Below, piece by piece: positions 1 through 42,336 of a stretch of DNA of 42,336 nucleotides; within the stretch, counting starts at the first letter, position 1, and the number at the start of each line of letters is the position of its first letter. The notes beneath the pieces were generated by a model, which saw nothing but the letters and a program-made list of their open reading frames with translations, did not search any database and had not been told where the DNA came from. A program made the position numbers and the translations under genes. Origin of the DNA: Magnetococcales bacterium (GTDB lineage: Bacteria; Pseudomonadota; Magnetococcia; Magnetococcales; UBA8363); assembly GCA_015660855.1 (NCBI GenBank), contig JACSDG010000020.1, forward strand, positions 1-42,336, written 5' to 3'.

Positions 1-245
1 CAGGCGCGTTGTAAACTCCAAAGTGCCGAGTGAAACGGAGGTGGGCAATGCTGGGGAGCAAACCACCAAGGGATAGGTCGGCGGGGCTCATCGAGCCGAT
101 AGCCAGGGACGGGGGCAATCCCCTCGTCCCTAAAAATCCATCGGACGATAGCCCCCCCATGCCTCAGAAAACCCAGTCCAAGTGTAAACAGGTGCATCGA
201 GAGTTTGCTGAAACTTACTGAATAACGACAGAGGATGATACCTAA
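1..245. other. structured non-coding stretch upstream of the IS remnant
   Basis: No convincing gene is seen. The stretch is rich in short inverted repeats: GGTGG/CCACC arms around 41-68, GGCTC-ATC-GAGCC around 86-98, and AGGGACG (106-112) pairing with CGTCCCT (125-131). Three consecutive hairpins suggest a structured RNA or the end of a mobile element that is cut by the window edge. A 63-codon open frame (30-221) is present, but it is basic, Pro-rich and unrecognised, so I do not call it a gene. Confidence 0.3.
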
Positions 246-1224
246 GTGCAAGTTCAACTTCATAAAAATGCTCGTACCACCCCAGCTATCCGAGCAGAAA
301 TGAGGCAGTCCAATTTGTCAGAGCGGCAACTTGCAGAACTCTTCAATGTGTCTCGCAGCACCGCCAGGAAATGGAAGAACAGAGATTCTGTTGATGACAA
401 GTCCCATTGTCCAAGAAATATCCAGACGGATCTGACTGAAGCCCAGGAAGGCATCATTGTACTTGTCCGCACCACACTGCTACTGCCTCTGGATGATTTG
501 CTGGCTGTCATCCGGGAATTTCTTCTGCCTGATTTGTCCCGGTCTGCGTTGGATCGTTGCCTCCGACGTCATGGAGTATCAAATCTCAAGGATCTTTATC
601 CCAAGGACTGATAATGCCAAGGAAACAAGGAAAACCTTTAAAGATTATGAGCCTGGGTACATCCATGTCGATGTTAAATACCTACCCAAGATGCCAAACG
701 AAGCCCAACAAAAATTCCTTTTCGTAGCGATTGACCGAGCTACTCGTTGGGTTTATCTTGAGATCCTTGGTGAGAAGAGTGCCACGAATGCCAGTGGATT
801 CCTTGACCGATTGCTCAAGAAGACCCCCTTCAAGGTGTCCAAAGTCCTCACAGATAACGGCAAAGAATTTACTGATCGATTCTGCGCTACTGGCGAACGT
901 GAACCAACAGGCAACCACTTGTTCGATAAGGTGTGCAAAAAGAACGATATAGAACACCGGCTTATCAAACAAAAAAAACCACAGACAAACGGGATGGTGG
1001 AACGTTTCAATGGCCGCATAACCGAAGTCCTGAACACCACGAGGTTCAGTTCATCTGGACAGCTTGCATCTGCTCTCCAGAACTACGAACGGGTCTACAA
1101 CCAGCACATTCCCCAAAGAAGTTTGGAGCATGTTTCGCCTGTTCAAGCGTTGAAGAAGTGGCAGGAAAAAAAACCAGATTTGTTTGTGAATTCGGTATAC
1201 AATCTCCCGGGTCTTGACAACTAA
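246..1224 (+). mobile_element. IS481-family insertion sequence remnant (transposase part)
   Basis: The transposase reading frames mark an IS481-type element. I could not identify terminal inverted repeats or a target-site duplication on either side, so the true ends are unknown and the coordinates cover only the transposase-coding part. Confidence 0.6.
246..1224 (+). pseudogene. IS481-family transposase, frameshifted
   Basis: The N-terminal helix-turn-helix half starts at GTG 246 (MQVQLHKNARTTPAIRAE) and stops at TGA 609-611. The DDE integrase half continues in the +1 frame from about 612 to 1224. The catalytic positions are all present: Asp in HVDVKYLP, Asp in LTDNGKEF, and Glu in TNGMVERFNGRI. 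The protein runs colinearly with intact IS481 transposases of about 325 residues once one extra base near 609-612 is ignored. IS481 members normally use a single frame, so I read this as an inactivating frameshift. A programmed +1 shift is the alternative; no slippery heptamer is evident. The element lies downstream of the mesaconyl-CoA operon and does not disturb it. Confidence 0.8.
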
Positions 1225-1403
1225 CGATCATGGTAAAGCTTTTCTCCACCTCCGACGATGAAAATTGGGTTAATATATACCAATGGGAATCCTCGCCAAC
1301 GAACCCAAGACGATGGAAACCGGTGTCCATTGTGTTCGGAGTCAGAAAAGAAAGCGGATATTCCAGGAATTCCACCCATTTTGTTATTACCTGTGGGGGA
1401 AAT

Positions 1404-1433
1404 GGGGGTGTCTTGCCAAGACACGCCCTTTTT
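1404..1433 (+). terminator. candidate rho-independent terminator after the IS
   Basis: GTGTCTT (1408-1414) pairs with AAGACAC (1418-1424) around a 3-nt loop. Flanking G and C runs can extend the stem, and five T follow (1429-1433). On the plus strand it would end transcription running out of the transposase region. Confidence 0.45.
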
Positions 1434-1547
1434 CATCCGTGCATTTTCACGGAAAATTGCCTCTACAAAATAATTTTGTCGGGTGTCTTCAGAACTTCTA
1501 ATGATTTTATTTAGATTGAAATTAAAAAATAGTTATATTATGGAGTT

Positions 1548-1565
1548 TTGGGGAGAAGTCCCCAA
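1548..1565. repeat. short perfect inverted repeat
   Basis: TTGGGGA (1548-1554) and TCCCCAA (1559-1565) form a 7-bp stem with a GAAG loop. No clear T-run follows on either strand. Confidence 0.35.
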
Positions 1566-1642
1566 GGTTTTGGTTATTGCCAGAAGGGTACGATGTCTTT
1601 TTCCCGATACGTCAAGACGACAAACCCGATCCTGACAGAGAC

Positions 1643-1668
1643 ACTGTGGGGGACTTGGCCCCCACAGT
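1643..1668. repeat. perfect 10-bp inverted repeat downstream of the mch operon
   Basis: ACTGTGGGGG (1643-1652) and CCCCCACAGT (1659-1668) form a perfect 10-bp stem with a 6-nt loop. It lies 66 bases beyond the mch stop codon, so it may protect or end the operon mRNA. A U-tract is missing on both strands, so it is not a classical intrinsic terminator. Confidence 0.45.
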
Positions 1669-1734
1669 ATCCGTTGCGCTGAAAAAATGCTGACGAACCT
1701 TGTGATCAGGTGGTCATTGCACGCCCACAGACCA

Positions 1735-2793
1735 TCAGGGTTTACGGGGAATCAACACTGTATGGTCAAACTCCAGGACAACAGCCGGGTGGTATTTTCC
1801 CTCGGCATCTTTATAGGGAAAATCACGGCAGGAATGATCCTTGGCGGCGACCATCCGCAGGCGCAGAGCACCAAAATCGCGCCGACCTGGCAATTCATCC
1901 TTGCTTAGAACCTCGCTCCAGGAATAAACCGTGTCACCGGCAAAAATGGGTGCCACATGACGCCCACCGTTGATGGCCACCAACTTGAAGGCGTTGGCCA
2001 ACCCGTTGAAGGCGAAAGACCGGGCCAAACTGATGACATGGCCGCCATAAACGATGCGTTTGCCAAAACGGCCCTCTTTTTCGGTGTGTTGATTGAAATG
2101 GACCTTGGCGGTGTTTTGGTACAGACGGGTCGCGATCATGTGGTCCGCTTCTTCCACGGTCATGGCATCCACATGGTCAATCTTTTCCCCTTTTTCATAA
2201 TCTTCCCAGAAGAAGGGGGACCCGGACAGACGGGTATCGTATTTGGAAAAATCAAGGCCGGACGGTGCCACCAAATCACTGATGGCAACCGCCTTGGGCA
2301 GGTCAGGGACAACCGCTTCGGGGGGCGGAGTATTGAAATCCTTTTTACGGACCATGACCCAGCGACAATATTCCAGAACCGTTTCTCCGCGTTGGTTGGT
2401 ACCCACGGAACGGACATAGACGGTACCGGTCTTGTGGTCGGAATTTTCCTTGACCCCGATCACCTCTGAAACGGTGCGAATCGTGTCCCCAGGGTAGGCC
2501 ATGACATGAAAACGCCCCGCCGCATAACCCAGATTGGCAATGGCGTTCAGAGATACATCGGGAACCGTTTTGCCAAACACCATGTGAAACAGCAACATGT
2601 CATCCACGGGAGCACGCGGCAAACCTACCGATTGCGCCAGGGCATCGGAAGATTGAATGCCGAAGCGATTGCCGTAGAGGGCGGTATACAGGGAAACGTC
2701 CCCCTGGGTAATGGTTCGCGGCGTGGCATGGTTGATGATCATGCCCAGATGGAAATCCTCGAAAAAGTTACCCGGATTGGTTTTATTGATCAT
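1735..2793 (-). CDS. mch: mesaconyl-C1-CoA hydratase (beta-methylmalyl-CoA dehydratase)
   Basis: A 352-residue double-hotdog MaoC-type hydratase. It interconverts (2R,3S)-beta-methylmalyl-CoA and mesaconyl-C1-CoA. The first MaoC-like half (about 10-160) begins FFEDFHLGMIINHATPRTIT and carries GDVSLYTALYGN. The second half (about 200-345) has the ITRLYQNTAKVHF-type segment and YGGHVISLARS. Length matches Rhodobacter and Chloroflexus Mch (about 345). The ATG at 2793 has GGAGAG six bases upstream. It is the last gene of the minus-strand operon, 59 bases after the CoA-transferase. Neighbours mcl, mct and meh support the 3-hydroxypropionate bicycle branch; in ethylmalonyl-CoA pathway organisms the same enzyme acts in reverse order without mct and meh. 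Confidence 0.88.
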   Translation of the reverse strand: MINKTNPGNFFEDFHLGMIINHATPRTITQGDVSLYTALYGNRFGIQSSDALAQSVGLPRAPVDDMLLFHMVFGKTVPDVSLNAIANLGYAAGRFHVMAYPGDTIRTVSEVIGVKENSDHKTGTVYVRSVGTNQRGETVLEYCRWVMVRKKDFNTPPPEAVVPDLPKAVAISDLVAPSGLDFSKYDTRLSGSPFFWEDYEKGEKIDHVDAMTVEEADHMIATRLYQNTAKVHFNQHTEKEGRFGKRIVYGGHVISLARSFAFNGLANAFKLVAINGGRHVAPIFAGDTVYSWSEVLSKDELPGRRDFGALRLRMVAAKDHSCRDFPYKDAEGKYHPAVVLEFDHTVLIPRKP

Positions 2794-2852
2794 TATAGTC
2801 TCTCCATCGGCCCGAAAAGGCCGAAATCGTAGGCAACCGGCCTGTTTTTGTT

Positions 2853-4796
2853 CTACAGGGTTGTATGGTTGGAGGCCAGAAACGCCTTGGCTTCGTCTTT
2901 ACGCTCAAAAACGTGGGGCGCAATATTGCGCTCGGACAAGGCCTGGTCCAATTTCATCCGCATGAAGGCGGAAGTGGCGTAACGGGTGATCGTGGTGTAA
3001 TGGTGCTCCAGCATGTAACGATCCATCTCGGCGTAATCATCATAGACGTTTTCGTTGATGCGGAATGAATCGTAGTTAATAAACACACCGACCCGTTTGC
3101 CGATGGCACCGCAATGTCTGACCAAAAGTTCGCGCAAGGCTGCGACATCTTCGCTAACTCGCATGTACAAACCTTCAAGGTTGATGAACAAAATGTTGCG
3201 CACGGCGTCGTAGCTGATACGTTCGGGAAGATCCAGATTGAGAAGATTGGCCTCCAGATTCATGGGCTGTTCACGGAAAATACGGGGGTCCATGGTCACT
3301 GGTTCACGGATGATGGGTTGAAAATCCATGTGCGCCAGAATATCGCGTTCGATATCGATGCCTGGGGCCACTTCGGTCAACACCAAGCCACGTTTCCCGC
3401 GTCTGAACACGCAACGTTCGGTGACAAAATAAACCGGTTGCTTGCGTTCTACCGCATAATTCCCGCTGAAGGTGACCTGTTTGACCGCCTTGACAAATTT
3501 GCGGGATTTGCCTTCCTTGATGATTTTCAACTGACCGTTCTGCACGGCAATTTCCAAGCCACCGGCGGTAAACGTGCCGGTGAACACCATGGATCTGGCG
3601 TTTTGACTGATGTTGATAAAACCGCCGCAGCCAATGATGCGATCCCCGAAGCGGCTGACGTTGACGTTGCCATGTTCATCGACTTCGGCCATGCCCAGAC
3701 AGGCCATGTCCAGACCGCCACCGTCGTAGAAGTCAAACATTTGATTTTGGTCCAGCACCGCATCCACATTGACACCGGCACCAAAACTGGGTCCATTGGA
3801 CAAAACCCCACCGATGGTCCCCGCTTCGGAGGTGAGGGTGATGTATTTGGTAATTTTTTCCTCATTGGCGACCGCCGCCACCCCTTCGGGAATGCCGACC
3901 CCCAGATTGACAATCCCGTTGGGCGGCAGTTCAAAGGCGGCGCGGCGGGCCATGATTTTGCGTTCGTCCAGGGGAATGGGGGGGAGATTGTCCAGGGGAA
4001 CCCGCAGACGCCCGGCCAGTGCCGGACTATAGACGGTTTCACAGTTCATCATGTGGTTTTCCGGCTTGTCGGCCACCACGATACAGTCTACCAGAATCCC
4101 CGGCACTCGGACATCCCGGGACTTCAGCGATCCCATTTCGGCGATGCGCTCCACCTGGGCGATGACGATGCCGTTGCTGTTTTTCGCCGCCATTGCCTGG
4201 GCCAGATTGTCCAGGGTCAAGGCTTCTTTTTCCATGGTGATATTGCCCATGGGATCGGCGGTGGTCCCGCGAATGATGGCAACGTCCACCGAGCCAACCT
4301 TGTAGAACAGCCATTCTTCACCATCAATGTCCACAAGCTTGACGATGTCCTTGGTGGTGACATCGTTGACCCGTCCCCCTTCCAGGCGCGGATCGACAAA
4401 GGTATGCAGACCGATCTTGGAGAAAAAACCCGGCTTGCCCGAGGCGCGGGTCCGATACAACTGACAGATGACCCCTTGGGGCAGATTATAGGCGTAGATT
4501 TTGTTTTCCTTGGCCAACTTGACAATATTGGGCACGCGACCAAAGTTGCCCGACACAAAACGCCGCAACAATCCTTCGTGACCGAGGCGGTTGGTTCCAC
4601 GGTTCTTGCCGTCGGACTGCCCGGCGGCACCAATAAGGGTCAGATTTCTTGGGCTACCCGAGTTGAGAAACCGCCTTTCCAAGGCTTCAATCACGGTATC
4701 CGGATAACCGGTCTGCACGAAACCGTTGAAGCAGATGGTATCCTGATCCTTAACCAGAGCTACGGCTTCATCTGCGGTAACAATCTTGCTCTGCAT
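2853..4796 (-). CDS. fused family I acyl-CoA:carboxylate CoA-transferase with C-terminal extension
   Basis: A 647-residue fusion of alpha and beta CoA-transferase subunits (YdiF/propionate CoA-transferase type). The alpha-like half covers about 1-270 and the beta-like half about 280-520. The catalytic Glu is probably Glu324 in TLTSEAGTIGG, followed by GPSFGAG. Family I enzymes move CoA between acyl-CoA and a free acid through a glutamyl-CoA thioester. About 120 residues beyond the usual end (from about 525) form an alpha/beta extension with INLEGLYMRVSEDVAALREL. The ATG at 4796 has AGGAG nine bases upstream. Inside the operon it may activate propionate or acetate, or make malyl-CoA from malate; Chloroflexus uses an unrelated CaiB-type pair for that last step. 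The exact substrate cannot be read from sequence. Confidence 0.75.
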   Translation of the reverse strand: MQSKIVTADEAVALVKDQDTICFNGFVQTGYPDTVIEALERRFLNSGSPRNLTLIGAAGQSDGKNRGTNRLGHEGLLRRFVSGNFGRVPNIVKLAKENKIYAYNLPQGVICQLYRTRASGKPGFFSKIGLHTFVDPRLEGGRVNDVTTKDIVKLVDIDGEEWLFYKVGSVDVAIIRGTTADPMGNITMEKEALTLDNLAQAMAAKNSNGIVIAQVERIAEMGSLKSRDVRVPGILVDCIVVADKPENHMMNCETVYSPALAGRLRVPLDNLPPIPLDERKIMARRAAFELPPNGIVNLGVGIPEGVAAVANEEKITKYITLTSEAGTIGGVLSNGPSFGAGVNVDAVLDQNQMFDFYDGGGLDMACLGMAEVDEHGNVNVSRFGDRIIGCGGFINISQNARSMVFTGTFTAGGLEIAVQNGQLKIIKEGKSRKFVKAVKQVTFSGNYAVERKQPVYFVTERCVFRRGKRGLVLTEVAPGIDIERDILAHMDFQPIIREPVTMDPRIFREQPMNLEANLLNLDLPERISYDAVRNILFINLEGLYMRVSEDVAALRELLVRHCGAIGKRVGVFINYDSFRINENVYDDYAEMDRYMLEHHYTTITRYATSAFMRMKLDQALSERNIAPHVFERKDEAKAFLASNHTTL

Positions 4797-4835
4797 GGCT
4801 TGGTTCTCCTGTAGGATTCACTAAGAAGGGCGTTT

Positions 4836-5690
4836 TTAGGCGAGTTCGGCGGACGCGCTCATGGTGGTTTTTCCGTGAGGTCCGTGGGCTTCCAACTCGA
4901 CCGTATGACCATTGGGGCGACCAATGAGGCGAAACGGATGCAGATCAAACAACGGTGCCCGTCCTTGAAAGGTGAAGCCGGCAATCTTTTTGCCGCTGTG
5001 GGAACGCGTCATTTCCAGGAGCATCAGTGCCACCAGGGGACCATGAACCACGAGTCCGGGATACCCTTCTTCCTTCATGGCATATGGACGGTCGTAATGG
5101 ATCCGGTGCGCGTTGAAGGTAAGAGCCGAAAATCTAAACAATAATACGGTATTCGGTGTTACATCTCTGACCCAGACATTGGGACCGGGATCGGGATGGG
5201 CTGACAGAGGAACCGGAGCGGGAACCGGGGGACCGTCATCTTTGTAGACGATGTCCTGTTCTTCCTCGACGCACAGTTCATTGTTCTGGCGGATGCGGTA
5301 ACGGGCGGTCACGAACACAAGATTGCCGCTTTTGCCCGATTTTTCCGACACATTGAGTATTTCCCCCTCGCGCACGGCGGGTTGGCCGATGATCAACGGA
5401 TGCAAAAACTTCATCCGCGCCCCGGCAAACATGCGTCGGGGCAAGGTGACCGGGGGAAAAAAACCTCCACGCTTGGGATGACCGTCGTGATCAATTCGTG
5501 ACATGGGGGCTTTGGGGAGAAAATGAAACCAGTGCCACAGGGATGGCAAAGGGTCGCCGTTGGCAAACCGTTCACCATCCATGTCCAGCATGGCAGCGAC
5601 GCCATCGGCAACGACCCCCGAAATGATTTCTTCGCGGACTTCCTGGGAACCGATCCAATCGGTCAATGGTTTGGTTTGTTCACTCATCAT
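4836..5690 (-). CDS. meh: mesaconyl-C4-CoA hydratase
   Basis: A 284-residue hydratase of the HTD2/FAS1-like dehydratase type. It hydrates mesaconyl-C4-CoA to (S)-citramalyl-CoA. The N-terminal hotdog has LWHWFHFLPKAP and GGFFPPVTLPRRMFAGARM. The C-terminal hotdog carries the catalytic-type FNAHRIHYD (about residues 200-208) and GLVVHGPLVALMLLE. Length and order match Chloroflexus Meh. The start at 5690 (second ATG at 5687) overlaps the mct stop codon as ATGATGA, with GGAG five bases upstream, so translation is probably coupled to mct. HTD2-like relatives of other function exist; the adjacent mct and mcl make Meh the best call. Confidence 0.82.
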   Translation of the reverse strand: MMSEQTKPLTDWIGSQEVREEIISGVVADGVAAMLDMDGERFANGDPLPSLWHWFHFLPKAPMSRIDHDGHPKRGGFFPPVTLPRRMFAGARMKFLHPLIIGQPAVREGEILNVSEKSGKSGNLVFVTARYRIRQNNELCVEEEQDIVYKDDGPPVPAPVPLSAHPDPGPNVWVRDVTPNTVLLFRFSALTFNAHRIHYDRPYAMKEEGYPGLVVHGPLVALMLLEMTRSHSGKKIAGFTFQGRAPLFDLHPFRLIGRPNGHTVELEAHGPHGKTTMSASAELA

Positions 5691-6925
5691 GAAATCTCCA
5701 CAGGACCGGCGACGATACCAGCATCGCGCAGACTTTTGATTTCTCCCGCACCGAGGCCGAGATCCCGGCCCAGAATTTCGTCGGTATGTTGCCCAAGTAT
5801 CGGGGCGGGTTTGGGGGGGTCACGGGTAAAGGCACTGAAGTCGATGGGGGAACCGGGGACCAGATAGCTGCCGATCCCCGGTTGATCCACCATGGAAAAC
5901 AGAGGATTCTGCGTGGAAACCCGTGTGTCTTCCTCGACCATTTGCCTGAAAGTTCTGTACGGTCCCCAGCACACACCGGTGTTTTGGAATGTGTTTTCGA
6001 TTTCCTTCAGGGTGCGCTGAGAACACCATTGCCGTATGGGGACCGATATCTCATCGCTGGCAAGGAAACGGTCTCCTTCTTTTTTAAAGTTTTTGCCAAG
6101 CTTGGTTTCGATTTCCTTGAAGGTATCCGTCAGGCCGGTGACCTTGGCAACCTCGGTCCACATGCGATCGGTCACCACCACGATGTAGATGCGGCGTCCA
6201 TCCTTGGTTTCATAATCGCTGCCGTAGGCACCGTACAAATAGTTGCCATAACCTTTGCGATCTTCCTTGTTGATCTGAACTTCGGAGACATAGCCCAGAT
6301 TGGCGGTCATGGCGAAGGCGATGTCGGAAAGGGCGATCTTGACAAACTGCCCTTCTCCGGTCAGACGGCGATGGCGTTCTGCGGCCAGCACCGCCAGGGC
6401 CAGGTTGATACCGGCGATGGCATCCCAGGCGGGGAGGACATGGTTGATTGGTTTGGCCTTGGGATCGGAGTGATGGTTTCCGGTAACGTAGGGGAAACCA
6501 CAGGCACAGTTGACGGTGTAGTCCACCGCCGAGGTACCATCGGAACTGCCGATCAGGTTGACCATGATCAAATCTTTCCGATGTTTTTTCAAACTTTCAT
6601 AGCTCATCCATCCCTTGCTGGCCGGAAAATTGGTCAGAAAGATTCCTTTGCCTTCACCCGGTTCGGTAATCAACCGGGTCAGGAGTTCCTGGGCCTGGGG
6701 TTTGGTGGCATCGATGGCAAGCGAACGTTTCCCCTTGTTCAGACCGGCCCAGTAAAGGCTTTTCCCATCCTGGGTGATGGGCCAGCGGCGGGCGTCCATC
6801 CCGCCAACCAGAGGATCAAAGCGAATGACATCGGCCCCCAACTGACTGAGGGTCATGCCGCTCAGGGGTGCTGCGACAAAGGCCGAAGCTTCAACAATCC
6901 GCATTCCTTGTAAAACCTTGAACAT
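5687..6925 (-). CDS. mct: mesaconyl-CoA C1-C4 CoA transferase (CaiB/BaiF family III)
   Basis: A 412-residue CaiB/BaiF-family protein that moves CoA within mesaconate from the C1 to the C4 carboxyl. The N-terminal signature is MRIVEASAFVAAPLSGMTL followed by LGADVIRFDP. YWAGLNKGKRSLAID and AWDAIAGINLALAVLAAERHR are typical of the family, and SDIAFAMTANLGY follows. The chosen start (ATG 6923-6925, MFKVLQGMRIVE) has AAGGAG six bases upstream; an in-frame start 11 codons earlier lacks a site and overlaps the upstream gene. It lies between mcl and meh, the order expected for the cycle. Other CaiB/BaiF transferases share the fold, so the specific activity rests on context and overall resemblance to Chloroflexus Mct. 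Confidence 0.82.
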   Translation of the reverse strand: MFKVLQGMRIVEASAFVAAPLSGMTLSQLGADVIRFDPLVGGMDARRWPITQDGKSLYWAGLNKGKRSLAIDATKPQAQELLTRLITEPGEGKGIFLTNFPASKGWMSYESLKKHRKDLIMVNLIGSSDGTSAVDYTVNCACGFPYVTGNHHSDPKAKPINHVLPAWDAIAGINLALAVLAAERHRRLTGEGQFVKIALSDIAFAMTANLGYVSEVQINKEDRKGYGNYLYGAYGSDYETKDGRRIYIVVVTDRMWTEVAKVTGLTDTFKEIETKLGKNFKKEGDRFLASDEISVPIRQWCSQRTLKEIENTFQNTGVCWGPYRTFRQMVEEDTRVSTQNPLFSMVDQPGIGSYLVPGSPIDFSAFTRDPPKPAPILGQHTDEILGRDLGLGAGEIKSLRDAGIVAGPVEIS

Positions 6926-6954
6926 GATGAACTCCTTGGCTTCACCTTTTAAGA

Positions 6955-8007
6955 TCAAAATCCGTAGGCGGATGCCCTTTGGGGATCTTTGGTGGCGACC
7001 AGTTTGGCTAGGTCCACGATCACTTTGGCCTGTTTCCAGGTGGCATCGTCTTGCATTTTGCCATCAATCATGACCGCACCCGACCCATCGGGCATGGCTT
7101 CGAGGATTCTTTTGGCAAAAAGGACTTCCTTGACATCGGGGCTGAATACCCGTTTGGCGATGTCGATCTGCGTGGGATGGAGGGTCCAGGCCCCGGCGCA
7201 ACCTTGCAGGAAGGCGTTACGGAATTGGGCTTCGCAGGCCGCTTCATCCTTGAAATCGCCAAACGGACCGTAGAAGGCGCGCAGACCGTTGGTGAGGCAG
7301 GCATCGACCATGCGGGCCACGGTGTAATGCCACAGATCCTGTTGAAAGAAACCACGTTGGGATCCATCTTCGGTCGGGTCGGCCAGAACGCCGTAAAACG
7401 GATGACCACCACCGACGCGGGTGGTTTTCATGCCGCGAGATGCGGCCAAGTCGGCGGGCCCCAGGCTCATGCCGTGCATCCTGGGGCTGGCTTGGGCGAT
7501 GTCGCCAACATTTTTGACCCCCTGGGCCGTTTCCAGAATGGCATGGATGAGAATCGGCTTTTGCACATGGTGTTTGGCTTCCAACTGGGCCAACAATTGG
7601 TCCACATAGTTGATATCCCAGGGGCCTTCCACCTTGGGAACCATGACCACATCCAGCTTGTTGCCCACGGCTCCGACGATTTGCATCATGTCGTCCAGAA
7701 ACCAGGGGCTGTTGAGGGCGTTCACCCGGGTCCACAAGCCGGTACCGATACTTTTAAAATCCACTGCCTGGGCGACTTCGATGAATCCTTTGCGGGCCGC
7801 CTCCTTGGCTTCGATGGGAATGGCGTCTTCCAGGTTACCCAGGAGGACATCGACATTTTTTGCCATTTCACCCGCCTTGGCGCGCATTTTTTCGTTGTGC
7901 GGCGGCAGAAAATGGATGGTCCGTTCCAGGGTGATGGGCAACTCACGCATGGGCATGGGGGCACCGATGGCGAGGGGCTTGTAGAAAGCTGAGGGGGTCT
8001 TCATCAT
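6955..8007 (-). CDS. mcl: tri-functional (S)-malyl-CoA / beta-methylmalyl-CoA / (S)-citramalyl-CoA lyase
   Basis: A 350-residue HpcH/HpaI-citrate lyase TIM-barrel lyase. It cleaves malyl-CoA and citramalyl-CoA and condenses glyoxylate with propionyl-CoA. It closely resembles the Chloroflexus MMC lyase (348 residues): [82 protein letters not shown] and [20 protein letters not shown]. Acidic metal ligands lie in LEDAIP and ILETAQG. The ATG at 8007 is preceded by a GGGAGAAGA purine stretch; a second ATG follows directly. It lies 93 bases after mcl1 in the operon. The near-signature motifs make this the firmest functional call of the cluster. Confidence 0.92.
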
Positions 8008-8100
8008 TACTCTTCTCCCGATGTATTAAGGCCTTGTGTTGGTTTGGCCATGATTTTTCGTTATAAAATGGATCTGTCCAGGCGGTTGTCTGGCGAAAGT

Positions 8101-9087
8101 TCAGGGGGACTTCTTTGCGGCCGCCAATTCCGCTTTTTTCACCACCGATTCGGCCTGTCGGATGGAGGCGATATCGATCATTTTTCCATCGAGGCTGACG
8201 GCTCCAGCCCCCTGCTTTTCGGCATTTTCCATGGCTTCGAGGATGCGCCGGGCCTGTTGTATTTCTTTCTCCGAGGGTTTGAACAGGTCGTTGGCCATAT
8301 CCACCTGACTGGGATGGATCACCATTTTCCCTTCAAACCCGAGAGTCTTTGCTCGTTTGGCTGCGGCCAGCCAGCCATCGGGATCCTTGATGTCGGCAAA
8401 AGGTCCGTCGATGGGGCGCAAACCGTTGGCGCGGGCGGCGGCGACCAGTCGGGCATGGGGATAATGCCACATGTCCAGCCAATATTTATGCCGCGAACCT
8501 TGAGGGTCGGCGTCGGCCAGGACGTGGTAGTCGGGATTGGGACCGCCGATCATGGTGATCTGCATGTTGGTGGCAGCGGCATAGTCGGCTGAACCAAAAA
8601 GCATGCTTTCGTTTCTTGGGGAGGCCGCAGCGATGGCATCAATGTTTTGCATCCCCATGGGGGTTTCGATGAGCATTTCGATGCCGATTCTTTTCCTGAT
8701 GCCTTTGGCCCGTTCAATCTGTGTCAACAGCATGTCTACGGCGTAAATGTCCGCAGCGCAGCCAACTTTGGGGACCAGTATCAAGTCCAGTTTGTGTCCT
8801 GCCTGCTCCACCAGATCGACCACATCGCGATACATGAAGTGGGTATCCAGGCCGTTGATGCGTACCGAAAGACTTTTTCCGCCGAAATCCAGATCATTCA
8901 ACGCTGCGATGACATCTTTGCGCGCCTGTTCCTTGTTGTCTGGTGGAACCGAGTCCTCCAGGTCAAAGAATATGCAATCCGCCTGGCTGGTGGCCGCTTT
9001 CTCGATAAAGCGGGGCTTGGAACCCGGTACCGCCAGGGTGCTCCGGTTCAATCTTTGTTGGCGCTGGGGTATGGTCGTAAAACTCAT
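8101..9087 (-). CDS. mcl1: L-malyl-CoA / beta-methylmalyl-CoA lyase (Mcl1 type)
   Basis: A 328-residue HpcH/HpaI-family lyase resembling Rhodobacter Mcl1. It reversibly cleaves (3S)-malyl-CoA to acetyl-CoA and glyoxylate and probably accepts beta-methylmalyl-CoA. Motifs seen are STLAVPGSKPRFIEKAA, FFDLEDSVPPDNKEQAR (metal ligands), LSVRINGLDTHFMYRDVVDL, ILVPKVGCAADIYAVD and KMVIHPSQVDMANDLF. The ATG at 9087 has AGGAG ten bases upstream. It is the first gene of the six-gene operon. With a tri-functional mcl next to it, it is partly redundant; it may supply glyoxylate from malyl-CoA or belong to a serine-cycle type step. Citrate lyase beta subunits are more distant. Confidence 0.82.
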   Translation of the reverse strand: MSFTTIPQRQQRLNRSTLAVPGSKPRFIEKAATSQADCIFFDLEDSVPPDNKEQARKDVIAALNDLDFGGKSLSVRINGLDTHFMYRDVVDLVEQAGHKLDLILVPKVGCAADIYAVDMLLTQIERAKGIRKRIGIEMLIETPMGMQNIDAIAAASPRNESMLFGSADYAAATNMQITMIGGPNPDYHVLADADPQGSRHKYWLDMWHYPHARLVAAARANGLRPIDGPFADIKDPDGWLAAAKRAKTLGFEGKMVIHPSQVDMANDLFKPSEKEIQQARRILEAMENAEKQGAGAVSLDGKMIDIASIRQAESVVKKAELAAAKKSP

Positions 9088-9202
9088 CAGGCTGTCTCCT
9101 CCATCCTGGTTGCTACCTTTTTCCGTTTTCTACTCTGTCCTTACGCATAAGTACCAACACACAAAGCGGGCCATGTTTGTATTTTATAAGTTATTTGTTT
9201 TT

Positions 9203-9215
9203 TAACAGCATGTTA
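9203..9215. promoter_or_regulatory. candidate operator upstream of the mcl1 operon
   Basis: TAACA (9203-9207) and TGTTA (9211-9215) form a perfect inverted repeat with a GCA centre, about 115 bases upstream of mcl1. It sits in an A+T-rich tract (about 9175-9225) that could hold the operon promoter, although no strong -35/-10 pair stands out. The rest of the 311-base gap (9088-9398) holds only the hairpins listed separately. Confidence 0.3.
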
Positions 9216-9304
9216 GAGAAATAATGAGTCGTCTTCCTTCCCTGGGGAAGGGCTGTCGTCTTATGTGACAGGGACGATCAATGAAAGTTGAAAAGGGGAG
9301 GCAA

Positions 9305-9377
9305 CCCACCAGGATTCAATACAAAGTTTCCCATGGGTGGCCTTGTCGCAGAGTGAAAAATGCGACAGCCCTTTTTT
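9305..9377 (+). ncRNA. candidate small RNA 3' portion (two stem-loops plus U-run)
   Basis: On the plus strand CCCACC (9305-9310) pairs with GGGTGG (9335-9340). A terminator hairpin and six T follow directly. Both neighbouring genes lie on the minus strand, so this plus-strand terminator has no coding gene to serve. A third hairpin, CCTTCC/GGAAGG, lies at 9236-9251. An independent small RNA, or a transcript antisense to the 5' region of mcl1, would explain the layout. No promoter was recognised. Confidence 0.28.
9344..9377 (+). terminator. rho-independent terminator (plus strand)
   Basis: TGTCGCA (9344-9350) and TGCGACA (9361-9367) form a perfect 7-bp stem. GGC (9339-9341) and GCC (9368-9370) can extend it across a 2-nt bulge. 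Six T follow (9372-9377). The T-run is on the plus strand only. Confidence 0.6.
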
Positions 9378-9398
9378 CAAAGGTATGTACAGCAAAGG

Positions 9399-10451
9399 TC
9401 AATGGGCGTGGCGGTGGTGTGCGTCTGGAAAATGCGGATGCGAGTGTGTCATTGCCAAATGCCGATGACTGTGGCTGTGAATGTTTTTAGTTTCGTATGC
9501 TTCATGTTCACCATGGCTGTGGGCATGGTGGTCATCTCCTGCCCCGTGCTTGTGTTCATGAGCGTGTTCAAGAGGGTTATGTGCATGTGCATGTTCGTGC
9601 CGTTCGGTAACGTGCAACCATACGCCAACAGCCATCAACAACCCGGCTGCCAGCAGAGATGATGTCACCGGCTCGTTTAATATGACGACGGCCAATATGG
9701 CCCCAAAAAACGGCGCAACCGAAAAATAAGCACCGGTGCGGGCGGTGCCAAAATGGCGCAGGCCGATCACAAACAGGGTGAGGCTTGCGCCGTAGCTGGC
9801 AAAACCCAAACACAGCGCACCGGCAACCTGGCTAGGTTCTGGCCAGGTTGCATGTGTGAACATGGCCAGCACAAGATTGGTCGAACCGGCCACAAGCCCT
9901 TTGGTCATGGCGATGAAGGAGGCATCGGACAGCGACACTTTTCGGGTGAGGTTGTTGTCGATGCCCCACGCCAGACAAGCCCCGAAAACAGCGAACGCAG
10001 ACCACGATCCCGAAAATTGTGTATCATGCGGCCAACTCAATACCAAGGCCCCGGCAATGATGGCAAACATGCCCAGGGCGATTCGTCGGTCAAAATTTTC
10101 TTTGAAGACAAACCACGCCAGCAACACCGTCAGTACCCCTTCAGCATTGAGCAGCAAGGAGGCTTCCGTAGCGGGCATTCCGGACAACCCCACCATAAGC
10201 AGCACGGGGGCGGTCATGCCACCGGTCACAATGGCTCCGGCCAACCAGAACCTGTCCGAAACCTTGAGATGCACAGTCGGAGCACGGCAGACAAGACGAA
10301 CCACCCACAGACCCGCGCCAGAGCCGAAATAAAGCAACGCAGCCAAAAGCCAGGGACTTGTGTGAGCGAGCAACAGCTTGGCGATCGGGGTACTCGCACC
10401 GAACAAAACAGCCGCCAATATTACGGCTATCATACCGCCATGAGATCCCAT
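9399..10451 (-). CDS. EamA/DMT-family permease with His-rich C-terminal tail
   Basis: An inner-membrane drug/metabolite transporter of about 350 residues. Two EamA repeats give roughly ten hydrophobic segments, from MIAVILAAVLFGASTPIAK to SSLLAAGLLMAVGVWLHV. After the last helix (about residue 280) comes a tail with 25 His in about 70 residues (HEHAHAH, HAHSHGEH, HSHSHRH, HSHPH and HHRHAH), which probably binds divalent metal in the cytoplasm or periplasm. The ATG at 10451 is chosen; GTG 10457 and ATG 10433 are alternatives without a clearly better ribosome site. It lies 116 bases after chrB on the same strand, so co-transcription is possible. A metal or metal-complex efflux role is inferred from the tail and neighbours; the cargo is unknown. 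Confidence 0.75.
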   Translation of the reverse strand: MGSHGGMIAVILAAVLFGASTPIAKLLLAHTSPWLLAALLYFGSGAGLWVVRLVCRAPTVHLKVSDRFWLAGAIVTGGMTAPVLLMVGLSGMPATEASLLLNAEGVLTVLLAWFVFKENFDRRIALGMFAIIAGALVLSWPHDTQFSGSWSAFAVFGACLAWGIDNNLTRKVSLSDASFIAMTKGLVAGSTNLVLAMFTHATWPEPSQVAGALCLGFASYGASLTLFVIGLRHFGTARTGAYFSVAPFFGAILAVVILNEPVTSSLLAAGLLMAVGVWLHVTERHEHAHAHNPLEHAHEHKHGAGDDHHAHSHGEHEAYETKNIHSHSHRHLAMTHSHPHFPDAHHRHAH

Positions 10452-10567
10452 CTTCACATGTATTTATCCATAGGCAAAGTGGCGCATGCAGATACAGCAG
10501 GCACCGTGTCAGGATCATGTATCTCATCCGTTTTATGAACACAAGACCTGGCGGACTGGAAGAAAAA

Positions 10568-11557
10568 TCAGTCCTTGCCCGCTCTGGCCAGCAATCCGTT
10601 AAAAAGGTCTTCCATGACCTGCCAACCGCGCTGTAACCGCTCATGATCATCGCGTGTCGTCATGACGACGCCAGAGAGAATCGAACCAACTCCTGTGGAT
10701 TCCGGATAAAGACAGGAGTCACTTTTCACGTCGATATCATGAATGATTCCGGCCATGTTTTTCATCGGCTCGGAGGCTAGGCCAAACCGTCGGACAAGCA
10801 CTTCAAACGTGCATTCATCCCCCTCGTGGGTGAATTCTCCTCCCGGCATGTCAAACCGGATTTCTCCCAGCGCAGGCTGATAGTTCCAATCATCCACGAA
10901 ACAAAATTTTGCTTCAGGATCGACAAACCGGCGAATCAGCCATGCCGAAGCCATCCGGTCTACGAAAACACCCGAACGCGTCACCCAAACCTTCCCGTGA
11001 TACTCTTCGGCATGCAACAGTTTTCCGATCACTTCAGGATCGGACTGCCCTGTCAACCGTTTCAATTGGTTTTCCAAGGCGGAAAGCTTGCCTTCCATGG
11101 CTTCGCCCCCGGAAGCCCGAAAAAAATCGATTCGTCGAATACCATGAGCGCGTTTGCGCAGGGTGTCGATCCTGTGTCGATAGGATTCTTCATGTTCGTT
11201 ATCGGAGTTTTTTGTATTTTCAGAGGATTCCATCCGTGTCAGCAGGGTGTCTGCTTCCGCGAGCAAAGGTCCGTACTCCTGATTGCGGGCGGACATGAAC
11301 GCCCCCTTGATTCCCTCATCGACATCCTTTCCGTAAAATACAACCTCCCCCACAAAGGCCCGTCCCCCCCCTGTCTCGATTTCCTGGGCCAGCCACACGA
11401 AATCTTCCTTCGCCGATGCAGAATCCGGCAGCAGATAAACCGAGTTTTTCAGTGCCACAGCTCCCAAGGCTGCCAGACGGTTGGAAACCTTGTTCCGCAG
11501 ATAGGCAGGTTTGGGGGGAATGTTATGGATCAACAAAGACCAACGAAGAGCGTTCAT
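10568..11557 (-). CDS. chrB: ChrB-type chromate resistance protein (two domains)
   Basis: A full-length ChrB homologue of about 329 residues. The N-terminal ChrB_N domain (about 1-100) has LRWSLLIHNIPPKPAYLRNKV. A charged helical linker follows. The C-terminal Chrome_Resist domain (about 185-325) has WVTRSGVFVDRMASAWLIRRF, FDMPGGEFTHEGDECTFE and IIHDID. ChrB proteins act in chromate resistance, in some species as chromate-responsive regulators of chr genes. The upstream ATG at 11569 overlaps a TATAAT box, so the ATG at 11557 (MNALRWSLL) is chosen; its ribosome site is weak and the leader would be very short. No chrA transporter gene lies in the window. Confidence 0.82.
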   Translation of the reverse strand: MNALRWSLLIHNIPPKPAYLRNKVSNRLAALGAVALKNSVYLLPDSASAKEDFVWLAQEIETGGGRAFVGEVVFYGKDVDEGIKGAFMSARNQEYGPLLAEADTLLTRMESSENTKNSDNEHEESYRHRIDTLRKRAHGIRRIDFFRASGGEAMEGKLSALENQLKRLTGQSDPEVIGKLLHAEEYHGKVWVTRSGVFVDRMASAWLIRRFVDPEAKFCFVDDWNYQPALGEIRFDMPGGEFTHEGDECTFEVLVRRFGLASEPMKNMAGIIHDIDVKSDSCLYPESTGVGSILSGVVMTTRDDHERLQRGWQVMEDLFNGLLARAGKD

Positions 11558-11567
11558 AAAATAGACC

Positions 11568-11573
11568 ATTATA
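11568..11573 (-). promoter_or_regulatory. candidate chrB -10 box
   Basis: TATAAT on the minus strand, about 10 bases upstream of the chosen chrB ATG. The -35 region is weak (CAAGAG or TCAAGA). If used, the transcript would start almost at the start codon. Confidence 0.4.
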
Positions 11574-11576
11574 GTT

Positions 11577-11614
11577 CAATTGCTATTTTTCTCTTGACTG
11601 AAATGTAGCAGTTG
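11577..11614. promoter_or_regulatory. candidate shared operator between divergent chr genes
   Basis: CAATTGCTA (11577-11585) and TAGCAGTTG (11606-11614) form an inverted repeat matching at 8 of 9 positions. The arms flank the -35 box of the plus-strand promoter and lie next to the chrB -10 box. A dimeric regulator, possibly ChrB itself, could control both arms from here. Confidence 0.4.
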
Positions 11615-11623
11615 CAATATGAT
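11594..11623 (+). promoter_or_regulatory. sigma-70-type promoter for the DUF2148-ChrB-MFS operon
   Basis: TTGACT (11594-11599) and TATGAT (11618-11623) are separated by 18 bases, close to the sigma-70 consensus. The first plus-strand gene starts 34 to 64 bases downstream. Confidence 0.6.
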
Positions 11624-11657
11624 TCGTCAACCGGTCATCAAAATATGTTGATGATAA

Positions 11658-12245
11658 ATGAGCAACCCACACCACAGAATTGGAAAAATGACCATGAAAG
11701 AGGCCTCTCAAATGGTCGCGCAGCTGATGGCTGCCGCCATGCGTACAGCCCCCAAGGCGGGTGGCAAGGATTTTCTGGAAATCGTTGTTGTGACTGAAGA
11801 AAATGTTTTACACCAAATCTCCGATAAAATGGCCCAATATGCCCCGAACAGTACGAATGAGGCCTTTTGGTTGCGGGATTCGGCCAACATCAGGGCGTGC
11901 CATGCCGTGGTTTTGGTGGGACTGCGTCGTTTTACTACAGCAGGTTACGATTGCGGTGGTTGCGGTTTTCCGACGTGTGCCGATTTTTCTGCAAAACGGC
12001 AGGAACAGACCAAAGATATGGGATACACCGGTCCCCACTGCATCATGCGCATGATGGACATTGGTGTGGCACTCGCATCCGCTGCCAAAACTGCCAGCCT
12101 ACTCAATATCGACAACCGGGTGCAACAACGGGTAGGCGCGGCGGCGCGATCGTTGGGCTTGATCGACGCCAGTGTGGTCATGGGCATTCCCATCGGCGTT
12201 TTTGGGAAAAACCCGTTCTTCGACCGGCAGGTTCCTAAACATTAA
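11658..12245 (+). CDS. DUF2148 (ferredoxin-like) domain protein
   Basis: A 195-residue protein of the DUF2148 family. The N-terminal part is helical (MKEASQMVAQLMAAAMRTAPKA). The middle has RHAVVLVG-like strands followed by the Cys motif YDCGGCGFPTC (about residues 97-107), which resembles a [4Fe-4S] binding loop, with another Cys in GPHCIMRMMD. No biochemical role is established for the family that I can name. It is the first gene of the operon with a ChrB-domain protein and an MFS transporter, so a link to metal or oxyanion stress is inferred. ATG 11658 gives the longest form; ATG 11688 (MTMKEASQM), with GGAA just upstream, is equally plausible. Confidence 0.75.
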   Translation: MSNPHHRIGKMTMKEASQMVAQLMAAAMRTAPKAGGKDFLEIVVVTEENVLHQISDKMAQYAPNSTNEAFWLRDSANIRACHAVVLVGLRRFTTAGYDCGGCGFPTCADFSAKRQEQTKDMGYTGPHCIMRMMDIGVALASAAKTASLLNIDNRVQQRVGAAARSLGLIDASVVMGIPIGVFGKNPFFDRQVPKH

Positions 12246-12304
12246 GTTTGACGAGGGCTTGGTTTTTATCTTCTATTAACTATAAAAAAAACGGAGAAAT
12301 AATC

Positions 12305-12739
12305 ATGAAGTGGATTACACGTTCCCATGTACACGTCGATCGGGTGGCCTGTCCCTGGCTGATCCGTCGATTTCTCGATTCCGAGGCGCAGTTTCTTTTC
12401 GCGCCAAAATCCCAGGTTTTGGTTGTCGCCGAAAAAGAAGGTGCCATTTCTTTCGACACTCCTGGGGCCAAATATCATCACGATGGAGACTTGTGCACTT
12501 TTTCGGTATTGGTGCGCGAGTTTGACCTGACCGACAAGGCACTCCAAAGAATGGCCCGGGTTGTCAACGCCGCCGATACCGGAAAAATGGACGCCGACCC
12601 GTTGGCCGCAGGCTTTGAGGCCATTGCCGTCGGTTATGGTCTGCGCTATCCCGATGATCGTGTTAATCTTGAAAAACAGTTTGAGGTCTATGACGCTTTG
12701 TATGCTTGGTGCCGTTTGGAAGTGGCAGGCCATTCTTGA
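12305..12739 (+). CDS. single-domain ChrB (Chrome_Resist) protein
   Basis: A 144-residue protein equal to the C-terminal domain of ChrB only. It starts MKWITRSHVHVDRVACPWLIRRF and has ISFDTPGAKYHHDGDLCTFS and MARVVNAAD, mirroring the C-terminal half of the divergent chrB gene. GGAGA lies eight bases before the ATG at 12305. It sits between the DUF2148 gene and the MFS gene with a 36-base gap to the latter. Stand-alone Chrome_Resist proteins often neighbour transporter genes. Without the N-terminal domain it is probably an accessory or redox-acting protein, not the DNA-binding regulator. Its function is inferred from homology only. Confidence 0.8.
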   Translation: MKWITRSHVHVDRVACPWLIRRFLDSEAQFLFAPKSQVLVVAEKEGAISFDTPGAKYHHDGDLCTFSVLVREFDLTDKALQRMARVVNAADTGKMDADPLAAGFEAIAVGYGLRYPDDRVNLEKQFEVYDALYAWCRLEVAGHS

Positions 12740-12775
12740 CGCATGAACCTGCGTGTGGAGGGAGGGAACGCTGAC

Positions 12776-13966
12776 ATGAATGCAAAAACTGCCGAATTCC
12801 TCGGGTTGCGACGCAGCATCCTGGGTATGTTGACCATGGTGATTCTGGTTGGCATGGGGGAAAGGATGGCGGATCGTTTCCTGCCCATCTACATTCTGGC
12901 CGTGGGGGGGGGAACCCTGGCGGTTGGTATGCTTGGGGCTTTGGATAATCTCCTTGGGGCCTTGTATGTCTTTCCGGGGGGCTATCTTTCTGATCGTTGG
13001 GGGCCACGGAGGGCCTTGTTGTTTTTCAATCTTTTGGCAGCATCCGGTTTTCTCCTGGTTGTACTGATTCCGACCTGGGAGGCACTACTGGTGGGGTCAG
13101 CCTTGTTTATGTCCTGGTCGGCCATTTCCATGCCGGCAATCATGGGACTCATCGGGGATGTGTTGCCTAAGAGTAAACAGGTCATGGGCGTTTCCGTCCA
13201 TGCCATGGTGCGCCGCATACCCATGGCATTGGGCCCCATGATGGGAGGTTTCTTCATCGCTTGGCTGGGGGAAAAGGATGGGGTCAGGGCATCATTTGTG
13301 GTTGCGTTGCTTTTATGTCTGACATCCATCATCATCCAGCGACGCTTGATGGATGACCCACCGTCCGCTCCTGCCGCATCTTCTGCCGAAGTCAATCCGT
13401 TCAAACTGTGGAAATGGATGACGCCGGCATTGCGCCGCCTGTTGGTTGCCGACATATTGGTTCGTTTTTGCGAACAAATGCCTTATGCTTTCGTCGTGAT
13501 CTGGTGCATGAAAACCATCTCTTCACCGGTGACGGCGGTTGAGTTCGGACTGCTCACCGTCATTGAAATGCTTACGGCCATTGCCATCTACATCCCTGTT
13601 GGCTGGCTTGCCGATAAGGGTGGAAAAAAAGGTTTTGTTCTGGTTACCTTCATGGCTTTCACCCTTTTCCCCGTGGTTCTTCTCAACGCCCATGATTTCT
13701 GGTTCCTGGTCGTGGCCTTTGTCCTGCGGGGGCTTAAAGAGTTCGGGGAACCCACTCGCAAGGCAATGATTATGGAGTTTGCCCCCGAGGGGCGAAAAGC
13801 GGCCTTGTTTGGCCTTTATTATTTGATCCGGGACATCTTTGTGGCAATGGCGGCTTTCGGTGGGGCGTTATTGTGGCAGTGGGGACCGGAGGTTAACCTG
13901 TACGCCGCATTCGTTTTCGGTATGGCCGGGACGCTATGGTATGCCTGGAAGGGCGTTGATTTGTAA
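12776..13966 (+). CDS. MFS transporter
   Basis: A major facilitator superfamily permease of 396 residues with about 12 hydrophobic segments. The loop 2-3 signature is seen as GGYLSDRWGPRRALLFF and its counterpart in the second half as VGWLADKGGKKGF. The ATG at 12776 (MNAKTAEFLGLRR) is chosen because a GGAGGGAGGGA tract ends eight bases before it; ATG 12743 would lie 11 codons earlier. It is the last gene of the DUF2148-ChrB operon. In this position it may replace ChrA as the exporter of chromate or a related anion, but the substrate cannot be deduced. Its stop codon lies inside a palindrome shared with the convergent kinase gene. Confidence 0.82.
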   Translation: MNAKTAEFLGLRRSILGMLTMVILVGMGERMADRFLPIYILAVGGGTLAVGMLGALDNLLGALYVFPGGYLSDRWGPRRALLFFNLLAASGFLLVVLIPTWEALLVGSALFMSWSAISMPAIMGLIGDVLPKSKQVMGVSVHAMVRRIPMALGPMMGGFFIAWLGEKDGVRASFVVALLLCLTSIIIQRRLMDDPPSAPAASSAEVNPFKLWKWMTPALRRLLVADILVRFCEQMPYAFVVIWCMKTISSPVTAVEFGLLTVIEMLTAIAIYIPVGWLADKGGKKGFVLVTFMAFTLFPVVLLNAHDFWFLVVAFVLRGLKEFGEPTRKAMIMEFAPEGRKAALFGLYYLIRDIFVAMAAFGGALLWQWGPEVNLYAAFVFGMAGTLWYAWKGVDL

Positions 13967-13980
13967 CCATGAATGGTTAC
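13963..13980. terminator. shared palindrome holding both convergent stop codons
   Basis: GTAACCAT (13963-13970) and ATGGTTAC (13973-13980) form a perfect 8-bp stem around GA. The MFS stop (TAA, 13964-13966) and the opposite-strand kinase stop (13977-13979) lie in mirrored positions in the two arms. A bidirectional transcription end is plausible, but no T-run follows on either side. Confidence 0.45.
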
Positions 13981-15161
13981 GAGCCAACAGCCTCTTTTTG
14001 AAAAACCGCCGTAAAGTGAAAAGTGCTCCCCTTGTTTTCTGCACTTTCCACCCAGAGCGTCCCCCCCATCAACGGTACAAAACGCTTGCAAATGGTCAGC
14101 CCCAGCCCTAATCCTCCATGAGAACGACGAAAAGCCAGTTCCAACTGAGTGAACTCTTGAAAAATAATTTCCTGCTTCTCCAAAGGTATGCCAATCCCGG
14201 TATCCCGGACCATAAAGTGAATCCGTTCCTCAATTTCCGTTTGCGACTGCCGCTCCACCGCCAATGAAATGCTGCCATGATTGGTAAAACCAACAGCATT
14301 CTTCAACAAATGCCGCAACACCTGCTGCAAACGTTTGGCATCCCCGGTCAACATCTCCGGCAACCCTTCCGGCAATTCCAGAGTCATCGTCAAGCCTTTT
14401 TTCTCTGCCTGCGGGCTGAATTCCTTGACTACCCCCTGTAAGAGCTTCACAAGATCAAAAGGTTCTGGCTGTAGCTGCACTTCCCTGGCTTCAACTTTGG
14501 CCAGTTCGATCATCTCATTGATCAGGCCCAATAACGATGACGACGCACCATTGATGATCTCCAGATATTGCTCTCTCTCTGTTTGCGGCAAATCAGGCTC
14601 CCCAAGAAAAGAGGAAAAACCAATGATGCTGTTCAAAGGATTGCGTAATTCATCGCTGATAATCGCCAAAAATTCATTTTTTGCCCGAACCCCATCCTCG
14701 GCTGCTGTTTTTCTCGATTCGGCTATGTTTCTGGCCTCAACCAGCTCCTGCGTCCTTTCCTTGACTAATTCTTCCAACCGGTCTCGATGACGTTTCAGTT
14801 CCAGATGCACCCCAATGCGATGCCTGACAATGCTGGCATTGAACGGTTTGGTTATGTAGTCCACCGCCCCCAATTGCAATCCTCTGGTTTCGTCGGCAAC
14901 CTCACGTTTGGCGGTGACGAAAATGATGGGAATGTCACGGGTGGCAGGGTCATTTTTGAGGATCGTACACACCTCATAACCGTCCATTTCCGGCATCATG
15001 ATGTCCAGGAGTATCAAGTCCGGAGGTTTTTTGGAACGGGCAACCTTGAGTGCCTGCTCACCATTCAAGGCGATGGCCCGATCATAGTCCTGTAGAATAT
15101 CTCTCAGGACATCGATGTTGGAACGCTGATCATCAACGATAAGCAATCTGGGGCTGGGCAT
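13977..15161 (-). CDS. response regulator-histidine kinase fusion with Asp in place of the H-box His
   Basis: A 394-residue cytoplasmic protein. The N-terminal receiver (about 4-120) has the acidic pair in LLIVDDQRSN, acceptor Asp53 in LILLDIMMPEMDG, and the T/K in FVTAKRE and YITKPF. A coiled linker, a HisKA-like domain (about 155-225) and a HATPase_c domain (about 265-385) follow, with VLRHLLKNAVGF (N box), VRDTGIGIP (G1) and GGLGLGLTICKRF (G2). The H-box reads AIISDELRNPLN: the phosphoacceptor His is Asp170 (codon 14652-14654). It may act as a pseudokinase or partner of the hybrid kinase whose stop overlaps this gene. The ATG at 15161 with GGAG seven bases upstream is preferred over GTG 15167. 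Confidence 0.85.
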   Translation of the reverse strand: MPSPRLLIVDDQRSNIDVLRDILQDYDRAIALNGEQALKVARSKKPPDLILLDIMMPEMDGYEVCTILKNDPATRDIPIIFVTAKREVADETRGLQLGAVDYITKPFNASIVRHRIGVHLELKRHRDRLEELVKERTQELVEARNIAESRKTAAEDGVRAKNEFLAIISDELRNPLNSIIGFSSFLGEPDLPQTEREQYLEIINGASSSLLGLINEMIELAKVEAREVQLQPEPFDLVKLLQGVVKEFSPQAEKKGLTMTLELPEGLPEMLTGDAKRLQQVLRHLLKNAVGFTNHGSISLAVERQSQTEIEERIHFMVRDTGIGIPLEKQEIIFQEFTQLELAFRRSHGGLGLGLTICKRFVPLMGGTLWVESAENKGSTFHFTAVFQKEAVGS

Positions 15162-15163
15162 GG

Positions 15164-18100
15164 TCACGCTCCAACCATGGGCAACTCCAGTTGCCCGGCC
15201 AAAGCATTCAATATTTCCACGGCTTTATCAAAGTTATAATCTTCAATCTCCCCCTCCAGTTCCTTCAGGGATTTTTTGCACGGTGCCCCTGGAAGCAGAT
15301 CACGCAGCAAGACCAGACAATCCGAAACCTCAATGCTGTTGGCATCCAATAATTCTTTCATTTCGTGCAATGCCTTTACTATAGCTTCTTCGTTTTTTGC
15401 CGCAACGCAAGTCCCATCTACGGCCAGGGGCAATTCGGAATCTTCCTTATCCAATGAAAAATTTTCCAATGCTTTGAGGGCTTCCAGGACCGGTTCGAGT
15501 TCGGCAACAAATCGTTCAACCTGTTCGCTCCAATTGACGATGTTTGCATTGCCCAAATACGATTCCAACTCCTGGGCCACCTGACGCAACCCGTTGGCAC
15601 CGATATTGCCTGCCACTCCAACCGTACTATGGGCCAACCGCGCCGCTTCAAGGCGATTGCCGCTCTTGACCGTTGTTCGCATTTCCTCGGCCAAACGCAA
15701 TTGATCCTTCCTGAAGCGCAACAAAATGCGAAAATACAGTTTGGCATTGCCCCCAACCCGTTCCAGTCCTTCCTTGGTGTTGATCCCTGAAATGTCGGGC
15801 AGGTCCAGCTGGTCACGCTTGAAATTATTGGCCGACGGCAATACCTTGAGCGGACCGATGACCTTGGTGAGAACCCCATACATCCTTTCCGGGCGGATTG
15901 GTTTGGATATGTGGCCATTCATCCCGATTTCAATACATCTTTTCCGCTCACTCTCCAGGGCGTGCGCCGTCATGGCGATGATGGGCAGGTTTCTGAACCG
16001 ATCATCGTTGCGCAAAATGGTCGTGGCCTCAAAACCATCCATGTCCGGCATTTGCAGATCCATCAGCACGGCGTCGAACGCAAATCGTTCTATCTGATCC
16101 AATGCTTCACGACCGTTATTGGCAATTTCTACCATCAAACCCACCCGTTCCAAAAGTTCTCGCGCGATCTGTTGATTGATTACATTGTCATCGACCAGCA
16201 GGATGCGGGCACCACCAATAACCTCGGCAGTTTCACTATCCTGCGCCAAAACTTTAGTGATTCTACGTTCGTTGGGTGGCCTTTCCTTGCCAAAAGCAAT
16301 CGATATCGCATGGATGAGTCGATTGTTGGTGATGGGCTTGTCCAGGAAAACATCGATACCCGCTTCCTGACTCGTTTGTTTAAACTGCTCCTCGCCAAAA
16401 GAGGTAAGCAGGATTATTTTGGGAATTTTCGCCGGCGGTGTCGTTTCTCTGAGCTTTTTGATGATCCCGGAAGCCAGGACTGTACCATTCTGACCATCCA
16501 GATTCCAGTCGATCAACAACAACTCGATGGGATCCTTGCCGAAATTATATTTCAACAACTGCTTCACTGCCTCTTCCGGAGTGCGAACCGCCTGAGGTTT
16601 CAAGGCCAGACGCTCCAACATGGTGGGCAGTATTTCCAGAATCATGTTGTTGTCATCCAAAACCAACACCTTTTTGCCAAACAAATCCCCGGAGACCACC
16701 ATTTTTTTTCGCCGGTTTTTTGCTGCGTGCGTCGTCATCACCATGAAGGAAAATACACTTCCCTGACCCGGTGTGCTGGTGACCCAAATCCGCCCGTCCA
16801 TCCGTTCCACCAGGCGTTTGCATATGGTCAAGCCCAATCCGGTCCCCCCATACTTGCGCGTTGTGGAACCGTCGGCCTGGACGAATGGATTGAACAGTTT
16901 GGTCAGACGTTCCGGATCAATGCCTATCCCGGTGTCACGAACCATGAAATTCAATTGCACCTTTTTATCGTCCTGTTCTTCGACGACCGCCTGGACGACA
17001 ATGGTTCCTTCATGGGTGAATTTGATGGCGTTGCGAATGAGGTTGATCAACACCTGTTCGATTCGGCCGACATCTCCAAACAATACCGAATCATATTCCA
17101 CCGGGGGCAGCAGGATCAGTTCCAATCCCCGGTCGGCAATCTGTTTGCTGAATAAATCCGCCAGACGGTCGAACAGGTCGGAAACGTCGAACCGGACCGG
17201 ATCCAGGTCCATTTGTCCCGCCTCGATCTTCGAGAAATCGAGGATGTCGTTGATGATCCCCATCAAGGAATGCGAGGCCCCCTCAACCTTCTCCAGATAA
17301 TCTCGAATCTTGGGGCTGAGTTCGTTTTTCAGGGCCAGATCGGTAAACCCCATGACGGCGTTCATGGGGGTGCGGATTTCGTGGCTCATGTTGGCGATAA
17401 ATTCGCTCTTCGCCTTGTTGGCTGATTCGGCGGCGCGCAAGGTTTCTTCCAACGACCGCAACAATTGTTTGCGGTCGGTGATGTCCTGTAAAAATGCGGT
17501 AAACGATAGTTCATCCTTCTGGTGTACCGAGGTCAACGCCACCTGTAGATCAACCACCTCTCCATTGTTCCGCTTCCCGGGTATCTCGAAACGTTTGCGC
17601 AAAACGGTACTGTTGCCGTTGACAATGCCCTTTACATAATCGGCCATTCCCTGAACATGTTGGTCCCGAAGGTTGGTCGGGACGATAAAATCAGTCAATT
17701 GGCCGCCAAGAACTTCCTTTTTTGAGTAGCCAAACAATTTTTCTGCCGCAGGATTGAAATCAAGTACATTTCCATCGGCATTGGTGGTAATGATGGCATC
17801 CAGGGCATTTTCCAATACCGATTGGTGCCTCTTGACCATCTTTTCCAACTCATGATGCCGTTCAATGATTTCAATATTTTGCGTGACTCTGCATAGAAGT
17901 TCCTCTTTCTCGAATGGTTTTACCAAAAAATCATTGGCTCCTGCCTTGATGAACTGGACCGACAGGTCTCCATCCGAAACCGAGGAGACGCCGATGACTG
18001 CCAGTTCATCCCGGCTGTGAAAGGCACGCACTTTTTTCAACAGTTGGATACCATCCATTTGCGGCATCTGGTAGTCGGTGATCACCAGATGAACCTGCTC

Positions 18101-18634
18101 TTTTTCCAAAATTTCCAATGCTTTATGACCATCTTCCGCCTGTAGTACTTCAAATCCATACCGCTTGAGAAAATTGGCCAGCATGGAGCGAACGCTGCGC
18201 GAATCGTCCACCGCCAGTACTCGAATCCGTTTATTCTTGTGGAATCGGCGGATAAAATGGATGACCGAATCGATGACCCCTATGTTATCTTTGACAAAAT
18301 AATCAAGGATTCCCTTGGCCAGAATTTTATCCTGAAGTTCTTTTTTGTACATGCCGGTCAAGACGATGGCCGGAATGCCTTTTTTCAAGACGAAGTCAAC
18401 GATTTCGCCGTTGGGGGCACCGGGGATATAGAGATCAAGAATGGCGAGCATGAAGGGGGTTTTTGCCGAATGGATGGCATGAACCGCTTCGTCATAACTT
18501 TTGGCCAGGGTAACCGGATGCTCCATTTGTTGCTTGATGCTTCCCAGCAGCAATGACGCAAAGCTTCTGGAGTCCTCCACGACCAGCAGTGGCTCCATGA
18601 ATTCTTGGTTTGAATGGGTCATTGCGGGGTCCAT
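15164..18634 (-). CDS. hybrid sensor histidine kinase (REC-REC-PAS-HisKA-HATPase-REC-REC-HPt)
   Basis: A 1156-residue phosphorelay protein without a clear membrane segment. Domains in order: REC about 14-130 (LAILDLYIPGA), REC about 138-255 (VITDYQMPQMDG), PAS about 275-395 (LENALDAIITTNADGNVLDF), HisKA (ANMSHEIRTPMNAVMGF, intact His), HATPase (NAIKFTHEG, VRDTGIGIDP, GGTGLGLTICKRL), REC about 655-780 (LLLIDWNLDGQNG), REC about 815-930 (AVLMDLQMPDMDGFEA), and HPt about 985-1080 (LEAARLAHSTVGVAGNIGA, acceptor His). The stop codon overlaps the next kinase gene, so the two are co-expressed. ATG 18634 or 18622 (MTHSNQEF) may be the start; neither has a strong ribosome site. The input signal is unknown; two N-terminal receivers suggest it integrates other kinases. 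Confidence 0.9.
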   Translation of the reverse strand: MDPAMTHSNQEFMEPLLVVEDSRSFASLLLGSIKQQMEHPVTLAKSYDEAVHAIHSAKTPFMLAILDLYIPGAPNGEIVDFVLKKGIPAIVLTGMYKKELQDKILAKGILDYFVKDNIGVIDSVIHFIRRFHKNKRIRVLAVDDSRSVRSMLANFLKRYGFEVLQAEDGHKALEILEKEQVHLVITDYQMPQMDGIQLLKKVRAFHSRDELAVIGVSSVSDGDLSVQFIKAGANDFLVKPFEKEELLCRVTQNIEIIERHHELEKMVKRHQSVLENALDAIITTNADGNVLDFNPAAEKLFGYSKKEVLGGQLTDFIVPTNLRDQHVQGMADYVKGIVNGNSTVLRKRFEIPGKRNNGEVVDLQVALTSVHQKDELSFTAFLQDITDRKQLLRSLEETLRAAESANKAKSEFIANMSHEIRTPMNAVMGFTDLALKNELSPKIRDYLEKVEGASHSLMGIINDILDFSKIEAGQMDLDPVRFDVSDLFDRLADLFSKQIADRGLELILLPPVEYDSVLFGDVGRIEQVLINLIRNAIKFTHEGTIVVQAVVEEQDDKKVQLNFMVRDTGIGIDPERLTKLFNPFVQADGSTTRKYGGTGLGLTICKRLVERMDGRIWVTSTPGQGSVFSFMVMTTHAAKNRRKKMVVSGDLFGKKVLVLDDNNMILEILPTMLERLALKPQAVRTPEEAVKQLLKYNFGKDPIELLLIDWNLDGQNGTVLASGIIKKLRETTPPAKIPKIILLTSFGEEQFKQTSQEAGIDVFLDKPITNNRLIHAISIAFGKERPPNERRITKVLAQDSETAEVIGGARILLVDDNVINQQIARELLERVGLMVEIANNGREALDQIERFAFDAVLMDLQMPDMDGFEATTILRNDDRFRNLPIIAMTAHALESERKRCIEIGMNGHISKPIRPERMYGVLTKVIGPLKVLPSANNFKRDQLDLPDISGINTKEGLERVGGNAKLYFRILLRFRKDQLRLAEEMRTTVKSGNRLEAARLAHSTVGVAGNIGANGLRQVAQELESYLGNANIVNWSEQVERFVAELEPVLEALKALENFSLDKEDSELPLAVDGTCVAAKNEEAIVKALHEMKELLDANSIEVSDCLVLLRDLLPGAPCKKSLKELEGEIEDYNFDKAVEILNALAGQLELPMVGA

Positions 18635-18774
18635 CCTGCCATTGAAAACGGTCCGACGATTATTTTGTCACGGTCAACTTCCACCGATTAAAAATACCCT
18701 TTTTTCCATCCGTACACACGATAAATATAGGTATTGGAAAAACAAAGTATCACGTCCCGGGGACCGAAATGGAA

Positions 18775-19974
18775 TCAGCGTCCCTGGTCCAAGGTGCCGA
18801 TCTTGATGGATTCGGGCCAGAGGGCGGGGTTGGTGCCAAACTGGGCGAGGAAGGCAAAGGCTAGGCGTTCCAGACCGACACCGATGCAACCCGAATGGGC
18901 TGGGGAGCCATCGGGCAGAGTAATTTGGCAGCTGCGCCCGAAGAAGTCCATGTGATAATTGCGGGATCCTATGCTCAAGGTGCCATTTTTAAAGGGTAAC
19001 AGGGCGCGATATTCATATTTCAGGTCATAGATTTGTTGAAAGCCCGCCTGGGTACCAAACTCGCGGATGAAAAAGGGATCGTTGGCGTTTTCCAGGCGAT
19101 AGGCCATACCCAAACCTTGCAGCCAGCGACTGGTCTTCTGTCCCGCCTGGATCAGGCAATCTTTTACCTGTTGGCTGGAGCCGACGAAAATTACCTCCCA
19201 CATGGTAAAGTTCCACAGGCGTTCCAGGGAGTGCATATTGATGGATTCATAGCGAAAACAATGGCCCTGGGCCGTGGCGATCATGGGGGATCGGGTCATG
19301 ACCTTGTTGGCCAGCATGAGATAGAAGTTATGGCAGACGGTGGGAGAAAGCAAATTTTGGATTTTGGCGAAGGATCCTTCGGGGATGGTCAATGTGCCCT
19401 GGTTGCAGACGGTTTCTTTGGCAAACCGCTCGATGATTTCCATGTCTTCTTGCAGGTGGGCAACAAAGCTCAAGGAATGGGGAAAATTTTTAAAATATTG
19501 AATTTTTTCCAGGAACCCTGATGGAATCATGGCGGGGAAACGGTAAAGGTGTCCCCCTTGGGCGAACCCCAGGCGGAACAATTGCCCTTCAAAGTAGCGG
19601 CACAGGGAGGCCACCAGGGGGCCAAGGGAAAACAATCCGTCTCCGGTCTGAGTGACATGACCTTCTCTGAGGAGTGCTTCGGTGGGATCCTCGTTGGAGA
19701 AAACGGGCTGATCCATCCAGTCTTCGAGTATTTTTACCGGGGGTTCCCGGGTGGTGGCCACCAACAGGGCCATGGCGCGTTGCACCTTGGCGTGGAGGGA
19801 CTGCCATTCTTCGGTGCTCAGGGTCCGTCGCAAGTGCAGATGGTAATCTCCTGTTTCATCCCTGGTCACCTGTTGGATCAAGGGATCCACATAGGCCAGT
19901 TTGGCGACCATTTCCTGGGCAAGAAAGGCGGGGATGGTGATTGCGGGATGAACGACGCCTGTCGAGTTGGACAT
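18775..19974 (-). CDS. amino acid--[acyl-carrier-protein] ligase-like atypical SerRS homologue
   Basis: A 399-residue class II aminoacyl-tRNA synthetase-like protein. Motif 2 appears as GHCFRYES with a Cys that fits the zinc site of this family, and motif 3 as GCIGVGLERLAFAFL. It lacks a tRNA-binding coiled arm. The family (type protein Bradyrhizobium Bll0957) activates glycine or alanine and loads it onto a carrier protein, not tRNA. About 100 N-terminal residues precede the catalytic core. The ATG at 19974 (MSNSTGVVHP) is chosen, with AAGGAG eight bases upstream. The usual partner genes for a small carrier protein and an acyltransferase are absent from its neighbourhood here. Confidence is good for the fold and moderate for the substrate. 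Confidence 0.72.
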   Translation of the reverse strand: MSNSTGVVHPAITIPAFLAQEMVAKLAYVDPLIQQVTRDETGDYHLHLRRTLSTEEWQSLHAKVQRAMALLVATTREPPVKILEDWMDQPVFSNEDPTEALLREGHVTQTGDGLFSLGPLVASLCRYFEGQLFRLGFAQGGHLYRFPAMIPSGFLEKIQYFKNFPHSLSFVAHLQEDMEIIERFAKETVCNQGTLTIPEGSFAKIQNLLSPTVCHNFYLMLANKVMTRSPMIATAQGHCFRYESINMHSLERLWNFTMWEVIFVGSSQQVKDCLIQAGQKTSRWLQGLGMAYRLENANDPFFIREFGTQAGFQQIYDLKYEYRALLPFKNGTLSIGSRNYHMDFFGRSCQITLPDGSPAHSGCIGVGLERLAFAFLAQFGTNPALWPESIKIGTLDQGR

Positions 19975-20240
19975 GGTGGCTGCTCCTTGGGGATGGGATG
20001 GTGTCATGCTTTGGTTTTAAGCCTTTTCCGGGTAAATTTCCACAGCAAAATCGGCTCCTGATGCTTCCAGACCTTTGCCGGGGGGGTGCCCTCCTCCGGA
20101 CCACCGCCTTAAAGAAGGGGGACTGAATGGTTCACGTCCGTGGGCGAGTCCTTCGTCTTACACCGGAAAAATATCCTTTGCGATTGTTTTAATCCAGGGT
20201 ATCTTAAATACGTTAATCATCATAATTTTTGGTTTGCGCC

Positions 20241-21677
20241 ATGGATTACAGCACACTCGATACCATGCGACGTTCCCATCCTGCATGGCGTATGCTTGCG
20301 GCCGATCATGGTCCTTTGGTGGCCAGTTTTTTATTTCAAACTTTTATCCGCTACAACAACAGGACGTTGTCACAGTCGGAACTTGTCTTAAAACTCGATG
20401 ATTTGCTGCATAATGCGGGCAGGAATCAGTTTCCCAAAGCGGCTGTGGCCTATCTTGACGATTGGGCCTCGGACGAGCGTGGGTGGCTAAGAAAATATTA
20501 TCCTGCACAGAGTGACCAACCCCACTACGATTTGACTCCGGCGACCGAGAAGGCCCTGGACTGGTTGTCGAGCTTGCAGAAAAGATCATTTATTGGCACA
20601 GAATCCCGACTTGTGACGGTGATTGAACTGTTGCGTCAAATGGTGCAAGGGACCGATACCGACCCGGGCAACCGTATTGCCGATCTGGAAAAAAGGAAGG
20701 CCCTGATTGAAGCTGAAATTCAACGGGTTCGGGCTGGCCATATCGACGTGATGGATGTCGTCCGTGTCAAGGATCGTTTTCAGCAAATGGCGACAACCGC
20801 ACGCGGGTTGTTGTCCGATTTCCGCGAGGTTGAACAAAATTTTCGCGATCTTGACCGCTCTGTACGGGAGCGTATCGCCACTTGGGACGGTGCAAAAGGG
20901 GTCCTGCTGGATGATGTGGTTGGTCGCCGGGATGCCATCGCCGATTCGGATCAAGGAAAGAGTTTTCGCGCCTTCTGGGATTTTTTAATGGATCCTGACC
21001 GGCAGGATGAACTGGATCAACTGCTGAAAACGGTGTTGCAGTTGGCGGGGGTCAAGGAATTGGAGCCTGATTTGCGTCTGGGTCGCATTCATTATGACTG
21101 GTTGGAGGCTGGCGAGGTGGCCCAGGTTACGGTGCGTCGTTTGTCCGAACAACTGCGCCGCTATCTCGATGATCGGGCCTGGCTGGAAAATCGACGCATT
21201 ACCCATTTGATTCGAGAAATCCGCCAGGGGGCCTTGGCGGTTCGCAAATCGCCGCCTGACGACCCGTTCATCGAACTGGATCGGCCTGCTCCAGAGATCA
21301 GGCTGGTCATGGAGCGGCCACTCTTTTCCCCGCCGTTGCGCCCGAAAATTTTGGTTGGTGATCTGGAGCAGGCGGATGAGGAGGTTGTGACGGATGCCTT
21401 GTTTGATCAGGTCGTCGTTGACAAGGGACGACTTGCGTTGGTGATTCGCAGGGCCTTGCAGACACGGCACCAGATTTCGTTGGGTGATTTGTTGACGGTA
21501 CAACCTTTGGAGCAGGGGTTGGCCGAACTGGTGGCCTATTTGGGCCTTGCCGCCGAAGATGGAAACGCCATCATCGACGACCAGATGAATGAATCGGTGT
21601 TGTGGCAAGATGGTAGTGGACGCACCCGCCGGGCCACCATGCCGAGGGTGATTTTTTGTCGTGAGCCTGCGCCATGA
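20241..21677 (+). CDS. jetA: Wadjet subunit JetA (DUF3375)
   Basis: A 478-residue DUF3375 protein, the MukF-like kleisin of type I Wadjet anti-plasmid systems. The N-terminal winged-helix part carries SHPAWRMLAADHGPLVASFL and FIRYNNRTLSQSELVLKLDDLL. The middle is a long helical region (about 150-240), followed by FWDFLMDPDRQDELDQLLKT and a C-terminal domain ending near TRRATMPRVIF. The ATG at 20241 (MDYSTLDTM) is chosen; a TTG four codons earlier is possible, and the ribosome site is weak either way. Its stop overlaps the jetB start (ATGA). JetABC form an SMC-like loop-extruding complex that recognises small circular DNA for cleavage by JetD. The 266-base gap upstream shows no strong promoter. 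Confidence 0.92.
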   Translation: MDYSTLDTMRRSHPAWRMLAADHGPLVASFLFQTFIRYNNRTLSQSELVLKLDDLLHNAGRNQFPKAAVAYLDDWASDERGWLRKYYPAQSDQPHYDLTPATEKALDWLSSLQKRSFIGTESRLVTVIELLRQMVQGTDTDPGNRIADLEKRKALIEAEIQRVRAGHIDVMDVVRVKDRFQQMATTARGLLSDFREVEQNFRDLDRSVRERIATWDGAKGVLLDDVVGRRDAIADSDQGKSFRAFWDFLMDPDRQDELDQLLKTVLQLAGVKELEPDLRLGRIHYDWLEAGEVAQVTVRRLSEQLRRYLDDRAWLENRRITHLIREIRQGALAVRKSPPDDPFIELDRPAPEIRLVMERPLFSPPLRPKILVGDLEQADEEVVTDALFDQVVVDKGRLALVIRRALQTRHQISLGDLLTVQPLEQGLAELVAYLGLAAEDGNAIIDDQMNESVLWQDGSGRTRRATMPRVIFCREPAP

Positions 21678-22282
21678 CCGAGGCAACACCCTATTTGTCG
21701 CGGATTCTCGTCGGCCTGATGAAGGGGGTGCTTTACAGAGAAAAGGATCCAAAGCTTTGGCAGTCCCTGCGTGAGCTTCAGGGGCGGGCCAGTGACCATG
21801 TTGGGGTTCTCGGTCTTGACTTGGTTGTGGATGAAGCGGAAGGGTATGCCTTTCTCAAGCAGAGGGTCGCCAATGCCGACGACGAAGCAGCAGATCTTCC
21901 CCGTTTGGTTACTCGGCGTCCGATGGGGTTTTCTGTCAGTCTTCTACTGGTGTTGCTGCGCGAAAAACTTTTGGAAGCCGATGCCAAGGGCGAAGATTTT
22001 CGTTTGATTCTGGGCCGTGACCAGATTATGGATGCCATCCAGCTTTTCCTCCCGGACAGCACCAACCAGGCCAAATTGATGGACAGGTTGGACGCCGATA
22101 TGGGCAAAATTGTGGATATGGGTTTTTTGCGACCATTGCCGGGGCAGGAAGGTCAGTTTGAGGTCCGGCGCATCCTGAAAGCCTTTGTTGATGCCCAATG
22201 GTTGGGTGATTTCAACCAGCGGCTGTCCCAGTATCGAACTTATTTGGCAGAAATGGTTGCGTCAGGCAAGGAGGGGGCATGA
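21674..22282 (+). CDS. jetB: Wadjet subunit JetB (DUF4194)
   Basis: A 202-residue DUF4194 protein, the MukE-like partner of the Wadjet complex. The core has YLSRILVGLMKGVLYREKD, SLRELQGRASDHVGVLGLDL and EAEGYAFLKQR, then TRRPMGFSVSLLLVLLREKL and a winged-helix-like LDADMGKIVDMGFLR segment. Length is typical for JetB. The start at 21674 overlaps the jetA stop and the stop at 22280-22282 overlaps the jetC start, both as ATGA, so the three genes are translationally coupled. JetB bridges the JetA kleisin and the JetC ATPase heads. Confidence 0.92.
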   Translation: MTEATPYLSRILVGLMKGVLYREKDPKLWQSLRELQGRASDHVGVLGLDLVVDEAEGYAFLKQRVANADDEAADLPRLVTRRPMGFSVSLLLVLLREKLLEADAKGEDFRLILGRDQIMDAIQLFLPDSTNQAKLMDRLDADMGKIVDMGFLRPLPGQEGQFEVRRILKAFVDAQWLGDFNQRLSQYRTYLAEMVASGKEGA

Positions 22283-25200
22283 ACGGGTTGGCGACGACGC
22301 TCACACTGGACCTGCCCGAACATGATGGACCGCCTTTGCGTAGCGGGTTTCGCCTGATGCGGCTGGAGGTGTTTAACTGGGGTACCTTCGACACCAAGGT
22401 GTGGGGATTGAATGTGGGAGGGGAAAACGCGTTGCTGACTGGCGACATCGGCTCGGGTAAATCGACCCTGGTGGATGCCGTGACCACCCTTCTGGTACCG
22501 CACCACCGCATCAACTACAACAAGGCGGCCGGTGCCGAGATCAGAGAACGCAATCTTAGGTCCTATGTGCTTGGCTATTATAAATCGGAAAAGGGTGATA
22601 CCGGAGCCTCCGCCAAGCCGGTAGCCTTGCGTAACTTCAACAACTACTCTGTCATTCTGGGCGTATTTCGCAATGAGGGCTTTGACAGCGAAGTCACGTT
22701 GGCGCAGGTTTTTTGGATTGTGGACACCATGGGGCAGCCGAACCGGTTTTTTGTGGTTTGCGATGGTCCGTTGTCCATTGCGACCGATTTTGGCAATTTC
22801 GGCACTGAGATTGCTGCCCTGAAAAAACGCTTGAAGGCTTGTTCGGGAATTGAAATTTACGAATCCTTTTCGCCTTACGGGGCGGCGTTTCGTCGTCGTT
22901 TCGGCCTTGAGAACGAACAGGCCCTCGATTTGTTCCATCAGACGGTTTCGATGAAATCGGTGGGAAATTTAACCGATTTTGTCCGCAACCATATGTTGGA
23001 ACCGTTCGATGTGGACCCTCGGATTCGGGCGTTGGTGGCCCATTATGATGATCTTACCCGCGCCCATGAAGCGGTGCTTAAGGCCAAAAAGCAGATTGCA
23101 CGGTTGACCCCTCTGGTGGCGGACTGCGACAGCCATGCCAGACAACTGGGTGAGGTGACCGTTTTGCGCGAATGCCGGGAGATGCTGCATCCGTGGTTTG
23201 CCGGTTACAAGGCCGGGTTGCTGGCGACCCGGTTGGAACACCTGGCCGACGAGATCCGAACATCTGAAGCGCGGGCGAGTGCCATTGCCGAGGAGCAGCG
23301 TGGCTACCACCAGCAACAGCGTGATATTGAACGGGCCATCGCTGCCAATGGTGGGGACCGCCTCAAGGATTTGCGCCAGGCGATCATCAAGGCGGAGCAG
23401 GAGCGGGATGACCGCAAGCGGCGCGCTTTTGATCATGATGCGGTGGTTGCTGAACTCGGGTTTTCGGCGGTGCGGGAGGCGGACGCCTTTCTTGCCAATC
23501 GCAAACGTTTGGTGGCGGAACGCGATGGGGTGGAGGCCAGGCGTGATGCGGAAGAGAATAAACGGGTGGAGGCCAGCGTCCGGCTTCAATCCCTGAGAGG
23601 TGAACATAAGACTCTGACGGAAGAAATTGAGTCGCTTCGGAGTCGGCCATCCAATATCCCCAAACGAATGCTTGATTTGCGTGAGTCGTTGTGCCACGCC
23701 ATGGGCATTGCCGGAGGGCATCTCCCTTTTGCTGGCGAACTGATTCGGGTCAGGCCGCAAGAGGGGGTGTGGGAAGGTGCCATTGAGCGTCTGTTGCATG
23801 TCTTTGCCCTTTCCATGCTGGTACCGGATGCCCATTATGCACGGGTTGCCGATTGGGTTGACAGCCACCATCTGAGCGGTCGGCTGGTCTATTACCGGGT
23901 TCGCAAACAGGGGTATTCGCTGACATCGACCCTTGAAGCGACCTCCTTGGTGCGCAAGCTGGAGATCAAGACCGACTCTGAATTTTATCCCTGGCTGGAG
24001 AACGAGGTCGATAAACGTTTCGACTATGTTTGTTGCGATTCGATGGAACAGTTTCGCCGTGAATCCAGCAAGGCCATTACCCGGTCCGGCCAGATCAAGG
24101 GGGGCAACGAGCGTCACGAAAAGGATGACCGTCGGCGCATCGATGATCGCACGCATTATGTCCTGGGGTGGTCGAACATGGCCAAGCTTTCTGTTTTGGA
24201 GAGCCAGGCTGAAGATTTGGCCAGGCGGATACAGGTGGAGGGTGATCTCATTGGCAAGGCTCAGGTTGCGGCGAAGGGTTTTGGCGAACGGCTCCAGCGT
24301 CTCAGCAAGTTGGAGACCTGGACCGATTTTCGCGACATCGATTGGCGAGCATCTGCGGTGGAAATTGAGGGGTTGGAGCGGGAAAAAAAGGAAATCGAGA
24401 CAACCTCGGACATTTTGCAAACTCTGAATGTGCAACTCACGGGTGTGATGCAGGAGCTGGATCGCCTGGCCAAGGAATTCACGTTGGTCAGCAATAAGGG
24501 GGCTGTTGCGGCGGACAAGCATAAAAAATTCTCGGAGGATCACAGGCTTGCTTGTGTGCAGCGTGATGCGGGGAGTGCATCCCTGCGTGATCAATGCTTT
24601 CCGCTCCTGGATCAGATGCGCCCGGAAGTGCTGGGGGAGAGAAAACTCACCGTGGAATCCTGTACCCAGGCCGAGCACGAGATGGGGGAGTGGCTGCTGA
24701 AAAAGATCGACAATCTGGATCGTCTCATTATGGTTCTACGGGACAGGATCATCAAGGCCATGGCCGACCATATGGCGGCCTATCCTCTGGAGACCCGCGA
24801 AGTCGATGCGACCCTGGCGTCGTGCTCGGAATATCGCCGTATGCTGACGGCGTTGGAAACCGACGGATTGCCGCGTTTTGAGGCCGATTTTAAAAAACAA
24901 CTCAATGAAAATGCCATTCGCGAGATTGCCAATTTTCAATCCCAGCTTAAAAAGGAGAGAAGTAATATTGAAGGGCGGGTTGAACGGATCAATCTGTCTC
25001 TCGCCAGTATTGACTACAATCCAGGCCGTTTTATACGGTTGGAGGCGGAGCCGAGCCAGGATGTGGATATTCGAGGTTTTCAACTGGATCTGCGGGCTTG
25101 TACCGAGGGTGCCTTGACCGGGTCGGAGGATGAAGGTTATTCCGAAGCCAAGTTTTTGCAGGTCAAACAGATTGTCGAACGGTTTCGTGGTCGTGAGGGA

Positions 25201-25674
25201 ACCAGTGAATTGGACAGACGCTGGACGCGGAAGGTGACCGACGTGCGTAACTGGTTTGTATTCAGTGCTTCGGAACGCCGGCGGGAAGACCAGGTGGAAT
25301 ACGAACATTATACCGATTCCGGGGGCAAGTCGGGTGGCCAGAAAGAGAAGCTGGCCTATACCGTCCTGGCCGCCAGTCTTGCCTACCAGTTTGGTCTGGA
25401 TGGGGGGAGCGGTCCCTCGCGCTCATTTCGTTTTGTGGTGATCGATGAGGCCTTTGGACGGGGTTCGGATGAGTCTTCCCGTTTCGGCCTCAAACTGTTT
25501 CGCAGCCTGGGACTGCAATTGTTGGTCGTCACGCCGCTACAAAAAATTCATGTCATCGAGCCGTTTGTTGCCGCCGTGGGGTTTGTGCATAATCCCGATG
25601 GGGAGCGTTCCCTCCTGCGCAACCTGACCATCGAGGAGTTTCGCTCCGAACGCGATGCCAGGCGCGGTTTATGA
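22279..25674 (+). CDS. jetC: Wadjet subunit JetC (SMC/MukB-like ATPase)
   Basis: A 1131-residue SMC-like ATPase, the motor of the Wadjet complex. Walker A is GDIGSGKST (residues 55-63). Long coiled coils follow (about 260-460 and 640-1000) with a hinge-like middle region near 480-600 (RERP-type segment LPFAGELIRVRP). The ABC signature is KSGGQKEKLAYTVLAAS (about 1017-1033) and Walker B is FRFVVIDEAFGRGSDESS. All ATPase motifs look intact. The start overlaps jetB (ATGA). The stop codon (25672-25674) directly abuts the stop of the convergent phosphorylase-like gene with no spacer; in standard Wadjet operons jetD would begin here. Confidence 0.93.
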   Translation: MNGLATTLTLDLPEHDGPPLRSGFRLMRLEVFNWGTFDTKVWGLNVGGENALLTGDIGSGKSTLVDAVTTLLVPHHRINYNKAAGAEIRERNLRSYVLGYYKSEKGDTGASAKPVALRNFNNYSVILGVFRNEGFDSEVTLAQVFWIVDTMGQPNRFFVVCDGPLSIATDFGNFGTEIAALKKRLKACSGIEIYESFSPYGAAFRRRFGLENEQALDLFHQTVSMKSVGNLTDFVRNHMLEPFDVDPRIRALVAHYDDLTRAHEAVLKAKKQIARLTPLVADCDSHARQLGEVTVLRECREMLHPWFAGYKAGLLATRLEHLADEIRTSEARASAIAEEQRGYHQQQRDIERAIAANGGDRLKDLRQAIIKAEQERDDRKRRAFDHDAVVAELGFSAVREADAFLANRKRLVAERDGVEARRDAEENKRVEASVRLQSLRGEHKTLTEEIESLRSRPSNIPKRMLDLRESLCHAMGIAGGHLPFAGELIRVRPQEGVWEGAIERLLHVFALSMLVPDAHYARVADWVDSHHLSGRLVYYRVRKQGYSLTSTLEATSLVRKLEIKTDSEFYPWLENEVDKRFDYVCCDSMEQFRRESSKAITRSGQIKGGNERHEKDDRRRIDDRTHYVLGWSNMAKLSVLESQAEDLARRIQVEGDLIGKAQVAAKGFGERLQRLSKLETWTDFRDIDWRASAVEIEGLEREKKEIETTSDILQTLNVQLTGVMQELDRLAKEFTLVSNKGAVAADKHKKFSEDHRLACVQRDAGSASLRDQCFPLLDQMRPEVLGERKLTVESCTQAEHEMGEWLLKKIDNLDRLIMVLRDRIIKAMADHMAAYPLETREVDATLASCSEYRRMLTALETDGLPRFEADFKKQLNENAIREIANFQSQLKKERSNIEGRVERINLSLASIDYNPGRFIRLEAEPSQDVDIRGFQLDLRACTEGALTGSEDEGYSEAKFLQVKQIVERFRGREGTSELDRRWTRKVTDVRNWFVFSASERRREDQVEYEHYTDSGGKSGGQKEKLAYTVLAASLAYQFGLDGGSGPSRSFRFVVIDEAFGRGSDESSRFGLKLFRSLGLQLLVVTPLQKIHVIEPFVAAVGFVHNPDGERSLLRNLTIEEFRSERDARRGL

Positions 25675-27738
25675 TTACACGACGTTCTCCTCTATCCCCA
25701 TAAGAGGTCTGATCTCGTTGAAAAGTTTTTGATCGTGTGTAACGAGGCTAGAATCCAGCCTGATCAGATCCAGGAGCGGGAAGGTTGTAATGATCCACGC
25801 CAGAAGCTCTTCGTAGGCTTTTTGATCCCAATGCCTAAGTGGATTATGATCACAGATAAGATAAAAACGCTTGCCGGTTTTCTTCGCCTGGTCCAACTCA
25901 ATCAGAACGGTCCTTATCATATTAAGTTGGGATGATTCTAGAGCCTCTGTAGGAATCGCAACTCGTCTTGCCATATCATTGATAATAAAGTCTTTGGTTT
26001 TTTCCGATATCCCCCCCTCCGGCTGTGAAAGAAAATCGATTAACCGAATAGCATGAACGCCTGTGGGCCACTTGTAGTTGGTATTTGACCAGGCCACTTC
26101 CCGCCGATCGATGCCAGCCATGATGATTTCGGCCATGGACGCTGTTCCGGCCTGAATGGATCGAACATTCCCCAATCCTTCCAGTTTGTTCCATCGCTGC
26201 TCAATGCTCTCGCCAGCGTCGGTTTGTGAAACGAAAAGCCAGGGGAGAAGTATTTTGCTGATATTTACGATGGCTCGGCATCCATTGGTGTCTTTAGAAC
26301 TTTGCATGGATTGATAGGCATGCAGGAGAATATCTTTTGCGGCATTAAAATCAAGAGCCATCATTTTATCAATGATGTGGACCTGGTAAGTGGCCTGGAT
26401 TCTTGAGGGTTCCCCACGAAAGTCCATCACGCCCAGCTTGCTCCACAGGAGGTCCATGACTGAATTGGAGGTTGCCAAACTTTGAGCTATCTTCCTTTTA
26501 AAATTCTCTAATTCTTCCCAGGTTGGACAGAAAAGGCCGGACTGAATCAGCATGCGGGTATAGGATGCCGCAGTGTGGCTGGCATAATGGGTCTGCGTAT
26601 TATCTTGCAACGGTTTCGCAACGCTGATGACACCGCGAATGTTGAGGAATGGAATATTTTCCCGTTGGCATACGTCGTAGTTCTCTGAACCATTGTCTTC
26701 AAAAACGAGCACATCTTTCGGGAACATTCCAAGTGAGCCTTTAACGATTTTTCGATCAATGGATGCCAATTGACTTGGGAAGACTGCGGGTGCCCGCGTG
26801 GGCTTGGGATATGCCTGTCCAATCATCTCCTGATCATTCCATGCTGGTTTTCGGGTCGGTCTCTCCACATGTAAACATTGATTGAAAATTCGGGCCGATA
26901 AATAGTGATGTCTTATTTTTAATCCGAAAATTTCTTTGGATATAGTGTCGAACAGGGGTTTGGCATCGGCTATGATAAGGGTGTCCATGGCCACCACAAC
27001 ATCCCCAATCATGATTTTTTTTTCCGGAAGACCGGATGCGACCCCCAACACGAGTATGAATGCGGGAGAACAATCGGCAATCATTCGCTGGGCTGGGGCT
27101 GATGGGGGAGGGGATCCATGTTGGATCGCGATGCGGCATTTTCCTTCGGGGGTGTCGATGACGCCGATGTCGTAGGAGGTTGCCTGTCTCTGAATCCTCT
27201 TCGGTGTGATGAAGAGTGGTTTCAGCTTCTCGATGAGTGGGACATGCGCCGATTCATGGGTGAAAATGATGCCAAGATCGATGGTTTCCAGAAAGGCCGG
27301 TTCTTCCACACCTTCTTCATGGGGAAATACATCTGAAATGGTGTTGATAAATGGCTCTTGCGACTGTTGGATATCATCCGCGACAATTTTTATTCCCTCA
27401 ATGGGTATTTCCCCCATGGGCCAGCCATTGTCCGCCACCAGTCGAAGCGTGATGTTGCCTTTGACAGGTTTATTTGCGGCCGTCAGCAAAAAACGGGCTT
27501 CGCCATAGCTGCCTCCATGGCGGTGGATGACCACGACGGGTTCGCCAAGGGGGTTGCTGTCAAACAATGGAAAGGCATCCACCAGGATGGTCAGGGGGTA
27601 TTCCTCGGTTTTGAAGGGCCATTCATCTGTGCCCTCTGATTTTTTCCAACGAAAATCGACGCTCAACAGATAACGCTTCCCCACGGTGGCTGTGGAGGGA
27701 CAGGTGATGATGGGAACCAGGTCAATGTGAGGGTTCAT
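25675..27738 (-). CDS. nucleoside phosphorylase-like conflict protein with shared C-terminal domain
   Basis: A 687-residue protein in three parts. Residues 1-130 are beta-rich, starting TCPSTATVGKRYLLSVDF. Residues about 150-400 resemble the PNP/MTA-SAH nucleosidase fold: LGIIFTHESAHVPLIEKL, RIAIQHGSP, PAFILVLGVASGLPEKK, IGDVVVAMDT and LVFEDNGSENYDVCQ. Residues about 445-687 match the C-terminal domain of the TIR protein at 32838-34148 (IIMAGIDRREVAW, LSQPEGGI, VAIPTEALES, DQKLFNEIRPL). The ATG at 27738 overlaps the CHAT gene end, with GGGGA eight bases upstream. It is last in the five-gene minus arm. PNP-like domains occur as nucleotide-targeting effectors or sensors in bacterial conflict systems; that role is inferred here. 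Confidence 0.68.
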   Translation of the reverse strand: MNPHIDLVPIITCPSTATVGKRYLLSVDFRWKKSEGTDEWPFKTEEYPLTILVDAFPLFDSNPLGEPVVVIHRHGGSYGEARFLLTAANKPVKGNITLRLVADNGWPMGEIPIEGIKIVADDIQQSQEPFINTISDVFPHEEGVEEPAFLETIDLGIIFTHESAHVPLIEKLKPLFITPKRIQRQATSYDIGVIDTPEGKCRIAIQHGSPPPSAPAQRMIADCSPAFILVLGVASGLPEKKIMIGDVVVAMDTLIIADAKPLFDTISKEIFGLKIRHHYLSARIFNQCLHVERPTRKPAWNDQEMIGQAYPKPTRAPAVFPSQLASIDRKIVKGSLGMFPKDVLVFEDNGSENYDVCQRENIPFLNIRGVISVAKPLQDNTQTHYASHTAASYTRMLIQSGLFCPTWEELENFKRKIAQSLATSNSVMDLLWSKLGVMDFRGEPSRIQATYQVHIIDKMMALDFNAAKDILLHAYQSMQSSKDTNGCRAIVNISKILLPWLFVSQTDAGESIEQRWNKLEGLGNVRSIQAGTASMAEIIMAGIDRREVAWSNTNYKWPTGVHAIRLIDFLSQPEGGISEKTKDFIINDMARRVAIPTEALESSQLNMIRTVLIELDQAKKTGKRFYLICDHNPLRHWDQKAYEELLAWIITTFPLLDLIRLDSSLVTHDQKLFNEIRPLMGIEENVV

Positions 27739-29389
27739 GGGTCACGTCCCCTGGTTTTTCGGAGCAGGTTGCGCCGTTGAGGTGAAGGCAGACGTAGGGG
27801 TTTCCCAGGTACACATACAGAAATGTGGTCAGGAATTGCGCCCATTTCTGCTTGTCTTCCTCCTCAAATGGGAAGCCCATAGCGGCGTCATTTCTGAGTT
27901 TTTTAAGCACCCAGGCCGGGCGGGTCTCTTTGGAACTGGAATATTCATTCAGGAAATTTTCTGCCAACTGGGTGGCAACTTTGATAAGGACCGGTCCCAT
28001 GGTTCCGATGAGCGCATCCACCCCTTTGGACAAGAGATATTTTGACAGTCCGCCCAAACCACCATCCAGGTGCAGAAGACGGGCTGAGTGACAGGCGTTG
28101 ATGAAGAAGAACGGATGGTTGTTACCTGGGAAGGACAAGAATTCCAGGTTGTTCAGGGTCACAATATCTCCGGTCGACCCAAGTTCCATCATTGCATCTC
28201 TTTCCTTGGTTTGGGATACGAAGGCACCGTGACAGACAAGATAAGCCAGTCCTGGGTTAGTGGTTGGGTTATTAAAGGAATTGAAGAATTCCGCTGCGCT
28301 TGAAAATATGTGAGGACCGAGATTATTTTCATGTTGTTCTTTCCCAGGGAGTCCGGGATAAACCATGGCCTTGATGCCCGGATTAAGGCAACGTTTTTGC
28401 ATGGTTAGCAACCTGTTATGTCCGAAGTGACTCAGCGAAAGCCAGCGAGTGACCACCGCCTTGGATCCCAGCAGTGGCCATGAGGTTGTTGAATCGCCCA
28501 GAACAATCATTTCCCAAGGGATTTCGGACAGGGTCATATCGTGCAAAACCAAAACCAGATCTTCTGGGAAGTGCTCCAGAAGTTTACAGAGCCATTGGAC
28601 GAACTTGCCCAAGGCATCCTCAGAATACCGTATTATGGCAGCCATGAAGGCGTAGGAGTGTGCGCCAACGTTATCGGAATTGATATTAAAACTTTTGAAC
28701 CGGTTTGAATAACCTTCCGGAGGTTTCTCACATGAAAGTAGTGAAAGTGGGGTTGAACATGCGTTCCAGCCTTGTAATGTCACACCTCCTTCCGATTGTT
28801 GCAGCACATGGACGACCGCAACATTGTTCGGAAGTGAGGGGGGAATGGAGACCCGGCATTGCCTTTCCAGGAAATCTGGGTTTCGAGTGGAATCAATGGT
28901 GATGGATCGCGTTACAAGGCTTTGGGTGAAGCCTGGTTTATCTGGATGGGGTGATTCTAAAGCAGAAATATTAAGTTTAAACTCCCCTCCAGGGATGCCC
29001 TTGGGAACTGTCAGGAAAAAGTCGATAGCTTGATTGACATCTGCAACAGATATATCTTTTGCCCCATCTTGGATGGTCACCCTTGAGCCAGGAATCTCGA
29101 CCAACAGGCGAAAGGACGTCATTCCTTCCCGGATGTTCAAGGGTTGGCCAGGGGTGGTTGGCTGAGATGAACTTTGGAAGTTTATGGTCAGTCGGTAGGT
29201 TCGGTCCTCCCGGATGGTATAATTGCCTTTCTGGTCGCAGACATCCTCATGTGCCTTTCCGGTTGTGTGCTTGGCAGACAATTGCAGGTGCACGCCATAA
29301 TATGTTGGAGCGGCCTTTTGGATCCCTGAAGGTGGTCTACTTTCTGCCACTTGCCCGGCTGGTCTTAACAGACCCTGAAGCCAATTCAT
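27722..29389 (-). CDS. CHAT-domain caspase-like protease
   Basis: A 555-residue protein. The first 170 residues contain a beta-rich domain (YYGVHLQLSAKHTTGKAHED, YRLTINFQSSS, FRLLVEIPGS). The C-terminal CHAT domain (about 240-520) has IPWEMIVLG, MVYPGLPGKEQH, LAYLVCHGAFVS with catalytic His387, FFFINACHSARLLHLDG with catalytic Cys433, and SKGVDALIGTMGPV. The His/Cys dyad is intact, so a protease is expected. CHAT proteases in conflict and gasdermin-type systems are activated by upstream sensors and cut toxin or housekeeping partners; no gasdermin is seen here. The start overlaps the vWA gene stop (ATGA) and the end overlaps the phosphorylase-like gene by 17 bases. Confidence 0.85.
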   Translation of the reverse strand: MNWLQGLLRPAGQVAESRPPSGIQKAAPTYYGVHLQLSAKHTTGKAHEDVCDQKGNYTIREDRTYRLTINFQSSSQPTTPGQPLNIREGMTSFRLLVEIPGSRVTIQDGAKDISVADVNQAIDFFLTVPKGIPGGEFKLNISALESPHPDKPGFTQSLVTRSITIDSTRNPDFLERQCRVSIPPSLPNNVAVVHVLQQSEGGVTLQGWNACSTPLSLLSCEKPPEGYSNRFKSFNINSDNVGAHSYAFMAAIIRYSEDALGKFVQWLCKLLEHFPEDLVLVLHDMTLSEIPWEMIVLGDSTTSWPLLGSKAVVTRWLSLSHFGHNRLLTMQKRCLNPGIKAMVYPGLPGKEQHENNLGPHIFSSAAEFFNSFNNPTTNPGLAYLVCHGAFVSQTKERDAMMELGSTGDIVTLNNLEFLSFPGNNHPFFFINACHSARLLHLDGGLGGLSKYLLSKGVDALIGTMGPVLIKVATQLAENFLNEYSSSKETRPAWVLKKLRNDAAMGFPFEEEDKQKWAQFLTTFLYVYLGNPYVCLHLNGATCSEKPGDVTHEPSH

Positions 29390-31239
29390 GAAATGGACTC
29401 CTGCTCGACTCGCGGTCCGATGGTTCGCACCCAGGCTTTCAGGATTGCCGCATACTGCCCAGGCAGGTGAGAAAGGTACCTCGGTTGGGGATCCAGCAGA
29501 ACCACCTGGAGATTGCGTATCATCGCCAGGCTGCGGGCCTGGATGATGGCGTCTTCGATGCCTTTTGCTCCCACGTTTCCCGGTGGAGCGCGGTTGAGCA
29601 GGCTATCCTCCAACGGAACATTGCCGCGGCCATCGGTGATGATGACCAACCGGGCAAGGGTGGCGGCTCCCCGGCCATGTCCCATGGCTTTGCGAAGCAA
29701 CAGGCGGACCTGTCGGAAGCCATCTGCAAGGGGCGTCGCCTGGCCCCCCTCCGCTTGCAATCCACGGAGGATACGCGGGTCCAGCAGGTTGCGGGCCTCA
29801 AGCCGTTGGGCGCACCAGGGGTGTGCCGCATCGGCGGCCCCTACCCGAACCACACCGATACGTGCTCGCCGGACGTAGGCCCAGTGCAGATCGGGAAACA
29901 ACGCCTTTTCCCAATCCCGCCCGGTCACGGAGGTAAAGTCCAGTAGCAGGACGAATTGATGATCGGGTTTGGCCAGATAGCGATGGGCGCGCAGATCAGA
30001 AAAAAGGATGCTCAATCCATTGTTCACACGGGCATGGCTCGACCGATGTGGCACTGCTTGCCATTTTGCCGCTTCCAGAACGGTGGGGATGATGGCCATC
30101 TCGCTGGGATCCTGAACCGGCTTGGATCCGATGGGACGGCCATGGTGCTGTCCTTCGGCCCATTGCGTTCCCGACAGAGGACGCAGGGGTGAATTTTCGC
30201 GCAGACTGTCGGCATGATCCTCGGGATAGGGCTTTTCCTCTTCGCAAAACTCCAGGCCTTCCAGTGTTTCAGGGGGGTGTGGCTCGCCGGAAAAGACCGG
30301 ATCCTGTTCGTTGCCTTTCCCTGGATTTACTTCAGAAAAATTTGGATTCTCACCTGAAGGATCCTTCTTTTCCGGTTTGTTGGTATTTTTTTCGGATGGG
30401 TTGGCTTCCGGGGGCGGTAAAGCTGAGTTTTGGCGGGGACGGGGCGTATTTTTTCTTTCCAGGCCCAGCAGTTTCAGAGCTTCCTCTAGGTTTTCCTTTT
30501 GCACGGTGTTGCAACCCTGCATGCGGGCCAAGGCGATGGAGAGACGGGCCAGCGCAATGGTGCGGCGGTAGCCCTGAACGGATTCACCGGATATCGCTTC
30601 GGTGCCCGTCCATTCCATCAACCGATCCATGATAGTGCTGTCCAAGGTGGCCGAGCATTTCCTGGCCTGATCCAGGATTGTATTCCACCGGGTGGGGAGA
30701 GGAATTTCCCAGGTTTCTGATTGGGTCAGGCATTGGGAGAGCCGACATTGCCGCAGGTCTTTTCCATCAATGCGCCAGGCCAGGCGAATGGCCCATCGAT
30801 CCAGCAGATGCGGTGAAACCATGCCGACCGACGCCGAAGGGCAGGCCGGAGGAACACCGGACATGGCTTCCACACAGGCGCGGGCGGTTAATGGCTCCAG
30901 GGTAGAGAGATCGGGCAGGACCAGCAATCGTGGCACTTTCCCCTGGTCCGGTCCGGCCAGCAGACCGCTTTTCCAGGAAAGCCGTACCCCATTGGAATCG
31001 GAACGGGGTTGCCAGCATCCCCACATCCGGTCTTCGGTTTCTCCGCTCATGAGGGGAAACCACGCAACATTCTGGTCGTGAACTTGTGATAAAATGCGGG
31101 CGAACAGATCAGCGATTCCGGTCAGGAGCCATTCCGGGGCATCCCAAAGGAGAACCGATCCAAGGCCCGGCTCCAGGGCGGCTGCGCTGAGGGTCTGGAC
31201 CAGGCGGTCTGCCGCTGACATCCTGTTATTTGCGGGCAT
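29386..31239 (-). CDS. BchD-like AAA-remnant/vWA protein of a MoxR-vWA switch
   Basis: A 617-residue protein organised like magnesium chelatase subunit D. Residues 1-260 resemble an inactive AAA+ module (GSVLLWDAPEWLLTGIADLFA; no Walker A) with a helical lid RRTIALARLSIALARMQG. A Pro/Glu/Asn-rich acidic linker spans about 265-360. The C-terminal vWA domain (about 410-600) has QFVLLLDFTSVTGRDWEKAL, in which the MIDAS DxSxS is degraded to DFTSV, and VIITDGRGNVPLEDS. It pairs with the BchI-like ATPase upstream, whose stop overlaps this start by 14 bases. The ATG at 31239 is used; ATG 31221 is an alternative. Tetrapyrrole genes are absent, so chlorophyll synthesis is unlikely; a regulatory switch in the conflict operon is inferred. 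Confidence 0.75.
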   Translation of the reverse strand: MPANNRMSAADRLVQTLSAAALEPGLGSVLLWDAPEWLLTGIADLFARILSQVHDQNVAWFPLMSGETEDRMWGCWQPRSDSNGVRLSWKSGLLAGPDQGKVPRLLVLPDLSTLEPLTARACVEAMSGVPPACPSASVGMVSPHLLDRWAIRLAWRIDGKDLRQCRLSQCLTQSETWEIPLPTRWNTILDQARKCSATLDSTIMDRLMEWTGTEAISGESVQGYRRTIALARLSIALARMQGCNTVQKENLEEALKLLGLERKNTPRPRQNSALPPPEANPSEKNTNKPEKKDPSGENPNFSEVNPGKGNEQDPVFSGEPHPPETLEGLEFCEEEKPYPEDHADSLRENSPLRPLSGTQWAEGQHHGRPIGSKPVQDPSEMAIIPTVLEAAKWQAVPHRSSHARVNNGLSILFSDLRAHRYLAKPDHQFVLLLDFTSVTGRDWEKALFPDLHWAYVRRARIGVVRVGAADAAHPWCAQRLEARNLLDPRILRGLQAEGGQATPLADGFRQVRLLLRKAMGHGRGAATLARLVIITDGRGNVPLEDSLLNRAPPGNVGAKGIEDAIIQARSLAMIRNLQVVLLDPQPRYLSHLPGQYAAILKAWVRTIGPRVEQESIS

Positions 31240-32185
31240 GGGACAGGATCTCTTTCACCTTTTCGTTCTCCTGATCAGACCAGGGGAGGCGTTCCCCGCT
31301 GGCGGCTTCTGGACGGCGATGTTGCAAAACCAGAGGTGCTACCCGTTGCAAGTGTGCGTGGTGCGAAGTCTCGGAAGGTTCCATGGCGGCCAAAGCCATG
31401 GCAGCCCGGGCCAGTACCAGGTCGGATCGATGCCCCTCCACTTGAAAAGCCTCTGCAAGAGCGACACAATCACCGATCAGCTCTGACGATGGTTTCATTT
31501 CTTTGAAACGCTCCCGGGCCGAATCGAGTCTGTCTTTAAGGTTTTTCCGCTCCTGTTGCGTCTCTGGATCCGTCTCGTTCAGCCTTTGGCGCCGGTCCTG
31601 ATCCAGAACATTGGACAGAATCTGCCGCCGATTATTGCTGTCCATCTCCTCGGAGACATTGACCGACAATCCGAACCGGTCCAGCAACTGGGGGCGCAGC
31701 CCACCTTCCTCCGGATTCATGGTTCCCACCAGGGTGAATTCAATATTCCGTTTTTCCCGTTGTCCACCCTCGCGCTGCACCACCAGGATGTTGGTGGAAG
31801 CTACATCCAGAATGATGTTGACAATATGATCGTCCAGCAGGTTGATTTCATCCACGTAAAGAGTGCCACCATGGGCATCTTCAAGCAGTCCCGGCTTCCA
31901 TTCAAGTTTGCCGGCCATGAGCTTGGTAACGTCCCAACCTCCCACCACCCGATCCTCGGTGGCATTGATGGGAAGGGTGACGGGCAGTTCTCCGTCTTTG
32001 ACCGCGTGGGAAAAGGCACGTACCGCCGTGGATTTTCCGGTGCCTCGACGTCCGGAAAGCAGGACACCGCCAATCCGTGGCACCACGTAGGAAAGTTCCA
32101 GTGCCAGCTTGACCGCATTCTGACCCACCAGCCGATGGTACGGCAGAACGTTTCCAGAACCACCACCCATCGTCGGGTTGCTCAT
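31226..32185 (-). CDS. BchI/MoxR-type AAA+ ATPase
   Basis: A 319-residue AAA+ ATPase similar to magnesium chelatase subunit I. Walker A is SGRRGTGKST (about residues 44-53). Walker B is GTLYVDEINLLDDHIVN, the sensor region is FTLVGTMNPEEGGLRPQLLDRFGLSVNV, and a C-terminal lid has RAAMALAAMEPSETSHHAHLQ. The ATG at 32185 (MSNPTMGGGSGNV) has GGAGG seven bases upstream and overlaps the Trypco1 stop as ATGA; an ORF start 15 codons earlier is less likely. With the vWA protein it forms the MoxR-vWA unit of this arm. MoxR-vWA pairs usually remodel or unleash partner proteins by ATP hydrolysis; here the likely partners are the CHAT and phosphorylase-like proteins. Confidence 0.85.
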   Translation of the reverse strand: MSNPTMGGGSGNVLPYHRLVGQNAVKLALELSYVVPRIGGVLLSGRRGTGKSTAVRAFSHAVKDGELPVTLPINATEDRVVGGWDVTKLMAGKLEWKPGLLEDAHGGTLYVDEINLLDDHIVNIILDVASTNILVVQREGGQREKRNIEFTLVGTMNPEEGGLRPQLLDRFGLSVNVSEEMDSNNRRQILSNVLDQDRRQRLNETDPETQQERKNLKDRLDSARERFKEMKPSSELIGDCVALAEAFQVEGHRSDLVLARAAMALAAMEPSETSHHAHLQRVAPLVLQHRRPEAASGERLPWSDQENEKVKEILSHARK

Positions 32186-32586
32186 TGGGAGCCTCCGGAA
32201 GAGGTTTGGCCCCGATTGGCCAGATTCCATTTGAGGGTCACTTCCAGTTGCGCTTCGCCCCCCACCGTGACCAGTACGGCTCCGGCTTTTCCATCCATTT
32301 TGATGCCCAGTTTCACCTCCACCTCATCCGGGCGGGTTTTCCGGGAGATGGCCTCGATTTTTTCCACCAACCCTTCTGCACAGTTTTGGATCAAAACAAC
32401 CCCTTCCTCGAACAGATCCCGGGCGCGCTCGTAGGTTGCATTGGCGAGGGAGCTGCCGCCGAGGAACCCATCATCCGCGTCGATGGCTGTTGCATTCCCT
32501 TTCGATACGGTGGGAAGGTCGTCCACCTCAATCTGGATGATAACCTCCCGGCCACCAATATTTGAGATATTTTTCAATACAGGCAT
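32182..32586 (-). CDS. Trypco1-like (trypsin-co-occurring domain 1) protein
   Basis: A 134-residue alpha/beta protein with the layout of the Trypco1 domain: VIIQIEVDDLP, a helix with ARDLFEEGVVLIQNCAEGLVEKI, then the paired strands PDEVEVKLGIKMDGKAGAVL and EAQLEVTLKWN. The family is known from NTP-dependent conflict operons next to trypsin, MoxR or STAND genes; its biochemical role is not established. The ATG at 32586 has AGGAG nine bases upstream. It is the first gene of the minus arm and its stop overlaps the MoxR start. Its strategic first place suggests a small regulatory or inhibitory subunit, which is inference. Confidence 0.68.
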   Translation of the reverse strand: MPVLKNISNIGGREVIIQIEVDDLPTVSKGNATAIDADDGFLGGSSLANATYERARDLFEEGVVLIQNCAEGLVEKIEAISRKTRPDEVEVKLGIKMDGKAGAVLVTVGGEAQLEVTLKWNLANRGQTSSGGSQ

Positions 32587-32837
32587 TTTTTTTTACTCCT
32601 GGCCAAGTCATATTGTCCGATGCCAACATTTATGCTACTTGTAGGAATGACTTTGACAGGAGGTTTTCCGGGTTGTCAAGAGGCGGGGTTTCAATGTCTC
32701 CAATTTCCAAAGAAATCAACCTAAGGCTTGGTGTTGTTTGTCGCAGAGGGGACTTTTTTCCCCGATCTGCAACAGTGGCCGGGTACTTCGCAGGTTGTTC
32801 AGGCGCATGCTTTCATTGAAATGAAGGAAAAATCCCC
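32587..32837. promoter_or_regulatory. divergent promoter region of the two conflict arms
   Basis: This 251-base gap separates the Trypco1 operon (minus) from the TIR operon (plus) and must hold both promoters. A perfect TTGACA occurs on the plus strand near 32653, without a convincing -10 box at the right distance. A bulged hairpin lies in the TIR leader: GCAGAGGGG (32743-32751) with CCCC (32760-32763) and TCTGC (32766-32770), around a T-rich loop. No gene is seen. Confidence 0.4.
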
Positions 32838-34148
32838 ATGGAGACAACACCGCCTTCCATCGGAAATATGGAATATGAATACGACGTTTTTCTGAGTCAT
32901 GATTCACGTGACAAGGTGGCGGTTGAAAAACTGGCCAATCGACTCAAGCAAGATGGTTTACGGGTTTGGTTTGACGCGTGGGTGATTAAGCCTGGAGATT
33001 CAATTCCTCTTCTTATTCGAAAAGGTTTTGAAACATCTCGGGTGATGGTGTTGGTCCTATCTCGTCATTTCGCTGGTGCGAAATGGTCTCAAATGGAGCT
33101 AGGAACAGCCATTTCTCGTGATCCAACCAATGAAGAAAGACGGTTTATTCCTCTGAGGTTGGACGATTCCAAGATTCCAGACATTTTGATCCAGTACGGG
33201 TATGTCGATTATTGCCAGGAGAATGGTTATCAGCAACTTCTGGCAGCTTGCAAGCGCAATACTGCCGGGGAGGAGAAGGAACAGGAACCCAAAAGCGCGG
33301 ATGATCGCGCTGCCTACAAGCGCAACACCGAAAAATTGTTCAACAAACTTAAACAGGACATTGCCAAAACCCTGGCAGGTTCCAACGCGGCCATGGATGC
33401 ATTGGAGGCGAATGCGAACACGGAGGCAGGCACGCCGGAGGATCGGGCTGTGCAGTTGATGGAAAGATTGATCGCCATGGAATTTACCCTCTGCAAGAAT
33501 CGTTTGCTGGCGGCCCACAAAATACTGGCCGGGAATCGCGATCGCGCAGGCCAGAAGGTGATCGAAAAGGTGGCCAGGAAATTGATTCCATGGCTTTATG
33601 TCACCAGCAGCCGTGACAGCGGATCCATCGAGGGGGAATGGGGGGAGAATGCCTCCCTGGGGTATGTTCTCAAACTGCCGGCGGGCATCGCATCATTCGC
33701 CTCCATCATCATGGCGGGGCTGGACCGGCGCGAGGTCTTCTGGGACTCCCTAGAGGGAAAATGGCCCATCGCCGAACAAGGTGGCCGGTTGAGTGGTCTC
33801 ATCGGACAACCGGAAAGTGGCATCACGGAGGCGACCTGGGATAACGTGGTGGACGACCTGGGAAAACGATCTCAAATTCCTACTGAAGCACAGAATCTCA
33901 GCAGGAAGGATAAGATCCAGCCCATCATTATTGAACTGGAGGAGGCCTTTAAGGAGTCAGGCGTCCGTGTATTTTATCTGATCGATTATCGTCCAATCAA
34001 CCAATGGGACCGGATCGCCTATGAAGATCTGTGCAAACGGATCCAAAATGAGTTTCCGACACTGGCATTGGTTGCAATGGACTCGAACTTGCTGACCAGG
34101 GATCAAAAGCTTTTCAATGAAATCCGTCCACTTTTGCTTACGGAGTAG
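32838..34148 (+). CDS. TIR-domain effector with shared C-terminal domain
   Basis: A 436-residue protein. The TIR domain (about 12-150) starts YEYDVFLSHDSRDK and has GLRVWFDAWVIKPGDSIP, MVLVLSRHFAGAKWSQMEL with the likely catalytic Glu87, and FIPLRLDD. TIR effectors of this type commonly degrade NAD+ or make nucleotide signals. A charged helical linker follows (about 150-190). Residues about 195-436 match the end of the phosphorylase-like protein: IPWLYV, ASIIMAGLDRREVFW, IGQPESGI, IPTEAQN, VFYLIDYRPINQWDRIAYEDL and DQKLFNEIRPLL. AAGGA lies upstream of ATG 32838. The downstream MoxR gene starts two bases after the stop. The first 400 bases are A+T richer than the following genes. Confidence 0.85.
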   Translation: METTPPSIGNMEYEYDVFLSHDSRDKVAVEKLANRLKQDGLRVWFDAWVIKPGDSIPLLIRKGFETSRVMVLVLSRHFAGAKWSQMELGTAISRDPTNEERRFIPLRLDDSKIPDILIQYGYVDYCQENGYQQLLAACKRNTAGEEKEQEPKSADDRAAYKRNTEKLFNKLKQDIAKTLAGSNAAMDALEANANTEAGTPEDRAVQLMERLIAMEFTLCKNRLLAAHKILAGNRDRAGQKVIEKVARKLIPWLYVTSSRDSGSIEGEWGENASLGYVLKLPAGIASFASIIMAGLDRREVFWDSLEGKWPIAEQGGRLSGLIGQPESGITEATWDNVVDDLGKRSQIPTEAQNLSRKDKIQPIIIELEEAFKESGVRVFYLIDYRPINQWDRIAYEDLCKRIQNEFPTLALVAMDSNLLTRDQKLFNEIRPLLLTE

Positions 34149-34150
34149 CC

Positions 34151-35140
34151 ATGAGTTCACATGATTGCATCCCTTTGCCCAGGGCGGACCAACCCTGGGT
34201 TCAGGTTGATTTCAAGGATGGCGGGGAGGTGGCGGATCAGGTGCATCTCCTGACATTGGAAGAGATTCACGCCATCAATGCCGCCATCGCCGCCGGCAGG
34301 CCCCTTCTGGTGCGGGGAGAGCCTGGAACCGGGAAGAGCCAGTTGGCGCGGGCGGCGGCCAAAATGCTGGGGCGGGTGTTTATCTCGCATGTGGTGGATT
34401 CCCAGACCGAATCCCGGGATCTGCTCTGGAGCTTCGATGCCGTCCATCGTCTGGCCGAGGCGCAACTGGCGGCGGCCTTGCGCCAGGAACCGGAGACCGT
34501 CCGGGAGGGGTTGCAGGTGGCCCGGTTTGTCCAGCCTGGTCCCCTGTGGTGGGCTTTTGACTGGCCGGGGGCAAGCAAACAGGCCGCACTTTCCGGCGGT
34601 GAGGAACCCACCCAGAACGATGGCGGTGTCTGGAAAAATGGCAGTGTTTTTCTTCTGGACGAGATCGACAAGGCGGAACCGGAGGTGCCCAACGGTCTTC
34701 TGGGGGTTCTGGGCAACCGCGTCTTCACACCCAAAGGCCATGGACAACCGGTGCGTGCCAACGAAACTCTGCCCCTGGTGATCATCACCACCAACGAGGA
34801 GCGCGCCCTGCCCGATGCCTTCCTGCGCCGCTGTCTGGTGCTGCACCTGCAACTGCCCCAGGGCGAAACGGATTTGAAAAAGTTGCTGATGCAACGGGGT
34901 CAGGCCCATTTTCCCCAGGCCGGGCAGGGGGTGCTGAAAGAGGCCGCCGACCTGCTCCATACCCATCGCCGGTTGGCCGCGGAGGAACGCATCACCCCGC
35001 TTCCCGGTCAGGCGGAATATCTGGATCTTCTGCGCGCGGTCCTGAAACTGGGCAAGAGCCAAAACGAACAAATAACAATGTTGCAGGTGGTGGCTCGGTT
35101 CACCCTGAAGAAAAATGCGGATCCCAAGACCCTGGTGTGA
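34151..35140 (+). CDS. MoxR-family AAA+ ATPase (second copy)
   Basis: A 329-residue MoxR-type ATPase. Walker A is RGEPGTGKSQLARAAA (about residues 54-69). Walker B is VFLLDEIDKAEPEVPNGLLG, sensor 1 is LVIITTNEERALPDAF, and the Arg finger region is LRRCLVLHLQLPQ. An insertion with TESRDLLWSFDAVHRLAEAQ follows the Walker A helix, as in MoxR proteins of conflict loci. GGAG lies five bases before ATG 34151, inside the end of the TIR gene. It is followed 15 bases later by the SAV_2336-FGE fusion, which carries a vWA-like domain, so the two probably form the second MoxR-vWA pair of the locus. It belongs to a different MoxR branch from the BchI-like ATPase in the minus arm. Confidence 0.87.
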   Translation: MSSHDCIPLPRADQPWVQVDFKDGGEVADQVHLLTLEEIHAINAAIAAGRPLLVRGEPGTGKSQLARAAAKMLGRVFISHVVDSQTESRDLLWSFDAVHRLAEAQLAAALRQEPETVREGLQVARFVQPGPLWWAFDWPGASKQAALSGGEEPTQNDGGVWKNGSVFLLDEIDKAEPEVPNGLLGVLGNRVFTPKGHGQPVRANETLPLVIITTNEERALPDAFLRRCLVLHLQLPQGETDLKKLLMQRGQAHFPQAGQGVLKEAADLLHTHRRLAAEERITPLPGQAEYLDLLRAVLKLGKSQNEQITMLQVVARFTLKKNADPKTLV

Positions 35141-35155
35141 GGCGGGTTTTCTGTC

Positions 35156-37720
35156 ATGAGCGTATCAGACAAAACAATATTCCCCCGGGGAGGCAGCGGT
35201 TATGCGGATCTGCTCATCGCCTTTGATAAGGGTGGTCCGGAGGTGCTGGAAGCGATGGCCGGGCTGGTGGGGTTTGGGCAGGAAACCAGGTCCGGACAGG
35301 TTGTCAAAGCGGAAGGTACCTCCTCCCTTGAACTTTTTGACCAAGCGACAATCCAAACCGAACCGAAAAAGTTTCATCTCCCCGACCAGCTTCCCATCCC
35401 ATTCTGGCATCTGGTGCAATGTGAGTTCCTCACCCCCCTGCCACGAGCGCGTGTCCCAGCGGAAAAAGGGGAGGACCAGGACCCCCGGCCCCGGATGCCA
35501 TCCGGCATCCGGCTTGGCGGTTGGAACGGGGTGATGACCCGCGTGCGCGCCCTGGGCACGGTGAAGGTGCCGGGGCGGACGCCGGATCTGGGCCGGGTCG
35601 TGCAGTGCATTGTCCAGGGGCGGGTATTGGATCATCTGCCCCGTCTGCCCCGTCGTCGCTGGGGCTTGGGGGTTCAGATCATCCTTGATCGTGCCGAACG
35701 GTTGATGCCTTTTCAGGATGACCTGGATTGGGCCGCCCGGCGTCTGGCGGCGTTGTTTCCCCGACCGGCGGTGGAGTTCGTTCTGCTGCGGGAAGAGTAT
35801 GGTCATCCCATCATTGTCGCACCGGGAAACCGCTATAAAAAATATTCCATCCCCCCTGCGGGTACTCTGGTGCTGGCCCTGGGGGATATGGGATTTTTGG
35901 CCCCCGATGCCGCCCGCAAGGCGGCCTTTTGGGAGCAATGGGGCGCGGAACTTTGTCGTCACGGTTGTCGCCCTCTGGCCCTGTCGCCGGCTCCGGTCTG
36001 GCGCATGCGGCCTCGGTGGCTGCCCTCCTGGCTTCTCCTGCCCTGGAAGAAGGGTGGGACGGAAACCAGACTCTCGGAGGCGGAAAGGATCGCCCAAACC
36101 GAGCGGTTGCTGGCACTCCTGGCTCCGGCGGTACGCATCGAGACCGGGTTGCTGCGGGAGATTCGTCTGCTCCTGAGCCACGAGGCGGATGCTGGCACCG
36201 AGGCCGACTGCTGGACCCACCCCGCCATGGCGGGTCGCTCAACCATGGGTGGCACCCTGGACCCTGCCGCCCTGGACTGGCTGTGGCCTCGGTTCGCGGG
36301 AGAAAAAGATGTCCTGAAAAAACAGGTGGTGGCCACTCTGCGGCGTTGGCACAACCGGGAAGGGTTGGCCCGGGAGGTGTGGGACGAGGAGGTTTTGCGC
36401 CTGCCGGCCTCCCTGGCCGAGAATGATCATTCTGCCGCCCGCAGGCGTTTTAAAAGACTCGCGTCCAAGGTGGTGGGGTCGGATCCGGGTGGGGCCTGGT
36501 TTCGCCGGGTGCATCGCCGTGCCGACCCCACCGCCCTCTACCAACATGGCGATCTGGAGCTTAAGGCGGTGCAGGACATGATGTACCATGCCGCCTTTGG
36601 CGTGGATCCGGATCATCCCCCACCGCCGGGCTTTGATCTGCGCCACCTGGGGACGCTCCATGAGACTCCGGTGACCATTCCCCTTTCCCAGCAGGGAGAC
36701 CACCTGGTGGCGGGGGCCGCTGCCGGCGGCAGCCCCTTGGGAGCAATTCACAGCCGTCAGGATCAGGTTCTTCTGGAGCCGGTGCCTTTTGTTCTCCCCG
36801 GCGCAGCCTCGCTGCTCCATCTGCAAGGGGATGGCAAACAAGCCACGGCACCGCTTCCCAAAAGATCGGCATTTTTGATCAAGAGCGACTGCGAAATATT
36901 GACCTTCGGCCAGATGGAAAAACCCTTGTGGGCCGAAGCCGTGGGCCGCGACGGTCATGGCCTGTGGGTGCGGATTGCCGTTCCCGGTCCTGGGTCGCAA
37001 CCAGTAACCCAACGTTTGCGTTGGATTCCCCCAGGACGGTTTCTCATGGGATCCCCGAAGGAGGAGCATGGGCGTATGGAAACTGAAGGCCCGCAACATG
37101 AAGTGATTTTCAAGCAGGGCTTCTGGCTCTTCGATACCGCCTGCACCCAGGCCCTGTGGCAGGCGGTGATGGGGGGCAAACCCAGTAAGTTCCGATCCCC
37201 GGACCAGCCCGTGGATAATGTAGATTTTAATAATGTGCAAAATTTTATCGAAAAAATCAACCAGGTCCATTCCGACCTGAAATTGACCCTCCCCAGTGAA
37301 GCACAGTGGGAATATGCCTGCCGCGCCGGCACCACCACGCCGTTCAGCTTTGGCGCGGACATCACCCCGGAGCAGGTGAATTATGATAGCAATTATCCCT
37401 ACCGGGATGGACCTAAGGGGAAATACCGGGGGCAGACGGTTCCGGTGGCCAGCCTTCCATCCAATCCCTGGGGGCTTTACGAAATGCAAGGCAATGTCTG
37501 GGAATGGTGTGCGGATGTTTGGCATGACTCCTATGCGGGTGCTCCAACGGATGGCAGCGTCTGGGATGGGCCGCCGGAGCTGCGCGTGATGCGTGGCGGT
37601 TCCTGGCACTACTATGCCAGGTACGTGCGGGCGGCTTGCCGTTACTACGGGTCCCCGGCGGGCCGCGACGTCGACCTTGGCTTTCGTTGTGCCCGAGCTT
37701 ACGACCGGATGGATTTTTGA
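35156..37720 (+). CDS. SAV_2336/vWA-like protein fused to a hypervariable FGE-fold (C-type lectin) domain
   Basis: An 854-residue fusion. Residues about 1-500 resemble SAV_2336 N-terminal-like proteins, with a degraded vWA-type domain (WGLGVQIILDRAERLMPF, AVEFVLLREEYGHP) and a lid-like helical region. The FGE-sulfatase fold runs from about 618 (LRWIPPGRFLMGSP) through LPSEAQWEYACRAGT and NPWGLYEMQGNVWEWCADVW to GFRCARA. The Cys pair that makes formylglycine in true FGEs is absent (HYYARYV at that place), so it is a binding scaffold, not a sulfatase activator. Residues about 813-847 are encoded by a DGR-type variable repeat. It probably senses a ligand and signals through the MoxR ATPase just upstream. 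Ribosome site upstream of ATG 35156 is weak (GAGG). Confidence 0.8.
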   Translation: MSVSDKTIFPRGGSGYADLLIAFDKGGPEVLEAMAGLVGFGQETRSGQVVKAEGTSSLELFDQATIQTEPKKFHLPDQLPIPFWHLVQCEFLTPLPRARVPAEKGEDQDPRPRMPSGIRLGGWNGVMTRVRALGTVKVPGRTPDLGRVVQCIVQGRVLDHLPRLPRRRWGLGVQIILDRAERLMPFQDDLDWAARRLAALFPRPAVEFVLLREEYGHPIIVAPGNRYKKYSIPPAGTLVLALGDMGFLAPDAARKAAFWEQWGAELCRHGCRPLALSPAPVWRMRPRWLPSWLLLPWKKGGTETRLSEAERIAQTERLLALLAPAVRIETGLLREIRLLLSHEADAGTEADCWTHPAMAGRSTMGGTLDPAALDWLWPRFAGEKDVLKKQVVATLRRWHNREGLAREVWDEEVLRLPASLAENDHSAARRRFKRLASKVVGSDPGGAWFRRVHRRADPTALYQHGDLELKAVQDMMYHAAFGVDPDHPPPPGFDLRHLGTLHETPVTIPLSQQGDHLVAGAAAGGSPLGAIHSRQDQVLLEPVPFVLPGAASLLHLQGDGKQATAPLPKRSAFLIKSDCEILTFGQMEKPLWAEAVGRDGHGLWVRIAVPGPGSQPVTQRLRWIPPGRFLMGSPKEEHGRMETEGPQHEVIFKQGFWLFDTACTQALWQAVMGGKPSKFRSPDQPVDNVDFNNVQNFIEKINQVHSDLKLTLPSEAQWEYACRAGTTTPFSFGADITPEQVNYDSNYPYRDGPKGKYRGQTVPVASLPSNPWGLYEMQGNVWEWCADVWHDSYAGAPTDGSVWDGPPELRVMRGGSWHYYARYVRAACRYYGSPAGRDVDLGFRCARAYDRMDF
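37591..37697 (+). repeat. DGR-type variable repeat VR1
   Basis: A 107-nt segment at the 3' end of the SAV_2336-FGE gene. It is 92/107 identical to VR2 (38630-38736). Fourteen of the 15 differences fall in first or second codon positions, giving His/Asp, Tyr/Phe, Tyr/Leu, Tyr/Asn, Tyr/His, Gly/Trp, Pro/Leu, Gly/Leu, Asp/Leu, Val/Asp and Asp/Asn swaps. A 28-nt constant block (37615-37642) lies between the variable codons. It ends in CGTTGTGCCCGAG, common to both copies, where an initiation (IMH) site would be expected. Confidence 0.82.
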
Positions 37721-37784
37721 ACCTGAACAGATTATCTTCCATGGCGCGTGCGGGGAAAAAAAACGCCGGGCCGAAACGTGTGAT

Positions 37785-37829
37785 CGGCGGTGTGTTGGTC
37801 GCTTGGCGAGGGCTTACCGCCGGTTTTTT
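37785..37829 (+). terminator. candidate terminator/hairpin after the first FGE gene
   Basis: CGGCGGT (37785-37791) pairs with ACCGCCG (37816-37822) around a 24-nt loop, followed by GTTTTTT (37823-37829). It lies between the two FGE genes and overlaps the leader of the second. It may attenuate read-through, or serve as the hairpin that commonly follows DGR variable repeats. Confidence 0.45.
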
Positions 37830-37844
37830 CAAGGTATCACCGTC

Positions 37845-38747
37845 ATGAACCTTCCCTTGCACACCGATCCCCTCTGGCATCCGTTGGTCGATGGTTTCCC
37901 CCCGGCATGGGCTTCCGGCTGGGGTCAGGATCGGTTTGGTGTTTTTATTGAGTTTACCCTGCAAGGTGTCCAACAGCGTCTGCGGTGGATTCCGCCGGGT
38001 CGGTTTCTTATGGGATCGCCCGCGGATGAGCCGGGGCGTTATCCTAATGAAGGACCGCAACGTGAGGTGACCTTGAGCCAGGGTTTCTGGCTCTTCGATA
38101 CCCCCTGCACCCAGTCCTTGTGGCAGGTGGTGATGGGGGAGAATCCCAGCCAATTTCAATCCAACAACCGGCCCGTGGAGCAGGTGAGCTTCGTGGAGGT
38201 GCAGGAGTTTCTCTCCCGCATCAATCAAGTCTGCCCCGGCCTGGACCTGACTCTGCCCAGTGAAGCGCAATGGGAATATGCCTGTCGGGCGGGAACCACT
38301 GCGGCCTTGTATTCCGGTGCAATCACCATTCTGGGTGAGCGCAATGCGCCAGCCTTGGACACCATCGCCTGGTATGGCGGCAATAGCGGCGTGGAACCTG
38401 CGGAATTGCCCAATGGCCAGGACTCTTCGGGTTGGCCGGAAAAGCAATATCCCCATGAACGCGCTGCAACCCATCCGGTGGCCATGAAGGATCCCAATCC
38501 CTGGGGCCTGTATGACATGTTGGGAAACGTCTGGGAATGGTGCGCGGATGACTGGCACGATTCCTACGAGGGCGCACCCGTAGATGGCCGGGTCTGGGAA
38601 GGTGACGGGCCGTCGGGGCAGCGTGTGTTGCGTGGCGGTTCCTGGGACTTCCTTGCCAGGTACGTGCGGGCGGCTTGCCGTAACCACTGGTCCCTGGCGC
38701 TCCGCCTCGACAACCTTGGCTTCCGTTGTGCCCGAGTTCAGTCGTGA
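37845..38747 (+). CDS. stand-alone FGE-fold (C-type lectin) protein with DGR-type variable end
   Basis: A 300-residue FGE-sulfatase-fold protein, paralogous to the C-terminal domain of the gene upstream. It has LRWIPPGRFLMGSPADEPGR, FWLFDTPCTQSLWQVVMGEN, LPSEAQWEYACRAGT, YDMLGNVWEWCADDWHDSYE and LRGGSW...LGFRCARV. The formylglycine-generating Cys pair is missing (DFLARYV at that site). Residues about 263-297 correspond to VR2. ATG 37845 (MNLPLHTDPLW) with AAGG ten bases upstream is chosen; the frame is open farther upstream, but that stretch overlaps the previous gene's end and does not look coding. No signal peptide is seen, so a cytoplasmic sensor is likely. DGR target proteins commonly use this fold. 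Confidence 0.8.
   Translation: MNLPLHTDPLWHPLVDGFPPAWASGWGQDRFGVFIEFTLQGVQQRLRWIPPGRFLMGSPADEPGRYPNEGPQREVTLSQGFWLFDTPCTQSLWQVVMGENPSQFQSNNRPVEQVSFVEVQEFLSRINQVCPGLDLTLPSEAQWEYACRAGTTAALYSGAITILGERNAPALDTIAWYGGNSGVEPAELPNGQDSSGWPEKQYPHERAATHPVAMKDPNPWGLYDMLGNVWEWCADDWHDSYEGAPVDGRVWEGDGPSGQRVLRGGSWDFLARYVRAACRNHWSLALRLDNLGFRCARVQS
38630..38736 (+). repeat. DGR-type variable repeat VR2
   Basis: Partner of VR1 at a distance of 1039 bases, at the extreme 3' end of the stand-alone FGE gene. Constant third-codon bases and the shared 28-nt block show that the two copies come from one template, with change confined to 11 codons. Downstream of CCCGAG the two loci diverge completely. Confidence 0.82.
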
Positions 38748-38777
38748 GCCGGGCAAGCAGCAGGCAGGAGCGGAGCG

Positions 38778-38830
38778 GCCCATGTCCGGGGCCGCCCCAA
38801 GCGGAGCGCCGGGGTGCGCCGGACATGGGC
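38778..38830. repeat. inverted repeat downstream of VR2
   Basis: GCCCATGTCCGG (38778-38789) and CCGGACATGGGC (38819-38830) form a perfect 12-bp stem around a GC-rich 29-nt loop. It starts 41 bases after VR2 and 30 bases after the gene's stop. DGR target genes often carry a hairpin or cruciform just after the variable repeat that favours retrohoming; this one fits the position, but its loop is larger than in the Bordetella phage example. There is no T-run. Confidence 0.55.
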
Positions 38831-38927
38831 TGCGGAGCAACCAGTCATTGCCCCGGAGGGGCATCATGTTTTTTCAGGGCACGGTTTTGGGTGTTGAATG
38901 GGTAACAACGCAACCTTCCAAGTCGTG

Positions 38928-40139
38928 ATGAATACCCGATGGACTGTCCCTGAGGACATCAACGACCAGTTGTTGCGCGTGTGGGACCAGGGACGCATCC
39001 TGGCCGCCCGGTTTGGCGAGGCCTCCCTGTTTCCCCTGCCGGTTCGTTTTCACCGCCCCAGCTCAAAGGATATGGCGGGGTCTTTCGGTGCCGTGCAGGA
39101 TTGGATCCGGCTCCTGGAGCAGGGAAGCCGCGTATCCCGTGGATTTGGCTATGACATCATTTGGGAAGAGATTAATCATCGTCAGATTGGCCGTAATGCC
39201 CTGCCGCGCGGCATTCAAGTCGCCACCGAAGCCGATGCCCTCCGTCTGATTGGCAAAACCCGGGAAGCGGAGCGGTTTTCCCATGTGACCCGAATCACGC
39301 ACGATACCTTTCCAGTTCTCGATGGTTGGTTGGCGGACCATCCCATGGTTGCGCTGAAACACGCCGATGCATGGGATCGGGTGTTGGCGATATTGTCCTG
39401 GTTTTGCCGCCATCCCCGCCCCCATTGTTATCTTCGCCAGGTGGACATCCCCGGGGTGGATACCAAATTTATCGAAGGGCGACGGGAACTGTTGTCGGAA
39501 TTGCTCAACCTAGTCTTGCCAGCGGATGCGATTGATACTGCGGCCACGGGCACCAAGGGTTTTGCGCAAAGGTTTGGTCTCAGATCCAAACCGTTCCGGG
39601 TTCGCTTTCGCCTCCTGGATCCCGTCCTTTCCATTGCCGGGTTGACCGATCTGACGGTGCCCTTTGAACAATTGGCCGCCAGGCCTTTATTGGTTCGCCG
39701 TGTGTTTATCACCGAGAACGAGATCAATGGCCTGGCCTTTCCTGCGGCACCCGAATCCATGGTGATTTTCGGCCTGGGCTACGCCCTCGACCAGTTACGT
39801 GAAATATCCTGGCTTGGCGAAAAGGAGATCCATTATTGGGGGGATATCGATACCCATGGGTTTGCCATTCTTGACCGCCTGCGCGCTATTTTTCCCGAGG
39901 CCAGATCCTTTCTGATGGACCTGGACACCCTGTTGGCCAACCGTGATCTTTGGGGCAGGGAGGAAAAAAAATGTACCGCTGATCGGCTTGAGCGATTGAC
40001 GGATTTTGAACGCTCGGTATTCGACGCCCTCCGTGACGATCATTATGGCGAAGGGGTGCGTCTGGAACAGGAACGTATTTCGTTTTCCCGTGTTGCACAG
40101 TTTGTGGATGCCCTTGGCCAAAACATTGGCCGGGATTGA
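38928..40139 (+). CDS. jetD: Wadjet nuclease subunit JetD (DUF3322/DUF2220, Toprim-like)
   Basis: A 403-residue JetD homologue, the nuclease that cleaves plasmid DNA held by JetABC. The N-terminal DUF3322 part has WTVPEDINDQLLRVWDQGRIL and WEEINHRQIGRNALPRGI. The C-terminal DUF2220/Toprim part has RRVFITENEINGLAFP (catalytic Glu) and IHYWGDIDTHGFAILDRLR (Asp-x-Asp), so the active site looks intact. ATG 38928 (MNTRWTVPED) matches the usual JetD start; ATG 38898 is an alternative. It stands 13 kb from jetC with the CHAT/TIR/FGE module in between. The closest upstream gene on the same strand is the FGE gene, 180 bases away, so it may now be transcribed with the TIR arm. Confidence 0.9.
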   Translation: MNTRWTVPEDINDQLLRVWDQGRILAARFGEASLFPLPVRFHRPSSKDMAGSFGAVQDWIRLLEQGSRVSRGFGYDIIWEEINHRQIGRNALPRGIQVATEADALRLIGKTREAERFSHVTRITHDTFPVLDGWLADHPMVALKHADAWDRVLAILSWFCRHPRPHCYLRQVDIPGVDTKFIEGRRELLSELLNLVLPADAIDTAATGTKGFAQRFGLRSKPFRVRFRLLDPVLSIAGLTDLTVPFEQLAARPLLVRRVFITENEINGLAFPAAPESMVIFGLGYALDQLREISWLGEKEIHYWGDIDTHGFAILDRLRAIFPEARSFLMDLDTLLANRDLWGREEKKCTADRLERLTDFERSVFDALRDDHYGEGVRLEQERISFSRVAQFVDALGQNIGRD

Positions 40140-40152
40140 GACGTTTTACACT

Positions 40153-40869
40153 TTAGCCTTCCCACCCATGCTGACCGATCAGTGGGACAAAAATACAGGA
40201 AAGGTGGGAGGTCGCCACCATGTTGCCTTGGCTGTCCAACCGGACGGTTTGCAGCACTTGGGAAAAGCGCGGGCCGGTGGGAATCACCAATCGTCCATGG
40301 AGGGGGTTGAGCTGTCGTAGCAGGGGGGTGGGTATGTCGGGTGCCCCGGCGGTGACGCAAATGCCGTCGTAGGGGGCTTGTAGTGGGTGGCCCAGGGTAC
40401 CGTCGCCCACAACCCCTTCGATATTGTCCAGGCCGAGTTGGTGCCAGCGGTGTCGGGCCTGCTCCAGGAGTCGGGGAATTCGTTCCACGGCGATGACCCG
40501 GGTGGCCAGTCGGGAAAGAATGGCGGCACCATAGCCCGATCCGGCACCGATTTCCAGCAGGGTGCTTGTGTCTTTGGCCTGGAGCAGTTGCGCCATGATG
40601 GCCACCATGTAGGGTTGGGAAATGGTTTGTCCTTCGCCGATGGGGATCGGGCCATCAAGGTAGGCTTCCCTTTCCAGAGAGGGGGGGACGAAAAATTCTC
40701 GGGGAATGGTCGCCATGGCCTCTAAAACCTTGGGATCGGTAATGCCTCGCGGGCGCAATTGTTGCGACACCATCTCCTGCCGCTCCGGTCGGGTTGCGGG
40801 GGGATCCAACACCATCGTGTGGTCCTGGTCATCCGGTGGTTTTTCCAACTTTGACGCTCCCTGATTCAT
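40153..40869 (-). CDS. pcm: protein-L-isoaspartate O-methyltransferase
   Basis: A 238-residue SAM-dependent methyltransferase that repairs isoaspartyl residues in aged proteins. Motifs seen are VLEAMATIPREFFVP, IGEGQTISQPYMVAIMAQLL, LLEIGAGSGYGAAILSRLA (SAM motif I), VIAVERIPRLLEQAR, YDGICVTAGAPDIPTPLLRQL and LHGRLVIPTG. It is 13 bases from the convergent jetD end. ATG 40869 (MNQGASKLEK) is chosen so that the gene does not overlap the divergent reductase; ATG 40815 (MVLDPPATR) would also give a normal Pcm core. No good ribosome site decides between them. It is probably unrelated to the conflict locus and marks the return to ordinary chromosome. Confidence 0.9.
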   Translation of the reverse strand: MNQGASKLEKPPDDQDHTMVLDPPATRPERQEMVSQQLRPRGITDPKVLEAMATIPREFFVPPSLEREAYLDGPIPIGEGQTISQPYMVAIMAQLLQAKDTSTLLEIGAGSGYGAAILSRLATRVIAVERIPRLLEQARHRWHQLGLDNIEGVVGDGTLGHPLQAPYDGICVTAGAPDIPTPLLRQLNPLHGRLVIPTGPRFSQVLQTVRLDSQGNMVATSHLSCIFVPLIGQHGWEG

Positions 40870-40876
40870 GGATGGC

Positions 40877-40904
40877 TTGCGGTTATTTTGAAATCGTTTA
40901 GAAT
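40877..40904 (+). promoter_or_regulatory. candidate promoter of the reductase gene
   Basis: TTGCGG (40877-40882) and TAGAAT (40899-40904) are separated by 16 bases, moderately close to the sigma-70 consensus. The reductase ATG lies 54 bases downstream. Confidence 0.4.
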
Positions 40905-40957
40905 TATCCCATCTTTGGGAACCGTTGGTCCACTCTGCTTGAAACAGGAGCCAAGCC

Positions 40958-42166
40958 ATGAAACGCCGCCAATTCATTCAATCATCCGCCCTGGCAGCCA
41001 CCGCCATGGTGTTGGGAAACCCCGTCAAAGCCGAAGAAACACCTTCACGCGCCGATGTCCGCCGCTATCGGGATCTGGGAAAAACCGGGATTGGCATGAG
41101 CGATATTTCCTTCGGGGCTGGCAGTGTCCCTTCCGGTTCCCTCATTTTGCGTGCCATCGACCGTGGGATCAACTATTTCGATACCGCCCCCGATTATGGT
41201 CCCAGCGAAGATCATTTTGGCGAAGCGATGAAACGGATCAAAGACCGGAGCAAAATAACCATCGCCTCCAAATTTTGTCGTCCCATTCCCTACGCGGAAG
41301 GAAAGAGTCACCTGGGCTTGGGAACGACGGTGGATGAATACGTCGGTGCCGTGGAAAACAGCCTTAAACGCATGGGGACCGATTATCTGGACGCCGTTTT
41401 TGTCCATGCCATGGGTGAAATCAACGATTTGGATCGAGAAAAACGCCGTCTTCTGGACGAGAATATGCTCAACGCAGCGGAAAAATTGAAAAAATCAGGC
41501 AAGGTTAAGCATCTGGCCGTTTCTTCCCACGGTCCCCATAATATGGAACCCTTGATGTTGGAGGCGGTCAATTCGGGTCATTTTGATTATATCATGATCG
41601 CGTTTAACTTTATGAAATTTCCCCGCATCCCTGAAGTCTTGCGCCTGGCCCGGCAGAAAGGGGTGGGGGTCATCGCCATGAAAACCCTGGCCGGTGCCAA
41701 AGAAAGTGGTGCGGAGTTGGCGGCGGGGCAGTTTGAGCAGGCGGCCCTTAAATGGGTGTTGAAACATGAAGAAGTCAGCGGGCTGGTGATCACCTTCAAG
41801 TCGGTCCAGGATTTGGATCTTTATCTCCCCGCCTCGGGCCAAACCTTCACCGCCAAAGATCAAAAAGCCCTCGATCATTATGCCGCGCTCCATGGAAAGC
41901 AATACTGTCGCACCGGTTGTGGCGATTGCCTCGGTGCCTGTGCGCAAAATGTGGATATTGCCACCATTCTGCGCTACCAGATGTATTTTAAAAATTATGG
42001 CGATGAAAAGCGGGCCATGGAGTCTTATGCCGCCCTTGGGCAGGCGGCCCGTCCCTGCCTGGGTTGTGCTTCATCCACCTGTACCGGGGCTTGTCCGCAC
42101 GGTTTGGATGTGGCGGCGCAACTCAAAGATGCCCATCACCATCTGACCTTGTCTGGCATGGCCTGA
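40958..42166 (+). CDS. Tat-exported aldo/keto reductase with C-terminal ferredoxin-like domain
   Basis: A 402-residue oxidoreductase. The N-terminus MKRRQFIQSSALAATAMVLG is a twin-arginine signal, with a likely cut near PVKA-EE (about residue 28), so it acts in the periplasm. The AKR TIM barrel (about 35-300) has YRDLGKTGIGMSDISFGAG, YFDTAPDYGPSEDHFGEAM (catalytic Asp/Tyr), KITIASKF and TDYLDAVFVHAM. The C-terminal part (about 310-395) has Cys clusters CRTGCGDCLGAC and CLGCASSTCTGACPHG, which fit [4Fe-4S] binding. GGAG lies eight bases before the ATG. The family is common in metal-reducing and anaerobic-capable bacteria; the substrate is unknown. Confidence 0.85.
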   Translation: MKRRQFIQSSALAATAMVLGNPVKAEETPSRADVRRYRDLGKTGIGMSDISFGAGSVPSGSLILRAIDRGINYFDTAPDYGPSEDHFGEAMKRIKDRSKITIASKFCRPIPYAEGKSHLGLGTTVDEYVGAVENSLKRMGTDYLDAVFVHAMGEINDLDREKRRLLDENMLNAAEKLKKSGKVKHLAVSSHGPHNMEPLMLEAVNSGHFDYIMIAFNFMKFPRIPEVLRLARQKGVGVIAMKTLAGAKESGAELAAGQFEQAALKWVLKHEEVSGLVITFKSVQDLDLYLPASGQTFTAKDQKALDHYAALHGKQYCRTGCGDCLGACAQNVDIATILRYQMYFKNYGDEKRAMESYAALGQAARPCLGCASSTCTGACPHGLDVAAQLKDAHHHLTLSGMA

Positions 42167-42267
42167 AAAGTTCGTTTTTAGGGAATGTCAAGTTGTAGTC
42201 TGGCCAGGGAAATCTGGGTCTGTGTGCAAGGCTCAACCCGAAGGGAATCTTGCAGAAACTCATCAGC

Positions 42268-42336
42268 TCACCAGGTACGTGGTACAAACTTTCCGTCATT
42301 GGCCAGCTTGACACTGTCGCCAGACTGGATGATGAC
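42268..42336 (-). CDS. possible 3' end of a gene running off the window
   Basis: On the minus strand the last 22 codons before a TGA (42268-42270) read plausibly as a protein end (IIQSGDSVKLANDGKFVPRTW). The start is outside the window. No family is recognised and the fragment is too short to be sure that it is coding. The stretch 42167-42267 shows no gene or clear terminator. Confidence 0.3.
   Translation of the reverse strand, partial: VIIQSGDSVKLANDGKFVPRTW

Follow-up and report, generated by a model that had tools for sequence, protein, structure and literature searches.

A gene on the minus strand of the window, which here denotes the whole stretch of 42,336 nucleotides that was analyzed (Magnetococcales bacterium, UBA8363; assembly GCA_015660855.1, contig JACSDG010000020.1, positions 1 to 42,336 of the forward strand), probably encodes a receiver-controlled histidine pseudokinase that is fixed in one genus, is translated beside an intact HPt-bearing hybrid kinase, and acts on the relay of that kinase. 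The open reading frame at 13977-15167, whose translation is FLAIISDELRNPLNSIIGF, has the H-box SDELRNPL, with Asp, encoded by GAT, at the phosphoacceptor position, exactly as the initial annotation had read it. The Pfam scan (Table 1) places a receiver at the N terminus and finds no PAS domain in the protein, and among the best 25 NCBIfam matches listed no family is above its cutoff. Translation could start equally well at GTG 15167, which gives a 4-nt overlap with the stop of the upstream hybrid kinase gene, or at ATG 15161, which lies 2 nt past that stop; across the genus, the junction reads stop-NN-ATG in five of the eight genomes, an ATGA overlap in two, and a longer overlap in one.

Table 1. 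Features of the Asp-bearing gene, its product, and the neighboring hybrid kinase, in window positions
Feature	Positions	Strand	Basis
Hybrid kinase, REC-REC-PAS-HisKA-HATPase-REC-REC-HPt, 1156 aa	15164..18634	-	Upstream of Asp-bearing gene; Pfam
Receiver-HisKA-HATPase protein with Asp at phosphoacceptor site	13977..15167	-	ORF and Pfam; 396 aa
N-terminal receiver (Response_reg), residues 9-116	14820..15143	-	Pfam
Signaling-helix linker, residues 117-157	14697..14819	-	Segment of predicted continuous helix 111-187 entering DHp
HisKA (DHp), residues 162-227	14487..14684	-	Pfam
HATPase_c (CA), residues 275-386	14010..14345	-	Pfam
Asp172 replacing phosphoacceptor His, codon GAT	14652..14654 (+ strand numbering)	-	GAT in 8/8 genus genomes
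Asn176, H-box +4 (Thr/Asn phosphatase position)	14640..14642	-	Asn in 8/8 genus genomes; Thr in 43/43 Magnetococcales relatives
First N-box Asn position, residue 286 = His	14310..14312	-	His in 8/8 genus genomes
N-box Lys position, residue 293	14289..14291	-	Gly/Asn/Ser in genus; Lys in 43/43 Magnetococcales relatives

The change from His to Asp is real, conserved, and fixed across one genus. Our genus set comprises the genome of the window and seven others (in this sample, the genus is the whole family), and the single top orthologue from each of the eight genomes, 75-85% identical to the window's copy at the protein level, has Asp172 with the codon GAT; a further sequence (L009; 80% identical), which we left out as a separate member of the eight-genome count because its contig is as long (34,500) as one already included (that of G005), likewise has Asp. 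A DNA pattern for the Asp-bearing H-box (a fixed preceding run, a Ser-like residue, Asp-Glu, Leu/Ile/Met/Phe, Arg/Ser, Thr/Asn/Lys, and Pro) matches 8 of 398 genomes, all from the window's own phylum, and these are exactly the eight genus members, with none among the 390 others, the pattern being strict enough for other Asp-bearing H-boxes to escape it. A narrower version finds the same eight genomes among 48 of the class, and the pattern with His in place of Asp is present at 2474 sites in 48/48 genomes of the order.

The gene is also under purifying selection. The reading frame is open in all eight genomes, and synonymous sites are saturated, with a proportion of differences averaging 0.70 between pairs of orthologues; dN/dS for the whole protein is 0.075. 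By domain, dN/dS is about 0.05 for the receiver, 0.06 for the DHp domain, and 0.09 for the CA domain, and mean identity is 77% for CA versus 88% for DHp. The receiver is constrained similarly to that of the partner kinase, and the DHp domain somewhat less so (dN/dS of 0.06 versus 0.015 in the partner). Receiver residues D12, D13, D55, T85, and K107 are invariant in 8/8 genomes, in agreement with the initial annotation of the receiver as intact.

Comparison with relatives shows that the phosphoacceptor is not the only catalytic position affected. We aligned 70 receiver-kinases: the 8 genus proteins, 43 other Magnetococcales rows (including L096 and L097, two paralogues that come from genomes within the genus), and 19 others, all rows outside the genus being local BLAST matches of about 30-55% identity. 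His172 is present in 43/43 Magnetococcales rows and 61/62 of all rows beyond the genus set, and Thr176 and Lys293 are each present in 43/43 Magnetococcales rows. Among the 75 positions that are invariant in eight stand-alone receiver-kinase relatives, four are lost in all eight genus genomes (H172D, T176N, I219M, and K293G/N/S), and these include three catalytic positions, namely the phosphoacceptor, the +4 phosphatase position, and the N-box Lys. As a control, the neighboring hybrid kinase compared with 22 outgroups has lost 4 of 189 invariant positions (residues 70, 72, 799, and 970), none of which is among its checked catalytic residues.

The initial annotation described the N, G1, and G2 boxes as intact, and this holds for the G1 and G2 glycines, which are retained together with the second N-box Asn in 8/8 genomes, but not for the N-box itself, which reads RHLLKNA-V/I-G/N/S-FT, with the first Asn replaced by His and the Lys gone. 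The first of these changes is no sign of a dead kinase on its own, because His also occupies that position in seven of the eight stand-alone relatives with a good H-box, and Gln in the eighth. The N-box Lys acts at the nucleotide phosphates, and given its loss, normal nucleotide chemistry appears less likely than the initial annotation had assumed. The absence of the phosphoacceptor His and that of the N-box Lys each support loss of the kinase reaction, which is therefore probable. Asp172 and Asn176 are fixed in the genus while position 293 drifts, which suggests that the DHp face matters and ATP chemistry does not.

In 138 locus rows spanning residue 172, some of them duplicates of one gene, the His-less rows are those of the genus (15 rows from seven genomes, L009 included) and two from Bacteroidota. 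Both Bacteroidota receiver-kinases keep the receiver motifs: one (L034, 5001-6065) has Lys for His and no Pfam HisKA hit, and the other (L049, 3387-4538) has Thr for His with weak HisKA and HATPase hits, its G boxes seemingly also lost. A live receiver on a dead transmitter may thus recur.

The stand-alone Magnetococcales receiver-kinases (L097, L130, L131, L136, L138, L139, L174, and L175), with open frames of 388-460 aa, have the same domain order and length as the genus protein but, unlike it, keep the phosphoacceptor His, the +4 Thr, and the N-box Lys in 8/8 cases. In other Magnetococcales (e.g., L167), fused hybrid kinases with frames of about 1690-1850 aa occupy the same place, with a receiver-HisKA-HATPase unit attached that, unlike the genus protein, retains the His; a scan of nearly the whole L167 frame finds six receivers, two HisKA domains, two HATPase domains, and an HPt, and the sixth receiver is absent from the genus. 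Trees built by a quick method from 41 of the 70 alignment rows, in which the 18 'fused' rows were chosen by us and one (L137) did not group with the rest, place the kinase halves of the genus and stand-alone proteins in one clade (SH-aLRT 99.6). An AU test (p 6e-54) rejects the idea that the kinase half simply descends from the second half of the fused kinase found at this location. In the receiver tree, the fused relatives are favored (support 91), although both groupings pass the AU test (p 0.22 and 0.25). A mosaic origin, with possible domain exchange between the receiver and kinase halves, is therefore suggested, with the receiver side not significant. We note that mean identity of the genus to 12 fused and 8 stand-alone rows is 65% and 52% for the receiver, 41% and 37% for DHp, and 47% to both for CA; plain identity thus favors the stand-alone relatives in no domain, and it is the trees that support the kinase grouping.

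The Asp-bearing gene directly follows the hybrid kinase gene in 8/8 genus genomes. The hybrid kinase retains its HisKA His418, N-box, HPt His1002, and all four receiver phosphorylation Asp residues in all eight, so that the initial annotation was right to call the neighbor intact, although the overlap that it described between the two genes depends on whether GTG or ATG is the start. In the fourth receiver, one acidic-pocket residue is Asp in two and Glu in six of the eight genomes. In the rest of the order, a receiver-HisKA-HATPase unit that has His comes after the hybrid kinase, for the most part within a single frame, and four of the eight stand-alone receiver-kinase genes (L172, L174, L175, and L176) likewise abut a large hybrid kinase or lie close to one. 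Given both arrangements, the pairing of a hybrid kinase with an adjacent receiver-kinase recurs across the order; the genus has kept this pair but appears to have disabled the second kinase.

Just upstream of the hybrid kinase gene and sharing its strand, a gene at 18775-20007 encodes a protein with a class II tRNA-synthetase core (a weak tRNA-synt_2b match), which we presume may be a relative of aminoacyl carrier-protein ligases. Farther along on the plus strand, the window contains consecutive JetA, JetB, and JetC genes of a type I Wadjet system (20229-25674), with JetD (38898-40139, plus strand) about 13 kb from JetA-JetC. CHAT-domain, MoxR-like AAA, and TIR genes and two FGE-sulfatase-domain genes lie between JetC and JetD; the split would reflect a nested second system or the insertion of a large segment into the operon.

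The structure model of the Asp-bearing protein (pLDDT 80, pTM 0.52; the ATP lid, residues 340-352, is below 50) contains one continuous helix (residues 111-187) running from the receiver into the DHp domain, with pLDDT of only 56-78 over residues 131-190. In a Foldseek search, the top six rows are chains of LvrB, aligned over about 400 columns at a whole-chain TM of only 0.36. Among solved structures, one of the nearest in fold is the DivL kinase core (4q20; Z 23.8, 224 residues, rmsd 3.0), which ties with HK853 rows.

LvrB and DivL are also among the closest known systems. LvrB, a Leptospira Rec-HK, is described in the available portions of its source (PMC13269768) as switched by the upstream LvrA through the LvrB receiver, phosphorylation of which forms a coiled coil in the signaling helix and frees the catalytic domains; CheA3/CheS3 is reported as another receiver-kinase chain (PMC3868531, in part). 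The genus protein resembles LvrB in having a receiver, DHp and CA domains, no C-terminal receiver, and a place downstream of another kinase, and it may share the long signaling helix. However, LvrB retains its phosphoacceptor, His161, and autophosphorylates once its receiver is phosphorylated, whereas the genus protein has Asp and has lost the N-box Lys; it thus appears to be built like a Rec-HK, receiver residues included, yet with Asp172 in every genome it would not be a working member. DivL, with Tyr for His, is reported in the accessible text of PMC4211667 to have neither kinase nor phosphatase activity, to bind DivK~P through its DHp domain, and to control the hybrid kinase CckA. The likeness to DivL lies in a HisKA-type transmitter whose phosphoacceptor His is replaced lineage-wide and that is tied to a hybrid kinase pathway. 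By the same account, DivL carries PAS domains at its N terminus, Tyr at the phosphoacceptor position (Ala in the M. magneticum protein), and otherwise conserved kinase boxes, and senses a separate receiver, DivK, whereas the genus protein has a built-in receiver, no PAS domain, Asp rather than Tyr, and an altered N-box; on these features, we would not class it as a DivL.

On sequence criteria, the genus protein does appear to belong to the broad class of histidine pseudokinases, with HisKA and HATPase recognized, the His absent, and the protein conserved by descent. The part of PMC12632262 available to us counts 722 HisKA domains without His among 76,471 (0.9%). A literature search, with subscription papers mostly outside its reach, found no receiver-kinase pseudokinase and none with Asp, and a search on Magnetococcales two-component systems found nothing on the Asp-bearing gene. 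Histidine pseudokinases are thus known; what is new here is a lineage-fixed variant with Asp and a built-in receiver.

A simple sequencing or assembly error at position 14654, offered by the initial annotation as an explanation of the Asp, is attractive in that GAT is one base away from CAT, but the codon is likewise GAT in the seven other genomes, and two further catalytic-site changes go along with Asp172. The comparison of orthologues that the initial annotation had put forward, returning Asp and not His in all eight, rules this error out, and the probability that we leave to it is negligible. Decay of the gene, in which kinase function was lost in an ancestor and the frame is still unbroken, would account for the drifting Lys293 position and for a CA domain less conserved than the DHp domain. 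Against it, all eight frames are open at saturated dS with dN/dS about 0.07, and selection holds the receiver, and to a lesser degree the DHp domain, about as tightly as in the partner kinase; we consider decay refuted in practice by the open frames and low dN/dS at saturated synonymous divergence, and very improbable. That the protein is an active kinase, with Asp172 or some other residue as its phosphorylation site, is less probable still: the retained G1/G2 glycines and second N-box Asn are compatible with it, but the N-box Lys present in every Magnetococcales relative is lost throughout the genus, and we know of no case of HisKA Asp autophosphorylation. Sequence comparison thus supports the initial proposal of a pseudokinase with a live receiver beside an intact hybrid kinase.

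We envisage that the protein cannot autophosphorylate, and that the HPt of the neighboring hybrid kinase, an assumption made from adjacency, phosphorylates its receiver. The phosphorylated receiver would act on the DHp domain through the long signaling helix, as in LvrB, and the kinase-dead DHp domain, still a receiver-docking surface, would bind or dephosphorylate receivers of the same relay. A protein that retains the switch but not the kinase would be left with this DHp surface as its output, and by a narrow margin we favor phosphatase activity over pure DivL-like binding or allostery. A plausible parallel is CrdS H371A, which is reported to lose kinase activity and keep a strong phosphatase activity that depends on Thr or Asn at +4, the half-life of CrdA~P being 2.6 min with CrdS H371A versus 53.5 without CrdS (PMC3510030, in part); the genus protein has Asn176, one of these two residues, in 8/8 genomes. 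Nonetheless, phosphatase activity need not survive loss of the His, because DivL is described as lacking both activities and PleC H610A as losing both, and T176N is weak evidence for a phosphatase, because Thr and Asn are both common at this position according to the same source (PMC3510030). The available portion of PMC12632262 also considers phosphatase activity unlikely as a general role of His-less HisKA domains.

In the competing allosteric reading, which we hold to be possible though doubtful, the protein is a DivL-like partner or decoy whose dead DHp domain performs no chemistry and shifts the kinase/phosphatase balance only through binding to the hybrid kinase or to a receiver. DivL itself, active in neither direction and yet controlling CckA upon binding DivK~P, is the reported precedent (PMC4211667, in part), and its kinase core is among the closest solved folds; however, that match is no better than the one to the active HK853, the receiver here is in the same chain, and the +4 residue stayed within the phosphatase-competent Thr/Asn pair. 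Within the favored phosphatase reading, the change from HxxxT to DxxxN might have created an acid-amide pair spaced like the DxxxQ motif described for CheZ and NarX (PMC3510030, in part), which by this analogy would make the protein a dedicated phosphatase switched by its built-in receiver. We regard this as unlikely, but if it were true, a kinase would have been turned into a CheZ-like enzyme controlled by the relay that it drains.

Few histidine pseudokinases were found in print, and for the most thoroughly studied of them, DivL, the receiver that it senses is a separate one. Here, a live receiver is fused to a dead transmitter across a genus, beside a probable partner kinase and with living His-bearing relatives for comparison. 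These features make it possible to test, in a single small protein, whether a dead transmitter acts as a phosphatase or as a binding switch.

Follow-up and report, generated by a model that had tools for sequence, protein, structure and literature searches.

Two FGE-fold genes of a Magnetococcales bacterium as probable remote targets of a diversity-generating retroelement

How do two neighbouring genes come to share a 3' repeat in which nearly all differences fall in the first two codon positions? The question is raised by contig JACSDG010000020.1 of the Magnetococcales assembly GCA_015660855.1, a stretch of 42,336 nucleotides that is referred to in full as the window and that forms contig C137 of a 4.52 Mb genome in 238 contigs. 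The initial annotation had noted that positions 37591-37697 and 38630-38736 align without gaps, and ascribed this to adenine mutagenesis by a diversity-generating retroelement (DGR). When the alignment was re-computed it was again free of gaps with 92 of 107 positions identical, 14 of the 15 differences lay in codon positions 1 or 2 with a single one (37684) in position 3, and the identical block of 28 nt was located at 37615-37642. The repeats do form the 3' ends of two open FGE-fold genes, each with PF03781 at the C-terminus. The relevant features of the window are the following, with VR and TR denoting variable and template repeats.

32838-34148, plus strand: TIR-domain protein, 436 aa (PF13676 TIR_2, E 4.4e-28), which opens the target cluster
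34151-35140, plus strand: MoxR-like AAA+ ATPase, 329 aa (PF07728, E 1.6e-14; PF20030 bpMoxR, E 6.4e-9)
35156-37720, plus strand: gene 1, putative target, 854 aa, with a C-terminal FGE/CLec domain (PF03781, E 2.7e-43, residues 623-847)
37591-37697, plus strand: VR1, the variable repeat of gene 1, with TR homology already from 37569
37688-37842, plus strand: TR-type 3' spacer RNA joined to VR1 (covariance model R1, E 8e-20)
37845-38747, plus strand: gene 2, putative FGE/CLec-only target, 300 aa (PF03781, E 2e-43)
38630-38736, plus strand: VR2, the variable repeat of gene 2, with TR homology already from 38608
38775-38833, plus strand: long inverted repeat (hairpin or cruciform) downstream of VR2 (DNA fold z -4.7)

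The N-terminal extension of gene 1 gave no match in a Pfam search, while the PDB matches of gene 2 include PvdO (5hha) and the Treponema denticola variable protein TvpA (2y3c), which is a DGR target. An FGE/CLec domain with a VR at its 3' end is the standard ligand-binding scaffold of DGRs, and both VRs lie at the very 3' end of a gene with the C-type-lectin fold (PF03781 in both), leaving 23 nt in gene 1 and 11 nt in gene 2 to the end of the stop codon.

Neither a reverse transcriptase (RT) nor a TR was located inside the window, so that any DGR action on the two genes must be in trans. Both had been predicted to lie elsewhere in the genome, and both were found, accompanied by an HRDC gene, on contig C39.

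C39:63293-64714: TIR gene (PF13676, E 5.7e-28), in the same place as the window TIR gene
C39, upstream of the HRDC gene: target A, 838 codons, carrying a VR
C39:68642-69124: HRDC-domain accessory gene (PF00570, E 3e-19)
C39:69121-70140: DGR-type RT, 339 aa (RVT_1, E 5.9e-11; motifs IGALTSQ and YMDD, which fit the DGR patterns IGxxxSQ and YxDD)
C39:70317-70449: adenine-rich TR, directly after the RT gene
C39:70607-71500: target B, a short FGE gene

Gene order on C39 is TIR, MoxR, target A with its VR, HRDC, RT, TR and target B, and the window order of TIR, MoxR, A and B is the same with HRDC, RT and TR removed. The MoxR genes of the two clusters share about 70% nucleotide identity. By far the best PDB match of the C39 RT is to the 8ub7 series (E 2.4e-44), which we take to be the BPP-1 DGR RT complex. 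HRDC genes have been described as an alternative to avd as the accessory gene of a DGR (PMC3240598). The genome contains four RVT_1 matches, one of them the C39 RT; the RTs on C238 and C170 match the DGR RT weakly (23-37% identity), and C180 carries another DGR, which has a TR of its own. A 26-nt conserved core searched with at most three mismatches has exactly five copies in the genome, located in the TR, the two C39 targets and the two window genes.

The TR core used for comparison is 107 nt long, with 21 adenines and 86 other bases. Relative to it, VR1 has 11 of 21 adenines replaced and 3 of 86 other bases changed, VR2 has 11 of 21 and 2 of 86, and the two C39 VRs differ at 9 adenines plus one other base and at 14 adenines plus two others. 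Divergence is thus limited to adenines in all four VRs (hypergeometric p 3e-7 to 1e-10), with the overall identity of VR1 to the TR and the C39 VRs being 84-86%. In 31 VRs from related loci of Alpha- and Gammaproteobacteria plus two congeners, adenines were changed at 393 of 680 sites and other bases at 34 of 2296. Between the two window repeats, the adenine mutagenesis first proposed accounts for 12 of the 15 differences, which fall on TR adenines (hypergeometric p 4e-8), but not for the other three. These are C>T at 37613 and 37646, both private to gene 1, and T/C at 37684, close to the 3' edge of the repeat. At core position 63 all four VRs carry C and the TR carries T, which, being common to the four, places the change in the TR; none of the VRs can have been overwritten across this site since.

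Third positions behave differently inside and outside the repeat. Genes 1 and 2 are identical at 0.51 of third positions in the upstream FGE domain versus 0.97 in the repeat, and the likeness of the repeats is therefore not due to chance. Between the window genes and the C39 targets, synonymous identity rises from 0.52-0.58 across the FGE domain to 0.96-1.00 within the repeat, and VR2 matches the VR of target B at 35 of 35 third positions, with 0.50 upstream. Such a jump indicates that a common template has overwritten the repeat, as retrohoming would give.

Both window repeats fit the TR, as expected of DGR targets, but their downstream flanks set the two genes apart, gene 1 having a flank of TR type and no cruciform. 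In 15 TR loci, drawn from the genus of the window genome and from other genera across many taxa, the TR 3' flank is conserved as GAGCTCACGACCGG, a hairpin, GAACAGA, GGTAG and a terminal stem. The RNA model of this spacer has 21 predicted pairs, 12 of them with at least one compensatory change, and an Rfam search of the TR flank returned two matches, both far below gathering scores. In BPP-1 the corresponding spacer is folded, brings in the RT complex and acts as the primer of cDNA synthesis (PMC12875486). VR-type ends instead read GAGTTC and mostly continue into inverted repeats with a GCGGAG loop, which are present in 39 of 47 VR flanks versus 1 of 15 TR flanks. The cruciform element also occurs downstream of C39 targets A (z -7.2) and B (z -5.9), and by DNA fold neither VR1 (z +0.7) nor the TR (z -0.8) is followed by it.

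Gene 2, with a VR-type flank and a strong hairpin, has every feature of a recipient site. The protein tail of gene 1 (..GFRCARAYDRMDF) is TR-type when tail and flank are compared, and copies of the spacer RNA are found in this genome only at gene 1 and after the C39 TR. The gene 1 copy is partly degenerate, with an apical deletion, and scores 81 bits versus 127.5 for the real TR spacer. Given the TR-type flank and the missing VR-type cruciform, gene 1 has probably been crippled as a target or used to be one in cis.

The arrangement of the window cluster points to how this flank was acquired. Window positions 37001-37697 are colinear with C39:67475-68171 (target A and its VR), positions 37569-38817 are colinear with C39:70317-71569 (TR, spacer and target B), and the two stretches overlap exactly in the repeat. 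The cluster probably derives from a recombination between VR(A) and TR that deleted HRDC and RT. The ancestor would have been a full TIR-MoxR-A-HRDC-RT-TR-B locus, in which recombination of the two direct repeats would remove HRDC and RT in one step and leave gene 1 with the TR's own 3' flank; the window targets would from then on depend on an RT located elsewhere. No account of VR/TR recombination was found in the literature searched, of which coverage was incomplete.

Our preferred reading, with a probability of roughly 0.9, is that both window genes are remote targets of the C39 DGR in a cluster formed by this deletion. The C39 RT and its HRDC partner would copy the TR RNA and place random bases wherever the template has adenine, giving a mutated cDNA that would replace the homologous 3' end of four targets, two beside the DGR and two on the window contig. 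The C39 DGR would accordingly be acting on the window genes in trans, and may be doing so at present. Counted against this reading are the two non-adenine changes private to gene 1, the failure of any VR to be overwritten across core position 63 since the TR changed, and the location of C39 and C137 on separate contigs of a 238-contig assembly.

The alternative that survives best, although we regard it as unlikely, is that the window VRs are fossils from the time when the cluster had its own RT, with no trans action since. Gene 1, with its TR-type flank, absent cruciform and private non-adenine changes, fits such a history, as does the T at core position 63 that the TR shares with no VR. However, VR2 is identical to the C39 TR at 84 of 86 non-adenine sites, and its complete third-position match with the target B repeat exists despite the divergence of the flanking domain. 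VR1 itself has only 2 non-adenine changes in 85 sites (the TR-private site excluded), whereas the spacer that adjoins it has 17 in 136 and a further 37 gapped columns (Fisher p 0.012). This suggests that VR1 was still refreshed after the fusion, with protein constraint as a possible contributor. That gene 1 is frozen was also considered, and the low divergence of VR1 relative to its spacer argues partly against it. In BPP-1, deletion of the inverted repeat lowers homing but does not abolish it (PMC12875486).

The direction of change could also be reversed, with an RT cassette inserted into an A-B cluster like that of the window and the TR arising as a copy of the gene 1 end. The alignment alone is symmetric in this respect, A-B being found with the cassette on C39 and without it in the window. 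However, across the 15 loci the AHDR-type tail and spacer RNA belong to TRs while other VRs lack them, so that their presence in gene 1 is better read as derived, and RT-less hybrids amount to two cases, both in the genus of the window genome. We therefore consider insertion quite improbable. The second hybrid is on contig C8 of the congener G004, where a 655-aa protein, in whose sequence a metallophosphatase-like domain was recognised by eye, has an FGE end followed by a TR-type tail and spacer. This spacer scores 139 bits against the model, from the building of which the locus was left out. Downstream of the hybrid gene is a gene encoding FGE alone, with a flank of VR type, and the G004 genome yielded no RT closely related to that of C39.

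There is a very slim chance that assembly or binning falsely joined VR and TR repeats, as VR(A) and the TR are 91% identical in a draft assembly. The flanks on either side of the joint are, however, only 74-76% identical to C39 and so do not represent a collapsed C39 copy, the tetranucleotide profile of the window matches that of C39 (r 0.966), and the G004 assembly, from another species, contains a like arrangement. The chance is close to negligible that no retroelement is involved and that the two genes, which are indeed paralogues, simply diverged under diversifying selection on a ligand-binding loop while their structural codons were conserved. Positive selection could account for position 1 and 2 changes in a surface loop. 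The variable positions are, however, those predicted by a TR that stands next to a DGR RT, and protein-level selection does not produce a jump in synonymous identity from about 55% to 96-100% exactly in the repeat.

Returning to the C39 DGR as the source of variation, a further role for gene 1 is conceivable as a long shot. Gene 1 would then be a target/template hybrid: because the diversified repeat at the end of its mRNA leads into the spacer RNA that recruits the RT, the C39 RT could take this mRNA as a second, adenine-poor template. If this were true, the selected variant of gene 1 would be passed to other targets, and a one-way diversifier would become a means of copying a useful variant between genes.

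Because TIR and MoxR-ATPase genes occur at both loci, the targets resemble the sensors of DGR-diversified MoxR conflict systems. By this analogy the window targets may be diversified sensors, with the TIR protein likely the effector or adaptor and the MoxR ATPase likely the signal transducer. The patch that varies is part of the ligand-binding FGE/C-type-lectin domain of proteins whose genes stand beside those for TIR and MoxR, so that diversification most likely alters what the sensor binds. Also in the surrounding island are a divergent MoxR/CHAT gene set and a type I Wadjet system, whose jetABC (20229-25674) and jetD (38898-40139) are about 13 kb apart, with other genes in between. In a search of eight genomes of the genus jetD was found in none of the others, which suggests that the island was probably acquired.

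The locus illustrates how inverted codon-position divergence in the raw sequence can reveal a remote DGR target without its RT, and it adds a MoxR/TIR example to a genus rich in DGR-linked FGE loci. In gene 1 and in G004 the hybrid joint offers a simple route, VR/TR recombination, by which DGR loci would lose their RT and come to depend on one in trans. Genes 1 and 2 form a natural experiment on whether a cruciform or a TR spacer flank determines receipt of mutations, and the covarying spacer RNA provides a search model that marks TRs of the C39 DGR lineage.

Of the known systems, the DGR of Bordetella phage BPP-1 (Guo et al. 2011, PMC3240598; PMC12875486) shares TR/VR adenine mutagenesis, RT homology, a structured RNA spacer after the TR and an inverted repeat after the VR. 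It differs in having Avd, an Mtd target and the order TR-RT, where the present system has HRDC, FGE-type targets, the order RT-TR and remote targets. The MoxR/VMAP ternary conflict systems (Kaur et al. 2020, PMC7159879) are similar in their MoxR ATPase, TIR effector and DGR-linked FGS/CLec domains; of the vWA or VMAP domains expected in such systems there was no Pfam match in window 32838-38747. TvpA of Treponema denticola (2y3c) likewise has an FGE-type CLec domain with its VR at the extreme 3' end, and targets of the TvpA type are surface lipoproteins according to Doré et al. (PMC10907252).

The closest likeness is to the DGR-diversified MoxR conflict systems described by Doré et al. 2024 (PMC10907252) for the clade-5 DGRs of Thiohalocapsa PB-PSB1, and within these to DGR 8 of clade 5A. 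In both genomes several DGR loci occur, a short CLec-only gene serves as an additional target, and TIR and further effector domains are encoded close by. The clade 5A layout, MoxR upstream of an N-extended target plus a short CLec-only target, is present at window 34151-38747 and on C39. By homology the C39 RT, 61% identical to a Thiohalocapsa RT (L053), is a candidate member of clade 5A. Thiohalocapsa DGR 4 and 5 agree perfectly with the DGR 2 TR outside its adenines, from which trans action was deduced (PMC10907252). RT loss is there attributed to MITE-like arrays and transposons (PMC10907252), whereas the joint lies inside the VR/TR repeat here, and unlike the Thiohalocapsa DGRs the window system has one target with a TR spacer RNA. 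The kind of system is already known, the loci of Doré et al. 2024 being closely similar, trans action included, while the VR/TR hybrid gene, now in two cases, and the covarying spacer model are, with no claim to priority, apparently new.

Besides the diversity-generating retroelement (DGR) on contig C39, genome G000 carries a second one on C180 (locus L038, C180:5001-24540), with TIR/NACHT/FGE targets.

L038 9043-9138, minus strand: TR2, template repeat (TR) of the C180 DGR
L038 7585-7680, plus strand: variable repeat (VR)
L038 10524-10619, minus strand: VR
Within L038 14001-14160, minus strand: decayed VR

Two of these VRs keep the adenine rule, differing from the template almost only at its adenines (13/19 A plus 1 other; 16/19 A plus 2 other). 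In the third, 11 changes lie outside adenines, and this repeat looks abandoned. FGE-sulfatase matches in the whole of G000 number 22, which is unusually many, and by eye the majority lack a VR.

A conserved covarying RNA lies directly 3' of the C39 TR (C39:70436-70604) and was found there and at 14 related loci of the same DGR lineage; no Rfam family matched it at a score above threshold.

Three homogenised VR-like repeats are present in each of the congeners G005 (L100, G005:C142:76001-95000; repeats at 9018-11080) and G006 (L101, G006:C64). Searches of both genomes revealed neither a close relative of the C39 reverse transcriptase (RT) nor the TR spacer, and the repeats are either orphan targets or served by an RT hidden in an assembly gap.

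Within the window, the type I Wadjet operon is split, jetD being located 13 kb downstream of the contiguous jetABC with the TIR-MoxR-target cluster between them; jetD was detected in none of the remaining genomes of the genus.

20229-25674: jetABC
38898-40139: jetD
25675-32230, minus strand: divergent set of four genes
27722-29389, minus strand: CHAT protease-like protein of this set
31226-32230, minus strand: MoxR ATPase of this set

The divergent set is possibly a second MoxR conflict system.
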